Source: Desulfurispirillum indicum S5 (lineage in GTDB: Bacteria; Chrysiogenota; Chrysiogenetes; Chrysiogenales; Chrysiogenaceae). From it: a stretch of DNA of 64,000 nucleotides. The notes below the pieces were generated by a model. That model saw only the letters and a list, made by a program, of their open reading frames with translations, was not told where the DNA came from and ran no database searches. Below are positions 1 through 64,000 of the stretch, piece by piece. The position numbers and the translations under genes were made by a program. The stretch is from contig NC_014836.1 in the NCBI RefSeq assembly GCF_000177635.2, positions 973,501 to 1,037,500 of the forward strand, written 5' to 3'. Within the stretch, counting starts at the first letter, position 1; every line of letters begins with the position of its first letter.

Positions 1-10
1 CACAAAAGAA

Positions 11-40
11 CAGCCCGCGCCGCAAAAGCGGCGCGGGCTG
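11..40 (-). terminator. Rho-independent terminator of gltX
   Basis: A perfect 13-bp GC-rich stem (11-23 with 28-40) closes an AAAA loop. On the minus strand the stem is followed by TTCTTTTGTG. It lies 24 bases past the gltX stop and so ends that transcript. Confidence 0.85.
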
Positions 41-63
41 TGGATTTCATGATTCCATTCCCC

Positions 64-1506
64 TCAATTCATCTGCTCCAGTGCCCAGCGCAGACGCCGG
101 CAGACCACGGACTGGCCCAGCACCGGTACCAGCAGATCAAGCTCCGGACCACGGCACTTGCCGGTCAAAGCCACCCGCAGGGTCATAAAGAGATTCTTCC
201 CCTTCACACCCACGACCTTGCCCGCTTCCTTGACCATATCCTTATACACTTCCCCATCAAGAGCCTGGGAGAGAGCTTCCACACGCTTCAACACCTCCTC
301 GACCAGGGGACGGCTGGTTTCCAGCTGCAAAAACGCGCGGCCATCTTCCTCCAGGAGTGGATCGCGGTCGAGGAAAATGGGGTAATAGGTGCTCACATCT
401 GCCAGCACCGTACAGTTGCCCCGGATAATATCAATCTCAAGCTGCAGCTGATTCTCGTCCTTGGCACCATCTATGAGACCTGTCTGCATCAGGTACGGTT
501 TCATCAGCGCCGTGATGCGCGGCAGGTCGGCTTCGCGGATGTAGTGGGCGTTCATCCAGTCCAGCTTGGCGTTGTCGAAGACAGCGGCGGCGCGGTTGAT
601 GCGCTCCAGGCTGAACAGCTCGATGATGCGCTCCACGCTGAACAACTCCTCTTCGCTGCCACTGCTCCAGCCCAGCAGGCTCAGGTAGTTGACCATAGCT
701 TCAGGCAGGTAGCCCTTTTCCTGGTACTGGCCCACGCTGGTGGCACCGTGGCGCTTGCTGAGCTTGGAGCGATCCTCGCCCAGAATCAGACTGACATGGG
801 CGTAACGGGGGGGCTCCACGCCCAGGGCTTCGCAGATCATCATCTGGCGCAGGGTATTGCTGAGGTGCTCCTCAGCGCGGATGACGTGGGTGATCTCCAT
901 GAGGACATCGTCAATGCTGACACAGAAATTATAGACGGGCATGCCGTCGGAACGCATGATGATGAAGTCGCCGATCATGCCATCCTTGAAGGTGACGTCG
1001 CCGCGGATGATGTCGTTGAGGACATAGTCCCGCAGGGGCGCGCGAAAGCGCACGGTGGGCCTGCGTCCCTCTTTTTCAAAGGCGGCAGCCTGCTCCGGGC
1101 TGAGATTTCGGCAGCGGCCATTGTAGTGGGGGGTGATCTTCAGGCGGGTGGCTTCCTCACGGGAGGCTTCCAGCTCTGCATCAGTGCAGTAGCAGTGGTA
1201 AGCCTTGTCAGCCTCCAGCAGTTTGCGGGCGTATTCCAGGTAGATTCCGGTGCGTTCGGACTGGCGATAGGGGCCGTAATCGCCACCCACATCGGGGCCT
1301 TCATCCCACTGAACACCGAGCCAGCGCAGATCTTCCAGCACCATGGCTTCACTTTCACGGGTGCTGCGGGCCTGATCCGTGTCCTCCACCCGCAGGATGA
1401 GCCTGCCCCCCTGGGCTTTGGCATAAAAGTAATTGAACAGCGCAGTTCGCGCGCCACCCACGTGCAGGTGACCAGTGGGGCTTGGGGCAAATCGGACTCG
1501 TACCAT
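64..1506 (-). CDS. gltX: glutamyl-tRNA synthetase
   Basis: Class I aminoacyl-tRNA synthetase that charges tRNA-Glu (possibly also tRNA-Gln) in the cytoplasm. The 480-aa product starts MVRVRFAPSPTGHLHVGGA, which carries the HIGH-type signature, and has the KMSKS-type loop KLSKRHGA near residue 240. Length is normal for the family. The frame stays open upstream to 1554, but the ATG at 1506 is preceded by GGAG at good spacing and fits the conserved GltX N-terminus, so the longer form is rejected. The gene stands alone: a terminator follows it and a family A repeat lies just upstream, between it and wrbA. Confidence 0.96.
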   Translation of the reverse strand: MVRVRFAPSPTGHLHVGGARTALFNYFYAKAQGGRLILRVEDTDQARSTRESEAMVLEDLRWLGVQWDEGPDVGGDYGPYRQSERTGIYLEYARKLLEADKAYHCYCTDAELEASREEATRLKITPHYNGRCRNLSPEQAAAFEKEGRRPTVRFRAPLRDYVLNDIIRGDVTFKDGMIGDFIIMRSDGMPVYNFCVSIDDVLMEITHVIRAEEHLSNTLRQMMICEALGVEPPRYAHVSLILGEDRSKLSKRHGATSVGQYQEKGYLPEAMVNYLSLLGWSSGSEEELFSVERIIELFSLERINRAAAVFDNAKLDWMNAHYIREADLPRITALMKPYLMQTGLIDGAKDENQLQLEIDIIRGNCTVLADVSTYYPIFLDRDPLLEEDGRAFLQLETSRPLVEEVLKRVEALSQALDGEVYKDMVKEAGKVVGVKGKNLFMTLRVALTGKCRGPELDLLVPVLGQSVVCRRLRWALEQMN

Positions 1507-1532
1507 CTTTATCTCCAGGGAGTATAATTTAA

Positions 1533-1684
1533 CAGGCTGCTGAAAAACCCTCATCTGCGGCGTTGCTCGCTGTCGCTCGTCATTGCAACGTAGGGGGAGT
1601 GCGCTTCACTCCTCGCTCTGGGAGCGCCTTGCACCTGAGTATTTTTCAATTGCCTGCGAAGTTTAAGGGTTTTTCAGCAGCCTG
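1533..1684. repeat. intergenic repeat family A, copy 1
   Basis: An element of about 150 bp bounded by inverted ends CAGGCTGCTGAAAAA and TTTTTCAGCAGCCTG. Related copies lie at 8095-8219, 17180-17296, 51294-51416 and 56577-56704, sharing an interior with CATCTGCGGCGTTGC and a GAGCGAC-rich part. No protein is conserved in it. It looks like a MITE or REP-type non-autonomous element. Confidence 0.8.
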
Positions 1685-1698
1685 CCAACAAAGCGAAA

Positions 1699-1720
1699 GG
1701 ATGCCACAGCGGTGGCATCC
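1699..1720 (-). terminator. Terminator of wrbA
   Basis: A 9-bp perfect stem, GGATGCCAC with GTGGCATCC, has a 4-base loop and is followed on the minus strand by a T-rich tract (TTTCGCTTTG). It lies 44 bases past the wrbA stop. Confidence 0.75.
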
Positions 1721-1764
1721 CTTCAACAAAATTATCGGTCAGAAACCTGAGCGAAACGGCTTCT

Positions 1765-2379
1765 TCAGCAGCAGGTCAGCTTGCGGGCAATTCCTGCCAC
1801 ATACTCGCCCTGGAAGCGGGCGCCATCCAGTTCGTTCTGGCTGGGCTGCCGTGAGCCATCGCCAGCGGCAATGGTGGAAGCGCCGTAGGGTGAGCAGCCG
1901 GTGATTTCGTCCACCCGGGTCTGCCCCTGGAAGGCGTAGGGCAGTCCGGCCACCACCATACCGTGGTGCAGCAGGGTGATGTGGAAACTCAGCAGGGTGG
2001 ATTCCTGACCGCCGTGCTGGGTGGCGGTGCTGGTGAAGACGCTGCCCACCTTGCCCACCAGGGAACCCGATGCCCACAGCTGGCCGGTGGCATCCAGGAA
2101 CTGACGCATCTGGCCACACATATTGCCAAAGCGGGTGGGAGTGCCGAAAATAATGGCATCGGCCCACTCCAGGTCCTCAACGGTCGCGGTGGGAATGTGG
2201 GCAAAGCTCTTGCGGGCTTCCACGGCGCCCATCTTTTCCAGCACTTCAACGGGAAGGGTTTCGGGAACCTGCAGAAGCTTCACCTCTGCCCCCTCAACCT
2301 TTTTCGCACCCTCGGCAATTGCCTGGGCCATCTGATACACGTGACCATACATGGAGTAAAAGACAATGGCTATCTTCAT
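1765..2379 (-). CDS. wrbA: NAD(P)H:quinone oxidoreductase, WrbA family
   Basis: Flavodoxin-fold, FMN-dependent enzyme making two-electron reductions of quinones, thought to protect against quinone and oxidative stress. The 204-aa length is typical. It starts [20 protein letters not shown], the FMN phosphate-binding loop. [18 protein letters not shown] (about residues 78-95) and SPYGASTIA (about 163-171) are WrbA hallmarks. The C-terminus ends in two cysteines (LTCC). A terminator follows. The ABC ATPase gene ends 101 bases upstream on the same strand, so co-transcription is possible but not shown. Confidence 0.93.
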
Positions 2380-2480
2380 GGCACACCTCGTTCACTGTTC
2401 ACGGTTTTCAAAACATGCGGCACTGGCATCAAGAATATCCGATTCGACGCTTTCGGCAAAGGGCTATTTCTCCACGCAGC

Positions 2481-3143
2481 TCACTGCCTGCTGCAGATCT
2501 TTCCATCACGCAGGCGGATCACCCGTTGCGCCCGCTGCGCCAGCTCGTCGTTATGGGTGATCATGACCACGGTGATGCCCCGCTCGTGCAGAGAGCGCAG
2601 CAGTCCGAAAATCTTTTCGCTGTTCTCGCTGTCCAGATTGCCCGTGGGCTCATCGGCCAGGATGATTTCGGGGTTGTTCACCAGGGCACGCGCCACCGCC
2701 ACCCGCTGCATTTCGCCACCACTGAGCTGTGAAGGGCTGTGGTTGATGCGATCTCCAAGGCCCACGGTTGCCGCCAGTTCTCGGATGACGGCGGGGTCGG
2801 CCTTCTTGCGTGAGAACAGCAGGGGCAAGGCGATGTTATCGAAGACGCTGAGGCCGGGAATCAGGTAAAACTGCTGAAAGATAAAGCCGATTTTCTCGCG
2901 GCGCAGGGCCACCAGCTGAGATTCACCCATGGTGTCCACCCGTGCGCCGTCAAAGTGCATCTGACCTTTGGTGGGCAGATCCAGGCAGCCGAGAATGTGC
3001 AGCAGGGTGGTCTTGCCGGCGCCGGAGGGGCCGACAACGGCAATCAGCTCACCAGCAGCGATTTCCAGATCGATTCCTGCCAGGGCGTGCACGTTTTCCA
3101 CGCCACGCCGATACGATTTTTCTATTCCTTTGAGTTGTATCAT
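2481..3143 (-). CDS. ABC transporter ATP-binding protein (LolD/MacB type)
   Basis: 220-aa ATPase subunit of a MacB/LolD-class ABC system, which drives lipoprotein release or periplasmic mechanotransmission rather than ordinary import. Walker A is GPSGAGKTT (about residues 38-46), the signature is LSGGEMQRVAVARAL, and Walker B is IILADEPTGNLD followed by the switch histidine MITH. It overlaps the permease gene by 4 bases (ATGA), which indicates translational coupling. The lipoprotein gene is first in this three-gene operon. The substrate is unknown. Confidence 0.92.
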   Translation of the reverse strand: MIQLKGIEKSYRRGVENVHALAGIDLEIAAGELIAVVGPSGAGKTTLLHILGCLDLPTKGQMHFDGARVDTMGESQLVALRREKIGFIFQQFYLIPGLSVFDNIALPLLFSRKKADPAVIRELAATVGLGDRINHSPSQLSGGEMQRVAVARALVNNPEIILADEPTGNLDSENSEKIFGLLRSLHERGITVVMITHNDELAQRAQRVIRLRDGKICSRQ

Positions 3144-4306
3144 CCTTTGATCGCCTCGATTGGGTTGATTTTCGATGCCTTCCAGGCCGGATAGAGGCCG
3201 GAGAGCAGGCCGACAACAAAGATAAAGGCAACGCTGCCAAGGGCTACCGACAGCTCAAAGCGCACCAGGTCTCCACTGGGCACGTAGGGCATCACACTGC
3301 GCACAAAGCTTTCAATACCACGGGAACCCAGCACGGCGATGATAATACCCACCACCCCGCCAGCCAGGGAGAGAATGGTGGTCTCCTTGAGAATCATGCG
3401 GAAGACATCAAAGCGTGAAGCACCAATGGCCCGCATCATGCCAAGCTCCTGTGTGCGCTCGAAAACCGCCATGAGGATGGAGTTCATGACACCGACGGCA
3501 CTGATCATCACGGCGATCAGGGCGATGGAGATGCTCAGGGACTTGGCAGAAGCCGCCAGGTTGGAGATGCTGTTCATCACCTGCCCCATGGTCACGATCT
3601 GAATGCCGGGAACGGCTTTTTCCAGCGCCTCGGTAACCAGGCCCAGCCGTTCAGGATTGTCCACCTTTACACCAATGGCCGTGGCACCACCGGGGCTCTC
3701 CATCAGACGCTGAGCCGTGGCGATGGGGAAGTAGACAAAAGCGTCATCGGCAGAAGTGGTGTTGCCGATGACACCGGCAACATGGAAGAGCTCGTCCATC
3801 TGGGGGTAGCGGAAACTGTCGCCGGCCTTGAGACCCGTGTGCTGCGCCACCTCGTATCCCAGCAGAATTTCATGTGCACTGCGTGGAATGGAGCCTGTGA
3901 TATCCCAGTCGGGTTTGATCTCCTCCAGCACCTTCATATCGACACCATAGATCAGGTCAATGCGCTTCTGGGCGGGGTTGGGCAGCTGGGCCACCAGAAT
4001 GGGGGTTGCCAGCGCCACACCTTCGGTGGCGAGAACATGTTCCATGACACCATCGTCAATGTAGCGGGGAATCACGTTGCCATGGAGCACCAGGGAAGCC
4101 ACCTCATGGGCACAGCCCGAGGGAACCACCATGAAGTGCAGCCCCGTCTGATCCAGCTGCTGGGCAAGACTCTGTTCAAAGCCGCGATTAAAGGAAAAGA
4201 CCGCAAAGAGCACACCGACGGAAGCCGCGATGCCCAGCATGGTCAAAGCACTGCGCGTGCGGTGACGCAGGAGGTTCTGAAAAGCCAGATGCAGGGAACT
4301 TGTCAT
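3140..4306 (-). CDS. ABC transporter permease (FtsX/MacB type)
   Basis: 388-aa membrane protein with one N-terminal helix (about residues 20-45, after LLRHRTRSALTMLGIAASVG), a large periplasmic domain, and three C-terminal helices (about 255-280, 310-335 and 355-375). This is the MacB/LolCE topology. The C-terminus ends YPAWKASKINPIEAIKG, a motif common at the end of these permeases. It is coupled by 4-base overlaps to the lipoprotein gene upstream and the ATPase gene downstream. No MFP/MacA adaptor is nearby, so the neighbouring lipoprotein may be the periplasmic partner. Confidence 0.9.
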   Translation of the reverse strand: MTSSLHLAFQNLLRHRTRSALTMLGIAASVGVLFAVFSFNRGFEQSLAQQLDQTGLHFMVVPSGCAHEVASLVLHGNVIPRYIDDGVMEHVLATEGVALATPILVAQLPNPAQKRIDLIYGVDMKVLEEIKPDWDITGSIPRSAHEILLGYEVAQHTGLKAGDSFRYPQMDELFHVAGVIGNTTSADDAFVYFPIATAQRLMESPGGATAIGVKVDNPERLGLVTEALEKAVPGIQIVTMGQVMNSISNLAASAKSLSISIALIAVMISAVGVMNSILMAVFERTQELGMMRAIGASRFDVFRMILKETTILSLAGGVVGIIIAVLGSRGIESFVRSVMPYVPSGDLVRFELSVALGSVAFIFVVGLLSGLYPAWKASKINPIEAIKG

Positions 4307-4671
4307 TTGAGTACCACCCCACTGGCAACCAGCAAGAGGTTGTTATTATAGGTCGTCAGCGTGCCCGTCGCGCGGGCATCGTGTCCAAGACGCGCAGGCA
4401 GAGAGAAGCTGTGACGGGAGAGGTCCACAAAGATCTGCCCGGTATCGTCCTTCAGCATGAACCAGCAGCCATTGGAGGTGCACTGGGTCTGTATAAAACC
4501 TTCCATGGTCACCTCGGTTTCCAGGAGATCCTTGTTAAAGAAGGCATCCTGAACCGTAATCACCGGAGCGGCGGGATTCACCCCTGATCCGTACACCTCT
4601 TCCTTGGTGCCACAGGCAACCAGCAGAAGGGAAATGGCAACCAGTGCCAGCAAGAGAGAAATTCGGTACAT
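4303..4671 (-). CDS. small lipoprotein, OB-fold-like (possibly DUF4920-like)
   Basis: 122 aa with a clear type II signal peptide: hydrophobic residues 5-18, then lipobox LLVAC with Cys20. The mature part has a CxxxxGCWF motif (QCTSNGCWFMLKDDTGQ, about residues 62-78), reminiscent of small periplasmic OB-fold proteins such as DUF4920. It is the first gene of the ABC operon and overlaps the permease gene by 4 bases. A role as a periplasmic accessory or cargo of that transporter is inference. A good RBS (AAGGAG) precedes the start. Confidence 0.75.
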   Translation of the reverse strand: MYRISLLLALVAISLLLVACGTKEEVYGSGVNPAAPVITVQDAFFNKDLLETEVTMEGFIQTQCTSNGCWFMLKDDTGQIFVDLSRHSFSLPARLGHDARATGTLTTYNNNLLLVASGVVLK

Positions 4672-4865
4672 AGAAACTCCTTAAAATCAATTTACATACT
4701 CAGGAAAGGCAAGTGCCGCCTTTCACGTGCAATATTCAAGCCAGTAGAACAGCAAACTTAACTTTAGCACCCCCGAAACGGCAGGTTGTCGGTGCCGACC
4801 CTGATGCCATGCTGGAATGGCTGAAATGGTTGCATCTTTTGACATTCCGTTTCCATTTTTCCTTG

Positions 4866-5279
4866 CCACTTTTGGGTCGCCAAAAGTGGCGCAAAAGCGC
4901 CCCCCAGTGCTGCCCTTATCAGCCGTCCGCTTGCCTGGAACTGGGGACCGCAAACAACCGCCCTCCATGGCTTTTGGTTTGCGGTTGCCGCCCTCGTGGC
5001 GGCAACCCTGCGGGTCCATAGCGTTCCAGTCGGCGCGTTCTGGCTGGGCCAGCACACGGGGGAGAGGCAGAAGCAGGCCGTCCCCCCCTGAGCCCGTCCG
5101 GTGAGTGCGACGCCTGGCTGGCAAGACCCGAACGGGACACTCACAGGAAGTGAGTGGTCCGGCAGCACTGCAGGGATGCAGTGTCTGCTGGATCTCCAGA
5201 ACAGGCGAGCAGGCGAGCCGGAAAAAACGGGCGTTCGGGGGGCGCGTTTTTCCGTCCTTTTTGCGCGGTCAAAAAGGAC
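4866..5279. repeat. large intergenic repeat family C, copy 1
   Basis: A 414-bp element bounded by two hairpins: CCACTTTTGG/CCAAAAGTGG at 4866-4889 and GTCCTTTTTG/CAAAAAGGAC at 5254-5279. A diverged copy in the opposite orientation begins at 63613 and runs off the window. Shared blocks include GACTGGAACGCT-like, TGCCGCC..GGCGGCAACC and AGCCCGTCCGGTGAGTG segments. Open frames through it are not conserved as proteins. The rest of the 4672-5491 gap shows no other feature. Confidence 0.7.
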
Positions 5280-5458
5280 AATACCCGGAAAACGAAAAGT
5301 GGGATACAGATGAATCAAGCATGCAAAATCAATACGGTTTCCGCGCGGTAAATGCCAGAGAAATAATACCATAACCCAGGGCGACAAGGTGCGAAACTTC
5401 AGATCAACGCAACTCTTTCGCATACGGCTCTCACCCCGCAGCGCGGTGCGCAGCCCCT

Positions 5459-5489
5459 GCCCACCTGCGCAGGAATTGCGCAGGTGGGC
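5459..5489. terminator. Strong inverted repeat at the end of the DegP-like gene
   Basis: A 13-bp perfect stem, GCCCACCTGCGCA with TGCGCAGGTGGGC, has a 5-base loop and ends 2 bases past the stop at 5492. No U-tract follows on the minus strand, so it may be an RNA-stabilising hairpin rather than an intrinsic terminator. Confidence 0.5.
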
Positions 5490-5491
5490 AT

Positions 5492-6910
5492 TCAAAACTG
5501 AATACGCGTCGTCTGTCGCCCGCGCGCCACTTCCATCACGCCCCCCTCTTTGGCACGAACCAGCACAATGGCTTCAGCCAGCAGCTGGGGAGAGTTGATG
5601 GGAATATCGTCTATGGTGAGAACGCGATCGCCGGGACGAAAGCCTGCCCGCTGCGCCCAGCTTCCACTGTGGACCCGCGCCACCTCCATACCACGCTGAC
5701 CGGAGGTGGCCTTCAGCTCAACGCCCAGCCAGCGGGCCAGCACCAGAATGCCGTAGGTGTCAGGTGCCCTGCGGGCCTGCACCCTGGTATGAAAAACGCG
5801 GTTTTCCCGCCACACTGTCAGGTCGATCACATCATCGGCCGTGTAGTCGTGAATACCCATCACATAATCAGCGGCCCCGGTCACCGGCATGTTCCCCACC
5901 GCCAGAATCACATCCTGGGGCTGCAATGCCTCGCCGCGAAACAGGGAGGGATTCGCCACTTCGGTAACAGCCACGCCACGATTCCTGGGCAGCTGTGACC
6001 CTATGGCGGAACGCAGCTGCGAAGAGAGCTCCTGCACCTCCACCCCGATCCAGGCGCGATCAAGGGTGCCATGGCGCAGAATGTACTCGTAAATGCGCAT
6101 GGCCCTGTTCACCGGTATACTGAAACCAATACCCTGGGCGCGCCGGTACATGGCCGTGTTGATGCCGATGACATCTCCATGGATATTCAGCAGCGGCCCG
6201 CCACTGTTACCGGGGTTAATCATGGTGTCCGTCTGGATGAGGTTGTGGAACACCACTCCATCTCCACGAATGGAGCGGCCAACCGCAGAGATGATTCCCG
6301 TGGTAACCGTATTGGAAAAACCAAAGGGGTTGCCAATGGCGATTACCGGTTCACCGATAAACAGCTCATCGGAGTTACCCACCCTGGCGCAGCCCAGATC
6401 GTGGGGCGGATTTTCCACCGCCAGTACCGCGATATCGCTGCGGGAGTCGCTTCCCAGAATACGCGCCTTGAATTCACGGTGATCGCCAGTGAAAATCGTG
6501 ATATCCGTAGCCCCCGCTACCACATGGGCATTGGTGAGAATATGCCCATCGCAGCTGATAAGTACCCCCGAACCCAGAGAACGGGTGGTGTAGGAGCGAC
6601 GAAAGCCCTGAAAGAAATCGCGAAAGAACTCATCGAAAAACGGATCGTTCATCACAAAGGGCGTTGCCGCAGTCTCCTTCACCGAGAGGGTGGAAATATT
6701 CACCACAGCCGCGCTGACCTGTTCCACCGCGCGCACCACCGGCGTGCGCCGCAGATCATCGGCAGCCAGGGGAAATGGCACCGCCAGAAAGAGCGGCACC
6801 CAAAGGAGCAGCGCAAGCTGACGCCAGCCTCTGGGGCACCAATAAAAAAAGGCAGTAGAAACTACTGCCTGAATATTTCTCAAAGGGAAATCAGTCTTTT
6901 TTGTTCTCAT
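5492..6910 (-). CDS. DegP/HtrA-like periplasmic serine protease
   Basis: Trypsin-fold protease with C-terminal PDZ domains for periplasmic protein quality control. In the 472-aa form the triad is His129 (TNAHV), Asp159 (SDIAV) and Ser236 (NPGNSGGPL). PDZ-like regions follow at about 285-375 and 385-465. A hydrophobic segment at about 31-50 ending FPLAADD looks like a signal peptide. The start is uncertain: the ATG at 6910 lies inside the upstream gene, and this frame then crosses that gene's terminator at 6850-6870. A later non-ATG start is possible. Confidence 0.85.
   Translation of the reverse strand: MRTKKTDFPLRNIQAVVSTAFFYWCPRGWRQLALLLWVPLFLAVPFPLAADDLRRTPVVRAVEQVSAAVVNISTLSVKETAATPFVMNDPFFDEFFRDFFQGFRRSYTTRSLGSGVLISCDGHILTNAHVVAGATDITIFTGDHREFKARILGSDSRSDIAVLAVENPPHDLGCARVGNSDELFIGEPVIAIGNPFGFSNTVTTGIISAVGRSIRGDGVVFHNLIQTDTMINPGNSGGPLLNIHGDVIGINTAMYRRAQGIGFSIPVNRAMRIYEYILRHGTLDRAWIGVEVQELSSQLRSAIGSQLPRNRGVAVTEVANPSLFRGEALQPQDVILAVGNMPVTGAADYVMGIHDYTADDVIDLTVWRENRVFHTRVQARRAPDTYGILVLARWLGVELKATSGQRGMEVARVHSGSWAQRAGFRPGDRVLTIDDIPINSPQLLAEAIVLVRAKEGGVMEVARGRQTTRIQF
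6844..6870 (-). terminator. Terminator after the coiled-coil gene
   Basis: A 9-bp perfect stem, AGGCAGTAG/CTACTGCCT (6850-6858 with 6862-6870), has a 3-base loop followed on the minus strand by a run of T. This is a textbook intrinsic terminator for the gene ending at 6891. It lies within the longest reading of the downstream protease gene. Confidence 0.75.
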
Positions 6911-7382
6911 CGGCAGTCACCGGCGTCTCAATACGCCCTGAAATAGCGACATCATCGGCGTGGTACTCCTCAGGGCTGTCGCCAGGCTGTTCCGCCTGCT
7001 CCTCCTGAGCAGGATTGCTTTCGCGGGGAGGCTCATCGGGAGTGAACTCACTGAGGTCACTGGCCAGGTTCAGCTCTTCCAGCAGCGCCTGATGCACGGA
7101 GATTTCGGCGTCGATCTTTTCGATCTCCTCAATCAGGGAAAGGAAGTTTTCATCAAACTGCAGATTACCACTCTTCAACAGATCGTAGGTCAGAGTGCCA
7201 AGCTCCTCAAGCTTGTTGGACTTCTTGCGCTGCGCGTTGATGATATCGAGCTTGATCTTGCCCATCTTGGTCAGTTTGACAGCTTCGACCTTGCTCTTGT
7301 TAATGCCCTTGATAATACTCTCGTACACTTTGTCCAGCGATGAACGGGAACCGTCCCTGGCCTTGGCGTCTTTGCCTTCCAT
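6891..7382 (-). CDS. hypothetical coiled-coil protein
   Basis: 163-aa, highly charged, cytoplasmic protein with no signal peptide or membrane segment. A helical, heptad-like region covers about residues 10-105 (for example KKSNKLEELGTLTYDLLKSG and the IEEIEKIDAEISVHQALLEE stretch). It is followed by a disordered acidic, proline-rich tail. ATG 7382 is chosen because GGAGG lies 8 bases upstream; a GTG at 7397 would bury that site. The gene starts 16 bases after engB and is probably co-transcribed with it. I recognise no family. Confidence 0.7.
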   Translation of the reverse strand: MEGKDAKARDGSRSSLDKVYESIIKGINKSKVEAVKLTKMGKIKLDIINAQRKKSNKLEELGTLTYDLLKSGNLQFDENFLSLIEEIEKIDAEISVHQALLEELNLASDLSEFTPDEPPRESNPAQEEQAEQPGDSPEEYHADDVAISGRIETPVTADENKKD

Positions 7383-7398
7383 ATCCTGAACCTCCACG

Positions 7399-8013
7399 TT
7401 ATTCGGGTTTGCTGTTGGAGACCACTATTCCGCGGCGGGTAATCTCCTGCCAGAACTCCTCTATACCATACTTTGCCGTTGAAGAAAACGGCAAGACACC
7501 CGCCTCTTTGCCATAGACTTTTTTCAGCCCGGCCACCTGCTTCTGCAGCTGATTCTTTGTCAGCTTGTCCGCTTTGGTAGCCACAATGAACACGGGAACC
7601 TCCAGCTCCTGCAGCAGGCTGAACATGCGCAGATCGTTTTTCTGCGCCTCGTGACGAGCGTCCACAATCATGATAGCCAGAGCGATATTCTCGCGCCTCT
7701 CCAGGTACTCGTACAGGCTGCGGTTCCATTCATCGCGCATGCCCGTAGGCACACGGGCAAACCCGTAACCGGGAAGATCCACACAGTAAAGATCGCCATT
7801 GACATCAAAGTAGTTGATCAGGCGCGTACGCCCCGGTGTCTTGCTGGTGATGGCAATATTTCTGCGACCGGTCACCGCATTGATCAGGCTCGATTTTCCC
7901 ACATTACTGCGCCCCAGGAAGACGATTTCCGGGCGATCTGGCACCGGGCACTTGGCCAGGGATGGCGCCGAGGTGATGAACTGCACCTGGTGGGGCGTAT
8001 AGGACTGGGGCAT
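7399..8013 (-). CDS. engB: ribosome biogenesis GTP-binding protein EngB/YsxC
   Basis: 204-aa small GTPase needed for large-subunit assembly. G1 is GRSNVGKSSLIN (about residues 30-41), G3 is DLPGYGFA (about 74-81) and G4 is TKADKL (about 140-145). The TPGRTRLINYF switch I stretch is diagnostic for EngB. ATG 8013 is chosen because GAGGAG sits at ideal spacing upstream; the frame continues to 8028 without an RBS. The upstream gap holds a family A repeat. Confidence 0.95.
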   Translation of the reverse strand: MPQSYTPHQVQFITSAPSLAKCPVPDRPEIVFLGRSNVGKSSLINAVTGRRNIAITSKTPGRTRLINYFDVNGDLYCVDLPGYGFARVPTGMRDEWNRSLYEYLERRENIALAIMIVDARHEAQKNDLRMFSLLQELEVPVFIVATKADKLTKNQLQKQVAGLKKVYGKEAGVLPFSSTAKYGIEEFWQEITRRGIVVSNSKPE

Positions 8014-8094
8014 GGCAGCTCCTCTCACGGAAAGTTAACGGATGGGGAGGGGTTCAGCAGCCAGCTAACAGCCACTGAAATACCTCAAACCAGG

Positions 8095-8219
8095 CAGGCA
8101 ATTGAAAAACCCTCAGGTGTCAGGCGCTCGCGGAGCGAGGAATGAAGCGTACTCCCCGTACGTTGCAATGACGAGCGACAGCGGGCAACGCCGCAGATGA
8201 GGGTTTTTCAATGGCCTGC
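8095..8219. repeat. intergenic repeat family A, copy 2
   Basis: A copy of the A element in inverse orientation relative to copy 1. It runs from CAGGCAATTGAAAAACCC to GGGTTTTTCAATGGCCTG with the conserved GCAACGCCGCAGATG interior. It fills the gap between rpsU and engB. Confidence 0.8.
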
Positions 8220-8226
8220 TAAGGAA

Positions 8227-8250
8227 AAGGGGAACCTTTCGGTTCCCCTT
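8227..8250 (-). terminator. Terminator of rpsU
   Basis: A 10-bp perfect stem, AAGGGGAACC/GGTTCCCCTT, has a 4-base loop and is followed on the minus strand by TTTTCCTT. It lies 26 bases past the rpsU stop. Confidence 0.8.
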
Positions 8251-8275
8251 CATGTCAAATGAATACAATGGGTGA

Positions 8276-8488
8276 TCAGCCTTGGAGCCGACGCATTTTG
8301 TTCAGAAGCTTCAGCTGCTTGCGCTTGGCTTTGAGTTTTTTGCGCCTGCGGGCTTCCGTGGGTTTTTCGTAGAAGGTGTACTTCTTCATTTCGCGAATCA
8401 GGCCTTCGCGTTCAACTTTCCGTTTGAACGCCTTCAGCGCGTCATTGACCTCTTCTCCATCAACCCGGACGTAAGCATTAATCGGCAC
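8276..8488 (-). CDS. rpsU: 30S ribosomal protein S21
   Basis: 70-aa basic protein of the small-subunit platform involved in initiation. [21 protein letters not shown] followed by [23 protein letters not shown] and a KRK-rich tail is unmistakable for bS21. It is a single gene with its own terminator. Confidence 0.97.
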
Positions 8489-8650
8489 GGTACAATCACC
8501 CCATTTCTCTTAAGAATTTTTCGAAACTGCATATATACAGAAAACACAAGGACCTGTCAATGAATTTCACTGTGGGGTTTTCCTGTGAGCCGAAAAGCAG
8601 TATGCTGCAAATTAGATTACTCTATTTTACTCTCTGAATTGGAGGTCCAC

Positions 8651-11143
8651 ATGGATTCCCAGCAGCTTACCATAGGTATCCGCGGCATGACCTGCGCCGG
8701 CTGTGCCGGTCGGGCGGAAAAAGCCCTGCAGGCCGTATCCGGTGTCACCAGCGCCACGGTCAATCTGGCCACCGAACAGGCCAGCGTCACCTTTGACAGC
8801 AGCGCCACCACGACCAGCGCCATCGTTAACGCCCTTGAACAGACCAACTACAAACCCATTACCGAACAGCTGAGCTTCGCGGTCCAGGGAATGAGCTGCG
8901 CCACCTGCGCCGGGAAAGTGGAAAGGGCGCTCATGGGACTCAGCGGCGTTGCCGACGCCAGCGTCAACCTGGCAACGTCCCAGGCCACCGTCACCTATGT
9001 GCCCGCCAGCGTCACCCCTGACCAGCTGCGCGAATCCGTGCGTAAGGCGGGCTATCAGGTGGAACAGGTCCAGACAGCCGACGCCACACCTCAGATTGAC
9101 CGCATTCAGCAGCAGCGCCATGAAGAATCCGGTGAACTGCGCCGCAGCCTGCTGCTGGCAGCGATCCTCACCATACCCATCTTCGTGCTGGATATGTTCC
9201 CCATGTGGATACCGGCCCTGGAGCAGTGGCTCTTCCAGCAGATATCCCCGCGTACTCTTCACTTCCTCTTCTTCGTCCTGGCCTCCATTGTCCAGTTCGG
9301 CCCCGGCTGGCGCTTCTACCAGAAGGGCTGGCCCGCCCTGCGCAGCGCCGCCCCCGATATGAACTCCCTGGTCATGCTGGGCACCAGCGCCGCCTATGGC
9401 TACTCCGTCATCGCCACCTTCCTGCCCGGCATTCTGCCCGCTGGCACTGTGCACGTGTACTACGAAGCATCCACCGTCATCATCACCCTCATTCTGCTGG
9501 GTCGCTACCTGGAGGCTCGCGCCAAAGGGAAAACCAGCCAGGCCATCCAGAAACTCATCGGCCTGCAGCCCCGCACGGCCCGCGTGGAGCGTGATGGCCG
9601 CGAACTGGATCTGGACACGGCCCAGGTAGTGCGCGACGACACCGTCATCGTGCGCCCCGGCGAGCGCATCCCCGTTGATGGCATGGTAGTGGATGGCAGC
9701 TCCTATGTGGATGAGTCCATGATCAGCGGAGAGCCGCTGCCCGTTCACAAGGAAACCGGCAGCGAAGTCATCGGCGGCACCGTCAACACCACCGGCAGCT
9801 TCCGCATCAAGGCCACCAAGGTCGGCGCGGATACCGTGCTGGCCCAGATTGTGCGCATGGTGGAGCAGGCCCAGGGCTCCAAACTGCCCATCCAGGCCCT
9901 GGTAGACCGGGTCGTCCTCTACTTTGTGCCCGCCGTGCTGGCCGCCGCCGCCTTCACCTTCTTCATCTGGCTGCTGATCGGCCCGGCCCCGGCCCTCACC
10001 TTCGCCCTGGTGAACATGGTCGCCGTACTCATCATCGCCTGCCCCTGCGCCATGGGCCTGGCTACCCCCACATCCATCATGGTGGGCACTGGCAAAGCCG
10101 CTGAAACCGGCATCCTCTTCCGTAACGGCATCGCCCTGCAGCACCTGCGTGAAGCCACGGTGATCGCCCTGGATAAAACCGGCACCATCACCCAGGGTCA
10201 GCCGCAGCTGACCGATATCCACATCGCCGAGAGCTTCGAGAAAACCGACGTCCTGCGCCTGGTAGCCTCGGCGGAAAGCAAGAGTGAGCACCCCGTCGCC
10301 CAGGCCATCTGTCAGTACGCGCAGCAGCAGGGAGCAGCCCTGACGGATGCCGCCAGTTTCCGCGCCCTGCCAGGGCTTGGCGTAGAGGCCACCATTGACG
10401 GCCAGCTGGTTCAGGTGGGTGCCGACCGCTATATGCAGCAGCTGGGGCTCGACCTGTCCCCATTCGCCGCCATCGTGACCCAGCTGTCCGATGCCGGCAA
10501 GACTCCGCTCTACGCCGCCATTGACGGCACCCTGGCCGCCACCATCAGCGTCTCGGACCCCGTCAAACCCTCCAGTGCCACAGCCATTCAGGCCCTCCAC
10601 GCCATGGGCCTGCGGACCGTTATGATAACCGGCGACAACCAGCGCACCGCCCAGGCCATCGCCAGGACCCTGGGTATTGACGACGTGCTGGCGGAAATCA
10701 TGCCCGACGGCAAAGCGGACGCCGTCCGCCAGCTGCAGGACAACGGCAGCAAGGTCGCCTTTGTGGGCGACGGCATCAACGACGCTCCTGCCCTGGCCCA
10801 GTCCGACGTTGGCCTGGCCATCGGCACCGGCACCGACATCGCCATTGAATCCGCCGATGTGGTCCTCATGTCCGGCGACCTGCGCAATGTGGCCAACGCC
10901 ATCGCCCTCTCGCGGGCAACCCTGCGCAATATCAAGCAGAACCTCTTCTGGGCCTTTGCCTACAACACCAGCCTCATTCCCGTCGCCGCCGGCATTCTCT
11001 ATCCTGTGGCGGGCATCCTGCTCTCACCCATGCTGGCAGCCCTGGCCATGGGACTCTCCAGCGTGTGCGTCCTCAGCAATGCCCTGCGCCTGCGTCACTT
11101 CCGTCCACCAGTGCGAATGCAGGCCACACCCTCGAACCCGTGA
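8651..11143 (+). CDS. copA: Cu(+)-exporting P1B-type ATPase CopA
   Basis: 830-aa heavy-metal ATPase exporting Cu(I). Two N-terminal HMA metal-binding domains carry CAGC (Cys15/18) and CATC (Cys83/86). The membrane CPC motif is in [13 protein letters not shown]. The phosphorylation site is DKTGTITQG, and the hinge is [14 protein letters not shown]. About eight membrane helices are seen, the first near residue 165. ATG 8651 is chosen because GGAGG ends 5 bases upstream; the frame opens at 8585 without an RBS. No metal-responsive regulator gene is adjacent and no CueR operator was recognised. Confidence 0.95.
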
Positions 11144-11159
11144 CACCCGCTCACGGGTT
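11135..11159. terminator. Shared hairpin between convergent copA and parA-like genes
   Basis: A 9-bp stem, AACCCGTGA/TCACGGGTT, has a 7-base loop. The copA stop (11141-11143) and the ParA-like gene's stop (11151-11153) are both inside the stem. A bidirectional terminator is likely, though the U-tract is weak. Confidence 0.5.
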
Positions 11160-12023
11160 TCGCCCCAGCCGCTCCAGAATCTCCAGGCACAGCTTTTCAT
11201 AGAGCTGTGCTATCTGGGGCGAGTACTTCTGGCGAAAATCGAGATGGGCCATCTCCGGTTCAGCCGATTCGGCTATCTTGGTCGCGTTGGGAATCACCGT
11301 GAAAAACGGCTCCGGCAGAACATCCAGGGGAGCCTGCCGCTGAGCGGCATGGATGACGATCTTCTTGTGCAGCGATACCTGCACCCGGTACATGGACCAC
11401 AGCGTCCCCAGGGGCTGAATCCGATGGCGCGCCTGACGAATGCGATCCATCAGCGCAAAGGCGCCCCGTACCGCCAGGCGATCCGGCACACAGGGAATCA
11501 CATAGCTGTCGGCCACGGACATCAGGGTGCGCACCTGCAGTGCCATACTGGGTGGGCAGTCAATCAGGGTATAGTCGAAACTCTCATCCAGCCATTTGCG
11601 CAAATAGGCCTTGCGCTTTGCGAGCTGCCCATGGAATGCCGCCGTGTCGTGGTACCCTTTTTTGGCCTTGGCCATATTGGTACTGAAATCCTCAATACGG
11701 CTTGAGCACGGCAACACCATCAGCGTTGGCGGCTCGCCTTCCACCATGGGAGCGCTTACGGCCGGTTGCAAAAAGGCGTTGAACTGGCGGGCGGAAAACT
11801 CGTCATCCAGCATGGCGGCCAGCAGATCGTGCAGCGTCGTGCGACGCTTCTCGCTGCGCATCTGCCCTTCCTCCCCCAGCAGCAGCTCACCCGCCATGCA
11901 CTGATGGTCCGCGTCTATCAGCAGCGTGCGCTTGCCCATACTGGCCAGACACTCGGCAACCGCCACCGCGTTGGTTGTTTTTGCAACGCCTCCTTTGAGA
12001 TTGATAAACAGAATCACCGCCAT
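11151..12023 (-). CDS. ParA/MinD-family ATPase
   Basis: 290-aa cytoplasmic ATPase with a deviant Walker A (INLKGGVAKTTNAVAVAE, about residues 6-23), LLIDADHQ, and Walker B TLIDCPPSM (about 160-168). The family partitions DNA or positions cell components. No ParB or parS is adjacent, so chromosome partitioning proper is unlikely. It could act as an orphan positioning ATPase. ATG 12023 is chosen because AGGAGG lies 7 bases upstream; the open frame to 12113 has no support. It converges on copA. Confidence 0.85.
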   Translation of the reverse strand: MAVILFINLKGGVAKTTNAVAVAECLASMGKRTLLIDADHQCMAGELLLGEEGQMRSEKRRTTLHDLLAAMLDDEFSARQFNAFLQPAVSAPMVEGEPPTLMVLPCSSRIEDFSTNMAKAKKGYHDTAAFHGQLAKRKAYLRKWLDESFDYTLIDCPPSMALQVRTLMSVADSYVIPCVPDRLAVRGAFALMDRIRQARHRIQPLGTLWSMYRVQVSLHKKIVIHAAQRQAPLDVLPEPFFTVIPNATKIAESAEPEMAHLDFRQKYSPQIAQLYEKLCLEILERLGRNP

Positions 12024-12201
12024 GTCATTTCCTCCTGCGCGTATCTGCCACAACATACCACACAAAGCACCGAGGTTTCTCCGTGTACCCTGAAAGAAAA
12101 AATTCCTCCCCACAAGTTAATAGAAGCACTTGCGAATAAATCATTTAATGTGAATCTTCAAATGCCCGCCATTTGTCGCAAAAAAATCTCAAACCAGTGT
12201 G

Positions 12202-12215
12202 GTGACTTTTGTCAC
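12202..12215. promoter_or_regulatory. Candidate CRP/FNR-type palindrome
   Basis: GTGACTTTTGTCAC fits the GTGA-N6-TCAC half-site layout of CRP-family regulators. It lies in the 267-bp divergent gap between the ParA-like gene and the 12291 gene. No firm -35/-10 pair was assigned, so this is tentative. Confidence 0.3.
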
Positions 12216-12290
12216 AGAAAAATGCTAAGAATAGAAGTGTCAGAAAAATGACAGAAGCTACCGCATTGTAGAGAGCAGAGAGTCAGAACT

Positions 12291-12731
12291 ATGAGTCAGC
12301 CTTCTTCGCGCCCGGTTTTGCAATCGATCATGAAACAGATTCATCATTCCTACCTGAACGGCCCTGCGGAACGCCCGGAAATCGGCGAACTGTTGAGCCG
12401 GTATCAGGATATCTCCCAGCACCAGCGCATTCTCCTGCTGGCAGGCTACCTGGAAATCCTCAATATTATTCACCAGGAGCAACTGGGCGTCCCCGTCCAA
12501 ACTCTTCAAAAAATACTCACCTCCATGCAACAACACCTGGGCCCCTGGGAAAGCACCCTGGGCGAGCTGCTCGGCAACGGCATGCTGCAGCACGCTATCC
12601 AGCAGGCCGATGAAAATGCCCCGGCCCTTGAGGTGCTCAGCGTCACGGAGCAAGGGTACGCGCTCATAGAAAACATCGTGGTGGAAGCCAATTTCAGCAC
12701 CAATAACATACAGAAGGTTGAGGAGCAGTAG
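12291..12731 (+). CDS. hypothetical protein
   Basis: 146-aa soluble protein with no signal, membrane segment or cysteine. It is predicted mostly helical, with a leucine-rich middle (HQRILLLAGYLEILNIIHQE, about residues 44-63) and the tail ENIVVEANFSTNNIQKVEEQ. I recognise no family. It is followed 1 base later by the FPDFL-type small gene, so the two probably form an operon. It is divergent from the ParA-like gene. Confidence 0.65.
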   Translation: MSQPSSRPVLQSIMKQIHHSYLNGPAERPEIGELLSRYQDISQHQRILLLAGYLEILNIIHQEQLGVPVQTLQKILTSMQQHLGPWESTLGELLGNGMLQHAIQQADENAPALEVLSVTEQGYALIENIVVEANFSTNNIQKVEEQ

Positions 12732-12732
12732 C

Positions 12733-12993
12733 ATGGATTTTTTTCGTGACCTGGAGAAGCAGACCCGTATCGCTCAGAAAGAGCGCGATTTCCCCGATTT
12801 CCTGACATGTCACATAGAAACCATTCTGCAAAAACCTGAAGAGTACGCCCACAAGGAAGATGAAATCATCCTGCTGACCGAGCAGATCGCCCTCTATGAA
12901 ACCTATGCCCAGACCGGATACCTGGGACGCGGCATGACTGCCGGAAATATCAAGGAAACCCTGAAGACCATCTTCGAAGTAAACAAGCTCTGA
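12733..12993 (+). CDS. small conserved protein, FPDFL/YETYA type (paralogue 1)
   Basis: 86-aa soluble acidic protein of unknown function. It shares FPDFL (about residues 20-24), YETYAxxG (about 55-62) and IKxTLK (about 73-78) with the 89-aa product at 49721-49990, with similar spacing. This establishes a paralogous pair. ATG 12733 is chosen because GAGGAG sits 7 bases upstream, overlapping the end of the preceding gene. I know no name for the family. Confidence 0.7.
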   Translation: MDFFRDLEKQTRIAQKERDFPDFLTCHIETILQKPEEYAHKEDEIILLTEQIALYETYAQTGYLGRGMTAGNIKETLKTIFEVNKL

Positions 12994-13103
12994 GGGGCGA
13001 TGCTCCCAGGTGCACGCAACGGCGGGAAACCCCAAAGGGCGTTTTCTTCGCCAGGAAGCGCAGAACGCGGAGCCGGGAAAGCAACCAGCAGAACAACACA
13101 CGA

Positions 13104-13143
13104 CAAAAAAGCGCCCAGCCACTCAGAAAGAGCAGCTGGGCGC
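13104..13143 (-). terminator. Terminator of the DUF2232-ligA-ubiA operon
   Basis: Stem GCGCCCAGC (13111-13119) pairs with GCTGGGCGC (13135-13143) around a 15-base loop. It is followed on the minus strand by TTTTTT (13105-13110). It ends transcription after the prenyltransferase gene. Confidence 0.8.
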
Positions 13144-13179
13144 TTTGCGTTCACGGGCACCGCGCACGGAAAAAACCGC

Positions 13180-14043
13180 CTACCAGAAGAAGATCGCGTC
13201 CAGGCAGGTTGCCACAAAAATGACGATGGAAATGTAGCTGTTGACGGTGAAGAAGGCGCGGTCAATATCGGCGGGATCTTTGGCCCGCCAGGCCAGCAGG
13301 TGTTCGTACACCAGCATAACGCCCACCACGCCCACGCCGGCCAGGTATATCCCTCCCAGGTACTCCAGCAGCATGGAGCTCAGGAGCAGCAGGGCAAAGG
13401 CCACCCCGTGGAAGAGTGCCGCCACCTGCAGCGCCCGGCGCTGGCCAAGCCAGGCGGGAATGCTGAACAGCTTCTGGGAGCGGTCGAATTCGATATCCTG
13501 GGTGGCATAGATAATGTCAAAGGCTGCCGACCACAGCAGCACAAACCCGCCCAACAAAAGGCTGTACAGGGTAATCTCTCCGGCAACAGCGATGGTGGCC
13601 CCGATGGGTGCCATGGCCAGAGTCAGGCCCAGCACGATGTGGGCCGCAACGCTGAAGCGCTTCATAAAAGGGTAGAGCACCAGAAAACCCACCGCCACAA
13701 AGCTCAGCTTGAAAGCCAGGGGGTTGAGCGCCCAGGCCGCCACTTCAAAGAGCACAAAGGAGGCTGCCACCAGCAGCCAGGCCTCTCGGCGGGAGACCAC
13801 GCCGGCGGGGATGTGGCGTTCCGCGGTACGGGGATTACGCCGGTCGATTTCCGCATCGAGGATGCGATTGAGGGTCATGCCCATGGTTCGGGCCCCCACC
13901 ATGGCCATCACGATCCAGAAGATGGTCCAGAAACCAGGCAGGCCACGGGCCGCTGTCAGCATGCCGATCAGGGCAAAGGGCAGGGCGAAGAGGGTGTGGG
14001 AAAACTTGATCATTTCCAGCAGGATGGTTATTCGGCTGAGCAT
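13180..14043 (-). CDS. UbiA-family prenyltransferase (UbiA/MqnP-like)
   Basis: 287-aa integral membrane enzyme with about eight helices that transfers a polyprenyl chain to an aromatic quinone precursor. The two Mg-diphosphate motifs are seen: NRILDAEIDRRNPRT (about residues 59-73) and DIIYATQDIEFD (about 175-186). The second, with YATQD, is common to both UbiA and the MqnP enzymes of the futalosine menaquinone route, so the substrate cannot be fixed here. The gene overlaps the 3' end of ligA by 16 bases and ends the operon. Confidence 0.85.
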   Translation of the reverse strand: MLSRITILLEMIKFSHTLFALPFALIGMLTAARGLPGFWTIFWIVMAMVGARTMGMTLNRILDAEIDRRNPRTAERHIPAGVVSRREAWLLVAASFVLFEVAAWALNPLAFKLSFVAVGFLVLYPFMKRFSVAAHIVLGLTLAMAPIGATIAVAGEITLYSLLLGGFVLLWSAAFDIIYATQDIEFDRSQKLFSIPAWLGQRRALQVAALFHGVAFALLLLSSMLLEYLGGIYLAGVGVVGVMLVYEHLLAWRAKDPADIDRAFFTVNSYISIVIFVATCLDAIFFW

Positions 14044-16010
14044 AGGCGTACAAACTCCTCTTCATCGATAATGGCAACACCCAGTTTGCGGGCCTTGTCC
14101 AGTTTGCTGCCGGCATCTTCGCCGCACACCAGGTAATCAAGACTGCCCGATACGCCCGAGAGCACGCGGGCACCGCCCAGCTGGGCCATTTCTTCGTATT
14201 CCTTACGGGGCCGCGACAGCTTGCCGGTAAACACCACCGACCTGCCGCTCAGGCCGGAAGCCACCTGAGCGCGCGGCGCGGAGCTTTCCATGTTCAGTCC
14301 GCTGCGTTTCAGGGCTTCAACCAGCGCCACGCTGGCGGGCTCGCGCAGAAAGCTATAGATGGAGCGGGCCACAATTTCGCCCACCTCCTCCACCGCCGTC
14401 AGCTCCTCAATGCTCGCCTGCATCAGACGCTCCATGGAGCCAAAGTGACGGGCCAGCAGCTGGGCGGTCTTTTTGCCCACGTGGCGAATGCCCAGGGCAA
14501 AGAGAACCCGCTCCAGGGGATGGGCCTTGGAAGCTTCAACGGATGCCTGCAGATTCAGGGCGCTCTTGACCCCGAAGCCATCCAGGCTGGCGACGCGCTC
14601 ATAGACCAGATGGTAGATGTCGGGAATATCCGTAAGGATACCCTCGTCGAGGAAGCGCTGCACGACCTTTTCCCCCATGCCGGCAATATCCATGGCATCG
14701 CGGGAGACAAAATGCAGAAGAGCGCCCAGGCGCTGGGCCGGACACAGGGGGTTCTGACAGTACAGGTGCACACCATTGTCGCTCCAGTGCAGGGGGCTGC
14801 CGCACTCCGGACAGTTTTCCGGGGGAACCACCTCCGACGCGTCCGCCGAACGCAGGGCCATGATGGGCTTGACCACCTTGGGGATCACATCGCCGCCCTT
14901 CTCGATGAGCACCTGGTCGCCAATGCGGATATCCTTGCGGCGCAGCTCTTCGAAATTGTGCAACGTGGCGCGGGAGATGGTGCTGCCCGCCAGCAGCACC
15001 GGATCAAGCTCGGCCACCGGAGTAATCACTCCGGTGCGCCCCACCTGGAAGGTGATATCCCGCAGGCGGGTGCTGACCTGCTGAGCCTCGTACTTGTAGG
15101 CGATGGCATAGCGGGGAATTTTGGCCGTTGTGCCCAGTTCCTCGTGCAGGTGCAGCTGATCCACCTTGATGACCGCGCCATCAATATCAAAGGGCAGCAG
15201 TTCACGCTGCTGACGAATATGCTGCACCGCGTCCCACACCTCGGCATCGCTGGCGCACTGGCGAACCAGGTCACTGACGGGAAAGCCCCAGTCCCTGAGT
15301 GTCTGCAAACATTGAAAATGGGAGTCGTGAGGGAACCCCTGCAGGGAGTAGCAGAATATCTGCAGCCCACGGCGGCTGCTCTGGGCGGGGTCAAGCAGTT
15401 TCAGAGAACCAGCGGCCAGGTTACGTGGATTGGCATAGAGACTTTCCCCCTGCTCCAGACGCTGCTGATTGATGCGCTCAAAGGCCTGACGGGGGATATA
15501 CACTTCACCGCGAATCTCCATGGCACCCGCAGCCGGAATCTCCAGCGGCAGGCTGCGGATGGTGCGGATATTATGGCTGATCTCCTCACCCTGCAGCCCG
15601 TCGCCACGGGTAGCCGCCACGCTGAATACGCCGTCACGGTAGTGCAGACTGACCGCCACCCCGTCAATTTTGGGCTCCACGGTAAAGCGCACATGGTCGC
15701 CGCTGTCGCGACGCACCTTGCGCAGAAAGTCTTCCAGCTCCGCCTGCTCATAGGTATTGCCCAGGGAGAGCATGGGCACCGAGTGCACAAAGGCGCGACT
15801 GCCCCCTTCCAGACGCTCGCCAATGCGACGGGTGGGGGAATCGGCGTGGACATACTGGGGGAAACGGGCCTCCAGGGCACGCAACTCGCGATAGAGCCCG
15901 TCGTACTCGCCATCGCCCATAATGGGGTCGGCAAGGGTGTAGTACGCTTCATCGGCCTTCTGCAGCAAAGCCGTCAACTGGTCGATGCGCTCCCGTTCCG
16001 CAGCACTCAT
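14028..16010 (-). CDS. ligA: NAD-dependent DNA ligase LigA
   Basis: 660-aa replicative and repair ligase. Domain order is Ia NAD-binding, adenylation with KIDG (VEPKIDGVAVSLHYRDG, about residues 111-127), OB fold, four-cysteine zinc finger (CPECGSPL near 400 and CQNPLCPAQ near 420), helix-hairpin-helix repeats and a C-terminal BRCT domain (about 585-660). Full length. Its 5' end overlaps the DUF2232 gene by 4 bases, which suggests translational coupling. Confidence 0.97.
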   Translation of the reverse strand: MSAAERERIDQLTALLQKADEAYYTLADPIMGDGEYDGLYRELRALEARFPQYVHADSPTRRIGERLEGGSRAFVHSVPMLSLGNTYEQAELEDFLRKVRRDSGDHVRFTVEPKIDGVAVSLHYRDGVFSVAATRGDGLQGEEISHNIRTIRSLPLEIPAAGAMEIRGEVYIPRQAFERINQQRLEQGESLYANPRNLAAGSLKLLDPAQSSRRGLQIFCYSLQGFPHDSHFQCLQTLRDWGFPVSDLVRQCASDAEVWDAVQHIRQQRELLPFDIDGAVIKVDQLHLHEELGTTAKIPRYAIAYKYEAQQVSTRLRDITFQVGRTGVITPVAELDPVLLAGSTISRATLHNFEELRRKDIRIGDQVLIEKGGDVIPKVVKPIMALRSADASEVVPPENCPECGSPLHWSDNGVHLYCQNPLCPAQRLGALLHFVSRDAMDIAGMGEKVVQRFLDEGILTDIPDIYHLVYERVASLDGFGVKSALNLQASVEASKAHPLERVLFALGIRHVGKKTAQLLARHFGSMERLMQASIEELTAVEEVGEIVARSIYSFLREPASVALVEALKRSGLNMESSAPRAQVASGLSGRSVVFTGKLSRPRKEYEEMAQLGGARVLSGVSGSLDYLVCGEDAGSKLDKARKLGVAIIDEEEFVRLCSAE

Positions 16011-16942
16011 CGGGAGGGGCGTCCCTGCATCATCTTCTCGCGCAGGCCAAGCAAGGTCTCCAGAATCCCAAGGAAGGCGATCATCAGCGCCAGCCCCGGT
16101 TGAAGAATAATAATCCCGTACACCAGTACCTGGAAAAACAGCGGCGTTTTGCGATGACGAAAGAAGAAGGACATGGTCAGAAAGCCCTGCAGGGCATAGA
16201 GAATGGTCAGGAAGAACAGCAGGCTGGCCGCCCCCATGAAGACGATGTGATGCTGGGCCGCCATACCCGTCAGCCCCGCCAGCAGGAGGATCAGGAAGTA
16301 GGGCGGAATCTTGGCGCTGAAGTAGGAACCCAGCACACCGATGTGCTTGCCATCGGCGCCGCGTCGCATAATCAATCCCAGGGAGCAGATCAGGGAGAAG
16401 AACACCCCGGTCATGAAAAAGCCAAAGGCGATATTATAGGCCACATGCATGATCAGTTCCACATTCTGCGCCAGCCCCGAACCGGAAGCCCCCTGCTCAA
16501 TGGCAGCCCGCGTCGCCTCCAGCAGCTGCCACAGGGGATCCTCCCCCCGCACCGCCACAAAGGGAATGTAGAGCACAAACAGCGTGATACCGGTAATCAG
16601 CGTCGAGTACACCGTGCTCGCCATGGGGTGACAGGCCAGACGCAGAAAGAGAATCAGGATCAGCGACGGGATAAAGGTTTCCATGGAATACATGATTGCC
16701 AGAGGCGGGTGAAAAGCCACCAGAAAGAGCGCCGAGAGAGCGCCCACCACAAAACCACCACGCCAGCCATGGTGAAAAATCGTATGCAGTATCGGAAAGG
16801 GCATGAAAAGGCCGGCAAAGATTCCCAGCAGGGGAATCGTCGAAGTAATGGAGAGCAGGACAATACTGATGGCACTGTTACGTAACACCAGCGCGCGTTC
16901 AGACATGGGGTGGGATGAGTTATCAGCCGGTGGTGTGTTCAA
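16007..16942 (-). CDS. DUF2232/YybS-like membrane protein
   Basis: 311-aa polytopic membrane protein with about eight helices and short polar loops. It resembles DUF2232 proteins of unknown function, some of which are thought to be ECF-transporter-like S components. TTG 16942 is taken as the start because AGGAG lies 10 bases upstream; the internal ATG at 16906 has no RBS. It is first in the operon with ligA and ubiA (4-base overlap with ligA). Confidence 0.7.
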   Translation of the reverse strand: MNTPPADNSSHPMSERALVLRNSAISIVLLSITSTIPLLGIFAGLFMPFPILHTIFHHGWRGGFVVGALSALFLVAFHPPLAIMYSMETFIPSLILILFLRLACHPMASTVYSTLITGITLFVLYIPFVAVRGEDPLWQLLEATRAAIEQGASGSGLAQNVELIMHVAYNIAFGFFMTGVFFSLICSLGLIMRRGADGKHIGVLGSYFSAKIPPYFLILLLAGLTGMAAQHHIVFMGAASLLFFLTILYALQGFLTMSFFFRHRKTPLFFQVLVYGIIILQPGLALMIAFLGILETLLGLREKMMQGRPSR

Positions 16943-17179
16943 GTGCTCGGTACTCCTGAAAAAAACTGCGGACCAGACTCTTCACGAGATGCCCGATGGC
17001 CCGTCAAACACCCAGCTCATATACCTGATACAGGGTAATTTTGCAACAAAGGCATCATGTTTGGTTGCCATTGAAGCAATATTCATAGTATTCTCAGAAA
17101 ATTCGGAGGGTATGCGGCAAAATACCGGCAACCCTGCTGAGAAAAACCGGACAGCTTCCTGAAATACTTCAAATTCAGA

Positions 17180-17296
17180 CAGGCAATGGAAAAACCCACA
17201 GGTGCAGGGCGCCAGCGGAGCGAGAAATGAAGCGCACTCCCCGTGAATCACGACAGCGGGCAACGCCGCAGATGGGGGTTTCCAGCAGCCTGCTAT
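17180..17296. repeat. intergenic repeat family A, copy 3
   Basis: An A element with some deletions relative to copy 2 (GGCAATGGAAAAACCC to GGTTTCCAGCAGCCTGCT). It lies just before paaK, in the 370-bp divergent gap 16943-17312. No further feature was recognised in that gap. Confidence 0.75.
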
Positions 17297-17312
17297 AAGG
17301 ATTAACACCGTT

Positions 17313-18647
17313 ATGCCATCAACCAACCTTACCCTGATGTGGGAACCCCAACTCGAATCCATGGAACGCTCTGAACTGGAATCACTCCAGCTGCAGCGCC
17401 TGAGCGAAACCGTCCAACGAGCGTACCACCAGGTCCCCCACTACCGTAACCTCTTTGAAGAAAACGCCATAGCCCCGGATTCCATCCAGTCCATCCAGGA
17501 TATACGCAAGCTTCCCTTCACCGTGAAAGACCACTTCCGCCAGAACTACCCCTACGGCATGTTTGCCGTACCCATGCGCGATATCGTGCGTATACACTCC
17601 TCCAGCGGCACCACCGGCAAACCCACCGTAGTGGGCTACACCCGCCGCGACCTGGACACCTGGAGTACATTAATCGCCCGGCTGCTCAGCGCCAGCAACG
17701 TCACCGCCGACGACGTCATCCAGATCGCCTTCGGCTACGGCCTCTTCACCGGCGGCTTCGGCCTGCACTATGGCGCCGAGAAAGTGGGAGCATCGGTCAT
17801 CCCCATCTCCAGCGGCAACACCCAGAAGCAGCTTATGATCATGAAAGACTACCTCACCACCGCCCTCATCTGCACCCCCAGCTACGCCATGTTCCTGGCC
17901 GAAGCCATGGAGCAGGCCGGCATCCGCCGCGAAGACCTGCGCCTGCGCACCGGCCTCTTCGGCGGTGAACCCTGGACCGACCAGATGCGACGCCAGATCG
18001 AAGAGCGCTTTAACATTCACGCCACCGACAACTACGGCCTCAGCGAAGTCATGGGCCCCGGCGTCGCCTGCGAATGCCTGGAAAAAAAGGGCATGCACAT
18101 CAACGAAGACCACTTCTACCCCGAAATCATCGACCCCGTCAGCGGCGAAGTGCTGCCCCTGGGAGAAATGGGAGAACTGGTGCTCACCACCCTGACCCGC
18201 GAAGCCCTGCCCGTCATCCGCTACCGCACCCGCGACATGACCCGCCTCATCCCCGAGCCCTGCGCCTGCGGACGCAGCTTCCTGCGCATGGAAAAACCCT
18301 CCGGCCGCAGCGACGACATGCTCATCATCCGCGGCGTCAACGTCTTCCCCACCCAGATCGAAGAAGTGCTGTGCAGCATTGAAGGCTGCGAGCCCCACTA
18401 CAAACTCGTCGTCGATCGACAGGGCTCCCTGGACGTGCTGGAAGTGCTGGTGGAAGTCAACGAACACCTCTTCTTCGATGAAATGAAAAAGCAGAACGCC
18501 CTCGTCAAGAGAATACAACAGGAAATCCGCAGCATGGTCGGCGTCAGCGCCACCGTCAGACTCGTGGAAAAAAAGACCCTGGAACGATTTGAAGGAAAAA
18601 GCAAACGGGTAGTCGACAAACGGATCCAACACCCAGCGCAGGGGTAG
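17313..18647 (+). CDS. paaK: phenylacetate-CoA ligase (PaaK family)
   Basis: 444-aa ANL-superfamily adenylate-forming enzyme that activates phenylacetate or a related aryl acid to its CoA thioester. The AMP-binding P-loop is [14 protein letters not shown] (about residues 94-107). [16 protein letters not shown] (about 235-250) and YRTRDMTR (about 305-312) are PaaK features. Length is normal. In anaerobes a paaK-like gene without an aerobic paa cluster often serves aromatic acid breakdown or indolepyruvate metabolism. The anti-sigma-like gene starts 3 bases after its stop. Confidence 0.92.
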
Positions 18648-18650
18648 CCT

Positions 18651-19055
18651 ATGACCACAACCATGGTGTTCGCGTCAGACCTTGACGAAGTCGCCACATA
18701 CGCCAAACACATCGTCGAACGCATTCCCGACGGCTACTTCACCCCGAAGAAACTCTACCGGGTGCGGCTCGCCGTTGACGAAGCCATGACCAACGCCATC
18801 ATGCACGGCAACAAAAGCGACACCACCAAGAGCGTCCAGGTCAACCTCCACTGCAACTCCCACGGCATCAACATCAGCATCACCGACGAAGGCGACGGCT
18901 TCGACCAGCGCGCCGTCCCCCAGCCCACCGCAGACGAAAACCTGCTGCGCACCGGTGGACGCGGCATCTATATCGTCGCCCACTACGCCGACAGCCTCAC
19001 CTATAACGACAAAGGCAATCAGGTCACCCTGGCATTCGCCCGCGACATCCCATGA
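18651..19055 (+). CDS. RsbW-like anti-sigma/serine kinase ATPase
   Basis: 134-aa GHKL ATPase of the RsbW/SpoIIAB type. The N box is AVDEAMTNAIMHGN (about residues 41-54), the G1 box DEGDGFD and the G2 box GGRGIYI. Members phosphorylate STAS-domain antagonists or bind sigma factors. No sigma factor is adjacent. A STAS-like protein is encoded at 40796-41098, far away, so a link is only speculative. It overlaps tlyA by 4 bases. Confidence 0.88.
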   Translation: MTTTMVFASDLDEVATYAKHIVERIPDGYFTPKKLYRVRLAVDEAMTNAIMHGNKSDTTKSVQVNLHCNSHGINISITDEGDGFDQRAVPQPTADENLLRTGGRGIYIVAHYADSLTYNDKGNQVTLAFARDIP

Positions 19056-19813
19056 ATCAAAAAACACCCAGAACCCGCCTGGATAAACTCCTGGTGGACC
19101 GCGAACTCGTCAAAAGCCGCGAACGCGCCAAAGCCCTCATCATGGCCGGAGCCGTCATCGTCAATGATCACCGCATCGACAAACCCGGCACCACCGTACC
19201 CGATGACGCCACCATCCGCCTCAAAGTCAAGGATATCCCCTACGTCAGCCGTGGCGGCCTGAAACTGGAACAGGCCCTGCGCAGCTTCGCCATCGACCCC
19301 ACCAGCCACACCTGCCTTGACATCGGCTCCTCCACCGGCGGATTCACCGACTGCCTCCTCCAGCACGGAGCCAGCCACGTCCACGCCGTGGACGTGGGCA
19401 CCAACCAGCTCGACTGGAAACTGCGCACCCACCCCCAGGTCACCATCAGCGAACAAACCGACATCCGCGACTACCAGCCACCCATCGGAACCCGCTTTGA
19501 CCTCATCGTCACCGACGTCTCCTTTATCTCCCTCACCAAAATCATTGAACCCATCACCCGGCTCGCCAGCCCCGGCACCCGCTTCATCGGGCTCGTCAAA
19601 CCCCAGTTTGAACTCAGCCGGGAAAAAATCGCCCGTGGCGGCATCGTCAAGGAAGAAACCCACCGCCTGGAAGCCCTGGAGAAAGTCCTTCACGCCCTGC
19701 GGGAAAACGGACACTGGGAAATACAGCACCATGAACCCAGCCAGACCCCCGGCACCGACGGCAACATCGAATACCTGCTCCTGGCCAGGAAAATCAGCCC
19801 CGAAAACCGCTGA
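19052..19813 (+). CDS. tlyA: TlyA-family rRNA 2'-O-methyltransferase
   Basis: 253 aa with an N-terminal S4 RNA-binding domain (RLDKLLVDRELVKSRERAKA, about residues 8-27) and an FtsJ/RrmJ-type methyltransferase domain. SAM motif I is CLDIGSSTGGFTDCLLQ (about 87-103), and K-D-K-E-type residues include Lys82. Known TlyA proteins methylate ribose in 16S/23S rRNA; the hemolysin label is historical. It is last in the paaK-rsbW-tlyA run. Confidence 0.93.
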   Translation: MNQKTPRTRLDKLLVDRELVKSRERAKALIMAGAVIVNDHRIDKPGTTVPDDATIRLKVKDIPYVSRGGLKLEQALRSFAIDPTSHTCLDIGSSTGGFTDCLLQHGASHVHAVDVGTNQLDWKLRTHPQVTISEQTDIRDYQPPIGTRFDLIVTDVSFISLTKIIEPITRLASPGTRFIGLVKPQFELSREKIARGGIVKEETHRLEALEKVLHALRENGHWEIQHHEPSQTPGTDGNIEYLLLARKISPENR

Positions 19814-19845
19814 GGGCTGGTGTGTGAACGTGCTTTTTGCGCCCA

Positions 19846-19903
19846 TCTGCGAAAATCCGTGGAGAAGATATCCGCTGATTACGCTGATTTACGCAGATAA
19901 AAC
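19846..19903. repeat. degenerate repeat (family E-like fragment)
   Basis: A short stretch with TCTGCGAAAATCCGTGG and GATTTACGCAGATAAA resembles the 3' parts of the family E repeats at 36088 and 37288 (ATCTGCGCAAATCTGCGT). It lies in the 134-bp gap after tlyA. Confidence 0.35.
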
Positions 19904-19947
19904 CAAATACAGAAAAGAGCCTGATGGCACGGTCGTGTGGGTATTCC

Positions 19948-20193
19948 TTACTTCAGGTCGTTGTGGCCAAGGTGGCCTGTTGGCCACTTGAGTTCGTCGG
20001 GTATCAGGGGCCAGTATTCGGCGGCTTCCTCTTCCTGCCCGCGCATGTCGAGCAGCGACCAGACAAACACAGCGTTCTCTTCAGGATTGGCATCAAGTTC
20101 TTCGCGGGAGAACATGGGGGACTCCCGGTCGTATATCTGCAGGCCAATGCCGATGCGCTCCTGCTTGCTGGGGTTCAGATCAAAGACGTTCAT
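19948..20193 (-). CDS. small hypothetical protein
   Basis: 81-aa acidic soluble protein starting MNVFDLNPSKQERIGIGLQI, with no cysteine and no recognised domain. ATG 20193 is preceded by AGGTGA at good spacing. An upstream frame may overlap it by 4 bases (ATGA). Function unknown. Confidence 0.55.
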   Translation of the reverse strand: MNVFDLNPSKQERIGIGLQIYDRESPMFSREELDANPEENAVFVWSLLDMRGQEEEAAEYWPLIPDELKWPTGHLGHNDLK

Positions 20194-20318
20194 GTGTTCA
20201 CCTGTTGAATGGCTGAGTTCCATGTCACTGTGTCGGCGTTTATCGCGTTCAGCGCCCCTTGTATGCTCGGATATTCTGCAATCAAGAAAGATACCACTCC
20301 CTTCACCTTGACGGACAT
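20190..20318 (-). CDS. possible very small protein upstream of the 19948 gene
   Basis: 42-aa candidate (MSVKVKGVVSFLIAEYPSIQ...) whose TGA overlaps the next ATG, the main argument that it is real. The RBS is weak, and the frame extends upstream to 20423 with a less protein-like sequence. No family was recognised. Confidence 0.25.
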   Translation of the reverse strand: MSVKVKGVVSFLIAEYPSIQGALNAINADTVTWNSAIQQVNT

Positions 20319-20976
20319 ACCCGTTATGGCTATATATTTTTTTTCTGAGCGGGTGTGACACGGTGATATTCCCCCGGCCGTAACACATGCCGTTGGGCAT
20401 GGAGTGCTATGTAGGGTTGCCACTACCTTGTGGACAGGGGGGCCCTACCTCCCGCTCTCTTTTCCTGCTTTCTTACGCCATTATCTCATTTCATCTGAAA
20501 TCAATCATTGAAAGCCAATTACAAATCCACAGACTCCTTGACTGCACCACGTCATACAGCGACTTTTCAAAACCACATCAAGAGGGGTACAACTTGCACC
20601 CCTCTTGGTCGTGTCGTACCAGAGCATTTTGTCTACGGGGCTGGGAGTAGCAGCAGTGCGCGTGGCAGGAGATGGAAAAACTATGCTCTTACATTTTGCC
20701 GCAGTAACATAGCCGATGTTCGACAGACGACGCGTAATGGTCAGGTAGTGAAAAGTAAATGGTAGCTCCGGGAGGGGCTCCCGTTCCACCCTCACGCGAG
20801 CCGCCCCTTGCGGGGCGTCCTACGGCTGGGAGATTCACCGTGTTTCCAGAGCTACCAATAAGGAGAATAGAGTCATGGCTCGCGACCGTCAAGGTTGAAA
20901 GCGTAGTAACTATTCACAGGGGAGTCTCACACACAGAGACCTGTCCTCAAAGAAAGGCATTCAAACGAAAAGGCAT

Positions 20977-21006
20977 ATCTCTCGCCCGTTCGCTGCGCTC
21001 ACTCAA
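20977..21006. repeat. repeat family D, copy 1
   Basis: A 30-bp match to 61135-61165 beginning ATCTCTCGCCCGTTCGCTG, followed in both places by looser similarity of the TTCTTTGCG..GCGAGAG kind. This is an intergenic repeat with no coding sense. Confidence 0.6.
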
Positions 21007-21140
21007 GACGCCAGGAGCGCCAAGAAAATCGATTTGTCACCCATCTTCTTCGCGTTCTTTGCGGCTGCGAGAGGAATCCCTTTCTTGCATTCAAAAAAAA
21101 AGCGTATTGATTTCTCTGGCACCCCGTTATCGCAACAGGG

Positions 21141-21170
21141 GTATTCATTCCACGTGTGCGGGGAGGGTGC
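21141..21170 (-). repeat. isolated relic resembling a type I-E CRISPR repeat
   Basis: On the plus strand TTCATTCCACGTGTGCGGGGA matches the common I-E repeat core (TTCATCCCCACGTGTGCGGGGA type) with one deletion and one substitution. It is a single copy, 110 bp from the distal end of the I-F array. No I-E cas genes are present. Confidence 0.35.
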
Positions 21171-21279
21171 CTCCAATTTCCGCATGCGGAAATAATTATG
21201 CAGCTCATCCAAACATAAAGATAAAAGAAGTATTGAAGCCATATCTAATAAAGGGGCGAAGTCGTGACGTATTGTCACT

Positions 21280-23587
21280 CTTCTGAGCTGCCTGTGCGGC
21301 AGTGAACGAAATACTGGCACCCTGGACCGACTTTTCAATTTTCTGAGCTGCCTATGCGGCAGTGAACGTGTTTTCGCTTGACTCCACCGAATCGGGCGAT
21401 TTCTGAGCTGCCTATGCGGCAGTGAACATGATCTGTAATAGCCCGCAGCGTTTCAGTGCTTTCTGAGCTGCCTATGCGGCAGTGAACCTGATCCAGTCCT
21501 GCCCCTTGCCGGTCACACGTTTCTGAGCTGCCTATGCGGCAGTGAACCACTAACGCCAATAGGCCCTGCTGTATCGTGCTTTCTGAGCTGCCTATGCGGC
21601 AGTGAACCCTCGCCCTGCGCAGCCAGCGCCGGGATATATTTTCTGAGCTGCCTATGCGGCAGTGAACGACCAACGATAGTAGGGAGCTGTTCAGCGATTT
21701 TTCTGAGCTGCCTATGCGGCAGTGAACAACGGAATCTGTAACGCTGATATAGCGCTGCATTTCTGAGCTGCCTATGCGGCAGTGAACTTTGGATGGGCAG
21801 GAGCTGCTGGATGGTTCCTTTTCTGAGCTGCCTATGCGGCAGTGAACATCCCCGAGACATTGGCCGAGGGTGCCCAGGCTTTCTGAGCTGCCTATGCGGC
21901 AGTGAACCACATTACCGACCAGGTCGGCGATACCCGCCATTTCTGAGCTGCCTATGCGGCAGTGAACGGCTCGACAATCCACGCCACAAACTACCGGCTT
22001 TTCTGAGCTGCCTATGCGGCAGTGAACAGAGGGGAGCCTGTTTTGCTGGGACTTGAACTTTTCTGAGCTGCCTATGCGGCAGTGAACGATATTACCATGG
22101 ATGCTGATGATATCGAGCATTTCTGAGCTGCCTATGCGGCAGTGAACCAGTACCAAACCTCCATCGTGCAGCGTTCGCTTTTCTGAGCTGCCTATGCGGC
22201 AGTGAACGCTATCACCCGGAAGTCGCCCAGGTTCCAATCTTTCTGAGCTGCCTATGCGGCAGTGAACTGTCCGCAATGGTATACGAAACCAAGCAGCTCT
22301 TTCTGAGCTGCCTATGCGGCAGTGAACGCTAGCGGCCTGCTGTACGACGAGGATATACATTTCTGAGCTGCCTATGCGGCAGTGAACGGAGCTGCGCCGG
22401 GTGTCGAAATACATACCGATTTCTGAGCTGCCTATGCGGCAGTGAACGACAACGAGTCTTTACGATACCACAATCGGCATTTCTGAGCTGCCTATGCGGC
22501 AGTGAACTGTGCTCTCCCGCTGTCGCTGTCTCAATTCAATTTCTGAGCTGCCTATGCGGCAGTGAACAAATGCCGGGAGTGCAAGGGAAAGGGCAAGGTT
22601 TTCTGAGCTGCCTATGCGGCAGTGAACGTTACCCAGCAGACACCACCCATGTGCCATATTTTCTGAGCTGCCTATGCGGCAGTGAACTCAGCGCCGCGCC
22701 ATTCTGGTACAGGACCTATTTTCTGAGCTGCCTATGCGGCAGTGAACCTATAGGGATCATTCTGGTTCTTCTGTTTCAATTTCTGAGCTGCCTATGCGGC
22801 AGTGAACCTACCGAGATACACCGGACACCTGCGCCAATTTTTCTGAGCTGCCTATGCGGCAGTGAACACTGACACTCGGATTCAGCACAAGATTTTTCAT
22901 TTCTGAGCTGCCTATGCGGCAGTGAACGACGGGAAGGCCATTGACCAGTGCGATATCAATTTCTGAGCTGCCTATGCGGCAGTGAACTTCACCAGGCTGC
23001 CATACACAAGGTTCAATTCTTTCTGAGCTGCCTATGCGGCAGTGAACGGGAGGGTAGGGTGTGGCTGAACCCTCCTTATTTTCTGAGCTGCCTATGCGGC
23101 AGTGAACTCATGGCTATATGATTGCAGATGACGCAAACTTTTCTGAGCTGCCTATGCGGCAGTGAACGATCATCTGCGGCAACGTAGTCATCGCCTTCAT
23201 TTCTGAGCTGCCTATGCGGCAGTGAACGATGACAGCGTACCTGGTGGCGAGTGCGTTCATTTCTGAGCTGCCTATGCGGCAGTGAACATGTACGGGGTTT
23301 CATCTACCGACCAATACCCTTTCTGAGCTGCCTATGCGGCAGTGAACTGAATCTTGGTGTGGCCAAGCTGGAGCCAATTTTTCTGAGCTGCCTATGCGGC
23401 AGTGAACTGGAGCGTCTTCCGACACTGCCAACTTCTTCCTTTCTGAGCTGCCTATGCGGCAGTGAACTTGGTATCCATCGTAAGGGTCGTGGGTGATATT
23501 TTCTGAGCTGCCTATGCGGCAGTGAACCCAATGTGGGTGATTTTTGAGCTTCAGGGGATTTTCTGAGCTGCCTATGCGGCAGTGAAC
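21280..23587 (-). CRISPR. Type I-F CRISPR array, 39 repeats, 38 spacers
   Basis: 28-bp repeats recur exactly every 60 bp, giving 38 spacers of exactly 32 bp. In the transcribed (minus) sense each repeat has the Cas6f hairpin CTGCC-GCATA-GGCAG and ends CTCAGAAA, the 8-nt crRNA handle. All repeats are identical except the one at 21280-21307, which differs at two positions. The degenerate repeat marks the distal end, so the leader lies at 23588 onward, next to cas6f. No two spacers looked alike by eye. Confidence 0.98.
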
Positions 23588-23638
23588 TATAACTGTAGCG
23601 CAGGAAGTAACCCGTGGTAAAGATGTTCCGCCTAAAAA
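23588..23638 (-). promoter_or_regulatory. CRISPR leader
   Basis: A short, fairly AT-rich stretch between the cas operon terminator and the first (leader-end) repeat, with TACAGTTATA just before the repeat on the minus strand. Because a terminator separates it from cas6f, the array promoter should lie here or overlap the hairpin. No -35/-10 pair is certain. Confidence 0.5.
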
Positions 23639-23671
23639 TGGCCAGCAACCATAATTTCAGGTTGCTGGCCA
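23634..23671 (-). terminator. Terminator of the cas operon
   Basis: A 12-bp perfect stem, TGGCCAGCAACC/GGTTGCTGGCCA (23639-23650 with 23660-23671), has a 9-base loop. On the minus strand it is followed by TTTTTA. It lies 44 bases past cas6f and before the array. Confidence 0.8.
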
Positions 23672-23715
23672 AGTGGTTTAAATACTAGACGTTACCATGC
23701 ATCAAGAAAAAAGGG

Positions 23716-24264
23716 TCAAAACCATGGGACCGTGCTTCCGCCTACACTCAACCCGTAAGCCGAATATACACTCTGCTTGCCTGCTTTCTCTGCATTTCTC
23801 TGCTCTATGAAAAGCGGAAATTTTTGTGCAGTAGATGCGCTTAACAGACGAAAAAAAGGCTGGTTAAGCTGGTCTCGAGATTGCAAAAGTTCCAGGGCTC
23901 TTTCTTCAGAGAGTGATCCTCGCTTCAGTGCTCGTCTAATTCTGGAAGCGGTCATCTTAGACTGTACACGCGCTACTTGCACATATGCTGCCTGCGCTGG
24001 CACCTGCAAGATACCTGAAGTTTGTGTATAGTCCTGAAGTCCCGTCAGCCATGAAAGTGTCATGATGCTTTCAAGGGCTGCAAGGCTCCCATGCAAGCGT
24101 AGTAAAGCGCCTGGGGTTTTACCCGCCTCTGGAAAACTGACACCTATATCACTTCTTCCCGATTCCACCAATGCGCGATGGAGTTTTGCAAAGACCGTAC
24201 TCATCAGGGTAGTGGCTTCAAACTCCTGGTCAGGCAGAATACGGATCTCAATATACGAATCCAT
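23716..24264 (-). CDS. cas6f: type I-F crRNA endoribonuclease Cas6f (Csy4)
   Basis: 182-aa RNase that cuts the repeat hairpin and stays bound to the crRNA 3' end. It aligns well with known Csy4: MDSYIEIRILPDQEF start, KLHRALV with catalytic His29, GVSFPE (41-46), the Arg-rich helix RIRRALKRG (108-116), Ser144 in SAST, and the C-terminus YGLSVGG...VPWF. ATG 24264 is chosen because AGGAG lies 7 bases upstream; the open frame to 24300 runs into csy3. It is the last gene of the cas operon and appears intact. Confidence 0.95.
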   Translation of the reverse strand: MDSYIEIRILPDQEFEATTLMSTVFAKLHRALVESGRSDIGVSFPEAGKTPGALLRLHGSLAALESIMTLSWLTGLQDYTQTSGILQVPAQAAYVQVARVQSKMTASRIRRALKRGSLSEERALELLQSRDQLNQPFFRLLSASTAQKFPLFIEQRNAEKAGKQSVYSAYGLSVGGSTVPWF

Positions 24265-24274
24265 AATATGCTCC

Positions 24275-25273
24275 TTAGTCAGCTTTACCAAATACTCCAC
24301 CGCGAATCAGGGTAGCTATGACGTAATGTTGTTGTTTAACATCGGGTGTTTTATCTTTGCCGATCCAATTATCCAGCAGATTATAAAAGTCCATTTTATC
24401 AGTAGGTTGGCGATAGGCTTTGCCACGGTTGGTGACTGAGCCATAGGGTTCAACAGCAATTGGGCCAAGGTCACCGGCATCTGGATACCAGGTGTCAATC
24501 GTGCGAAGTGCATTACCAACTTTCTGCGAGTGAAGCGCCGCCACGCCATCTACTTGATAAAGGACTTTACTCTTGTCGCCTTTACCCTTGTCAAGAATCA
24601 GTTCCTGAGAAGGAAAGACTTCTTGCCCCTGACCCAGTTTCACAAATGCATGAACGGTTAAAAGCACATAACTTTCACTGGTTAATCCCTTTTTTATGAC
24701 TTCTGTCAGGGGATTAAGCCCTGAGTTGTTTGAGCTGAACTGGCGCAGGTTGAAGTCGTGGCTATCGAAAACCCATTCTTGATCCAGATGTTTAATGCGA
24801 ACTTCAACTTGCTCAGCACCAACGCGGTTGCGCCAGAGAAAACGTCCATTCGCGAGATTTTCTGCATAGCGCGAAGCCAACTCACCAAATCCATGCTCCT
24901 CAATGTACTGGTTGATCTTACTTGCGAGTGCTTCTTGGTAATCGGGGTTGTTGCACGCTGAGGGAGTGCTGAGATCACCCAGAATACGCAGCGTGAAGCT
25001 GAGTTTTAGGGTGTCTTTTTCAAAGGGTAGAGCTGCAACGTCAACAATTTGTGGGTTTGGGCTTTCAATTTTTTGGTTTAATTTGGTTGGATCCTGCTCA
25101 TTTGCTGTTTTAAGTCTATTGGATATGGTGCCACGAACCGCTTTTTCCTGAATTTTGATTGCTTCCCAGGAGTTGCTTTGGTCACGCTCATCCCAGTTTC
25201 CGGCATACATCAAGGCATCGGAGTTGGCGAGTTTGCGTTCAAAAGCCAGTACACTTGCTTCTAATTTTGCCAT
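24275..25273 (-). CDS. csy3: type I-F Csy3 (Cas7f) backbone protein
   Basis: 332-aa RAMP protein; six copies normally wrap the spacer part of crRNA in the Csy complex. Typical sequences are the start [20 protein letters not shown], then SALMYAG-like [12 protein letters not shown], the FLWRNR stretch and the C-terminal FYNLLDNWI and GGVFGK region. ATG 25273 has GGAAGG upstream; the open frame to 25360 overlaps csy2 and is not needed. Intact, lying between csy2 and cas6f. Confidence 0.95.
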
Positions 25274-25310
25274 GGTGGTTTCCTTCCTTTTGGTGTTGTC
25301 AGGCTGTCTA

Positions 25311-26297
25311 TTAAATAGGTGCTTCGGGTTGGTAGTGATTAATACCCAGATAACAGTCATCTTTTTGGTAATAACGCCAGATCAGGTATTCCAGTTTATT
25401 GATGCGGTGAGGGCTGAGCCATTGGCCAATGCCGTAGGCTGATTCAACAAAGCGAAAAGGCACTGAGGGGTCGCGTGTGTGAGCCACCTCGCCAGGTTCG
25501 TAGAGTGGTGAAATGGACTGATAGCCGGTCATAATCGGTACCAGCCAGCCTTCAGCAGGTTTGGGCTGCAGCTCCCAGATGGCTGGGGTCTTTTCCGTCA
25601 GCTCTTCAGAATCCGGGTCAGGCTGGGCCTGGTACTTTAAGGCAGCAAAGTCCAGCCAGGCATCCAGAAGCTCTGCCTCTGGATGCTGCTCTTTAAGCTG
25701 TTGGAAATGTTCTGTCAGCAGTTCGCTGCGGTCAACCAGAGCAAAACCGGGCAGTAGTTTGAGTAGCTTTTTGCGCGTCCACTTCTGTTGATCTTCAGTT
25801 GTTTCCGGCAGGGTCTCAAAACGAACCTCTTGAATGCTTTGAATGATTCCGCCTGCCAATCGAAGGGTCAGTAGTTTTTCCTGAATCTGTCGTGAAAAGA
25901 GTTCTGCATCCTCGTCTGGGTTTCCTGTGTTGAAGTTAAGCTTTTTGGGCCTGAAATCGCATTCTATCAGGAGGCTGACTTCCAGATGCATTTTGCCTTC
26001 TTCATTGAAAGGAGGGGTAGTCCACTTATCTTTATTTTTTTTGTCTTGGACTAAAGGATTGCGGGTGAGTCCGAAGACATACTCCCCTCTGCCCCCAGGT
26101 TGATAGGCCTTGACCTGATGCCAATGGCAAATCACGCCGCAGCCACCCAAAGACACTCCTTGCCTCTCTTGTGTGAAGCGAGACAGGGCATGGGTTAAGC
26201 CCAGAAAGTTGGTGATGGCGGGAAAACCCCAGGTCATACCTGAGATTGCATTGGCATTTTCTATGCGCAGGCGTTTCAATATCAGCAGGGACTTCAT
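25311..26297 (-). CDS. csy2: type I-F Csy2 (Cas5f)
   Basis: 328-aa Cas5-like protein that caps the 5' handle of crRNA with Csy1. The start [38 protein letters not shown] and [12 protein letters not shown] are typical. The C-terminus [14 protein letters not shown] is also conserved. The ATG at 26297 overlaps the csy1 stop (26294-26296), showing that the two were coupled; with csy1 interrupted, csy2 translation may suffer. Otherwise intact. Confidence 0.94.
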
Positions 26298-26536
26298 AGG
26301 CTGACCTCCAGGTCTTCTTTCAGGAGCTTGAGTTTTTGTTCAACCAGTTTTTTCCACTCATTGAATTCATCTTCGCCAGTTTCCAAGTTAGTCTGGAGCT
26401 TTTTGATTCGGGTCTGGTTAATGGCATGATTGAGCCAAAGCGAAAATTTTCTGGCAACGGCTTCTTGCCAAGCACCTGCTTCTCTTTCCAGGGCAAAGCC
26501 TGCATCATGTTCCGCTCTCCAGGGGTCAAGCCAGAG
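26294..26536 (-). pseudogene. csy1: csy1 (Cas8f) C-terminal fragment
   Basis: Encodes the last 80 or so residues of Csy1 (LWLDPWRAEHDAGFALEREA, then KFSLWLNHAINQT and a charged tail ending LEVSL). It is cut off from the rest by the IS3-family copy at 26537-27847. The GAG at 26534-26536 is one copy of the 3-bp target duplication. The fragment has no start of its own in this frame. Confidence 0.92.
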
Positions 26537-26595
26537 TAAAGTGGGCCCAGTTGTCCAGACATATTTCGAGGAAGTTTAAGTTTTCTTATTGCAGC

Positions 26596-27408
26596 CTATG
26601 CCGCAAGCTTTTCCTCCTTTATTCTAAATACTGACATGTACATTTTGTCTGGTGTTCTGTAGTCAAGAGACTGATGAAACCTTCTGCTATTGTAGAAGGT
26701 GAAGTATCGCTTTACTCCTTCCTTGAGTTCGGTCATGTTCTCATAGCATTTGATATAGATGTTTTCGTATTTCACACTGCGCCAAAGGCGCTCTACGTAG
26801 ACATTGTCAAGGGCTCTGCCTTTGCCGTCCATGCTGATTCTGATGCCGTGACTCTTGAGTCTTTGCGTAAATGCCTCTGAGCTATATTGGCTTCCCTGGT
26901 CGGTGTTGAATATCCCAGGGACTCCATAGCGTCTGATGGCTTCATCCAGTGCTTCGAGGCAAAAGCAGGTATCCATGGTGTTGGAGATGCGCCAGCTCAG
27001 TACTTTGCGGCTGAACAGATCTATGATAGCTGTCAGGTACACCGTCTTGGCGCCAAGCTTCAAGTACGTGATATCAGTGGCCCAAACCTGGTTGGGAAGC
27101 CAGATATTCAATCCTCGCAGCAAGTACGGATACTTCTTGTGCTGCTTGTTGGCCCGTGAAAGATTGGGTTTGGGGTAAATCGCACGCAGCCCATGCTTGT
27201 GCATAATGCGCCGCACCTGTTTGGAACTCACGGCCATATCATGTTCCTCATTGAGCTGTATGGCTATCTTGCGATAACCGAAGGTGGGAATGTCTTGCAG
27301 CACCCTGAGAACAACCTTCAGTATTTCAAGATCAGATTCCTCCAGCGCCGACGAACGTGACTGGTAATAGTAGGTCGAGTGGCTGATGCCAAGCAACTTG
27401 CACTGCAT
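26596..27408 (-). CDS. IS3-family transposase OrfB (copy 1)
   Basis: 270-aa DDE integrase-like transposase. The catalytic residues sit in WATDITYL, FNTDQGSQYSS and NVYVERLWRS. An HTH_21-type region (IPTFGYRKI) precedes the rve core. The frame is open upstream through the A9 run at the end of orfA, so the active product is probably an OrfAB fusion made by -1 frameshifting rather than free OrfB. Confidence 0.93.
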   Translation of the reverse strand: MQCKLLGISHSTYYYQSRSSALEESDLEILKVVLRVLQDIPTFGYRKIAIQLNEEHDMAVSSKQVRRIMHKHGLRAIYPKPNLSRANKQHKKYPYLLRGLNIWLPNQVWATDITYLKLGAKTVYLTAIIDLFSRKVLSWRISNTMDTCFCLEALDEAIRRYGVPGIFNTDQGSQYSSEAFTQRLKSHGIRISMDGKGRALDNVYVERLWRSVKYENIYIKCYENMTELKEGVKRYFTFYNSRRFHQSLDYRTPDKMYMSVFRIKEEKLAA

Positions 27409-27437
27409 CCGTATGCTCAGGTTTTTATGGCCTGGCT

Positions 27438-27755
27438 CTATGGCATTTTTGGCTCGTGACCGTAGAGTTGCACATACTTTTTTTTTAGGAAGTCCTTCTC
27501 AACCTGAAGCATGCCAATTTGCTTGTAAAGGGCGTCAACATTGCGATCCTCTTTGTCCTTGCCCTTCTTCTTGTTGGGACGATCGAATATATCAGGCATG
27601 GCTTCCAGAGCACGCTTCTTCCACTCCTTGATCTGCTGGGGATGAACCTCATACTCCTGAGCCAGCTCCTGAACAGTCTTTTCTTCACGCAGCGCCTCAA
27701 GGGCTACCTTGGCTTTGAACTCATTGGTAAATGTCTTACGTTGCACTATAGTCAC
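27438..27755 (-). CDS. IS3-family transposase OrfA (copy 1)
   Basis: 105-aa helix-turn-helix protein ([20 protein letters not shown], then [15 protein letters not shown]) with a coiled-coil end. It binds the IS ends. Nine consecutive A residues near the 3' end form a slippery site joining it to OrfB. Confidence 0.93.
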
Positions 27756-27847
27756 TCTCCAGGTGATGTTTGGATCAGGTCAATCTACGCCACTTCCGAT
27801 GACTTTGCCAAACTTAAACCCCTGTCCGATTTACTGGGCCCATTATA

Positions 27848-28948
27848 GAGCTGTTCAGCAAAAGGTAAATCAGAATCAAGGCTCCAGCCTGCGTTCTTTT
27901 TTTTGCTTTGAATTTCAGCAGCCAGTTGGAGGAGCTGGTCAATCAGGTCATCCACAAGCTGTTCTCGTTTCTGTCGAATAGCCAGCGTGCTACTGCGTTG
28001 AAAGCTGATGGCTAAATGCTTTTGCAGGCGTTTGGTCAGCGACCAGGTGCGGTGCGTCAACTCTTTCCAGAAAGCTTCCTGCCCTTTTCGGGGCAAAAAG
28101 TCTTGAGCTGTCCAAGAGGGCGGCTGGCAGGATAAAAGGTAGCCCTTACCATAGCGTTGTGTGTTGAGCTGCGAAATATTCTGAGGTTTGGTGCCACCAA
28201 AGGCCTGGACAGCCAGGTTGGGAAAAAACACTAGGGTTTGAGGGTCGTAAAGTCCTTTCTCGCGCGCTTTACGGGCTCTTTTGGTTTCATCAGAAAAGAA
28301 GGCTGAGGTGATTTTCTGATGAAGCTGATGTGCAAGGGAACTGGCATAAAGCGGGCTGATCAAGTGGTAGTTGCTATTTCCTAATGGAAAATAGACTTGC
28401 TTGGTCAACTGGCCGGACTGAACCTGTTTATCCTGAAGTGCTGCCTTGAAGCCTTCCAGCCACTCCTGGTACTGCTCATCAGTTTGACTCAAAGCTTCAA
28501 GGGTTGGGCTCTGGCCCTTGGCAATTTCATCTAGCAGCATGACTCCATTGGCTTCTAGCTTTAAAAGTATGGCGACATAAAATACTGCGGCATTGCCAAC
28601 AAAGTCAACTTCTAAACCAGAGACGGAAGCTGAGGTTAGGTAGTTATTTTTTTGGAGCTTTGCTGATTCTTCTGAAAAAAGAACTCCCGAACTACGAGTG
28701 TCTGAGTGGGTGTATTTGGCTGCATGAGTCGCTCTGCTGATCTGTTTAGCTCGTTTAGATGCATCAGTAAGCCAGTTTTCAGGTTTGATCAATTTATTGC
28801 GCATGGCTTGCAATTGTTCCAGCTGGTCTTGGTCGGCTACGGCTCTGGCTTTTTCCACTTCCTTGTCGTTTAATTCCAATTTGTCACTCAGCCGGTTACT
28901 GATGTAATCAAGAACCTTATCAGCCAGTGTTGTTTCCTGCTCTTGCAT
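27848..28948 (-). pseudogene. csy1: csy1 (Cas8f) N-terminal fragment
   Basis: Encodes the first 367 residues of Csy1, the large subunit that recognises the PAM with Csy2. It begins MQEQETTLADKVLDYISNRL with RBS AAGGAG and stops being Csy1 at DLPFAEQL, where the IS begins. Joining 28948-27848 to 26533-26294 (one GAG kept) gives 1341 nt, exactly 447 codons, and restores AEQLWLDP. The frame runs on into the IS, adding about 20 foreign residues. Some function of the truncated protein is unlikely because the C-terminal helical bundle is lost. Confidence 0.93.
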
Positions 28949-28962
28949 GGAAGTACTCCTTG

Positions 28963-29341
28963 TTATTTAAGTTCTTGGTGGACACCCAGCAGAGGGTGGT
29001 AATGCCACTGCTCATCAGCTCTTAAGCGAATTTGCATAAACCTTTTGCAGATGGTAGCGACCTCCTCATCCTGCCTTTCTGCTTGCTCATTGATTAAATT
29101 CTGGGGGTCCGTCATGATCCAGGGCTGAATGCGGTCAGCCAATTGTACATCAACATGCTGAAAGCGCTGGTCTTGACTAACGGGTTCCTGTCCAGGTTGC
29201 CAGGAATGAAATTTCAACTCCTCCAGTTCGTCTTCCTGGTACAACAGCAGTAATTCATCTGGGCTGCTTTTACGAAAGGGTGTGCGACGTTGGAATTCAT
29301 AGCTCCAGGTCGGATTCTTCTGCCACCAGAGGGCTGCATAT
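28963..29341 (-). pseudogene. cas3: cas3 (Cas2-3 fusion) C-terminal fragment
   Basis: Encodes the last 125 or so residues of type I-F Cas3, read as YAALWWQKNPTWSYEFQRRT to the end FMQIRLRADEQWHYHPLLGV. It stops 14 bases before csy1. It is separated from the helicase part by IS3 copy 2. The TAT at 29339-29341 is one copy of the target duplication. Confidence 0.9.
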
Positions 29342-29433
29342 TATAATGGGCCCAGTAAATCGGACAGGGGTTTAAGTTTGGCAAAGTCATCGGAAGTGGC
29401 GTAGATTGACCTGATCCAAACATCACCTGGAGA

Positions 29434-29751
29434 GTGACTATAGTGCAACGTAAGACATTTACCAATGAGTTCAAAGCCAAGGTAGCCCTTGAGGCGCTGC
29501 GTGAAGAAAAGACTGTTCAGGAGCTGGCTCAGGAGTATGAGGTTCATCCCCAGCAGATCAAGGAGTGGAAGAAGCGTGCTCTGGAAGCCATGCCTGATAT
29601 ATTCGATCGTCCCAACAAGAAGAAGGGCAAGGACAAAGAGGATCGCAATGTTGACGCCCTTTACAAGCAAATTGGCATGCTTCAGGTTGAGAAGGACTTC
29701 CTAAAAAAAAAGTATGTGCAACTCTACGGTCACGAGCCAAAAATGCCATAG
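29434..29751 (+). CDS. IS3-family transposase OrfA (copy 2)
   Basis: 105-aa product identical to the copy 1 OrfA. The A9 slippery run is at 29703-29711, and orfB lies in the -1 frame relative to orfA. Confidence 0.93.
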
Positions 29752-29780
29752 AGCCAGGCCATAAAAACCTGAGCATACGG

Positions 29781-30593
29781 ATGCAGTGCAAGTTGCTTGG
29801 CATCAGCCACTCGACCTACTATTACCAGTCACGTTCGTCGGCGCTGGAGGAATCTGATCTTGAAATACTGAAGGTTGTTCTCAGGGTGCTGCAAGACATT
29901 CCCACCTTCGGTTATCGCAAGATAGCCATACAGCTCAATGAGGAACATGATATGGCCGTGAGTTCCAAACAGGTGCGGCGCATTATGCACAAGCATGGGC
30001 TGCGTGCGATTTACCCCAAACCCAATCTTTCACGGGCCAACAAGCAGCACAAGAAGTATCCGTACTTGCTGCGAGGATTGAATATCTGGCTTCCCAACCA
30101 GGTTTGGGCCACTGATATCACGTACTTGAAGCTTGGCGCCAAGACGGTGTACCTGACAGCTATCATAGATCTGTTCAGCCGCAAAGTACTGAGCTGGCGC
30201 ATCTCCAACACCATGGATACCTGCTTTTGCCTCGAAGCACTGGATGAAGCCATCAGACGCTATGGAGTCCCTGGGATATTCAACACCGACCAGGGAAGCC
30301 AATATAGCTCAGAGGCATTTACGCAAAGACTCAAGAGTCACGGCATCAGAATCAGCATGGACGGCAAAGGCAGAGCCCTTGACAATGTCTACGTAGAGCG
30401 CCTTTGGCGCAGTGTGAAATACGAAAACATCTATATCAAATGCTATGAGAACATGACCGAACTCAAGGAAGGAGTAAAGCGATACTTCACCTTCTACAAT
30501 AGCAGAAGGTTTCATCAGTCTCTTGACTACAGAACACCAGACAAAATGTACATGTCAGTATTTAGAATAAAGGAGGAAAAGCTTGCGGCATAG
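29781..30593 (+). CDS. IS3-family transposase OrfB (copy 2)
   Basis: 270-aa DDE transposase identical to the copy 1 product. Its frame has no stop between the A9 run and ATG 29781, which supports production as an OrfAB fusion. Confidence 0.93.
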   Translation: MQCKLLGISHSTYYYQSRSSALEESDLEILKVVLRVLQDIPTFGYRKIAIQLNEEHDMAVSSKQVRRIMHKHGLRAIYPKPNLSRANKQHKKYPYLLRGLNIWLPNQVWATDITYLKLGAKTVYLTAIIDLFSRKVLSWRISNTMDTCFCLEALDEAIRRYGVPGIFNTDQGSQYSSEAFTQRLKSHGIRISMDGKGRALDNVYVERLWRSVKYENIYIKCYENMTELKEGVKRYFTFYNSRRFHQSLDYRTPDKMYMSVFRIKEEKLAA

Positions 30594-30652
30594 GCTGCAA
30601 TAAGAAAACTTAAACTTCCTCGAAATATGTCTGGACAACTGGGCCCACTTTA

Positions 30653-32121
30653 TATTCAGCCTGTTTCTCTGAACCAAAGAGCTTGGCAGCCAAGTGTTCG
30701 TGCTCCAGGTCAACGAGATTACTGGCTGGAGTGTGGTTTTTTCGGCGCAAGAGCCTTGGTGTGGCATTGATATGCTTGTATTGACTTTCTTCCAGAATAA
30801 CTTCCAAGTCATGAGATAACAATGGGAAGTCTTGTGATTCAAAGCCGGGTTTCGAGTAAGCCGGTTTTTTGTTTTGCAGGGCTTTAAAGTTCTTTCTGGG
30901 TATAAGCAGGTTAGGGTGCTGCGGTGCATTTTGCCGATGGCGTTGAATGCGACCTGCCAACTGGATGAGTGAGCGCATGGAGCTGGGTTCAGCAATGGCC
31001 CAGTCATAGTCATGATCACGCCCCACTTCTGTAACTGCCGAACCGAGAACAATGAAGATATGTTGGGTTTCATTGCCTTGCTTCAGGGCATCGGCAATCA
31101 TCGGGTTTTCCCAGACTTTTTCAGGCTCATTGCGGTTAAGAATTTCATCCAGAAACTTTTCAATGCGTGAACGTATCAATAGCGGGTATTGGCCATGATA
31201 GACACAAAAGTGCAATCTATAGTTCTCAGGCAGAGGTTTTGCGAAGAGCTTTTGTGCTACGGCAACCAAGGGGTTGATGTTGGCCATGCGAATCAACCCA
31301 AAGGAAACCTCTTTGCCTGCAGCCTTTCCACCAGAAGGTTGCTTGTGCTGGTCATGTAATTCAAGCAGCGCCCGCTGGAAAGAATCTGCCAAACTTTGTG
31401 CCACCTTTTCCGAAGAGAGGGACTCACTGCTGACATCCAGGAGCTGACCCCAGCGCAAGGGTGCTTCTTTTTGCTGTTTTTTTACCAGTTCCTTAATTCT
31501 GCTTGTGACAAAGTCATTATGAGCTACCGCAAAATCCTGCTCATTACTTAGAGTATGGCTGGTTGAATTAAATTCATCAAACCAAGCACAGGGAATAACA
31601 TTGGATTGTTCTGATGGTTCGCCCCTGGCTTGCAGATAGCTGCATCTACCTGCCTTATAGGCAGAAAACAGAGCTTCAACCAATGATGGTGGCAAAGTGG
31701 CCGAAGAAAGCAGCACACGTGAGCCTAACAGACCTGCCCAGTGAACAAGCCGACAAAGTGCAGGCAGGTCTTCCAATCCAAAATCATCCGGCTCATCCAG
31801 TACCAGGTCAGAAGTCATTAGGCGCAGCATGGGCGCAATTTGGCGCCCACCTCTTGCTCCCTCAGTTGCGGGCATGAGATAATCAATGGTACTGATCAGC
31901 ACCGGCGCACTGACCAGTTGCAGGAGTTTTGGGCTGGCTTTTAACCAATTTGATACGTTTTCATCCAGCAGACCCTCATAGTGGACATGCAAGTCTGGAT
32001 CAATCATGTCCTGGGCTGACTCGCTACCTGTTTTCTCCAAAACAGATATAGGTTTTTTGGGATTTTCTGGGTCATGTTTTCCCTGATCATAAAGCTCTTT
32101 TACTGCTTGGGAACCGACTAA
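30653..32121 (-). pseudogene. cas3: cas3 middle fragment (helicase domain)
   Basis: About 489 codons of the Cas3 SF2 helicase. DEAD-like motif II LVLDEPDDFGLED, motif III LLSSATLP and C-terminal RecA motif VI AGRIQRHRQ are visible. It is bounded by IS3 copy 2 on one side and the IS5-family element on the other. A start codon at 32133 lies in the IS, so any product would lack the Cas2, HD and Walker A parts. Confidence 0.92.
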
Positions 32122-32204
32122 GAGCTTGTCCATAAATAATCATTGACCATCATGATAGTTTGCTATAGAATGATTCAGTGAGAGATCATTCATGGCGGTG
32201 ATTT

Positions 32205-32693
32205 ATGTCTAAAGTGCAATCATGGGAAGTCTCAGATGCTTTCTGGCAAAGAGTTGAGCCTTTGCTGCCAATCCAGCAAAGAGATCTTGACAAGGTCTAC
32301 AAGCGCAAGCCTGGTGGTGGGCGCAAGCGACTTAACCCCAGGAAGGCGTTTTCCGGCATTGTCTATGTTCTGCGCACCGGTTGTCAGTGGAAAGCGATAC
32401 CCAAGGAGCAGTTTGGTTGCGCCAGTGCCGTGCACAAGTACTTCATTGAGTGGAGTAAGGCCGGTGTATTCGAAGCTATTTGGCGTCAAGGGCTGGCTGA
32501 GTACGACGAGATGGAGGGAATTGCCTGGGAGTGGCAAAGCATAGATGGCGGAATGTACAAAGCACCAATGGCTCTTGAAACCGTAGGGAAGAACCCGACG
32601 GATCGGGGAAAAAAACGGGAGCAAGCGTCATGTCCTGGTGGACGGTCGTGGCGTCCCGTTGTCCATCGTCGTAACCGGAGCGAACCGGCATGA
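32205..32693 (+). CDS. IS5-family transposase, N-terminal frame
   Basis: 162-aa frame with the DUF4096-like N-terminus (SDAFWQRVEPLLP, GGGRKRLNPRKAFSGIVYVL) and the first catalytic Asp in QSIDGGMYKAP. True homology ends at NPTDRGKK, beside an A7 run (32609-32615); the rest is out of frame. It overlaps the second frame, to which it must be joined by frameshifting, or the A7 run carries a 1-base indel. Confidence 0.85.
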   Translation: MSKVQSWEVSDAFWQRVEPLLPIQQRDLDKVYKRKPGGGRKRLNPRKAFSGIVYVLRTGCQWKAIPKEQFGCASAVHKYFIEWSKAGVFEAIWRQGLAEYDEMEGIAWEWQSIDGGMYKAPMALETVGKNPTDRGKKREQASCPGGRSWRPVVHRRNRSEPA

Positions 32694-33042
32694 TGTGAGC
32701 CAGCTTGAAGCTGTTCTTGATGGCGTAGTCTTCGAGAAGCCTGCAGAGCAGGAGCAGCATCTTTGCGCAGATTGTGGCTACAAGGGAAAGCAGGCGCTCA
32801 GCAGCATTCTTCAGCGCGGATACATACCCCATGTAAAGCAGCGAAAAGAAGAGATCGAGGACAAGAAGCGTGACCCATCAAAGAAGGCGAGGCGCTGGAT
32901 AGTGGAAGCATCTATTTCCTGGTTCAACCGTTTCAGGAAGATTCATGTGCGCTTTGAGAAGCTTGAGGTCACTCACTACGGGTTGACGTGTCTTGCGGCA
33001 GCCATAATCACATACAGGAAAATCGGCGTAATTTATGGATAA
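32638..33042 (+). CDS. IS5-family transposase, C-terminal frame
   Basis: 134-aa frame continuing the transposase: LVDGRGVPLSIVVTGANRHD with the second Asp, and RRWIVEASISWFNRFRKI with the catalytic Glu. The homologous sequence begins a little upstream of this ATG (GSKRHVLVDG), so it is the second half of one protein. Confidence 0.85.
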   Translation: MDGRGVPLSIVVTGANRHDVSQLEAVLDGVVFEKPAEQEQHLCADCGYKGKQALSSILQRGYIPHVKQRKEEIEDKKRDPSKKARRWIVEASISWFNRFRKIHVRFEKLEVTHYGLTCLAAAIITYRKIGVIYG

Positions 33043-33046
33043 GTTC

Positions 33047-34510
33047 TAAGGTTGCCAGATCCTCTTTGTCTAGTCTCAGTTTTTCTTTGAAAGCATCACC
33101 TGTTTGCAGGGTAAGGGTTCTCAGTCCCAGGGCTACATTGAAGCGGCAGCCACGTTTCTCATTAGCAAGTCCATACATGATGCTTGCATTGGCAAAGGTT
33201 TTCCCACATCCCGTTGAAGCCAGATTGATACCAAAAAAACCCTGCTTTTCTGAACGAGGGCCAAGACTTTTTGCCAGATCATAGGCTTTGTCCTGCCAGC
33301 GAAAGCGGTTCAAGGTGACTCGTTTACTCAAGGCTTTAACACGGGTGATGGCAGGGAGTTGTTTGGAAAGATCAGGGAGTCGGCGTGCCAGAAGGTAAGC
33401 ATGGTGAGCCACTCCCAGATTATGCTCATCCAACTTTTGCTTGAGTTGTTCTGTTTTGCGGTCTGTATTAGCATGGGCTTTATAAGATTTGTCTTGCCAA
33501 GCTGCTGTAGGCTGGCTGGCTGAATAAATATGGTCAGCCAAAGTTAACACCATTCTGGCAAGGTGACTGGTATAGAGATCGCTTAAGCCAGGATGACTTT
33601 TCAAGCTGTTGGCTTTCAGTGCTCTTTTTGCCAAACTGCAAGCCTTGCTACGCCAAATCTTACTGCGCAGAGGAGTACCATGTGGGAAGTCCCACACACC
33701 TTGCCATTCTACTGGTCCCCAGTCACTCCGATAAAGCTGGGGTGAATTCCAACCAGCATTGAAGTCATCAGTCAGCCATTCATCTATTTCATCAAGATAA
33801 GGAACAATCTGGGCGTGATCTTTAGGGAATACGGGTAGTCGATGATGGCTGACGATCAACCAGGCAACAGTTAACGCCAGAGGCTGGTGTTGAGCCAATT
33901 TCTTCAAAGGGGCTTTGGGGCGAACACTAATGTCTTTTTCAAGTTTCTCCAGCAGATCTTGTTCCATTTCAGGTGAAACCAAGTTGAGCTTTTCTAGCCA
34001 CTCCATGTCTTCCAGGTCATCAATAAAGGCCATAAAGAGGCGCAAAGAAATCCATTCATGTCTTAGGGGTTCACTCAGTGGTTTTTTCTTCTTTTTGGGG
34101 TTGAGCTTGTCCTGAAAACGTTTATTGGCTTTACCAAAATCATGGAATAGTCCCGCAATAGATGCCAGTAAAGCTAAGGCATCGAGGGTGTTCCAATCAT
34201 TTTCATCCTCTCTGCGCAGAATATCGCGACTGGTAATGTTTGTTGGCACTGCTCCTTCACTGTTGAACTGACTGGCATCACCGACAATCCACATAAGCTC
34301 GCTGTGATTGCGACCCCGAATCCAGTGGCAGGCAACGGCAGTATTGCGTCGGGCTTTTTTCCGCAACATGCGGCGCAGGGTCTCAAGTCCCTGCATGGTT
34401 ATAGCCGTCTGCCAGGTGCGATCCCCTTTGCGCTCGGCAAACTGGTCAAGGATGCGCCGTGTCTCAACAAGCGCATTTTTGCTGCACTGGGATACAATCA
34501 AAACATTCAT
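33047..34510 (-). pseudogene. cas3: cas3 (Cas2-3 fusion) N-terminal fragment
   Basis: 488 codons of type I-F Cas2-3. It begins with a Cas2 domain (MNVLIVSQCSKNALVETRRI, residues 1 to about 90), then the HD nuclease (LFHDFGKANKRFQ, SHHRLPVFP) and Walker A NLASTGCGKTFAN (about residue 440). The IS5 element cuts it at DLATL. Joining 34510-33047, 32118-30653 and 29338-28963 gives 3306 nt, exactly 1102 codons. The Cas2 domain could still be made as part of a truncated protein, so adaptation might survive. Confidence 0.93.
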
Positions 34511-35484
34511 GTAGTTCCCTTGCCTTCTTGAGTGGCTATCATTTTGACGGTATCAATCATGAAATCGAGCGCTTCATGCTGGGTGAGTGTTTCAATACAT
34601 GCCTGCCGAAATTCCTGCTCACTATGCCCCTGCATGGCAGAAAGAAAAGCCTGGGGTAATATCATGGCATCTTTAATCAAATCCGCGATATCAAATACCA
34701 ATCCACCACGTCGCGTTTTTCCATGTAAAACGGCAAGGCCATGGGGAAGCCCCAATACCCAGGCTGCGGTTGCCCCCAGACCGTAGGCCAGATAGTTTCC
34801 ATGATCCAGAAAACGATTGGCGGGATCACTTCCACTGCCTTTTTTTGCTCGTATAAATTCACCATAGTCTGTGGTATTGGCTGCAATTTTAAAGAGTTCC
34901 TTGGTGAGTCTTGCCTCTTGAGTCAGGAGTGAGTTTGTATCGGGGGCCTTATCAATACTTGCATCGGCCTTATCAAGAGCTCTTTTCAATGACTCTCCAT
35001 CCGGTGAAAACCCAGCCTGTTCCAACTGACGATTTTTCAGCCAGTGTTTCTTTATGCGGTCAATCCTGGTGTGTTGAATTATTTTGGCTGCTTCAAGGCG
35101 TTTAGCATCATCAAACCAAAAGCTAACCCAGGCCTGAAGATACTCAGTTGGCCGATACTCGCTTTGAGGACAGAACCACGCCACTTCAATATCCATTTCA
35201 TTGGCACTGAAAAGAGGGGTACCACCGCCACCGCAAAACCCGACAAGCACACCAGCCTTGGAAAGTTCACGCATCGCTGCCTGTGTGATAGACGTGCCAG
35301 TGCTCAGCAGCAGGGTTGTGGTGTTGGCAATGGGGATATTCCAGTACATGGAGCGTTTACCAGCGTCCGTCACATATTCGACTCGCCCACCGTTAACGAG
35401 AACTCGACAGTGCTCCAACAAGTAGATATTTGCCCGTTTTGAGTGAAGAATACTCTTCAAGTCTGTAGGAGAAATCTGATCCAT
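34507..35484 (-). CDS. cas1: type I-F integrase Cas1
   Basis: 325-aa spacer-integration nuclease. Metal-binding residues are Glu190 (TQEARLTKELF), His254 (VLHGKTRRGG), Asp265 and Asp268 (VFDIADLIKD), matching the positions known for I-F Cas1. The protein is full length. It overlaps cas3 by 4 bases. In I-F it works with Cas2-3, here broken. The DnaQ-like gene ends 1 base upstream of its start. Confidence 0.96.
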   Translation of the reverse strand: MDQISPTDLKSILHSKRANIYLLEHCRVLVNGGRVEYVTDAGKRSMYWNIPIANTTTLLLSTGTSITQAAMRELSKAGVLVGFCGGGGTPLFSANEMDIEVAWFCPQSEYRPTEYLQAWVSFWFDDAKRLEAAKIIQHTRIDRIKKHWLKNRQLEQAGFSPDGESLKRALDKADASIDKAPDTNSLLTQEARLTKELFKIAANTTDYGEFIRAKKGSGSDPANRFLDHGNYLAYGLGATAAWVLGLPHGLAVLHGKTRRGGLVFDIADLIKDAMILPQAFLSAMQGHSEQEFRQACIETLTQHEALDFMIDTVKMIATQEGKGTT

Positions 35485-35485
35485 T

Positions 35486-35995
35486 CTATTCCCTCCTCAT
35501 CTCCTCCCACACCATAGCTGTCAGGCGAGCATCGCCCAGAGCACGGTGGAGCTGTATTTCCGGTGGCAGCTTGCCCAGCACATGCTGGGCAAGGTACTCC
35601 AGTTTATGGTTTGGGAGCCGTGGGTATTTCCTGCGGCCAAGTCTGAGGGTGCAGTGGCTGGGATTTGCCATGGACAGCCCCAGTCGCTGCAGTTCACTAT
35701 GGACAAACCTCATGTCAAACGGTGCATTGTGGGCCACAATGGGGTGATGTTCAATGAACCATATAAATTGCGGCCAGATTTCCCCTGGCGCGGGTTGCCC
35801 TGCCAGCATCGCGGTGGTAATGCCATGTACGCCAGTGGTTGCGGCAGAAACTGGCACGCCAACCTGTATAAGGCTGCAGAACTCGGCAATCACTTGCCCT
35901 TGCTCCATCTTCACAGCGGCTATTTCGATCACCCGCGCCCCTCTGGCGGGTGAAAGTCCTGTGGTTTCCACATCAATGGCGACAAATGTGTTCAT
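35486..35995 (-). CDS. DnaQ-like DEDDh 3'-5' exonuclease
   Basis: 169-aa exonuclease domain protein with a full DEDDh set: Asp8 and Glu10 (AIDVETTGL), Asp94 (HNAPFDMRF), His150 and Asp155 (HRALGDARLT). It is the size of a bare epsilon-like domain, with no polymerase-binding or other domain. It ends 1 base before cas1 and starts the operon, so it should be co-transcribed with the cas genes. DnaQ-family exonucleases trim prespacers in other CRISPR types, so a role in spacer acquisition is a reasonable inference. Confidence 0.85.
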   Translation of the reverse strand: MNTFVAIDVETTGLSPARGARVIEIAAVKMEQGQVIAEFCSLIQVGVPVSAATTGVHGITTAMLAGQPAPGEIWPQFIWFIEHHPIVAHNAPFDMRFVHSELQRLGLSMANPSHCTLRLGRRKYPRLPNHKLEYLAQHVLGKLPPEIQLHRALGDARLTAMVWEEMRRE

Positions 35996-36087
35996 ATGAA
36001 GATCATCCTACCACACTCACTCTGACAAAACCTGTCATACTGCTTTTTAATCCGCTATAACTCTCCACAGTATATGCAGCCAGGGAT

Positions 36088-36247
36088 CTTCGCACCTGCT
36101 TGCGGGGCTGCCATCCCGTCGCTTCGCGCCACCCCTCCAGGGGAGGGGAATAGGGGCTTCGGTGAGGTGTTGCCTTTTCATAAATCTGCGCAAATCTACC
36201 GTCTATCTGCGGAAAAAAATACGGTTGTTTGATCTTTCCCCCTAACA
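36088..36247. repeat. repeat family E, copy 1 (direct repeat left of the HTH/NTase pair)
   Basis: About 150 bp: GGGATCTTCGCACC, CCACCCCTCCAGGGGAGGGG, then ATCTGCGCAAATCTRCCGTC-like and a TTTCCCCCTA end. A direct copy lies at 37288-37455. The 36000-36368 gap otherwise holds only the promoter and operator of the next gene. Confidence 0.7.
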
Positions 36248-36309
36248 GGCTGCTAAGATAACTCCAGGTCTTCAAACAGTCTGTTGCTTTCACGTATCTC
36301 AAAGAACGA

Positions 36310-36338
36310 TTGACATATTCGGTCACATGACCGAATAT
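36310..36338 (+). promoter_or_regulatory. Promoter with embedded operator for the HTH/NTase pair
   Basis: TTGACA at 36310-36315, a 17-base spacer, then GAATAT at 36333-36338. Within it lies a perfect palindrome TATTCGGTCA-CA-TGACCGAATA (36316-36337), which suggests binding by the winged-helix protein encoded next and autoregulation. Confidence 0.65.
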
Positions 36339-36368
36339 GCAGGTCATATAACTTAAATTGGAGGTTAT

Positions 36369-36698
36369 ATGCTTGAAGCAATTTTTGGTGCAGCTTCCAA
36401 AGAAAAGGTACTGCTTTTCCTCCTTATCCGAAAAAGTGGTTATGCGCGGGAAATTTGTACGTTCTTCGGTTTGTCACTCAGTGCAGTTCAAAAGACACTG
36501 GAAAACCTGGAGCTTGGTGGTGTTCTGATCTCTCGTAGTGTCGGACGCACACGAGTATTTGAACTGAATCCTCGATATGCGTTTCTGAATGAGCTTGAAA
36601 ACCTTCTTGCCAAAGCTTTTGAATATTACCCGGCAGCAGAACGCGAACGCCTCACAATGGTGAGAGCACGCCCAAGACGCAAAGGCAAGCCACTATGA
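36369..36698 (+). CDS. winged-helix DNA-binding protein, putative antitoxin/repressor
   Basis: 109-aa basic protein with an ArsR/MarR-like winged helix: GYAREICTFFGLSLSAVQKT (about residues 24-43, recognition helix) and VLISRSVGRTRVFELNP (wing). The tail is basic (RARPRRKGKP). GGAGG precedes the start. It overlaps the nucleotidyltransferase-like gene by 4 bases. The pair resembles HTH/NTase toxin-antitoxin or AbiE-like modules, with this as the DNA-binding partner. Confidence 0.75.
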   Translation: MLEAIFGAASKEKVLLFLLIRKSGYAREICTFFGLSLSAVQKTLENLELGGVLISRSVGRTRVFELNPRYAFLNELENLLAKAFEYYPAAERERLTMVRARPRRKGKPL

Positions 36699-37237
36699 AG
36701 CCTGTGGCAGAGATGTCTGCGCTTGAACTGAGTGCGTGGGTGTGTGATGCCCTGTATCGTCAGGGTATAGAAGTCGTACTCTCCGGTGGTGCCTGCGTGA
36801 TGATTTACGCCGAAAACAAGTACATGTCGTATGATATTGACCTTATTGACTGCTATATTACCCCACGGAAGAAACTGCGTAGCGTCATGGAAAGCCTGGG
36901 ATTCAGTGAACATCATCGCTATTTTGTGCACAACGAGTCACCATACCTCATCGAATTCCCTGCTGGTCCCCTGGGAATCGGGGATGAAAATATCACCGAT
37001 GTGTATGCGATAGACACTCCATTGGGACAACTTCGACTTTTATCGCCCACTGATTGTGTCAAAGACCGTCTGGCCGCCTTCTACCACTGGGGTGACCTGC
37101 AAAGCCTTGAGCAAGCACTGCTGGTTGCCATGGCAAAAGAAATTGACCTTGAAAATGTGCACTATTGGTCAGCCAGAGAAGGTTGCAGTGAACAATATAT
37201 ACAATTTACGAATGAGCTTAAGCGTCGTCAACAGTGA
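36695..37237 (+). CDS. nucleotidyltransferase-like protein (putative toxin)
   Basis: 180 aa with a minimal nucleotidyltransferase signature: VVLSGGACVMIYAE (about residues 27-40, GG/GS-type loop) followed by YDIDLID (about 47-53, metal-binding Asp pair), and the AbiEii-like LLSPTDCVKDRLAAFYHW (about 116-133). It is translationally coupled to the winged-helix gene. The cassette is flanked by family E direct repeats, which suggests gain as a unit. Toxicity is inferred from family and layout only. Confidence 0.72.
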   Translation: MKPVAEMSALELSAWVCDALYRQGIEVVLSGGACVMIYAENKYMSYDIDLIDCYITPRKKLRSVMESLGFSEHHRYFVHNESPYLIEFPAGPLGIGDENITDVYAIDTPLGQLRLLSPTDCVKDRLAAFYHWGDLQSLEQALLVAMAKEIDLENVHYWSAREGCSEQYIQFTNELKRRQQ

Positions 37238-37287
37238 AGCCACGAGTAGTTCTCGTCACAACTACTCATGGCTTTCAGCACAAAGGG

Positions 37288-37455
37288 ATCTTCGCACCGG
37301 CTTGCGGGCCTACCACCCCGTCGCTTCGTGCCACCCCTCCAGGGGAGGGGAAGAGGGTCTGCGGTGAGATGTTGACTTATCAAAAATCTGCGCAAATCTG
37401 CGTCCATCTGAAGAAAAGAATTCGGCTTCGCTTTGGCAATAGCTTTTCCCCCTAC
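37288..37455. repeat. repeat family E, copy 2
   Basis: A direct copy of the repeat at 36088, with GGGATCTTCGCACC, CCACCCCTCCAGGGGAGGGG and AAATCTGCGCAAATCTGCGT, ending TTTTCCCCCTAC. It lies right after the NTase gene and before the WYL regulator's end. Confidence 0.7.
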
Positions 37456-37472
37456 TCACTTCCCTCTACTCG

Positions 37473-38438
37473 CTACTCGCTCTCACCCACCATCTTTTTT
37501 GCTTCTGCCAGGATCATGTCCCGCAGTTCCACGGGTTCAAGGACTTCCACTTCGGCTCCATAGGAGAGCACGCGCATTTTGATTTCGCGCAGGTCGGCGA
37601 CGGGGAAGCTGAGTTCCACGGCTCCGCATGTTTCTTCGCGCATGGTCTGGGCGGGGTGCCACTGCTGTTCGCGTATCCAGCGGCTGGTTTCGGGGCTGAA
37701 GCGCAGGCGCACGGCAGTTGTAAGCTTGCCCTGAAAGAGTCCATAGGCGTGGTTGACCAGCGATTGCCACTGCTCGGCGGGGCGGGGCAAAAAGGTTTCA
37801 GGTTCCATGCGGGCGCTGGTCATGCGGGCCAGGTGAAACTGTCGCCACTGATGGCGCAGGCGGCACCAGGCGACGAGTATCCAGGCGCCATGGTAGTGGA
37901 AGAGGTGGTGGGGTTCGATGGTGCGGGTGGTGTGCTGGTTATCCTGGGGCGAGTGGTAGTCGATGCTCAGCGTTCGGCTCAGGAGCAGGGAGTGGGTGGC
38001 AGCGTTGAAGGTGTCGGGGTTGCAGGGGGCCAGGCTGGTGTACTGGCTGGAAAAGAGGTTGCGCAGCTGTTGGGGGTTGAGGGGGTGGATGCTGTTTTCC
38101 CGGAAGAGTCGGGTTTCAAAGGCGGCCAGGGCGCGGCTGGCGTGGCCTGCGGTGGCGGATTCCAGCATATTGCGGGCGATGAGCCAGCACAGAAGTTCGT
38201 TCTGGCTGAGCCACAGGGGCGGGAGTTGGTAGCTGTGATCGGTGTAGGAATAGCCTTTGTGCTGGTGGTCGTATTCCAGGGGCGCGCCGAAGCGGTCGCG
38301 GATGGTTTCAATGCGCCTTTGGGCGGTGCGGGTGGAAATTTCAAACTGTGCGGCCAGGGTGGTGGCGTTGGGATAGGCTCGTTGCCGGGTTTGCTGGTGA
38401 AACCAGCAGTAGTGTTCCAGTGCGCGGGTGTCGGACAT
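37473..38438 (-). CDS. WYL-domain transcriptional regulator
   Basis: 321 aa with an N-terminal DeoR-like HTH (NATTLAAQFEISTRTAQRRI, about residues 24-43), a WYL-domain ligand-binding middle (HHLFHYHGAWILVAWCRLRHQ, about 172-192) and the WCX C-terminal region (PVADLREIKMRVLSYGAEVEVLEP). WYL proteins often control defence, DNA damage or phage-related genes. ATG 38438 has AGGGG 6 bases upstream; the open frame to 38483 is not needed. Target unknown. Confidence 0.88.
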   Translation of the reverse strand: MSDTRALEHYCWFHQQTRQRAYPNATTLAAQFEISTRTAQRRIETIRDRFGAPLEYDHQHKGYSYTDHSYQLPPLWLSQNELLCWLIARNMLESATAGHASRALAAFETRLFRENSIHPLNPQQLRNLFSSQYTSLAPCNPDTFNAATHSLLLSRTLSIDYHSPQDNQHTTRTIEPHHLFHYHGAWILVAWCRLRHQWRQFHLARMTSARMEPETFLPRPAEQWQSLVNHAYGLFQGKLTTAVRLRFSPETSRWIREQQWHPAQTMREETCGAVELSFPVADLREIKMRVLSYGAEVEVLEPVELRDMILAEAKKMVGESE

Positions 38439-38592
38439 GGCTGCCCCTTGCTGGTACATGGGTGAACAAAATGGGACGCGCAATACGGTTCACATTTGAC
38501 CGTACTTTGCCGGAGATTGCAAGGCGGAATGTCCGTCGTTACTTCCAGGCCTTGACCTGCCCGATTTTCCCTGTTATAAACGCCCAATCATA

Positions 38593-38692
38593 TTCATCAT
38601 GAGTAGTGGAGGGAACGGGCCCTGTGAAGCTACAGCAACCTTCTTGTACGGAAAAGGTGCTAAATCCCTCAGTCACTTGACTGGAAGATGAG
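38593..38692 (+). promoter_or_regulatory. SAM-I (S-box) riboswitch upstream of metX
   Basis: Core SAM-I elements in order are GGAGGGA (38608-38614), GGCCC-N-GTGAAGC (38618-38630), CAGCAACC (38633-38640) and AGGTGCTAAATCC (38655-38667). P1 pairs TTCATC (38593-38598) with GATGAG (38687-38692). A terminator hairpin follows. SAM binding would stop metX expression when methionine/SAM is plentiful. Confidence 0.85.
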
Positions 38693-38707
38693 CTCAGCCG
38701 GTACTCA

Positions 38708-38741
38708 AACCTCTGACTGTCTTGCAGTCAGAGGTTTTTTT
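38708..38741 (+). terminator. Riboswitch expression-platform terminator
   Basis: A 10-bp perfect stem, CCTCTGACTG/CAGTCAGAGG (38710-38719 with 38725-38734), has a 5-base loop and then a run of seven T. It ends 13 bases before the metX start and is the regulated terminator of the SAM riboswitch. Confidence 0.88.
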
Positions 38742-38753
38742 CTGGAGTTTTCC

Positions 38754-39866
38754 ATGGATGAAAAAATACTGGTTCAGGCGCGGAATTTCCGTCTTCATCT
38801 GGGCGAAAAGGGCTTCTTTCTGGAGTCGGGGCGTATTCTGCCTGAGGTGTCCATCGCCTACGAGACCTACGGCACCCTCAATGCCGACAAGAGCAATGCC
38901 ATCCTGGTCTGTCACGCGCTGACGGGAAGCGCCCACGCGGCTCACTACCACTCTCCCGACGATCAGAAGCCCGGCTGGTGGGATGACGTGATCGGTCCGG
39001 GAAAGACGCTGGACACCAATACATACTTCATCATCTGTTCCAATATCCTGGGCGGCTGCAACGGCACGACGGGCCCCCGCTCCATCAATCCCCTGACAGG
39101 CCGCCGCTATGATATCCAGTTCCCGGTGGTCACCATCAAGGACATGGTGCACGCCCAGTGGCTCTTTCTGAAGCAGTGCTTTCAGATCGAGCGTCTGCAT
39201 TCGGTTATCGGGGGCTCCCTGGGGGGAATGCAGGTGCTGGAATGGGCCATCAGTTATCCGGAAAAGCTGGAGCGGGCCATCGTGATTGCCGCCACGGGGC
39301 GTATTTCCGCCCAGGCGCTGGCCATGAACAAGGTGGGCCGCCAGGCTATCATGCGCGACCCCAACTGGAAAAACGGCAACTACCCCGATGGGGCGGGGCC
39401 GGTGGACGGATTGAGTATCGCCCGCATGATGGGCCATATTTCCTACCTGAGCTATGATTCCATGCAGCGCAAATTCGGTCGGGACTTCAAGAAGAATGAC
39501 GGCCTCTATGACTTTTTCGGCGAATTCCAGGTGGAGTCCTACCTGAATTACAACGGCTATAATTTTGCCAAGCGCTTCGATGCCAACAGCTACCTGTACA
39601 TCACCAAGGCGATGGATCTTTTCGACGTGGGCATGGGCAACGGGTACCGGGAGATTCTCTCGCGCATCAGGGCGCGTACCCTGGTGGTTTCCATCGCCAG
39701 CGACATGCTCTTCCCTCCCTGGGAGAGCGAGGAGCTCTTCCGGGTAATGCACGAGGAGGGGGTCAGCGTGTCCTACTATGAGATGGAGTCCGATGTGGGC
39801 CACGATGGCTTCCTGGTGGACTACCATGTGCTGAATCCGGTGCTGGAGAGTTTTATCGGGAGTTGA
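38754..39866 (+). CDS. metX: homoserine O-acetyltransferase MetX
   Basis: 370-aa alpha/beta hydrolase-fold enzyme that acetylates homoserine for direct sulfhydrylation to homocysteine. The nucleophile elbow is GGSLGGMQVLEW. Also typical are CHALTGSAHAA (about residues 53-63), NILGGCNGTTGP, and Asp and His near DVGHDGFLVDY. ATG 38754 follows GGAG; the longer frame from 38688 overlaps the riboswitch and terminator and is rejected. Regulation by SAM fits its role and links to the cysteine genes at the right end. Confidence 0.96.
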   Translation: MDEKILVQARNFRLHLGEKGFFLESGRILPEVSIAYETYGTLNADKSNAILVCHALTGSAHAAHYHSPDDQKPGWWDDVIGPGKTLDTNTYFIICSNILGGCNGTTGPRSINPLTGRRYDIQFPVVTIKDMVHAQWLFLKQCFQIERLHSVIGGSLGGMQVLEWAISYPEKLERAIVIAATGRISAQALAMNKVGRQAIMRDPNWKNGNYPDGAGPVDGLSIARMMGHISYLSYDSMQRKFGRDFKKNDGLYDFFGEFQVESYLNYNGYNFAKRFDANSYLYITKAMDLFDVGMGNGYREILSRIRARTLVVSIASDMLFPPWESEELFRVMHEEGVSVSYYEMESDVGHDGFLVDYHVLNPVLESFIGS

Positions 39867-39877
39867 AGGATTCTGTA

Positions 39878-39961
39878 ACCACAAAACATACACGAAGTAT
39901 GCGCGAAGAACCTGAGGCTCAGAAGCTCTTTTCCCTTCGCGCTTTTCGTGCATTGCGTGGT
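39878..39961. repeat. imperfect inverted repeat after metX
   Basis: Arms ACCAC...ACACGAAG...CGCGAAG (39878-39907) and CTTCGCG...TTCGTG...GTGGT (39934-39961) make a long interrupted stem. It may act as a bidirectional terminator between metX and the convergent mnmD-like gene. Confidence 0.5.
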
Positions 39962-39972
39962 AAAAAAATTTC

Positions 39973-40785
39973 TTATCCGCTGCTGGTCTGAAACCGCTGC
40001 AGGATTTCCAGCCGGTTGCCGGTCAGGCCGGGGTCACGATAGGAGCGCGCCAGGGGGCTGCGCTCCTTTTTGCGCTCCATGTCGATGGGGGTCATGTCCT
40101 GCAGGGGGATGCGACTGGCGATGGTGCTGCGGCGAATGCCGGGCTGCTGGTTGTGGAAGTCGTAGATCAGGAATCCGTTTTCAGAAAGCCCCATGCGCAC
40201 GGGGGTGGCCTGGGAGTAGGTGGTCAGCAGGCCAGTGTCCTTCATGAGCGCTGCGATCAGCGCGAAGTATTCACGGGTCCACAGTTCGGGGTTCTTGGCG
40301 GGGCTGAAGGGGTCCTGATAGACGATGTCGATACTGCCATGATCAAGTCGTGGCAGGCTCTGCAGGGCGTCGCCGGGCAGAATTTCCACCTGGCATCGCT
40401 GCGATGTATGGCACAGGGTGCGGCTGAGTTCCTCTATCAGGGGGCGGTAGTGGTTCAGGTGCTGGGGGTACGGGTGCGCGGGCAGGCTGGCGATGAGCTC
40501 GCGGTCGAACTCCGGGGCGATGATGTGCACATGGCCCTGATACTGCTGCTGCTCCAGGTACCACAGGGTGGCCAGGCTGTTGAGCCCAAGGCCAAAGCAG
40601 ATGTCGAGCACCCTGATGCGCGGACGCTCCAGGGCGTGGCTCAGCTGCAGGCCGGGCAGGACATGCTTCTGCAGCGACTCCAGCCAGGCGCCGTCGCGGG
40701 TGGAGTGGTAGTGTTCGTCAAAGAAGGGGGAGTAGCGGGTGAAGGTGCCGTCCGCACTGGGGGCTGCCGTGGTGTGCTGCTGCAT
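39973..40785 (-). CDS. MnmC/MnmD-like tRNA methyltransferase
   Basis: 270-aa SAM-dependent methyltransferase resembling the N-terminal (MnmD) half of MnmC, which finishes mnm5s2U34 in tRNA. Features are YSPFFDEHYHSTRDGAWLES near the start, the SAM motif VLDICFGLGLNSLATL, and DIVYQDPFSPAKNPELWT, typical of DUF752/MnmD. The FAD oxidase half is absent. ATG 40785 is chosen; a TTG at 40815, overlapping the previous gene, is possible, and neither has a clear RBS. Confidence 0.85.
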   Translation of the reverse strand: MQQHTTAAPSADGTFTRYSPFFDEHYHSTRDGAWLESLQKHVLPGLQLSHALERPRIRVLDICFGLGLNSLATLWYLEQQQYQGHVHIIAPEFDRELIASLPAHPYPQHLNHYRPLIEELSRTLCHTSQRCQVEILPGDALQSLPRLDHGSIDIVYQDPFSPAKNPELWTREYFALIAALMKDTGLLTTYSQATPVRMGLSENGFLIYDFHNQQPGIRRSTIASRIPLQDMTPIDMERKKERSPLARSYRDPGLTGNRLEILQRFQTSSG

Positions 40786-40795
40786 GGAAAAGGGG

Positions 40796-41098
40796 TCAGG
40801 ACTGCTGGGGCTCAAATTTGCTGACGTTGAGTACCTTGAGCAGTTCCAGCTCCTGGAGCATCTGATACAGGTTGTCGTTGCCGACTTTGACGTTGATCTG
40901 CACCTTTTTCATGAAGATGAGCTTGATGAAATAGCCGATCACCGACGAAATAATCGTGGACGACTCGGGCAGTATGATGACTATTTCCTTCTGCGCCTTG
41001 ACGACTTCGTCCAGAGTCGTTTTGATGGACTCATGGTCACTGATGGTTTTAATATTCCCGTATATGGTTATCTGATTGCCATTTACGTCAATGCGCAT
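40796..41098 (-). CDS. STAS-like small protein
   Basis: 100 aa with the alternating strand-helix pattern of a STAS (anti-sigma antagonist) domain: ITIYGNIKTISDHESIKTTL, then EIVIILPESSTIISSVIGYF where the usual phosphoserine (DSSG/LPES) lies, and KVQINVKVGNDNLYQMLQEL. It may be a partner of an RsbW-like kinase. It lies between the sigma-54 regulator (71 bases away) and the mnmD-like gene on the same strand. Confidence 0.6.
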   Translation of the reverse strand: MRIDVNGNQITIYGNIKTISDHESIKTTLDEVVKAQKEIVIILPESSTIISSVIGYFIKLIFMKKVQINVKVGNDNLYQMLQELELLKVLNVSKFEPQQS

Positions 41099-41169
41099 AC
41101 ATAATCCTTAAAGCGGCTGTACCTTATTCCATAAGGAAATCTGGTATTTTGGGAAATTACCATAATATT

Positions 41170-42555
41170 TCAGGGTTGAACAGCAAAACGTTTCATTTTG
41201 CGGTAAAGAGTCGATTTGTCTACTCCCAGTAACCGCGCGGCCTGGGTTTTGTTGCCACCGGCCTGCGCCAGCGCCTCCACGATGTGCTGGCGTTCGATGT
41301 TCCGGCTGCCCAGGGGCAGGCCGGCGGTGTCCGATATCTGACGGGGTGCGTCCAGAGGCGGGCGACAGGAGGCTTCTTCCACAATGCGCATTTTCTCTTC
41401 CACCCAGCTGCGCATGGCTTCGGCAGTGATGACGGCAGAAGGGGTTTCAATGAAGATCCGTTCAATGACGTTGGACAGCTCTCGCACATTACCGGGCCAG
41501 GTGTAGTTGGTCATGATGGCCATGGCTTCGCTGGATATTTCCAGCACCCGTTTGCCCATGGAGGCGTATTTCTGGTTGAGGCGGCTGATAAAGTGCCTTA
41601 CCAGCAGGGGGATGTCTTCGCGGCGCTGCCGCAGGGGAGGGATATGGATGCGCAGCACGGCCAGGCGATAGAACAGGTCGGCGCGGAAGCGCTTTTCCTG
41701 GATGGCCTGTTCCAGGGGAACATTGGTGGCAGCCACGATGCGCACGTCGACGGGAAAGGTGGATTCCCCGCCAACCCGCTCCACCATGCCGTCCTCCAGA
41801 ACGCGCAGCAGCTTTCCCTGGGTGTGCAGGGGCATATCGCCGATTTCATCCAGAAAGAGGGTGCCATGGTCGGCCCGCTCAAATTTTCCCCGGTGGGTGC
41901 GATGGGCGCCGGTAAAGGCTCCGCGCTCGTGGCCGAAGAGTTCCGACTCGATCAGGGTATCGCTCAGGGCGGTGCAGTTGAGGGCCACGAATTCGCCACG
42001 AAAGCGACTGAGCTGGTGAATGGCCTGGGCTACCAGTTCCTTGCCGGTTCCGGTTTCGCCGGTAATGAGGATATTGGAGTGGGTCTTGCTGTACAGTTCA
42101 ATGCGCCGGAAGATGTCCACCATGGCTGAGCTTTTGCCGATAATGCCAAAAAAATCGCTGCGGTACTTGCGGGCGGTTTCGTTATAGCCGATGTGGGTAA
42201 TATCGTGCAGGCGCATGATGACCAGCGGGTGGGTGTTCTCCTCGGAGGCGGCAAAGTACTGGGCCAGGACCACCAGCACCTGATCGTGGATCTGCAGGAT
42301 GGTGTTGCGCTGGGACTGCTGCTGTTGGCACACTTCGCGGGCCAGGCGCAGCAGCTGGCTGGTGTCGGCGGAATCCGGCAGCACGGTACCGGGCTCCAGG
42401 ATCTCTTCGTCTGCCAGGAGCTTGCGGACCCAGTTGGCGCAGACCACGACCCGCAGGCGCCGCTGATCCAGGGCTTCCAGCATGATATCAGGAATGCTGT
42501 CCACCATGGAGGAGAGTTGATTATAGGGATCGGTAAATTTCTGCAGTTCGTTCAT
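41170..42555 (-). CDS. sigma-54-dependent transcriptional activator
   Basis: 461-aa bacterial enhancer-binding protein. An N-terminal domain of about 130 residues, with no receiver domain and perhaps PAS-like, precedes the AAA+ core: Walker A GETGTGKE, GAFTGA loop (HERGAFTGAHRT), Walker B GTLFLDEIGD, R-finger region (VPLRQRREDIP-like). It has a C-terminal Fis-type HTH (NKTQAARLLGVDKSTLYRKM). It begins 8 bases after the receiver/GGDEF gene and is likely co-transcribed with it. Confidence 0.92.
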   Translation of the reverse strand: MNELQKFTDPYNQLSSMVDSIPDIMLEALDQRRLRVVVCANWVRKLLADEEILEPGTVLPDSADTSQLLRLAREVCQQQQSQRNTILQIHDQVLVVLAQYFAASEENTHPLVIMRLHDITHIGYNETARKYRSDFFGIIGKSSAMVDIFRRIELYSKTHSNILITGETGTGKELVAQAIHQLSRFRGEFVALNCTALSDTLIESELFGHERGAFTGAHRTHRGKFERADHGTLFLDEIGDMPLHTQGKLLRVLEDGMVERVGGESTFPVDVRIVAATNVPLEQAIQEKRFRADLFYRLAVLRIHIPPLRQRREDIPLLVRHFISRLNQKYASMGKRVLEISSEAMAIMTNYTWPGNVRELSNVIERIFIETPSAVITAEAMRSWVEEKMRIVEEASCRPPLDAPRQISDTAGLPLGSRNIERQHIVEALAQAGGNKTQAARLLGVDKSTLYRKMKRFAVQP

Positions 42556-42563
42556 GATTCTCT

Positions 42564-44531
42564 TCAGACGATGGAATTGTTCAACTCGCGGACAATTTCT
42601 ATCTGGCGCTGGGCAATGTATTCCTTCAGGGTTTCACGGCTCTGGGTGTCGGACTGGAGCATGACCACCACTTTGCTGATCTTGCCTTCGCCTTCGATGC
42701 GGTAAATGCGCCCTTTGGTGGAAATCTGGCTCTCCTGGCCATCTGTGGCGCGGTGGAGCTGCACCCTGACGCTGGCATCCATGCCTTCACGCAGCCATTC
42801 GGTCTGGGAGGTGTAGAAGGCCAGGGCCGCCAGGGAGATATCGAATATCCTCTCCTGCAGCGTCTTCCCATCGTATTCCAGGCTCAGGCGCACCCGATCC
42901 GGCACCTGCACCCGCACATACTGCCGCTTTTTGGCACTGTTTTCCTCAAAGGAGAAGTCGCGCAGGACCACGCGGCTCTCGTCCTTGTTAAAGCGCTTGA
43001 TCCGCGCCTGAACAGGCTTGGCAAAAAAATCGCTCTCGATGAAGGCCCGTTTTTCCGAAATGACCGCCAGAAACTGCTTCTGGGGCAGGGCAAATTCCAC
43101 TTCATTTTCCGATACCAGGCTGACCCGCGCGCTGCCGGAAATGGACATGCCCTTGAAGAGGTTGAAAAAGGTCACTTCCTGATTTTTGGCCTTGACCAGG
43201 TCGAAGCTGCGAATAATCATTTCATTTTCTTTCAGGGCTTCCAGGTCGGAGCTGACCACTTCCATGGAGGGAGCGCTGACGATGGTGTTCCGGGCATGGG
43301 CACGGGCAGTATCCAGGGCATCGAAGACCTTGCGGCTGAGGGAAGCGGCGTCTTCATCGGAGCCCATCTGAGCGATGCCATAGCTGCAGGTGATGTCCTC
43401 CACAAAGGGGAAGCGGTGCCTGGCGATTATCTCGCGCAGGCGGTGGCACAGGTTCTGGACGACGGTGAGGGTGCTGTTGGGGGCGATGATCACCAGCTCT
43501 TCCTCATCCCAGCGGCCCAGGAGATCAAAGCCACGGATATTTTTCTGGATCAGTCCCGTCAGTTCCAGCAGCACCTCGTCGGAGCTTTCGCGGCCCATGG
43601 TGTTTTCCAGGTCTTCGCGGTAATCAATGGCCAGCATAACCATGGACAGTGAGGTTTTATAGCGCTTGGCGACCTGGATTTCCCGTCCCAGCAGATAGGT
43701 GCATTTGGCGCGATTGTGCAGCCCGGTGAGGGGGTCGGTGGTGGCCAGGCGCTCCAGCTCTTTGTTCTGCTGCTCGATGTCGGTCATATCGGTCATGGTC
43801 ATGATAAAAAAGTTCTCCCCATAGGGAAAGCTGTTCATGCGCAGCACGAAATAGCGATCCTCACGGGTGCGACGGTCCTGCATCCTGACCTTGCAGGCTC
43901 CGTGCACTTCCTGGTGCCAGTTGGCGGTACGGGGGAAGAAGCAGCCGTCCTCTTCCAGCAGGAAGTCCCGGATACTGCCATGTTCCTGGGCGAACTCCTT
44001 GAGGCTGCCGTAGCGGAAAAACGAAAGCGCGGCCTGATTGGCGGCAATAATGCCCTTCTCCCCGGTCACGATGATCATATTGTCCTGACTGTCGATGATC
44101 TTCTGCATCAGCTTGGTCTGGTACTCGTCCTTCTCCTGCAGCAGGATAGTGTGCAGGGTGCGCCCGATGGCCTCGGAGAGCTTCTGGCGGGTGATGGGCT
44201 TGATGACAAACTGGCTGACGCCCACATCAATGGCCTTGATCAGCAGCTCGGTTTCGCTGTGGGCGGTGGTGACAATAACCTGGGCGTCGGGGTTGACCTT
44301 GCGGATCTGGCGGGTCATTTCCAGGCCATCCATCACGGGCATCTTCACGTCGGTGATGACGATGTGGGGGCGCTTGACCTTGTAGAGGTTGAGCCCCTCC
44401 TGACCATTTTCCGCGGTATAGACATTCTTAAAACGGCGCTGCAGAAACTGGGAGACGTTCTCGCGCACTACGGTCTCATCTTCCACGTAGAGGACGTTGA
44501 GCTTCGTCAGCCAGGCTTCACGATTTTCCAT
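42564..44531 (-). CDS. response regulator with PAS, degenerate GGDEF and PilZ domains
   Basis: 655-aa multidomain protein. Order is an N-terminal receiver (VEDE acidic patch; phospho-acceptor Asp in VITDVKMPVMDG; KPI lysine), a PAS domain (about 145-265), a GGDEF-like domain after TTDPLTGLHNRAKC whose active-site loop reads RWDEEEL instead of GGDEF, a linker, and a C-terminal PilZ domain (RQYVRVQV and DISLAALAF). It may sense rather than make c-di-GMP. ATG 44531 has AAGGAG upstream. The histidine kinase gene upstream is the likely partner. Confidence 0.88.
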   Translation of the reverse strand: MENREAWLTKLNVLYVEDETVVRENVSQFLQRRFKNVYTAENGQEGLNLYKVKRPHIVITDVKMPVMDGLEMTRQIRKVNPDAQVIVTTAHSETELLIKAIDVGVSQFVIKPITRQKLSEAIGRTLHTILLQEKDEYQTKLMQKIIDSQDNMIIVTGEKGIIAANQAALSFFRYGSLKEFAQEHGSIRDFLLEEDGCFFPRTANWHQEVHGACKVRMQDRRTREDRYFVLRMNSFPYGENFFIMTMTDMTDIEQQNKELERLATTDPLTGLHNRAKCTYLLGREIQVAKRYKTSLSMVMLAIDYREDLENTMGRESSDEVLLELTGLIQKNIRGFDLLGRWDEEELVIIAPNSTLTVVQNLCHRLREIIARHRFPFVEDITCSYGIAQMGSDEDAASLSRKVFDALDTARAHARNTIVSAPSMEVVSSDLEALKENEMIIRSFDLVKAKNQEVTFFNLFKGMSISGSARVSLVSENEVEFALPQKQFLAVISEKRAFIESDFFAKPVQARIKRFNKDESRVVLRDFSFEENSAKKRQYVRVQVPDRVRLSLEYDGKTLQERIFDISLAALAFYTSQTEWLREGMDASVRVQLHRATDGQESQISTKGRIYRIEGEGKISKVVVMLQSDTQSRETLKEYIAQRQIEIVRELNNSIV

Positions 44532-44565
44532 GTCATTCTCCTTTGGTAACTCTTCACGGGGTAAC

Positions 44566-44670
44566 GGCACTCGCGCCAGCCTTCCTCCCAGAGACGCTCA
44601 CTTTCGCCCGTGGTTCGAGTCTCTGCCGCTCGCCATCAGGCTCGCTCGCGGAACACTGGCGCTCCTGCTG
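44566..44670 (-). repeat. intergenic repeat family B, copy 1
   Basis: A 105-bp imperfect palindrome with outer arms CGCCAGTGTTCC/GGAAGGCTGGCG and an inner AGAGAC/GTCTCT stem. It is inverted relative to the four copies at 56.7-60.4 kb. It lies between the kinase and response-regulator genes, in a 196-bp gap. Confidence 0.8.
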
Positions 44671-44727
44671 AAAAACCGCTGGGTGGCCGTGAATGGCCAG
44701 CTCCTTTGAAGGGCTCGGGGCAAGCGG

Positions 44728-47532
44728 CTATATGGTAATGGTAAAGCGCGCTCCGCAGGCGGTATTCTCCACCCGCAGGGTTCCGTCCATGCTCTTCTCG
44801 ATGATCTCCTTGGCCATATAGAGGCCGATACCGGTGCCCTGCCCCGGTGCCTTGGTGGTGAAGTAGGGTTCGAAAACCTTTTCCATGGGCTCTGCCCGGA
44901 TGCCACCGCCATTGTCCTCTATGCTCAACACACATCTTCCGTTGCTTCCGGCAACCGTAACCACGATCAGGGGCTCAGCAACCTTTCGCTCCAGCAGCAC
45001 ATCCTTGGCGTTATTCAGAATATTCAGCAGAACCTGGGCGTACTCGTTGGGATAGCCGGAGGTACTGCACGCCGTGCCTTCTTCATGGTGGTCCATTCGT
45101 ATCTGTATATTATGGTTGGCGAAACTGGCTTCCACCATACTGAGGGAGCGCTGAAGCACCTCGTAGGGACAGAAGGCCACCTTTTCGCGGTCGGGTTTGA
45201 AGAAGTTGCGGAAGTCGTCGATGGTACGGGACATGTACTCGATGGCTTCCGTCGCCTTGGCCGCCAGCTGGTCAAAGTACTCATCGCTGAGCTGCCCGAA
45301 GTCACGGGCGTCCTGGATCTCCTCAATGGTCGTCATCAGGGAGGTCAGGGGCTGGCGCCACTGGTGGGCGATATTGCCGATCATCTCCCCCATGGCGGCC
45401 TGGCGGGACTGGGCCAGCAGCATCCGGTCCTTTTCCTGCAACTCCTCATGGGAGCGTATGCGCTCTGTTATATCATAGCAGGTACCAATATAGCCCACGA
45501 AATTCCCGTTGAGGTCATAGAGGGGACGGCCAACGTCCAGGATATGCCGGTACTCGCCACTGCGGTGCAGCATGCGATACTCCAGCTTGAAGTCCGTGCG
45601 AACGGTAAACGCCTGCCAGTAGCTGCGCTGGTACTCCTCTATATCGTGGGGATGTATGACCTGCTCTATGGTGGCGCCATTCTGAAGGGTCGTTCCGGCG
45701 GGCACAAACGCAAGCCAGGTGCTGTTGAAGTAATCAAAATGGCCGCTGGCATCGGCCCGCCATACCATGGTGGGGAAATTATCCAGGATGGAGAGGTAGA
45801 AGTTGTGGGCCCGGAGCAGATCGGTCTCCACCTCCTTGCGCTCGGTGATATCCCGACTGACGGCCAGTACCGAGTCAAAACACAGGGTCTGGTCGCCGGG
45901 CAGCAACTGGCAGGCCATGTCCAGCTCCGGCGTGATACGGCACTCAAAGTACTGCAGGCCAGCTATTCCAAAGCGGCTGAATTCGACATTCACCGGGGTG
46001 CCCAGACGAAAGACTTCCATGATCGCATCTTCCAGCAGCTCACGTAACTCCACGGAATAGTCCATCTGGCCCATGGTTTTCCCCACATAATCGTCGGCCG
46101 GACGTCCAAAGGCGTACTCCACGGCTGAGTTCACGTAGAGAAAGCGACACTGCTGGTCAAAGCGCTGAATAAGATCGGGCGTGTTTTCCACCAGGGCGCG
46201 GTACTGCTGCTCCTGCCGACGCAGCTGCTGCAGGGCAATTTCGCGATCGGTGACATCCCGTACCATGGCCATGAATCCACCCCGGCCCAGCTGCGGATGC
46301 TGCATGGGGCTGACCAGGGCGCTGAAAAAGCGCGTGCCATCTTCCGTCTCCAGGGTATACTCAATAAAAGCCGGCAGGCCGTCATCGCTGAGTTTCTTCA
46401 TGGCCTGCTCAACCTTGGCAACGATCCCGGAGGGCATGACATCCCGATAACTCTTTCCCAGAAAGGCTTCAGGCGGCATCAACAGCCGGGCCGAGTTGGG
46501 CGCGTGATACTCCACGATACGGCCGCGATTATCGAAGACGAAGATGAGATCCTGGATGGAGTTGATCAGGGCTGAGAGCTTGGATTCGCGTTCCTGCAGT
46601 GCCAGGCGGGCACGGCGGCGGTTGCGTCGCAGGCGAATCAGCAGCGCGATGATAAAGAGCTGAGCGACTGCCACCGCGGCAGTGGCACTGACAATGAGCG
46701 TCCACTGGCGATGAACGGTCCGGGTTGCCAGCTGGTAGTCGGTGATATCATGGGCCACGCCGAAAAAACTCTGGTTTTCCGGATCATACTGGCCATAGGA
46801 GCGAATATGCATAACTGTGCCATCGGGACGCTGCAGTTCAAAGCTCACATCGTAGTCAATGCCACGCTCCATCAGATCCCGGCGCGCCTGCTCCATGACA
46901 CCGTGATACCGGGGCAGGATCATGGCCTGGATGACCGTGAAGGGCCAGACTTCGCGCTCGTCAAGCCCAAGCAGCGTGGCGGCCCCATGGGAAAAGCGAT
47001 ACTCCATGCGTGCCATATCCAGAGTCCAGTAACCAAAACCGGCCACCTGCTCGGCATGGCGCAGGCGCGCTTCACTTCGGGCCAGCTCCTCAAGCACGTC
47101 GGTGCGCCGCGAGGCGTCGTGGATAATGGAGAAAAGTACCGTGCGTCCGTCCAGAACCACGGGCGAGGAGTGCACCTCCACGGTGCGCACCTCTGCGCTG
47201 GCCAGGCGATGGCGGAAAAAGAAGTAGCTGCGCCGCTCACTGGCAGCCAGCTTGCGTTCCCGGCGAACTTCCTCGGCACTGAGGGTGTTGATCTGCTGGA
47301 TATTCATGCGCCGCAACTGGTCGCGGCTGTAGCCATAGAAGTTCACAGCTGCGCGGTTCGCGTCCAGGATTTCACCGCTGTCGGCGTCAATCAGAAGCAT
47401 GACAACGGTATGGCCCTGGAACAGCTCCGCGTCAAAGACCTTTTCCGCTGCCACAGGCCAAGACCAGAGCAGTATGAGACAAAAGGCGGCGAGCACATGC
47501 CTTATGGCACACCTGGAGAGCAGGGTATTCAC
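44728..47532 (-). CDS. multi-PAS sensor histidine kinase
   Basis: About 934 residues. A signal-anchor (HVLAAFCLILLWSWPVAA) and a PAS with no obvious ligand motif precede a second PAS, then a membrane helix (VSATAAVAVAQLFIIALLIRL, about 285-305), and three more PAS/PAC modules. The kinase core has phospho-acceptor His in NIAHQWRQPL, N box LLNILNNAKDVL, G1 SIEDNGGGI and G2 GTGIGLYMAK. GTG 47532 has GGGAG 8 bases upstream; a GTG at 47541 is the alternative. It probably signals to the receiver protein encoded next. Confidence 0.92.
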   Translation of the reverse strand: MNTLLSRCAIRHVLAAFCLILLWSWPVAAEKVFDAELFQGHTVVMLLIDADSGEILDANRAAVNFYGYSRDQLRRMNIQQINTLSAEEVRRERKLAASERRSYFFFRHRLASAEVRTVEVHSSPVVLDGRTVLFSIIHDASRRTDVLEELARSEARLRHAEQVAGFGYWTLDMARMEYRFSHGAATLLGLDEREVWPFTVIQAMILPRYHGVMEQARRDLMERGIDYDVSFELQRPDGTVMHIRSYGQYDPENQSFFGVAHDITDYQLATRTVHRQWTLIVSATAAVAVAQLFIIALLIRLRRNRRRARLALQERESKLSALINSIQDLIFVFDNRGRIVEYHAPNSARLLMPPEAFLGKSYRDVMPSGIVAKVEQAMKKLSDDGLPAFIEYTLETEDGTRFFSALVSPMQHPQLGRGGFMAMVRDVTDREIALQQLRRQEQQYRALVENTPDLIQRFDQQCRFLYVNSAVEYAFGRPADDYVGKTMGQMDYSVELRELLEDAIMEVFRLGTPVNVEFSRFGIAGLQYFECRITPELDMACQLLPGDQTLCFDSVLAVSRDITERKEVETDLLRAHNFYLSILDNFPTMVWRADASGHFDYFNSTWLAFVPAGTTLQNGATIEQVIHPHDIEEYQRSYWQAFTVRTDFKLEYRMLHRSGEYRHILDVGRPLYDLNGNFVGYIGTCYDITERIRSHEELQEKDRMLLAQSRQAAMGEMIGNIAHQWRQPLTSLMTTIEEIQDARDFGQLSDEYFDQLAAKATEAIEYMSRTIDDFRNFFKPDREKVAFCPYEVLQRSLSMVEASFANHNIQIRMDHHEEGTACSTSGYPNEYAQVLLNILNNAKDVLLERKVAEPLIVVTVAGSNGRCVLSIEDNGGGIRAEPMEKVFEPYFTTKAPGQGTGIGLYMAKEIIEKSMDGTLRVENTACGARFTITI

Positions 47533-47619
47533 GTTTCGCACTCCCGAAACAACAGATTGTCGGCGCCAACCTGAATGCCCTGCTGGAATGCAGCCAAGGC
47601 GACAGGACGCGTTCAGGCA

Positions 47620-49284
47620 TTAATCAAAGGCGAAATCCGCCCACACCGGGTCGTGGTCGGAAGAGCGCCAGGGCTCATCGCTGCGACTGTGCTGCGGATT
47701 CTGGTAGGAGAGGAAGGGTGGCTCATCGACGTTAATATGCCAGATGCCGCCTCCCCGCGCCAGATCGTTCAGCGCAGAACTCCTGAAAATATAGTCCAGT
47801 GTGCCTGACTGACCAAAAAAAATATAGGTATAGTTTTGTGTCTGCCTGTCAAACGCCCCCAGGCTGTTGACCATGCCCGCCTCCTGCAGCAGGCGCACCG
47901 GATCTTCCCGACCATAGGCATTCAGATCGCCGGCAATCAGAAAGCGGGACTCTGCCGGACTGCCCAGCTGCTGCAACAGCATGCGGGCCTGCTGCGTCCG
48001 CTGGAGATTCCAGCACCCCTGCCCCAGATCCACATCGCCTTCGGCAGGACAGCGGGTCTTGGACTTGAAGTGCACCCCGATGACGCTGAAACGCTGATCA
48101 CTTCCTCTGTCGCGAAAGTGACCCACAACGGGATGACGCTGAAAAACTCCGTCAACAAGGGAGTCGACCCCCATCAGTTCAAGGCGCTTGCGGTCATAGA
48201 CCAGCACCACCTGAATGGCATCGCTGCCGGGATCGGGCCCCGCGATCACCCTATACTCCCGTGAATCGGATTGCGTACGGCTCACCCACTGCTGCCAGTC
48301 CTGCAGCGCACGGGGATGGTTCTCCATCTCCATCAGGGCAACCACATCGGCATCAAGGCCGTGGAACGCTGCCAGCAGCCTGGAGCGCTGCCGCTGCAGT
48401 TCACGCTGGTTCGAGGCGCCGCGCCGCCCCGGAGTGACAAAGTAGTTTTCCATGTTGAAGGTCGCCACCCGCAGATGTCCAGGTTCGGGGGCCGGAGGCG
48501 GGGCCGGACGCGGATTATCATCACGGAACTGTGGTTCCTGCACCGGATGCAGACGATATTCATCAAAGGCGTGGGTCAGTATTCCCTTCACCCCTTCGGG
48601 CAGCGTCGTCCCCACCCGGCGTGTGCCCAGGGCATCCAGATAGGGGACAGGGTCAGGATAGGCGCGGTAACTGCCATCATCCAATATGATACTGCGATGG
48701 TGATTGGCGTCCTCATCAATTGCAGAATGCTGCGTGGGACGAATCAGGCGACCCTCGCTGGAGAGCAGGAGGCTGCCATAGCGCAGCAGATCAAAATTAC
48801 TGGTGACGGTCAGGGGGCCGGGGATATGCACCAGCAGGTCCGTATAGTCGGCGCGCTGCGCGGCAGGAAGGGGCAGGGCAAAGGGGACAGGCACCAGTTC
48901 CACCATTCCGCAGGATTGCAGCTGCTGCGGCTCAGTCAGCTGTATATTCCCCCGGAAGCGGCTGACCGTGGCCTGCAGCTGGATATGCGCACCGCGCCGG
49001 AGCAGCTGCTGCTGATCACCGCTGAGGCGCGGCGCATAGACAAAGATGCCCGCAGGCAGCTGGCCTTTGCGGGCTGATGGTTGCTGCAGATAAAATCCAC
49101 CCAGCTGGTCACGACCGGTGAACACCCCGCTGACGACACCATCAACCCGCACACTGCGGTTGATGGTTTGCTCCGACTGCGCCTTTACCTCCGCCAGGGA
49201 TGCGGTGGAAGGAAGCGGGCACGCCGAAGCGAATGCGTTCAGGAACAGCGCAAGGATGGCACCCCATATCACAGAAATCCGCAT
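47620..49284 (-). CDS. secreted endonuclease/exonuclease/phosphatase-family nuclease (ExeM/NucH-like)
   Basis: 554 aa. A signal peptide (VIWGAILALFLNAFASACP) is followed by an OB-fold-like region (about 35-130, VRVDGVVSGVF...GGFYLQQ). The C-terminal EEP domain from about 285 has VATFNMENYF, ALMEMENH with the metal-binding Glu, IAGDLNAYG and SDHDPVWADF with the catalytic His. It probably degrades extracellular DNA. ATG 49284 gives a clean signal peptide; the frame is open to 49353. Confidence 0.9.
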   Translation of the reverse strand: MRISVIWGAILALFLNAFASACPLPSTASLAEVKAQSEQTINRSVRVDGVVSGVFTGRDQLGGFYLQQPSARKGQLPAGIFVYAPRLSGDQQQLLRRGAHIQLQATVSRFRGNIQLTEPQQLQSCGMVELVPVPFALPLPAAQRADYTDLLVHIPGPLTVTSNFDLLRYGSLLLSSEGRLIRPTQHSAIDEDANHHRSIILDDGSYRAYPDPVPYLDALGTRRVGTTLPEGVKGILTHAFDEYRLHPVQEPQFRDDNPRPAPPPAPEPGHLRVATFNMENYFVTPGRRGASNQRELQRQRSRLLAAFHGLDADVVALMEMENHPRALQDWQQWVSRTQSDSREYRVIAGPDPGSDAIQVVLVYDRKRLELMGVDSLVDGVFQRHPVVGHFRDRGSDQRFSVIGVHFKSKTRCPAEGDVDLGQGCWNLQRTQQARMLLQQLGSPAESRFLIAGDLNAYGREDPVRLLQEAGMVNSLGAFDRQTQNYTYIFFGQSGTLDYIFRSSALNDLARGGGIWHINVDEPPFLSYQNPQHSRSDEPWRSSDHDPVWADFAFD

Positions 49285-49310
49285 GAAATTCACCGCGCCT
49301 AATAAATTTA

Positions 49311-49339
49311 TTGCAAACTTTACCGCTTTTCCGTACAGT
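49311..49339 (+). promoter_or_regulatory. Predicted sigma-70 promoter of the DUF2023 gene
   Basis: TTGCAA (49311-49316), a 17-base spacer, then TACAGT (49334-49339), 29 bases before the start codon. It lies in the 84-bp divergent gap. Confidence 0.5.
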
Positions 49340-49368
49340 ACCGCCACACTCAATCACGGGAGGGCCAT

Positions 49369-49713
49369 ATGCAGGTATTCCATCACCATATATACGAATT
49401 CAAAAAGGGCCTGCGCAACCTGATTCTTCATACCGCGCCAGCTACCCACCGCTCATTGGTCATCAAAAAACTGGAGCACCACGGCATCGACTACCTCATC
49501 TACGACCAGGCTCCGGGAAAGATAAACATCTTTTTCGGCGATCCTTCCTGCATCCAGGTGCTGCGCCTGATCGGCAAGCAGAGCCTCAACCACTTCACCC
49601 TTGAAGAGGACTTCATGCTGGGCATCATGCTCGGTTACGACCGTAAAAAGCAGTGCGAACGATATATCACCCGCAGCGCCAAGGCCCAGGCGGTACAGGA
49701 ACTGACGGGCTGA
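49369..49713 (+). CDS. DUF2023 family protein
   Basis: 114-aa soluble protein. MQVFHHHIYEFKKGLRNLIL, then IDYLIYDQAPGKINIFFGD and EEDFMLGIMLGYDRKKQCER, match DUF2023 as I know it; the function is unknown. Full length. It is divergent from the nuclease gene and converges on the small FPDFL gene with a 7-base gap. Confidence 0.8.
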   Translation: MQVFHHHIYEFKKGLRNLILHTAPATHRSLVIKKLEHHGIDYLIYDQAPGKINIFFGDPSCIQVLRLIGKQSLNHFTLEEDFMLGIMLGYDRKKQCERYITRSAKAQAVQELTG

Positions 49714-49720
49714 CTCCGGA

Positions 49721-49990
49721 CTACCGGGAGCCCACCGGCCCCGGATAGCCCAGCCGCTTCAGGGTTACCTTGATGTCTTCGGAATCAAAGGCGGTTTTGC
49801 AACAGCCACTCTCGGCGTAGGTTTCATATTCGTCCACCTGCATCAGCAGGGTTTCCACGATCTCTTCCCGGTCGCCATAGGTATCGGGACTCTCGGCAAT
49901 GGACTTCACCGGTCCATAGAGAAAATCGGGAAACTCCCCCGCATCAGAACGGCGTTGCAGAGCTGCGCGCAAATCTTCAAACACACTCAT
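49721..49990 (-). CDS. small conserved protein, FPDFL/YETYA type (paralogue 2)
   Basis: 89-aa acidic soluble protein paralogous to that at 12733-12993: FPDFL (20-24), YETYAESG (55-62) and DIKVTLK (about 72-78). It has a CC pair (SGCCKTAF) not present in the paralogue. ATG 49990 has AGGAG 8 bases upstream. It starts 2 bases after the cysteine desulfurase stop, so it is almost surely in that operon, which hints at a sulfur-related role here. Confidence 0.72.
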   Translation of the reverse strand: MSVFEDLRAALQRRSDAGEFPDFLYGPVKSIAESPDTYGDREEIVETLLMQVDEYETYAESGCCKTAFDSEDIKVTLKRLGYPGPVGSR

Positions 49991-49992
49991 CG

Positions 49993-51135
49993 TCACTCTC
50001 CTTTGTTCATTACTTGCTTCCACTGCTGCACCACCGACGGCCAGTCCACGGGCGGTGTCAGGTGACACCAGGCCAGGCGAATGGCCGTGGCGACTCGCTT
50101 TTCCGAAAGCCCCATGGCGTGCAGCACGTGGCTCGGCTCTGCCGTATGGGCGGTACAGGCCGAACCGCTGGAAATGGCGATATGCTCCTTGACGATCCGG
50201 ACAGCTTCCATGGTGGGAACGCCGGGCAGGGAGATATTCAGCGTGTGGGGCAAGCAGTACTGCGGGTCGCCATTTATGTGGTACGTAAGCCCCTGCAAGC
50301 CCGCGAGAACCTGACGGCGAAATGCTTCACAGGCAGAGTGGCGCTGTTGTTCCTGGCGTACAGCCATGCTGGCGGCCGTTCCGAATCCGGCGATCAGGGG
50401 AACCGCCAGGGTTCCAGGGCGCAGGCCCTGTTCCTGGCCACCTCCAAACTGCAGGGGTTGCAGCGGCGGACAACTCCCCCCGCGCCTGCGGGCAATCAGG
50501 GCTCCAACTCCCTTGGGGCCAAATATTTTATGGGCACTGGCGCTGATCATGTCGATACGTGGGTGCTGCAGGCTCACCAGCTCTTTGCCAAAACCCTGGG
50601 CAGCGTCCACGTGGAAAAAGGCGTCATGGCCCTCCAGTACAGTGGCAATTTCTTCAACGGGTTGACGGATTCCCGTCTCATTGTTGACTTGCATGACAGA
50701 GACCAGCAGAGTGTCAGGGCGCAACGCCGCAGCTGCGTTTTGGGCGCTCACCCGTCCGCTGGAATCTGCGGGGAGAATGGTAAGAGAGAATCCCCGCGAT
50801 GCCAGATATTCCATGGGCTCCAGCACCGACTTGTGCTCCAGCGCCGTGGTCACCAGGTGGCGTCTGCCCGTCGCAAGGCCATAGTCGGCGAGTCCCAGTA
50901 CAGCCAGGTTATTGGCCTCCGTGGCACCGCTGGTGAAAATAACCTCATCGCGTCGCGCCCCAACCACCCGCGCCACCTGTGTCCGGCCTGTTTCCACAGC
51001 CATGCGGGCGCCTTCGCCATACTGGTGCACCGGACTGGCCGCGTTTCCGTATTCTTCCTCCATATAGCGCTGAATAACGCTCTGCACCCTGGGCTCCAGG
51101 GGGGTGGTGGCGTTGCAGTCCAGATAGACGGTCAC
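49993..51135 (-). CDS. cysteine desulfurase, DndA-like
   Basis: 380-aa PLP enzyme of the NifS/IscS group that takes sulfur from cysteine. The N-terminus MTVYLDCNATTPLEPRV and HVDAAQGFGKELVSLQHPRI resemble DndA-type enzymes more than IscS. The PLP lysine is in SASAHKIFGPKGVG, and the active-site Cys is in SSGSACTAHTAEPSHV. No dndB-E or other phosphorothioation genes are in the window, nor an IscU. It is co-transcribed with the FPDFL small gene. It may be a general sulfur donor. Confidence 0.85.
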   Translation of the reverse strand: MTVYLDCNATTPLEPRVQSVIQRYMEEEYGNAASPVHQYGEGARMAVETGRTQVARVVGARRDEVIFTSGATEANNLAVLGLADYGLATGRRHLVTTALEHKSVLEPMEYLASRGFSLTILPADSSGRVSAQNAAAALRPDTLLVSVMQVNNETGIRQPVEEIATVLEGHDAFFHVDAAQGFGKELVSLQHPRIDMISASAHKIFGPKGVGALIARRRGGSCPPLQPLQFGGGQEQGLRPGTLAVPLIAGFGTAASMAVRQEQQRHSACEAFRRQVLAGLQGLTYHINGDPQYCLPHTLNISLPGVPTMEAVRIVKEHIAISSGSACTAHTAEPSHVLHAMGLSEKRVATAIRLAWCHLTPPVDWPSVVQQWKQVMNKGE

Positions 51136-51240
51136 AGGGGCCTCCTCAAGGGAAAGTCAAGTTCCGGGGTCGGGATTACCGATCCCCACTCTATCAGATT
51201 GTATGGCGATTGACAAAAGCGAAAGCAAAACTTGCCTATT

Positions 51241-51257
51241 GATTTACTTTACTTTAT
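51241..51257 (+). promoter_or_regulatory. Promoter of rrf2-cysK with shared AT-rich motif
   Basis: The motif GATTTACTTTACTTTAT overlaps a promoter with TTGCCT (51232-51237), a 17-base spacer and TATAAC (51255-51260). Fifteen of 17 bases match the stretch at 55487-55503 before the sulfate operon. This is a candidate operator of the Rrf2 regulator encoded next. Confidence 0.5.
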
Positions 51258-51293
51258 AACGTCAGCCAGCAGAGATTCTCGTTTTCGCCTGTG

Positions 51294-51416
51294 GCAATGG
51301 AAAACCCACAGGTGCAAGGCGCCCGCAGAGCAAGGAGTGGCGAGCACTGCCTGTACTGTCACAACGGGCGGTGGCGGGCAAGCCGCAGATGGGGATTTTT
51401 CAGCAGCCTGCTAAGA
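51294..51416. repeat. intergenic repeat family A, copy 4
   Basis: A diverged A element (AATGGAAAACCCACAGGTGC to GGATTTTTCAGCAGCCTGCT) in the leader between the predicted promoter and the Rrf2 gene. It would therefore be transcribed. Confidence 0.75.
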
Positions 51417-51436
51417 CACTGAACCAGGGGGAAATA

Positions 51437-51847
51437 ATGGCGTGTGTTTCATCCAAGGGAGCCTATGGGCTGGCGGCTATGCTTTACCTGGCGCAGCATG
51501 CTGACAAGCTTATCCAGATACGGGATATCGCCAAAAACGGCGGCATCCCCCAGAATTACCTGGAGCAGCTGCTGGTACAGCTGAAAAAGAATGGCTTTGT
51601 GGAAAGTACCCGCGGAGCAGGGGGCGGATATCGCCTGGCCATGGAGCCCAAGGATATCACCATCTATCAGATTCTCGAGGCCCTGGAGGGTGAGCTGTGC
51701 GCCAATCGTTACGATGTGGACAACAAGGCTCTGGAATTCTTCTGGGACGACATCCGTCGGAAAATCCAGGAGGTGTTCGGACAGACCCTGGCTGATCTGG
51801 TGGATCTGAGCGAAAAAATGGAATCCAACACCATGTACTACATCTAG
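51437..51847 (+). CDS. Rrf2-family transcriptional regulator (CymR-like)
   Basis: 136-aa winged-helix protein: SSKGAYGLAAMLYLAQHA, recognition helix region GIPQNYLEQLLVQLKKNGFV and wing STRGAGGGYRL. Unlike IscR it lacks the three-Cys cluster-binding set; only Cys3 and one Cys near residue 92 are present. It therefore more likely senses cysteine metabolism through a partner, as CymR does with CysK. It is followed 9 bases later by cysK. Start at ATG 51437 with AGGGGGA upstream. Confidence 0.88.
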   Translation: MACVSSKGAYGLAAMLYLAQHADKLIQIRDIAKNGGIPQNYLEQLLVQLKKNGFVESTRGAGGGYRLAMEPKDITIYQILEALEGELCANRYDVDNKALEFFWDDIRRKIQEVFGQTLADLVDLSEKMESNTMYYI

Positions 51848-51856
51848 GGGGTGGCC

Positions 51857-52780
51857 GTGAAAATTCACTATAATATTACAGAATTGATAGGCAATACTCC
51901 CCTGCTGAAACTCAACCGCGTCGATGGTGCCGCCAACGCCATGGTTCTGGGCAAATGCGAATTCCTCAATCCCACCGCTTCTGTCAAGGATCGCATCGGC
52001 TACAGCATGATTGACGCCGCCATTGCCAGCGGCATGATCAAAAGCAGCCGAACGACTATCATCGAGCCTACCAGCGGCAATACGGGCATCGCCCTGGCCA
52101 GCATCTGCGCCTCCATGGGGCTGAAGCTGATCCTCACCATGCCTGACTCCATGAGTCTGGAGCGGCAGAAACTGCTGCGCGCCCTGGGAGCCTCCCTGGA
52201 ACTGACCCCCTCTGAACTGGGAATGAAAGGGGCAGTGGATCGCGCCATGGAGCTCAGTCGGGAAATTCCCGACGCTATCGTGCTCCAGCAGTTCAACAAC
52301 AAGGCTAACCCCAAGGTTCACCGCGCCACAACTGCCGAGGAAATCTGGCGCGACACCGAGGGCAAGGTCGATATCTTCGTGTGCGGTGTCGGCACTGGCG
52401 GAACCATTTCCGGCGTGGCCGATGTGCTGAAAGCCCGCAAGCCGGATGTCCGGATCGTTGCCGTTGAGCCCCAGGGCTCAGCTGTCCTGCAGGGTGGCAA
52501 ACCCGGCGCCCACAAACTTCAGGGTCTTGGTGCCGGCTTCATCCCCAAGGTGATGGACATGAGCCTGATCGATGAGGTCATCAGCGTCAGCGATGAAGAC
52601 GCTCTTGCCATGACCCGCCAGCTGGCCAGTCTCGAAGGTGTACTGGTGGGAATCTCTTCGGGTGCCAATGTCCATGCTGCCCTCCAGGTTGCCCACCGCC
52701 CAGAAAATGCCGGCAAGGTCATCGTGACCATGCTCACCGATACCGGGGAGCGCTATCTCAGCGCCAACGTATTTGACTGA
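51857..52780 (+). CDS. cysK: cysteine synthase A (O-acetylserine sulfhydrylase)
   Basis: 307-aa PLP enzyme joining sulfide and O-acetylserine into cysteine. The PLP lysine is in [11 protein letters not shown] (about residues 37-47), and the substrate loop is [23 protein letters not shown] binds the PLP phosphate. GTG 51857 gives the conserved start (M)[15 protein letters not shown] with AGGGGG upstream; GTG 51851 is the alternative. It is in an operon with the Rrf2 regulator. Confidence 0.95.
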
Positions 52781-52880
52781 CATTCACCCGGAAATTTCTG
52801 CACTTACCAGTGATATCGCTTTTTGCCCCCTGGCCGTTATGCTACATTGATGCTGTACGCTCATTCCGAGAGAGGGACCC

Positions 52881-53981
52881 ATGCTACGCATTCTGCGCGA
52901 CTGGTATGATGATCACTTTTCCAACCCCCAGGTAGCCATACTGGCCATTGCCCTGATTATCGGCTTCAGTGTCGTGATCTTCATGGGCAATATACTCATG
53001 CCCTTTTTCGCAGCCATCATCATTGCCTACCTGCTGGATGGACTGGTGCAGAAGCTGTGCCGGCTGGGAATTCCCCATACCCCCGCGGCCATCCTGGTCT
53101 TCGTGGTGTTCATGGGCGCTTTCCTGTTCCTGCTCTTTGCCATCGTCCCCATGATTGCCCGCCAGCTCACCCAGCTGGCCCGCGAAATGCCGCTGATGAT
53201 TAACATGGGACAACAGGCGCTGATGCGCCTGCCCGAGATGTATCCCGAGTTTATCAGCCAGCAGCAGGTGCGCAACTATATCAACCTGATGACCAGCGAA
53301 GTGGGGAAGTTCAGCCAGCAGATCCTCTCCTGGTCACTGGCTTCTGTCACCAGCATCATCGCCTTCCTGGTCTACCTGATCCTCGTGCCTCTTATGGTCT
53401 TCTTCTTCCTGAAGGACAAGGAGCACCTGATCCAGTGGTTCAGCAGCTTCCTGCCGGAGAATCGGCCCCTCATGAATCTGGTGTGGTCCGAGGTCAATAT
53501 CAAGATCGCCAGCTATGTGCGCGGCAAGGCCATGGAAATCATCATAGTCTGGGCTATCAGCTACGCCACCTTTGCCATCATGGGGCTGGACTTTGCCCTG
53601 CTGCTGGCCATGCTGGTGGGCATCTCCGTGCTGATCCCCTACGTGGGCGCCACGGTGGTGACGATCCCCATCGCCTTTATCGCCTATGTGCAGTGGGGCT
53701 TCACCTCACAGTTCGCCTACCTGATGATCGCCTATGCCATTATCCAGTTTTTTGACGGCAATATCCTCGTGCCCATCCTCTTCTCCGAAGTGGTCAACCT
53801 GCACCCCATCGCCATTGTCACCTCGATCCTCGTCTTCGGCGGTCTGTGGGGTTTCTGGGGGATATTCTTCGCCATACCCCTGGCGACGCTTATCCAGTCC
53901 ATTATCGGTGCCTGGCCCAACAAGGAGGTCATTCAGGAGCAGGAAGGACTCGCCCAGGAAGAGTCGCCGCCCGCTTCATGA
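52881..53981 (+). CDS. AI-2E/PerM family transporter
   Basis: 366-aa polytopic membrane protein with about seven or eight helices. It has the family pattern of two to three N-terminal helices, a long amphipathic middle (about 85-155) and a C-terminal cluster with LVGISVLIPYVGATVVTIP and DGNILVPILFSEVVNLHPI. Proposed substrates vary (autoinducer-2, Na+/H+), so none is assigned. Its 3' end overlaps the convergent SDR gene by 53 bases. Confidence 0.88.
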   Translation: MLRILRDWYDDHFSNPQVAILAIALIIGFSVVIFMGNILMPFFAAIIIAYLLDGLVQKLCRLGIPHTPAAILVFVVFMGAFLFLLFAIVPMIARQLTQLAREMPLMINMGQQALMRLPEMYPEFISQQQVRNYINLMTSEVGKFSQQILSWSLASVTSIIAFLVYLILVPLMVFFFLKDKEHLIQWFSSFLPENRPLMNLVWSEVNIKIASYVRGKAMEIIIVWAISYATFAIMGLDFALLLAMLVGISVLIPYVGATVVTIPIAFIAYVQWGFTSQFAYLMIAYAIIQFFDGNILVPILFSEVVNLHPIAIVTSILVFGGLWGFWGIFFAIPLATLIQSIIGAWPNKEVIQEQEGLAQEESPPAS

Positions 53982-55377
53982 TCTGATTCGCCAGATCATT
54001 GAAAACAAAGAAGTGGGCGGGCACCATCAGATACCAGTAGAGCCGCCCCCACAAACCGCTGGGATAGAAGTAGGCCGTCTGCAGCAACTGCCCGTCATCC
54101 ACCACGAACTCCAGCCACGCTTTTCCGGGAACCTTCATCTGGGCCATCAGTAACAGGCGCCGATTTTCCTGCAGATCCACCACCTTCCAGAAGTCCAGGC
54201 AGTCGCCCACCCGCAGATCGCACATCTGGCGACGCCCACGCCGCAGACCCACGCCTCCCAGCACCTTGTCAATCAGCCCCCGCAATCCCCACAGCCAGCT
54301 GAAACGAAACCAACCTGTCTCACCACCTACCGTGGTGAAGGAAGCGAAGACCTGCCCCGGAGTGCAGCTTCCCAGCTGGCGCACGCGTCGATCCACAAAG
54401 ACCGCATGGGCAATACCTTCCACCATGGAAGCCTCCGGCGCACGGCCCCAGGCATCGGACCAGCGGCTGACAACCTGATCACGCTCTATTTCGGCAATAG
54501 CGCGGCGCACCGCCTCTTCATAGGAAAGAGGCACGCTGGCAAAAAGCCGGCTGGCCTCATCATTGCGCACCAGCACCTCGGAACCCAATCCATCGATGAG
54601 GGCGCGGGCCACCGGATAGGGCACTGGTGTAAACAATGCCAGCCAGTAGGAAGAAAGGCGTGGCGTCAACAGGGGAACAGGAATCAGCAAGCGCCTGAGT
54701 CCCATGACCCGGGCGGTGGCCAGCATCATCTCTCCATAACTCATCACTTCGCTGCCGATATCAATCACGCGGTTACCCGCCACCTCCAGGCTGGCCGCCT
54801 GCCCTAAGAAAGCAATCACATCGTCCACCGCAATGGGCTGAGCTTTTGTACTGACCCAGCGTGGCGTCACCAGCACCGGCAGCTTCTGCACCAGGTTACG
54901 GATAATTTCAAAGCTGGTGGAACCGGAACCGATAATCACCCCGGCACGAAACCACAGGGTCTGTACATCGTCAGGGCAGCTGGAAAGAATCTCCCCGGTC
55001 TCTATGCGGCTTACCAGATGCTCACTGGCCTGATCCTTGTCTCCCAATCCTCCAAGGTAAATGATGCGCCTGACCCCCGCCGCAATCGCAGCAGCACGAA
55101 AATTCTCCGCCCCCTGCCGATCAAGCTCTTTGAAGCGTTCTCCGGCTGCCAGGGAATGCACCAGATAGTAGGCAACATCCACACCCTGCAGCGCAGAAGT
55201 CAGCGTCTGGGGCTTCAGCACGTCGCCCTCCACCACCTCGCAGTCATCCAGAGCATCCTGGGAAATGGAAGCCCGGTGCCGCACCATCAAACGCAGCGAA
55301 CCAGAGTGCTGCGCCTGCAACCAACGCTTCAGCCGCCGCCCGATATACCCATTGGCACCCGTCAACAAAACTCGCAT
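53929..55377 (-). CDS. NAD(P)-binding SDR/epimerase with C-terminal DUF2867-like domain
   Basis: 482 aa. The Rossmann domain starts MRVLLTGANGYIGRRLKRWL (GxxGxxG). The middle resembles atypical SDRs (VDVAYYLVHSLAAGERFKEL, RIIYLGGLGD). The C-terminal 160 or so residues (FASFTTVGGETGWFRFSWLW, RLLLMAQMKVPGKAWLEFVV) match DUF2867-type domains. The substrate is unknown. ATG 55377 has GGGGG upstream; the open frame to 55635 enters the sbp promoter. Convergent overlap with perM. Confidence 0.85.
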   Translation of the reverse strand: MRVLLTGANGYIGRRLKRWLQAQHSGSLRLMVRHRASISQDALDDCEVVEGDVLKPQTLTSALQGVDVAYYLVHSLAAGERFKELDRQGAENFRAAAIAAGVRRIIYLGGLGDKDQASEHLVSRIETGEILSSCPDDVQTLWFRAGVIIGSGSTSFEIIRNLVQKLPVLVTPRWVSTKAQPIAVDDVIAFLGQAASLEVAGNRVIDIGSEVMSYGEMMLATARVMGLRRLLIPVPLLTPRLSSYWLALFTPVPYPVARALIDGLGSEVLVRNDEASRLFASVPLSYEEAVRRAIAEIERDQVVSRWSDAWGRAPEASMVEGIAHAVFVDRRVRQLGSCTPGQVFASFTTVGGETGWFRFSWLWGLRGLIDKVLGGVGLRRGRRQMCDLRVGDCLDFWKVVDLQENRRLLLMAQMKVPGKAWLEFVVDDGQLLQTAYFYPSGLWGRLYWYLMVPAHFFVFNDLANQIMKRAATLPGRVLPAPE

Positions 55378-55486
55378 GGCCACCCCCGATCTTCTGCCGA
55401 CAGCATAGCATGAACCAAAGCGCTGATAACAGGGAATCTGAGCACCTTGCCCCATGAAGCCGCAGGTATTCACTATTATTTCAATC

Positions 55487-55519
55487 AATTTACTTGACTT
55501 TATTTTTCTCCACTCTATA
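55487..55519 (+). promoter_or_regulatory. Promoter of the sulfate operon with shared motif
   Basis: AATTTACTTGACTTTAT (55487-55503) matches the rrf2-cysK motif in 15 of 17 positions. It contains the -35 TTGACT (55494-55499), followed after 15 to 16 bases by TATACT. This suggests common control by the Rrf2 protein. Confidence 0.55.
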
Positions 55520-55546
55520 CTGCGCTCAACACAAAGGGAGAGCGAA

Positions 55547-56578
55547 ATGCCAAAACAGCGGACACCTATCAGGATACTTTTCATCACAGCCCTGGCACTC
55601 TTGGCATGGGCACCGGCACAATCCCGGCCTGTCACACTGCTGAACGCCTCCTACGACCCAACCCGGGAGTTCTATCGTGAATACAATCAGTACTTTGCCC
55701 GCCAGTGGCAGAAGCAGACAGGGCAGTCCATAACCATCCGTCAGTCCCACGGTGGCTCCGGCTCCCAGGCCCAGGCAGTCATCAACGGGCTGGACGCCGA
55801 TGTGGTGACCCTGGCCCTGGCCTATGATGTGGATGTGCTAGATCAGCGAGGGGCACTGATTCCCCAGAACTGGCAGGAACGCCTGCCTGGCAACTCATCC
55901 CCTTACACTTCCACCATTGTGCTGCTGGTGCGGGCGGGTAACCCCAAGAACATTCAGGACTGGGACGACCTGATCCGCGACGACGTGCAGGTGATTACCC
56001 CCAACCCCAAAACCTCCGGTGGTGCCCGCTGGAACTATCTGGCGGCCTGGGGCTTTGCCGAGAAAAAATATGGCCGCCAGGAGAAGGCGCGGGAATTCAT
56101 GGAAAAGCTCTTTGCCAATGTTCCGGTGCTTGATCCAGCGGCCCGCGGCGCCACCAACACCTTTGTCCAGCGTCGCATCGGCGATGTGCTGCTGGCCTGG
56201 GAGAACGAAGCCCTGCTGGTGCAGGAGCGGCTGGGTCGTGGTCAATACGAAATCGTGGTGCCTTCGGTCAGCATCCTGGCCGAACCCCCGGTAGCTGTGG
56301 TGGATCGCAATGTGGATCGCAAGGAAACCCGCACCGTGGCAGAAGCCTACCTGGAGGGACTCTACAGCGACGAAGCCCAGCGGTTGGCGGGCAAGCACTC
56401 CTACCGCCCCTCCAACCCCAAGATAGCCGCCGAATTTGCCGACCGCTTCCCGGCCGTGAACTTCTTTACCATCGATGGGATGTTCAACGGCTGGCAGAAC
56501 GCCCAGGAGACCCACTTCAACGATGGTGGAGTATTTGATGACATCCAGGAAAGGATCGCCCGCAATCGTCGCCGCTAG
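55547..56578 (+). CDS. sbp: sulfate ABC transporter substrate-binding protein
   Basis: 343-aa periplasmic sulfate/thiosulfate-binding protein. A signal peptide ([16 protein letters not shown]) is followed by [40 protein letters not shown] and [19 protein letters not shown], which line the sulfate pocket in Sbp/CysP. ATG 55547 follows GGGAG; the frame to 55454 is dismissed because the promoter lies there. First gene of the sulfate run. Confidence 0.94.
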
Positions 56579-56704
56579 CAGGCTTCTGAAAAACCCCCAT
56601 CTGCGGCGTTGCTCGCAGTCGCTCGTCATTGCAACGTACAGGGAGTACGCTTCATTCCTCACTCCGCGAGCGCCTTGCACCTGAGCATTTTTCAATTGCC
56701 TGCT
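56577..56704. repeat. intergenic repeat family A, copy 5
   Basis: An A element beginning at the sbp stop codon (GCAGGCTTCTGAAAAACCC to TTTTTCAATTGCCTGCT), in the same orientation as copy 1. It is followed directly by a B element. Confidence 0.8.
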
Positions 56705-56740
56705 GGCTTTTGAAGTAATTTTCATGGCCACCGGATTTTC

Positions 56741-56847
56741 CAGCAGGAGCGCCAGTGTTCCGAGAGCGAGCCCGGATGGCGAGCGGCAGAGACGTAGGTC
56801 CTCGGACGAAAGCGAGCGTCTCTGGGAGGAGTGCTGGCGCGAGTGCC
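56741..56847 (+). repeat. intergenic repeat family B, copy 2
   Basis: A 107-bp B element between sbp and cysT (CAGCAGGAGCGCCAGTGTTC to GTGCTGGCGCGAGTGCC). It is transcribed with the operon. Confidence 0.85.
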
Positions 56848-56887
56848 AATACACCATGAATAGGTACAACTAAAGGAACATTACCCC

Positions 56888-57718
56888 ATGAAACGCTTCC
56901 GACAACCCAGCATACTGCCCGGTTTCAACCTGACCATGGGATTCTCCCTGCTCTACCTGACCTTCATCTTCTTTATCCCGGTGGGGGGACTGCTGCTCTA
57001 CACGAGCATGATGAGCTGGGAGGAGTTCTGGCGGGCCGTGAGTCATCCCCAGGTAGTGGCATCCTACAAGCTCTCCTTCGGGGCATCCCTGGCCGGTGCC
57101 TCCATCAACCTGGTCTTTGGTGCCCTGGTGGCCTGGGTGCTGGTGCGTTACTCCTTTCCCGGCAAGCGCATCGTGGATGCCCTCATCGACCTGCCCTTTG
57201 CCCTGCCCACCGCCGTGGCGGGCATCGCCCTGGTGACCCTCTACTCCGGCACCGGCTGGGTGGGGCAGTACCTGGAAATCTGGGGCATCCGGGTGGCCTA
57301 TACCCAGCTTGGCGTGGTGGTAGCCCTGACCTACATCGGCCTGCCCTTTGTGGTGCGCACCGTGCAGCCGGTACTGGAAGACTTTGAAGCGGAGCTGGAA
57401 GAGGCCTCAGCCGCTCTGGGAGCCTCCCGTACCACAACCATCCTGCGGGTGATTTTCCCCGCCCTGCTGCCCGCGCTGCTCACCGGCTTTGCCCTGGCCT
57501 TTGCCCGCGCCCTGGGAGAGTACGGTTCGGTGGTCTTTATCTCCGGCAACCTGCCCTATGCCACCGAGATCACGCCCCTGCTGATTGTGGCCAAGACCGA
57601 GCAGTACGACTATAACGGCGCTGCCGCCATTGGCACGGTCATGTTACTGGCGGCCTTTGTGATGCTGGTGGTGATTAATGGGTTGCAGTGGTGGGCCAGT
57701 CGGCGCTTCGGCCACTGA
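56888..57718 (+). CDS. cysT: sulfate ABC transporter permease CysT
   Basis: 276-aa inner-membrane permease (CysU/CysT) with about six helices. The EAA loop contacting the ATPase is EEASAALGASRTTTILRVIF (about residues 176-195), and FARALGEYGSVVFISGN is a CysT signature. Full length, with an A/B repeat pair upstream and a B copy downstream. Confidence 0.95.
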   Translation: MKRFRQPSILPGFNLTMGFSLLYLTFIFFIPVGGLLLYTSMMSWEEFWRAVSHPQVVASYKLSFGASLAGASINLVFGALVAWVLVRYSFPGKRIVDALIDLPFALPTAVAGIALVTLYSGTGWVGQYLEIWGIRVAYTQLGVVVALTYIGLPFVVRTVQPVLEDFEAELEEASAALGASRTTTILRVIFPALLPALLTGFALAFARALGEYGSVVFISGNLPYATEITPLLIVAKTEQYDYNGAAAIGTVMLLAAFVMLVVINGLQWWASRRFGH

Positions 57719-57758
57719 CCGTTTGCTGAAGAAGGCTCATCTGCGGTGCTGCCTGCTA

Positions 57759-57866
57759 TCAGCAGGAACGCCAGTGTTCCGAGAGCGAGCCTGGATGGCG
57801 AGCGGCAGAGACTTGAGCCACGGACGAAAGTGAATGTCTCTGGAAGGAACACTGGCGGGAGTGCTC
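57759..57866 (+). repeat. intergenic repeat family B, copy 3
   Basis: A B element in the cysT-cysW gap, preceded by a short A-like fragment (CTCATCTGCGGTGCTGCC, 57737-57754). Same orientation as copies 2, 4 and 5. Confidence 0.85.
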
Positions 57867-57913
57867 CTGCACAACAGCCACACAATACCTAGACCACAGT
57901 GAAAGGCGAAATA

Positions 57914-58783
57914 ATGACCACACTCACACCCACCCATATCCCCATAGACCCCGCCGCCCGCTGGAAGCGGGCCACGGAAGAGCCCGCCTGGGTGCGGCGC
58001 AGCCTGATTGCCGTGGCGCTGGGCTTTCTGGCGTTTTTCCTGGTGCTGCCCCTGGTGGTAGTGCTCTACAGCGCCTTTGAGCAGGGCCTGGGTGTCTGGT
58101 ACGCCTCCATCACCGAACCCGACGCCCTGCACGCCATCCGCTTGACCCTGACCGTGGTTCTCATCGTCGTCCCCGTCAATGTGGTCTTCGGAGTCGCCAT
58201 TGCCTGGGCCATCGCCAAGTTCGAGTTTCGCGGCAAGCCCCTGCTGATCTCCATCCTCGACCTGCCCTTTGCCATTTCACCCGTGGTGGTGGGCCTGATC
58301 TTTGTCATCCTCTTCGGCTCACAGGGCTGGCTTGGCAGCTGGCTCAGCGCCCACGACCTGCGCATCATCTACGCCGTGCCAGGCATCGTCATCGTCATCG
58401 CCTTCGGCACCCTGCCCTTTGTGGCCCGTGAACTCATCCCCCTGATGCAGCAGCAAGGCAAGCAGGAAGAAGAGGCCTCCCTCATTCTGGGGGCCGGAGG
58501 CTGGAAAACCTTCTGGCACGTGACCCTGCCCAACATCAAGTGGGGACTCATCTACGGCATCATCCTCTGTAACGCGCGCGCCATGGGGGAATTCGGCGCC
58601 GTGGCCATCGTCTCGGGACGGATCCGGGGCGAAACCAACACCATGCCCCTGCACATCGAAGTGCTCTACAACGAATACATGTTCACCGCCGCCTTCGCCG
58701 TATCCTCCCTGTTGACCGGGCTGGCGCTGGTAACCATCGCCATTAAGAGCTTCGTGGAGTGGAGGGAGAGTCATGCAAACTGA
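57914..58783 (+). CDS. cysW: sulfate ABC transporter permease CysW
   Basis: 289-aa partner permease of CysT with about six helices. The EAA loop is EEEASLILGAGGWKTFWHVTLP (about residues 190-211, given here only as its start and end), and ARAMGEFGAVAIVSGRIRG is the CysW signature. ATG 57914 follows AAAGG; the open frame to 57899 adds nothing conserved. Confidence 0.95.
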   Translation: MTTLTPTHIPIDPAARWKRATEEPAWVRRSLIAVALGFLAFFLVLPLVVVLYSAFEQGLGVWYASITEPDALHAIRLTLTVVLIVVPVNVVFGVAIAWAIAKFEFRGKPLLISILDLPFAISPVVVGLIFVILFGSQGWLGSWLSAHDLRIIYAVPGIVIVIAFGTLPFVARELIPLMQQQGKQEEEASLILGAGGWKTFWHVTLPNIKWGLIYGIILCNARAMGEFGAVAIVSGRIRGETNTMPLHIEVLYNEYMFTAAFAVSSLLTGLALVTIAIKSFVEWRESHAN

Positions 58784-58809
58784 GTTCAACGCAACCAACG
58801 ATTCTTCAG

Positions 58810-58912
58810 CCCTCGCGCCAGTGTTCCGAGAGCGAGCCTGGATGGCGAGCGGCAGAGACTCGAGCCATGGACGAAAGGGAGTGTCTCTGGGAGGAATGCT
58901 GGCGCGAGGGCC
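58810..58912 (+). repeat. intergenic repeat family B, copy 4
   Basis: A B element between cysW and cysA (CTCGCGCCAGTGTTCC to GGAATGCTGGCGCGAGGGCC). The outer stem is strong here: GCCCTCGCGCCAG pairs with CTGGCGCGAGGGC. Confidence 0.85.
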
Positions 58913-58966
58913 ATTACACCGTGAAGAGTTACCGTTGATCAACTTCAACATCGCAGGGACAGAACC

Positions 58967-60058
58967 ATGAGCATACGCGTCACCAGCATTTCCAAAAAAT
59001 TCCATGACTTTGTGGCTCTCGACAACCTGAGCCTGGAACTGCCCGAAGGCCAGCTGACAGCCCTGCTGGGACCATCGGGTTCCGGCAAGACCACCCTGCT
59101 GCGCATCATTGCCGGCCTGGAACTGCCCGACAGCGGCCAGATAGAGTTTTTCGGTCAGGATCAGACCAACCAGCACGTCAGCCAGCGGGGTGTGGGCTTT
59201 GTCTTCCAGCACTACGCCCTCTTCAAGCACATGAGTGTCTTCGAGAACGTCGCCTACGGCCTCAAGGTCAAACCGCGCCACGAACGCCCCGACAAGGCCA
59301 CGATCCGCAAGAAAGTCATGGAGCTGCTGGATCTGGTACAGCTTGGCTCCACTGCCGACCGCTATCCAGCCCAGCTGTCCGGTGGACAGCGCCAGCGCAT
59401 CGCCCTGGCCCGCGCCCTGGCGGTGGAACCCCGTGTACTGCTGCTGGATGAGCCCTTTGGCGCCCTGGACGCCAAGGTGCGGGCCGAACTGCGCAGCTGG
59501 CTGCGCCGCCTCCACGATGAAATTCACCTCACCAGCATCTTCGTCACCCACGATCAGGAAGAGGCCCTGGAAGTTGCCGACCGCATTGTGGTCATGAACC
59601 AGGGGAAGGTGGAGCAGGAAGGCAGCCCCGACGCCGTATACGAAAACCCCGCCAACCCTTTTGTGTACCAGTTCCTGGGCAATGTAAACCTCTTCCATGG
59701 CCGGGTGCGCTCAGGCCACCTGGAAGTGGAACAGGCTGACATCGGCCCCACCGATATGGAAAACGCACGGGCGCAGGACGACGAAGCCGCCGTCTATGTG
59801 CGGCCCCACGACGTGGAAATCACCCTGCAGAACCCGGACCACACCGGCATCGAAGCGCGCATCACCTACCTGCGCTCCGTAGGCCCCGTCGTGCGGCTGG
59901 AGCTGCAGACCCTGCACAGCGGACGACTGGTGGAAGCCCACATGGGCCGTGAAGCCTGGCGCATCATCAAACCGGTGGTGGGAGACCGGGTGTTTGTGCA
60001 CCTGCGCAATGCGCAGGTGTATGCCAAGGAGGGGGTGTGGGGTGACTATGTCATTTAA
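58967..60058 (+). CDS. cysA: sulfate ABC transporter ATP-binding protein CysA
   Basis: 363-aa ATPase energising sulfate uptake. Walker A is GPSGSGKTT (about residues 35-43), the signature [15 protein letters not shown] and Walker [12 protein letters not shown] with THDQEEA. A C-terminal TOBE-like regulatory domain (about 240-360) contains YVRPHDVEI and [13 protein letters not shown]. Full length. Confidence 0.95.
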
Positions 60059-60243
60059 CTTCTTCCAGGGTGAATTTCCGCGCCAGCGGCGTTGGCCGCG
60101 TCGGAAGCTCCTCAACGTATCAAGGCATACGCCTGCGTCGCTTCACTCCTTGCCGCCTTGCTGGCAACGCAAATTCCCCGCTGGAATTGCTGCGAATAAA
60201 GTGAGTTCAGAGTGTAATCATTCACGGTTACTTTTCGATTTCT

Positions 60244-60350
60244 CAGCAGGAGCGCCAGTGTTCCGAGAGCGAGCCTGGATGGCGAGCGGCAGAGACTCGA
60301 GCCACGGACGAAAGTGAGCGTCTCTGGGAGGAATGCTGGTGCGACTGCCA
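60244..60350 (+). repeat. intergenic repeat family B, copy 5
   Basis: A B element in the 368-bp cysA-cysH gap. The 60059-60243 part before it has a few short inverted repeats but no gene, and is GC-rich near GCGCCAGCGGCG. Confidence 0.85.
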
Positions 60351-60426
60351 ACACAACGTGAATACTTACAAATAATTTTCCCCGCTGAAAACGCGAATCG
60401 TCAACACGGATAAAAAGGAAAACACC

Positions 60427-61119
60427 ATGACCCCAACCGAACTGAACCAGCAACTTCAATCCCTTGATACCCCAGCTGCCCTGAAGCATGTGCTGGAGCA
60501 ATTCGGCTCCCGCGTGGCCCTGGCATCCAGTATGGGGGCCGAAGATCAGGTGCTCACCCACATGCTTAAAAGCATCTCCCCCCAGGCGCGGGTGTTCACC
60601 CTGGACACTGGCCGCCTTCACCAGCAGACCTACGATCTCATTGACCGCACGCGAAACGAAATGGGTGTCGATCTGCAGGTCTACTTTCCCGCGGCGACAG
60701 AGGTGGAGACCTATGTCAGGGAGCATGGCATAAACGGATTTTACGACAGCGTGGAAAACCGGCGTCAGTGTTGCCGCATCCGCAAGCTTGAACCCCTGAA
60801 GCGGGCTCTCAGTGGCCTGGATATCTGGATTACCGGACTGCGCGCCGAGCAGTCCGTCACCCGCACCGCCATGGAACTGGTGGAGTGGGACGAAAGCCAC
60901 GGGCTCTTCAAATACAATCCCCTGCTCCACTGGAGCGAGGAGCAGGTGTGGGAGTACCTCCGGGAACATCAGGTACCCGTCAACGCGCTGCACCGCGAAG
61001 GCTACCCCAGCATCGGCTGCGCTCCCTGCACCCGGGCCGTCAAGCCCGGTGAAGACATCCGCGCTGGCCGCTGGTGGTGGGAACAGCCAGAGCACAAGGA
61101 GTGCGGCCTGCACCGGTAA
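60427..61119 (+). CDS. cysH: adenylylsulfate (APS) reductase, CysH family
   Basis: 230-aa reductase of the PAPS/APS reductase family. Cys115-Cys116 and Cys198-x2-Cys201 form the CC...CxxC motif that binds a 4Fe-4S cluster, so APS rather than PAPS is the likely substrate. The catalytic Cys226 is in ECGLH at the end. The P-loop-like SSMGAEDQ and TLDTGRLHQQTYD are typical. No cysC (APS kinase) is in the window, which agrees with direct APS reduction. It supplies sulfite. Confidence 0.94.
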   Translation: MTPTELNQQLQSLDTPAALKHVLEQFGSRVALASSMGAEDQVLTHMLKSISPQARVFTLDTGRLHQQTYDLIDRTRNEMGVDLQVYFPAATEVETYVREHGINGFYDSVENRRQCCRIRKLEPLKRALSGLDIWITGLRAEQSVTRTAMELVEWDESHGLFKYNPLLHWSEEQVWEYLREHQVPVNALHREGYPSIGCAPCTRAVKPGEDIRAGRWWWEQPEHKECGLHR

Positions 61120-61134
61120 CAGCCCAAAAGCAGC

Positions 61135-61165
61135 ATCTCTCGCCCGTTCGCTGCGCTCACTCAAG
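61135..61165. repeat. repeat family D, copy 2
   Basis: Matches 20977-21006 (ATCTCTCGCCCGTTCGCTG...). It is followed to about 61245 by looser similarity (CTTTGCGACTTGGCGTCTTTG). It lies in the cysH-cysD gap. Confidence 0.6.
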
Positions 61166-61286
61166 GCGCAGAGCTCGCAGAGAAAGACAAAACAATTCCG
61201 CGCTGTTTTCTTCCTTTGCGACTTGGCGTCTTTGCGAGAGTTAATGGCCTTTTCCCGTAAAAAACTGTCATTTAAAGGAGCCTTTT

Positions 61287-62198
61287 ATGCCCCATACAAA
61301 ATCCTTCACCCATCTCAAAGCCCTGGAGGCCGAATCCATCCACATCATGCGGGAGGTGGTGGCCGAGTTCGAAAATCCGGCCATGCTCTACTCCATCGGC
61401 AAGGACTCGTCGGTCATGCTGCACCTGGCCATGAAGGCGTTTTATCCGGCCCGCCCGCCCTTCCCCCTGGTTCACGTGGACACTACCTGGAAGTTCCGTG
61501 AGATGATCGAGTTCCGCGATCGCCGCGCGGCGGAGCTGGGCATGGATCTCATCGTTCATGTGAACCAGGATGGCGTGAACGCTGGTATCAGTCCCTTTAC
61601 CCACGGTTCCCAGGTGCATACCGACGTAATGAAGACCGAAGGGCTCAAGCAGGTGCTGAACCAGTATCGCTTTGACGCGGTATTCGGCGGGGCGCGCCGC
61701 GATGAGGAGAAGTCGCGGGCCAAAGAGCGCATCTACTCCTTCCGCGATCGCTTTCACCGCTGGGACCCCAAGAACCAGCGTCCGGAGCTATGGAACATCT
61801 ACAATGGCCGGGTACACCGGGGCGAAAGCATCCGCGTCTTCCCCCTCTCCAACTGGACCGAGCTGGACGTTTGGCAGTACATCCACCTGGAAAACATTCC
61901 CATCGTCGACCTCTATTTCGCCAAGGAGCGCCCCGTGGTGATGCGCGATGGCGTGCGCATCATGGTGGATGACGAGCGTCTGCCCCTGGCATCAGGCGAA
62001 AAACCGGTGATGGAGCAGGTGCGCTTCCGCACTCTGGGCTGCTATCCCCTGACCGGGGCCGTGCCCTCCCATGCCACCACATTGCCGCAGATTATTCAGG
62101 AAATGCTGCTCAGCCGCACCAGTGAACGTCAGGGACGATTGATCGACAGCGATCAGAGCGCTTCCATGGAAAAGAAAAAGATTGAGGGGTACTTCTGA
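61287..62198 (+). CDS. cysD: sulfate adenylyltransferase subunit 2
   Basis: 303-aa N-type PP-loop ATP pyrophosphatase subunit that makes APS from ATP and sulfate. The PP-loop is [14 protein letters not shown] (about residues 33-46). [16 protein letters not shown] (about 132-147) and [10 protein letters not shown] are CysD signatures. Full length. Its stop overlaps the cysN start by one base (TGATG), so the two subunits are coupled. Confidence 0.97.
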
Positions 62199-63613
62199 TG
62201 AGCACCAACAGCCTGCTGGAAAAAGACATTGAAGCCTACCTGAAGGAGCACGAGAACAAGGATCTGCTGCGCTTTATCACCTGCGGCAGCGTGGATGACG
62301 GCAAGAGCACCCTGATCGGACGCCTGCTGCACGATTCCAAGACCATCTTTGAGGACCAGCTGCAGGCCGTGGCCCGCGACTCTCTCAAGTCGGGCACCAC
62401 CGGCGAGGCCCCGGACCTGGCCCTGCTGGTGGATGGCCTGCAGAGCGAGCGGGAGCAGGGCATCACCATCGATGTCGCCTACCGCTACTTCACCACCGAC
62501 AAGCGCAAGTTCATCATCGCCGATACCCCCGGCCACGAGCAGTACACCCGCAACATGGCGACGGGAGCTTCCACGGCTGATCTGGCCATTATCCTCATCG
62601 ACGCCCGCCACGGTGTGCAGGTGCAGACCCGCCGCCACAGCTTCATCGTCAGCCTGCTGGGCATCCGCAATGTGGTGGTGGCCATCAACAAGATGGATCT
62701 GGTGCGCTTCAGCCGCGAGCGCTTTGAAGAGATCGCCGCCCAGTACCGGGAGTTTGCCGCCCAGCTCAAGCTGGAACAGATCACCTGCATTCCCATCTCG
62801 GCGCTCAATGGTGACAATGTGGTTGAAAAGAGCTGCCACACACCCTGGTACAGTGGCAAGACCCTGCTGCAGCACCTGGAAGAAGTGGAAATCGGCGCTA
62901 CTGACACTGCGGCGCCCTTTCGCCTGCCGGTGCAGTATGTCAACCGCCCCGATTCCAGCTTTCGCGGATTTGCCGGCACCATAGCCTCGGGCACCATCCG
63001 GGTGGGTGATCCCATTACCGTACTGCCTTCGCGCAAAACCAGCACCGTCGCCTCCATCGTCACCTATGACGGGCAGCTGGAAGAAGCCAGCGCCCCCATG
63101 GCCGTGACCATCACCCTCAGCGATGAGATCGACATCTCACGGGGCAACCTCATCGTCAGCGGCGAGGAACCCTCCGTCGCCGACAGCCTGCGGGTGCAGC
63201 TGGTGTGGATGCACGAATCACCCCTGGAAACTGGCCGCAGCTACCTGATCAAGCGGGGAACCACCGTCACCAGCGGGGTCTTTGGCCCCTTGTACTTCCG
63301 CCAGGATGTCAATACACTGGACAAAGTACCCACCAGCCAGCTGGAACTGAACGAAATCAGCCAGGCGCGCCTGACCACCGCCAGCCCCCTGGCCTTCGAC
63401 CCCTACGAACGCAATCGCGCCACCGGCAGCTTTATCGTCATCGACCGCCTGAGCAATAACACCGTGGGCGCCGGAATGATCATGGCCAGTGCCGAAAGCG
63501 AAGGGCCACGCTACAGCGCCTTTGAGCTGGAGTTCAACGCCCTGGTGCGCCGCTACTACCCGCACTGGGAGGCGAGGGATATCTTGGCCGGAGGCGGGGA
63601 TTACGCAATTTAA
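62198..63613 (+). CDS. cysN: sulfate adenylyltransferase subunit 1 (GTPase)
   Basis: 471-aa EF-Tu-like GTPase that drives APS synthesis by CysD. G1 is [15 protein letters not shown] (about residues 29-43), G3 [17 protein letters not shown] and G4 NKMDL. Beta-barrel domains follow (about 235-471). It has no fused C-terminal APS kinase (CysC) domain, consistent with an APS-reducing pathway. Last gene of the run; a family C repeat starts at its stop. Confidence 0.97.
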
Positions 63614-64000
63614 TGCTCCTTTTTGACCGGCCAAAAAGGAGCCAAAAAGCCGCCCCCCGAACGCCCGTTTATCCGGTTCGTTTGTTTGCCTGGACTGGAG
63701 ATCCGGCAGAAGCTGCATCCCTGCAGCTCTGCCGGACCACCTGCTTCCTGCAGGTGTCCCGTACGGGTCTTGCCAGCCAGGCTTCACACTCACCGGACGG
63801 GCTCAGGGGGGATTGTTTTTTGCCTCTCCCCCGTGTGCTTGCTTCTGCCAGGCAGCGCCGACTGGAACGCTGGCAGCCCGCAGGGTCGCCGCCACGAAGG
63901 CGGCGACCGCAAACTCAGTCAGGGATGACGGTTGTTTGCGGCCCCAGTTCCAGACAAGCTGACGGCAGAAATCTGCAAGCACTGGGGGCCGCTTTTGCGC
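63613..64000. repeat. large intergenic repeat family C, copy 2 (partial)
   Basis: An inverted, diverged copy of 4866-5279, cut by the window edge. It starts with a hairpin CTCCTTTTTG..CAAAAAGGAG (about 63616-63638). It contains CAGCTCTGCCGGACCAC, the AGGTGTCCCGTACGGGTCTTG block, and GCGGCGACCGCAAAC. No credible gene is visible in the last 387 bases. Confidence 0.7.

Follow-up and report, generated by a model that had tools for sequence, protein, structure and literature searches.

IscX and CyaY (frataxin), small acidic partners of the cysteine desulfurase IscS, offer candidates for how the two small proteins considered here might work; according to extracts of PMC2854127, IscX comes from the isc operon, and both proteins bind IscS through a negatively charged patch, with R220 and R237 among the IscS residues involved. 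The dedicated desulfurase acceptors SufE/SufU (as described in published abstracts) and TusA (as described in extracts of PMC2854127) are likewise candidates for the way in which one of the two, here called A, might work. By sequence, both proteins belong to the GSU3529 family (NCBIfam NF045727), which stands as one undivided subfamily without a function, and the desulfurase encoded beside A is, with its relatives, nearest to DndA (TIGR03235), having the catalytic Cys and PLP Lys in common with it.

The window analysed here is a stretch of 64,000 nucleotides from Desulfurispirillum indicum S5 (NC_014836.1, positions 973,501 to 1,037,500), and it carries one gene each of two GSU3529 subtypes, A and B. 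Both products score above the NF045727 cut-off over the full model; where that model recognises a single subfamily, we distinguish several subtypes, two of which, A and B, accompany one clade of desulfurases. Enzymes of that clade have A/B genes beside them, whereas Dnd-linked enzymes have dndB-E. The window proteins differ from IscX and CyaY in lacking any Pfam match, and from SufE/SufU and TusA both in this respect and in having all-helical models. The two genes, with the loop of interest and the gene ahead of B, are as follows:

12291..12731 (+): P0004, a helical protein of 146 aa, directly upstream of P0001 (B)
12733..12993 (+): P0001, GSU3529 family subtype B, 86 aa; NF045727 96.6 bits; Tyr63, without a loop Cys
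49721..49990 (-): P0003, GSU3529 family subtype A, 89 aa; NF045727 99.1 bits; GCCK loop with Cys63-Cys64
49799..49804 (-): codons of P0003 Cys63 and Cys64, the proposed sulfur-accepting loop, as read from the sequence

Two GSU3529 family proteins and their subtypes

The original prediction had described two paralogous small proteins sharing FPDFL, YETYA and IKxTLK motifs, and had known of no family to which they might belong. Its coordinates and lengths were right for both genes, with the strand of the second left unstated; the plus-strand reading of 49721-49990 is unrelated to the family, and it is the minus-strand reading that yields P0003. The motifs are as proposed (FPDFL, YETYAQTG and IKETLK in P0001; FPDFL, YETYAESG and IKVTLK in P0003), and the claimed full-length alignment takes the form of an ungapped match over 80 aa with 26/80 residues identical (33%). 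Since this BLASTP match is gapless, with E = 2e-14 for the pair and E = 9.9e-9 in a search of the whole genome (2,928,377 bp) in which P0001 and P0003 were the only family copies, the likeness is beyond chance and the motif spacing is fixed. Shine-Dalgarno-like stretches precede both start codons, gaggag ahead of the ATG at 12733 and aaaggag ahead of that of P0003 (the latter lying within the last codons of the desulfurase gene, P0005), which bears out the ribosome-binding sites first noted. The neighbours, too, are those originally named: P0004 ends 1 base before P0001, and the cysteine desulfurase P0005 ends 2 bases before P0003.

The family itself, on the other hand, already had a name. P0001 (E = 7.6e-28) and P0003 (E = 1.2e-28) both match NF045727.1, GSU3529 family protein, well over its curated cut-off of 44 bits and across model positions 1-78 of 78. 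As NF045727 matches and Pfam offers no family for either protein at E <= 1, we regard the family as named but uncharacterised; at the same threshold there was no match to the Pfam models of IscX, CyaY/frataxin, SufE, SufU/IscU or TusA. PHROGs gave no match for the window proteins and PDB sequences nothing convincing (best E = 1.2 and 0.13). The original prediction holds in that this is a true two-member small-protein family with conserved motifs and no characterised domain.

Homologues are found outside the window's genome, with NF045727 matches in 21/59 of its relatives and in 68/146 genomes from the class to which G059, source of the Geomonas edaphica locus L047, belongs. Matches were also made in 6/296 genomes from the phylum of G059 (G059, G061, G065, G066, G070 and G073), all of which also stand in the class sample, and in 0/14 control genomes. 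The named family matches fall in Desulfuromonadales/Geobacter-type bacteria, some records titled as Deltaproteobacteria and one member of the Deferribacteraceae. A plasmid or phage origin for P0003 was considered and set aside, as tblastn returned nothing from 72,556 plasmid and 50,697 phage records.

Structure prediction for each protein alone, from alignments of 61 and 57 rows, gave confident four-helix models for P0003 (mean pLDDT 86) and P0001 (mean pLDDT 88), both all-helical and with no strand of >= 3 residues; the loop between helices 3 and 4, which carries Cys in P0003 and Tyr in P0001, is among the least certain parts of each. The best matches among PDB folds, neither of them convincing, were, for P0003, a designed protein (Z 6.6, rmsd 2.9, 72 aligned) and, for P0001, one with Z 6.7 (rmsd 3.8, 83 aligned). 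Foldseek gave no match for P0003 at E <= 0.001, and a missing fold match of this kind does not mean a new fold. The proteins are acidic, with a median pI of 4.43 for A and 4.63 for B.

To place the pair within the wider family, we gathered 136 genes from all matched places (111 stretches) together with the two window stretches, and divided them by the loop between helices 3 and 4 into A (GCCK, n=31), B (GYLGMG-like, n=38), C (GCF, n=32), D (CCEK-like, n=14), E (DCGCF, n=8), F (GCGN, n=8) and G (GLGCF-like, n=5). Because the subtype names use the loop, the split is partly one of definition, which cannot be said of the near-universal Cys in non-B members: at the column of P0003 Cys63, Cys stands in 94/96 of those with a residue there, including all 30 A genes so placed, and Tyr in 38/38 B. 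In a family tree of 129/136 rows (rows < 70 aa and identical rows omitted), B forms one side of a branch (100/97), and subtypes A, C and D do not resolve as single groups. P0001 groups with L183 inside B (99/99) and P0003 pairs with L179 (99/94). P0001 and P0003 are representatives of different ancient subtypes. A recent duplication within the window was also considered, and is rejected because each protein has its own nearest relative in the related genome G002 (L183 and L179, respectively), which has the same A/B split as the window.

The remaining subtypes keep other company. E lies beside a divergent rhodanese gene in 7/8 loci; C lies beside DUF134 in 9/32 loci and NifU_N in 2/32, and a dinitrogenase FeMo-cofactor-type protein is matched 11 times at greater distance. 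Several individual genes merit mention in their own right. At L125:4992-5462 (-) one reading frame joins an Rdx (SelW-type) domain (E = 4.8e-6) to a C-subtype domain, the latter lacking its own start codon at the junction, an arrangement that, like the neighbours of E and C, points towards sulfur or clusters; at L156:2138-3583 (-) a B-subtype domain continues in frame into a UbiE-type methyltransferase domain; and a small Cys-rich protein without a Pfam match (L122:4714-4980 (-) and relatives) is encoded <= 300 bp downstream of C genes in 16/32 loci.

A DndA-family desulfurase beside subtype A

Upstream of the A gene lies the desulfurase, and divergent to it a regulator and a cysteine synthase:

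49993..51135 (-): P0005, cysteine desulfurase of the DndA family, 380 aa; Cys327, PLP Lys203; without dndB-E nearby
51371..51847 (+): Rrf2-family regulator, divergent; closest equivalog CymR, scoring under its cut-off
51851..52780 (+): cysK, encoding cysteine synthase A and lying downstream of Rrf2; TIGR01139 431.5 bits, cut-off 350.95

P0005 scores 478.7 bits against the DndA model TIGR03235, just under the curated cut-off of 480; it is 57% identical to a plasmid dndA, its best solved relative is DndA (3vax), and it also matches the SspA model in PADLOC. Its neighbours are A, Rrf2 and CysK, with no dndB-E beside it, and DndD in the window's genome reaches 19 bits against a cut-off of 245.85. 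The CymR-like Rrf2 gene and CysK, divergent to P0005, fit a setting in cysteine metabolism. P0005 is not the sole desulfurase of this genome, as another such gene, by our reading of its sequence, adjoins a NifU-like gene (L202).

In the second of two desulfurase trees, for which the window genome's three further desulfurases were taken out and five plasmid sequences put in, the A/B-linked enzymes, two unlinked ones included, form one clade (n=28; 100/99), with 10 Dnd-linked enzymes falling outside it. A test of a single Dnd-linked clade in this tree (10 Dnd-linked sequences, 4 from plasmids) gave p-AU 0.096. We take the A/B clade as firm; an origin from inside DndA is possible. All 38 desulfurases (28/28 A/B-linked) retain the catalytic Cys and PLP Lys. 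Scores against TIGR03235, taken for 10 desulfurases and P0005, run from 442 to 485 for A/B-linked enzymes (7 checked, including P0005) as against 501-521 for Dnd-linked ones (n=4); one A/B-linked enzyme, at 485.5 bits, exceeds the cut-off of 480, and the NCBI model can accordingly mislabel such enzymes as DndA.

Under the filter used, four positions separate A/B-linked from Dnd-linked enzymes, and three of these (35, 217 and 236; the first is Pro35 in P0005) align with IscS R39, R220 and R237, the last being Gln in A/B-linked enzymes as opposed to Arg in IscS and DndA. The extracts of PMC2854127 report that IscS R220E and the double mutant R237E/M239E weaken binding of both CyaY and IscX, and that R39E weakens binding of CyaY. 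We treat this correspondence as a hint only, because the R/K difference at 217 is mild and the IscS residues tested were chosen surface ones.

Gene order and co-occurrence

A desulfurase like P0005 lies <= 100 bp upstream, on the same strand, of 26/31 A genes and of 0/105 other family genes; this count comes from a search of all ORFs, since the simple longest-ORF caller behind our gene maps missed some desulfurases (L090, L096, L112). The spacing between desulfurase and A is mostly -4 to +17 bp, and B follows directly behind A in 23 loci (23/38 B genes), Geomonas and Pelotalea being examples of such adjacency. What the original prediction missed, then, is the main point: the two proteins are ancient subtypes whose genes usually stand side by side behind a desulfurase of one particular clade; in the window the pair is split, which is the rarer state. 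Here the desulfurase-A pair is intact, with its 2-base gap, and B sits ~37 kb away behind P0004, a homologue of which also precedes B in G002 (L183). P0004 has no Pfam match near its cut-off, and its L183 homologue a weak, below-cut-off match to DnaD_N. In the maps, the desulfurase is often preceded by a divergent LysR gene (for 19 LysR matches A is the nearest family gene, each time > 300 bp away). Two further observations belong to the surroundings of A genes: a DUF2023 protein (E = 1.1e-40) at window 49369-49713 (+) is convergent with P0003, no link to the A gene having been seen elsewhere, and the A gene of G085 (L152:4995-5174 (+)) has an in-frame TAA ahead of its Cys loop, with the adjoining desulfurase and B open.

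Across genomes, the same three genes travel together. The P0005-like clade in the class sample comprises 31 genes in 30 genomes (52-62% identity, E <= 1.9e-128; next match E = 1.8e-95); 24 of these 30 genomes have A, and all 24 also have B. The other 6 (G071, G086, G111, G119, G140, G141) are without A, and in 6/6 the desulfurase lies beside dnd-like genes (dndB, dndC and dndD models were tested on L206, and dndB on L211). DndD is over its cut-off in 6/6 Dnd-linked genomes as against 1/27 A/B genomes (G186). Among the 59 relatives, G000, G002 and G004 alone carry the P0005-like clade, and these are precisely the three that have both A and B. Over all 205 genomes (146 + 59), then, the same 27 have A, B and a desulfurase of the non-Dnd P0005-like clade; given the kinship among the genomes, the cases do not count as independent events.

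The association survives changes in gene order, with all three genes kept where the desulfurase is apart from A-B (2/27 genomes: G061, G077) and where B is apart from A (5/27: G000, G002, G132, G162, G187). There are exceptions: G012, G018 and G041 have an A-like gene but neither the desulfurase nor B, and 10 genomes have B while lacking A. We also note that L180, L181 and L182, from Deferribacterota-side genomes, carry a GCCK-type gene but neither the desulfurase clade nor B; it lies near genes which, named from their sequences, are glycerophosphodiester-phosphodiesterase-like and membrane protein genes.

A candidate sulfur relay and its alternatives

The desulfurase, A and B are associated in the genomes, apart from dndB-E, and the loop Cys of A and Tyr of B are kept. 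On this footing we consider that A (P0003) and B (P0001) are very probably dedicated functional partners of the P0005 desulfurase. How they might serve it is a matter on which we are more reserved, and from here we infer that the proteins physically bind, that persulfide passes between them, what B does and where the sulfur goes. We propose that P0005 is a DndA-family desulfurase working outside DNA phosphorothioation, which would take sulfur from L-cysteine onto its own Cys327; the acidic, four-helix A protein would dock near the Cys327 loop and take the persulfide on Cys63, possibly with Cys64, in its presumably flexible GCCK loop. B, with Tyr in place of the Cys, would carry no sulfur; it may join A or the enzyme in a structural or regulatory capacity, and may help to steer sulfur to a target. 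The suggestion that A carries sulfur draws on the kept loop Cys and on the gene maps, in which no further sulfur acceptor is linked to the desulfurase-A-B operon; we would put the prospects of A as an acceptor at close to even, if anything a shade under, and those of the whole account, a dedicated desulfurase module with A as persulfide acceptor and B as its Cys-less partner, as evenly balanced.

Much of the same evidence could be read differently. A and B might be regulators of the desulfurase, as IscX or frataxin (CyaY) are for IscS, binding beside the active-site loop and tuning its rate, with the Cys serving in redox sensing or structure. The operon and co-occurrence evidence applies equally to such a regulator; A and B are small, acidic and helical, so that size and charge fit it nearly as well as they fit an acceptor; B is without the loop Cys yet always kept with the enzyme; and R220 and R237 of IscS, residues named in the extracts of PMC2854127, correspond to positions at which the A/B-linked clade differs. 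The near-universal loop Cys of non-B members would, however, be needless in a pure modulator, the Gln at the R237 position may point to another docking mode, and no other linked acceptor was seen in the operon. On balance we think a regulatory role for the pair unlikely, if still a serious proposition, and retain A as the candidate acceptor.

A broader reading is that GSU3529 family proteins are general adaptors for diverse enzymes, the desulfurase link being one case and no sulfur chemistry being involved. Methyltransferase genes stand next to B in 2 loci, to G in 3/5 and to D in 5/14, always on the same strand, and in one case a B domain shares its reading frame with a methyltransferase domain. 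We consider this improbable, as the contexts of A, C and E lean towards sulfur or metal-cluster genes and the Cys is nearly universal outside B; even so, because other subtypes have other neighbours, methyltransferases included, sulfur carriage is possibly not the common role of the family. That P0005 still serves DNA phosphorothioation, with A and B as accessory parts of a Dnd-like defence system, is highly improbable: its closeness to DndA speaks for such a role, but there are no dnd genes at the A/B loci, the single A/B genome with DndD over cut-off is not that of the window, and neither P0001 nor P0003 matches any PADLOC model. With its match to the SspA model, P0005 may have a link to Ssp.

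Returning to the relay from P0005 to A, we speculate, more tentatively than for the module itself, that it may represent a new kind of sulfur relay, in which a DndA-derived desulfurase lineage, uncoupled from DNA modification, passes sulfur to an all-helical carrier (A) acting as a heteromer with its Cys-less paralogue (B), in anaerobes of the Chrysiogenota/Deferribacterota and Desulfuromonadia, with the wider GSU3529 family serving as sulfur or cluster adaptors. A full-text search, judged by titles and the starts of abstracts and covering little of the subscription literature, found no published description of a desulfurase-A-B system; what is new here is the split between A and B and their tie to one desulfurase clade. 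A family of blank function thereby gains a testable role, and DndA-type desulfurases an apparent second use beyond DNA modification; if true, the mechanism would add a new type of protein to the short list of desulfurase sulfur acceptors and modulators.

Elsewhere in the window, two ORFs of 270 aa lie on opposite strands, at 26596-27408 (-) and 29781-30593 (+), with mirrored sets of overlapping ORFs; the arrangement suggests a single element, perhaps an insertion sequence, present twice in inverted orientation. A 568-aa protein encoded at 53929-55635 (-) combines an NAD(P)H-binding domain with DUF2867.

Follow-up and report, generated by a model that had tools for sequence, protein, structure and literature searches.

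Does an exonuclease gene that lies directly ahead of a type I-F cas1 belong to this CRISPR-Cas subtype, or does its position have another origin? The question was raised by a 64,000-nt stretch of Desulfurispirillum indicum S5 DNA (NC_014836.1, 973,501 to 1,037,500, forward strand), here called the window; all coordinates are positions in it. A sequence-only reading of this DNA had described a DnaQ-like gene fixed in front of the I-F cas1 and had proposed that it encodes a built-in prespacer trimmer. The precedent on which it drew, trimming by DnaQ-family nucleases and Cas2-DnaQ fusions in type I-E, is established (PMC10284694). Type I-E integrases use DEDDh nucleases to trim 3′ overhangs together with the PAM, either as a fused Cas2-DEDDh protein (PMC10284694) or with DnaQ and ExoT acting in trans (PMC8616872), and the 3′-overhang structure of the prespacers is common to types I-E and I-F (PMC6787059). 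For type I-F, the nuclease that trims the PAM has been described as not yet identified, and the bound Cas1-2/3 complex has a channel that could accommodate such an enzyme (PMC12259127). Stand-alone DEDDh genes have been described as ancillary and widespread in every CRISPR type (PMC10284694).

The dnaQ-like gene (35486–35995, minus strand) encodes a predicted 3′-5′ exonuclease of 169 aa, which matched the Pfam family RNase_T over its whole length (106.8 bits). The DEDDh set, distributed over three exonuclease motifs (Asp8, Glu10, Asp94, His150, and Asp155), is complete, and 23 aligned homologues showed no variation at any of the five positions. According to a confident AlphaFold2 model (pLDDT 96.1, pTM 0.91), the protein has an RNase H-like exonuclease fold of the DnaQ type. 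The closest solved folds were the PolC exonuclease, the Streptococcus thermophilus DnaQ domain, and Escherichia coli epsilon (TM 0.87–0.91). The protein lies outside the Pol III epsilon family, because it fell far under the equivalog cut-offs (dnaQ_proteo, 92 vs 222.7 bits; PRK05711, 87 vs 196 bits) and stops right after the nuclease domain, without the alpha-binding C-terminal region of epsilon. Nor is it a Cas2-DEDDh fusion. The type I-E fusions of Megasphaera and S. thermophilus have the same DEDDh fold and residues and are tied to a Cas1-Cas2 locus (PMC10284694), whereas the window nuclease is a separate ORF beside an I-F cas1 and is not joined to Cas2 by a linker, and the Cas2 domain of the window is fused to Cas3. 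In sequence, the PolC exonuclease was the closer match, at 91 bits compared with 48 bits for Cas2-DEDDh. It also matched the PADLOC profile for stand-alone DEDDh genes, PDLC01247 (126 bits), whose members are likewise free-standing beside cas genes. This profile is not diagnostic, and the match was rejected as a sign of CRISPR specialisation because housekeeping DnaQs score equally high.

Only one base (A) separates the dnaQ stop codon from the cas1 start codon (junction GAG ATG AGG AGG GAA TAG A ATG), and the Shine-Dalgarno motif of cas1, AGGAGG, lies within the final dnaQ codons. The single-base gap and this ribosome site inside dnaQ suggest that the two genes are translationally coupled. 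The cas1 gene itself (34507–35484, minus strand) is intact and was typed as I-F by TIGR03637 (516 bits). Thus, the ORFs, the junction, and both profile matches bear out the described anatomy, a 169-aa gene with all five DEDDh residues one base ahead of I-F cas1.

The minus-strand order is dnaQ, cas1, cas2/3, csy1, csy2, csy3, csy4, and the CRISPR array. All genes of the I-F locus and the array are present, yet cas2/3 carries two insertions and csy1 carries one, which the sequence-only reading had not noticed. The 5′ part of cas2/3 (33041–34510, minus strand), with domain matches to Cas2 and HD, is broken after about residue 487. It is followed by an IS5-like element on the plus strand (32134–33042, boundaries approximate), whose transposase is encoded in two overlapping frames (ORFs 32205–33042). 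The middle part, matching the helicase (30653–32133, minus strand), is separated from the 3′ part, also recognised by domain matches (28963–29341, minus strand), by a 1311-bp IS3-family element (29342–30652, plus strand). An identical, inverted copy of this element (26537–27847, 1311 bp, minus strand) lies between two parts of csy1 (cas8f) and cuts the 3′ end of the domain-matched csy1 (27848–28948, minus strand). The genes csy2 (cas5f, 25311–26297), csy3 (cas7f, 24275–25360), and csy4 (cas6f, 23716–24300), all on the minus strand, were recognised by profile matches. The type I-F array (21280–23587, minus strand) has 38 perfect repeats and one degenerate end repeat, with a 60-bp period and 32-bp spacers. 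Because of the insertions in cas2/3 and csy1, both adaptation and interference are probably impaired in this genome at present. The system would have been functional in the past, and interference has very probably been lost.

The model of the sequence-only reading, a dedicated trimmer built into the window type I-F system, draws on the single-base gap and the intact active site, and the known I-F components do not include a PAM trimmer (PMC12259127). The broken state of the window system speaks against it, and so does the distribution of the gene. Type I-F loci were surveyed with TIGR03637 in the bacterium's own phylum, in 399 Pseudomonadota genomes, and in 321 genomes of one Pseudomonadota class, and the survey was completed with IMG/VR, plasmids, and phages. 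Besides the window, 68 I-F cas1 loci were read. Three of them had less than 350 bases of upstream sequence, which left about 65 informative loci (7 in the own phylum and about 58 from Pseudomonadota and viruses); 23 plasmid I-F loci were counted separately. None of the ~65 informative loci had a comparable gene ahead of cas1, and a dnaQ adjoined cas1 in 0 of the 23 plasmid loci. When the upstream regions were scanned with a purpose-built DnaQ profile, the single match was protein L206 of genome G875. It was rejected as a second dnaQ-WYL-cas1f case, as its gene is the canonical one for Pol III epsilon, with rnhA as a neighbour (TIGR01406, 313 bits; epsilon profiles, 313–344 bits).

These surveys indicate that type I-F systems do not generally include this dnaQ, and an I-F-wide association was rejected across the own phylum, Pseudomonadota, plasmids, phages, and IMG/VR. 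The statement that dnaQ lies outside the standard I-F gene set is thereby upheld. The claimed fixation in front of I-F cas1 is not supported: adjacency to I-F cas1 was confined to the window genome, the very outcome that the sequence-only reading had named as contrary to it, and the search in other genomes that it had suggested returned only the epsilon neighbour of G875. The dedicated I-F trimmer is thus largely refuted and, in our view, very improbable.

A general link to type I-E was likewise rejected: among 20 Pseudomonadota I-E loci, some of them ended by contig ends, none had a window-type dnaQ or WYL gene nearby. Neither CRISPR arrays nor cas genes of type I-E or I-F occurred in the flanks read around the 80 nearest out-of-family dnaQ homologues, and a broad homologue scan returned solely general DnaQs of up to 46% identity. 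Spacer-length uniformity was considered as a footprint of trimming. In the window, 38 of 38 intervals measured 60 bp, compared with about 373 of 400 (pooled by hand) in I-F arrays without dnaQ, several of which were fully uniform. Uniformity therefore did not discriminate between arrays with and without the gene. Spacer-length constancy, the PADLOC DEDDh profile, and the Pseudomonadota I-E loci did not DISCRIMINATE.

A different picture emerged within the family Chrysiogenaceae, for which three genomes in all were compared (the window genome, G001, and G002). The dnaQ homologues of G001 and G002 are 59% and 87% identical to that of the window, respectively; for one housekeeping comparison gene, the identity of the two genomes to the window is 74%–81%. 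A comparison with G002 shows purifying selection on the window gene (dN 0.074, dS 0.357). In both relatives, dnaQ directly follows the same WYL gene and immediately precedes a cas operon, and this operon is of type I-E: cas3, cse1, cse2, cas6e, cas7, cas5, a Bro-N gene, cas1e, cas2e, and an array with a 61-bp period. The assignment rests on true I-E profile matches (Cas1e, 386 bits; Cse1 over the cut-off), and the Cas2e of the relatives is a 104-aa protein without DnaQ fusion. A co-oriented, cas-adjacent dnaQ was therefore present in three of three family genomes, once with type I-F and twice with type I-E. When relatives were checked for an ordinary housekeeping exonuclease, which the sequence-only reading had named as contrary to it, the neighbourhood proved to be CRISPR-linked rather than housekeeping in all three family genomes, with type I-E in place of I-F in the two relatives. 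The occurrence of the same gene with type I-E is a further point against a trimmer built into type I-F.

The three family loci sit in different chromosomal surroundings and have no flanking genes in common beyond WYL, dnaQ, and cas. Between G001 and G002, the proteins encoded by cas3, cse2, cas6e, cas7, and cas5 are 91%–99% identical, compared with only 58% for DnaQ and 56% for WYL. This difference argues that the I-E cassette moved between lineages independently of dnaQ. Nucleotide homology of the window with G002 breaks off at position 35497, at the 3′ end of dnaQ, which places the cassette-exchange boundary at 35485–35497 (minus strand); both between-genome comparisons lose homology at this end of the gene. 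The dnaQ reading frame of G002 now continues into the beginning of cas3. Just past the dnaQ stop codon, G001 has two degenerate I-E repeats spaced 61 bp apart; the better one matched at 23 of 29 positions and the second, weaker one at 16 of 29 (shuffled sequences, 19 at most). Neither G001 nor G002 retains any I-F repeats.

Composition separates dnaQ from the I-F genes as well. The GC3 of native genes is 0.73–0.81 and that of WYL 0.77, followed by 0.61 for dnaQ and 0.44–0.53 for the I-F cas genes, so that a step falls between dnaQ and cas1. The window cas1f is nearest to Pseudomonadota I-F cas1 (72%–75% identity, vs 60%–68% in the own phylum), and the Pseudomonadota loci with the closest cas1f have no such dnaQ. 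Judged by composition and identity, dnaQ has a history distinct from that of the I-F cassette: the cassette is an import, and WYL and dnaQ are older residents. A joint arrival of dnaQ and the I-F cassette was rejected on the same grounds, and the foreign composition of the cassette beside dnaQ again weighs against an I-F-specific trimmer.

The WYL-domain HTH regulator (HTH_11, WYL, and WCX; 37473–38483, minus strand) pairs with dnaQ in all three family genomes. It precedes dnaQ in the same orientation, and dnaQ is thus not the first CRISPR-linked gene. Between WYL and dnaQ, the window has a two-gene cassette (36369–37237, plus strand; 109 and 180 aa) of AbiE-like look, with no family above the cut-off. 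This cassette is bounded by 116-bp direct repeats (36082–36197 and 37284–37399, 90% identical). Homology between the window and G002 halts and restarts within these repeats, which indicates that the cassette is an insertion absent from G002.

WYL homologues also precede I-F cas1 in 16 of the 68 other loci, a recurrent association. The window WYL is only 26%–34% identical to these proteins. It was rejected as an I-F gene because its identity is about 30% to WYLs whose cas1f is about 74% identical to that of the window, which argues that WYL did not travel with the window I-F cassette. Among the loci read, no WYL-dnaQ pair was seen outside the family. Known WYL regulators of CRISPR-Cas, such as Sll7009 for type I-D, likewise have an HTH-WYL-WCX architecture and lie upstream of cas on the same strand, whereas the window WYL is parted from cas by dnaQ.

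These observations bear on a reading in which WYL and dnaQ form a defence or regulatory unit of their own: the exonuclease would degrade foreign or damaged DNA, and WYL would sense the products and switch on the defence operon that follows. WYL domains have been predicted to act as ligand sensors in the regulation of defence systems (PMC4012209), and the occurrence of homologous WYL genes before I-F cas1 in 16 of the 68 loci makes regulation of type I-F by such proteins plausible. The pair is also conserved across three genera. The lack of such a pair elsewhere among the loci read points the other way, and we consider this unit unlikely.

The kinship of dnaQ leads to the main rival reading. 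Here, dnaQ would be an ordinary DnaQ exonuclease of the family that acts in proofreading or repair, possibly a relocated rsmA-linked dnaQ, and its 3′ end would be just a landing and recombination site for CRISPR cassettes, with no role in immunity. The three family DnaQs form one clade (support 100/99), which the best tree splits from the DnaQ of sister families, encoded in a housekeeping operon pdxA-rsmA-dnaQ-accD (names assigned by eye from flanking ORFs). A tree that unites the two groups was not rejected (AU p 0.31). Moreover, the window DnaQ and the sister-family housekeeping DnaQ are reciprocal best matches (35%–39% identity, 97–108 bits); other DEDDh proteins of its own genome reached about 61 bits at most. 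Given these matches and the unrejected union, the family dnaQ is possibly a relocated housekeeping gene. Its composition leans native, it diverges in step with WYL and not with the cas genes, the general PADLOC profile fits housekeeping DnaQs equally well, and the unrelated genome G875 illustrates that a canonical epsilon gene can lie near a WYL-cas1f locus by chance.

Other evidence is harder to reconcile with an ordinary exonuclease. The best tree sets the family DnaQ apart from the housekeeping clade, and the protein lacks the C-terminal extension of epsilon. With Pol III epsilon and the rsmA-linked DnaQ of Deferribacterota, it has the DEDDh domain in common at 33%–39% identity, but differs in the missing tail, in its scores far under the epsilon cut-off, and in its gene neighbourhood. 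Furthermore, dnaQ lies before cas operons in three surroundings and with two subtypes, and never with conserved non-CRISPR neighbours of its own. We regard the rival as a serious second choice.

The conserved WYL pairing, the two subtypes, the identities, the composition, and the stop of homology at the dnaQ 3′ end together argue for a resident family pair, WYL-dnaQ, behind which imported cas cassettes were exchanged. In this scenario, the cassettes would have been put and swapped directly behind dnaQ, I-F in the window genome and I-E in G001 and G002. For a DEDDh protein that is apparently translationally coupled to cas1 and whose gene also precedes the I-E operons of the relatives, a subtype-independent trimmer is the simplest reading. 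Points against it are the 80 nearest out-of-family homologues without CRISPR neighbours, the similar DnaQ in a housekeeping operon in the rest of the phylum, spacer lengths no more uniform than in arrays lacking the gene, and a family sample of three genomes. We give the resident pair with such a trimmer about an even chance. As a function for DnaQ, subtype-independent trimming of 3′ ends likewise receives about half of the weight and is the most likely one, ahead of a bystander exonuclease with about a third.

The stand-alone DEDDh 3′-5′ exonuclease would trim the 3′ overhangs of prespacers, the PAM end included, and would serve whichever Cas1-Cas2 integrase is encoded beside it. The model follows the type I-E analogy of host DnaQ/ExoT in trans and the Cas2-DEDDh fusion in cis. 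E. coli DnaQ and ExoT belong to the same superfamily and have the proposed role of 3′ trimmer on I-E prespacers (PMC8616872); their genes are unlinked housekeeping genes, whereas the window dnaQ heads a cas operon. The WYL regulator at the operon head would set expression. The anatomy, the catalytic residues, the WYL pairing, the position before operons of two subtypes, the distinct histories of pair and cassettes, and the boundary at the dnaQ 3′ end are observed, whereas co-transcription, nuclease activity, and a role of DnaQ in adaptation are inferred. A further-reaching version is more tentative and rather doubtful as a whole: WYL-DnaQ may be a subtype-independent front end of adaptation, a pair that stays while I-F and I-E cassettes swap and become translationally coupled to it, and that would supply PAM trimming to type I-F.

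What is kept from the sequence-only reading is an intact, CRISPR-linked DEDDh exonuclease; what is given up is its fixation to type I-F. The new element is a fixed WYL-dnaQ pair, with the dnaQ 3′ end as the place where I-F and I-E cassettes have been exchanged. No report of such a pair or exchange was found in the literature searched, whose coverage left out most subscription papers. The WYL pairing with subtype exchange behind it is specific to this family and distinguishes the window gene from the genes matched by PDLC01247.

Full-site integration in type I-F is preceded by PAM removal, for which the nuclease has been stated as unknown (PMC12259127), and a DEDDh gene one base before an I-F cas1 is a concrete candidate. 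If DnaQ does nothing in immunity, the locus would be a clear warning against inferring function from cas adjacency. If it serves I-E integrases too, trimmers would be interchangeable between subtypes and could stay in place when the cassettes are exchanged.

The type I-F cas2/3 and csy1 genes of the window were found to be broken by two copies of an IS3-family element and by an IS5-like element (32134-33042). The two IS3-family copies (26537-27847 and 29342-30652; 1311 bp each) are identical and lie in opposite orientation on either side of a stretch that holds most of csy1 together with the 3' part of cas2/3.

The gap between the WYL regulator gene and dnaQ in the window is occupied by a two-gene cassette (ORFs of 109 and 180 aa) flanked by 116-bp direct repeats (36082-37399 with the repeats). 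The two proteins are AbiE-like in appearance, but neither gave a family match above the cut-off; the first gene matched PADLOC PDC-M05A with 35 bits. This cassette is absent from the family genome G002, where the WYL-dnaQ gap contains a copy (L020:12355-12518) of a dispersed intergenic repeat of ~150 bp. The window holds at least five copies of this repeat (1529-1679, 8076-8222, 17151-17305, 51293-51414, and 56572-56703).

In the type I-E operons of both relatives, a gene for a Bro-N domain protein (phage antirepressor-like) is located between cas5e and cas1e (L020:3564-4394; L022:16992-17816). Their cse1 (cas8e) genes (L020:7277-8881 and L022:12535-14109) share 59% identity, whereas cas3, cse2, cas6e, and cas7 share 96-99%, so cse1 may have been either swapped separately from the rest of the cassette or evolving much faster. 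The D. indicum genome also encodes a second, distant Cas1 homologue (C1:1129537-1130154, in a frame of 346 aa), with a counterpart in G002 (C9:53455). It is a candidate marker of another CRISPR or Cas1-like locus.

In the unrelated type I-F genome G875, WYL-cas1f is immediately preceded by two paired housekeeping genes, rnhA-dnaQ (L206:2654-5954). This order was rejected as a parallel to the window, as it only mimics the arrangement: the dnaQ is the housekeeping gene paired with rnhA, a chance neighbour. Homologues of the window WYL regulator were observed upstream of cas1, on the same strand, at 16 of the 68 other I-F loci (L121, L133, L139, L142, L143, L144, L179, L182, L185-L189, L194, L196, and L208). 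Judged from gene order, the WYL-domain protein is a candidate recurrent regulator of type I-F systems.
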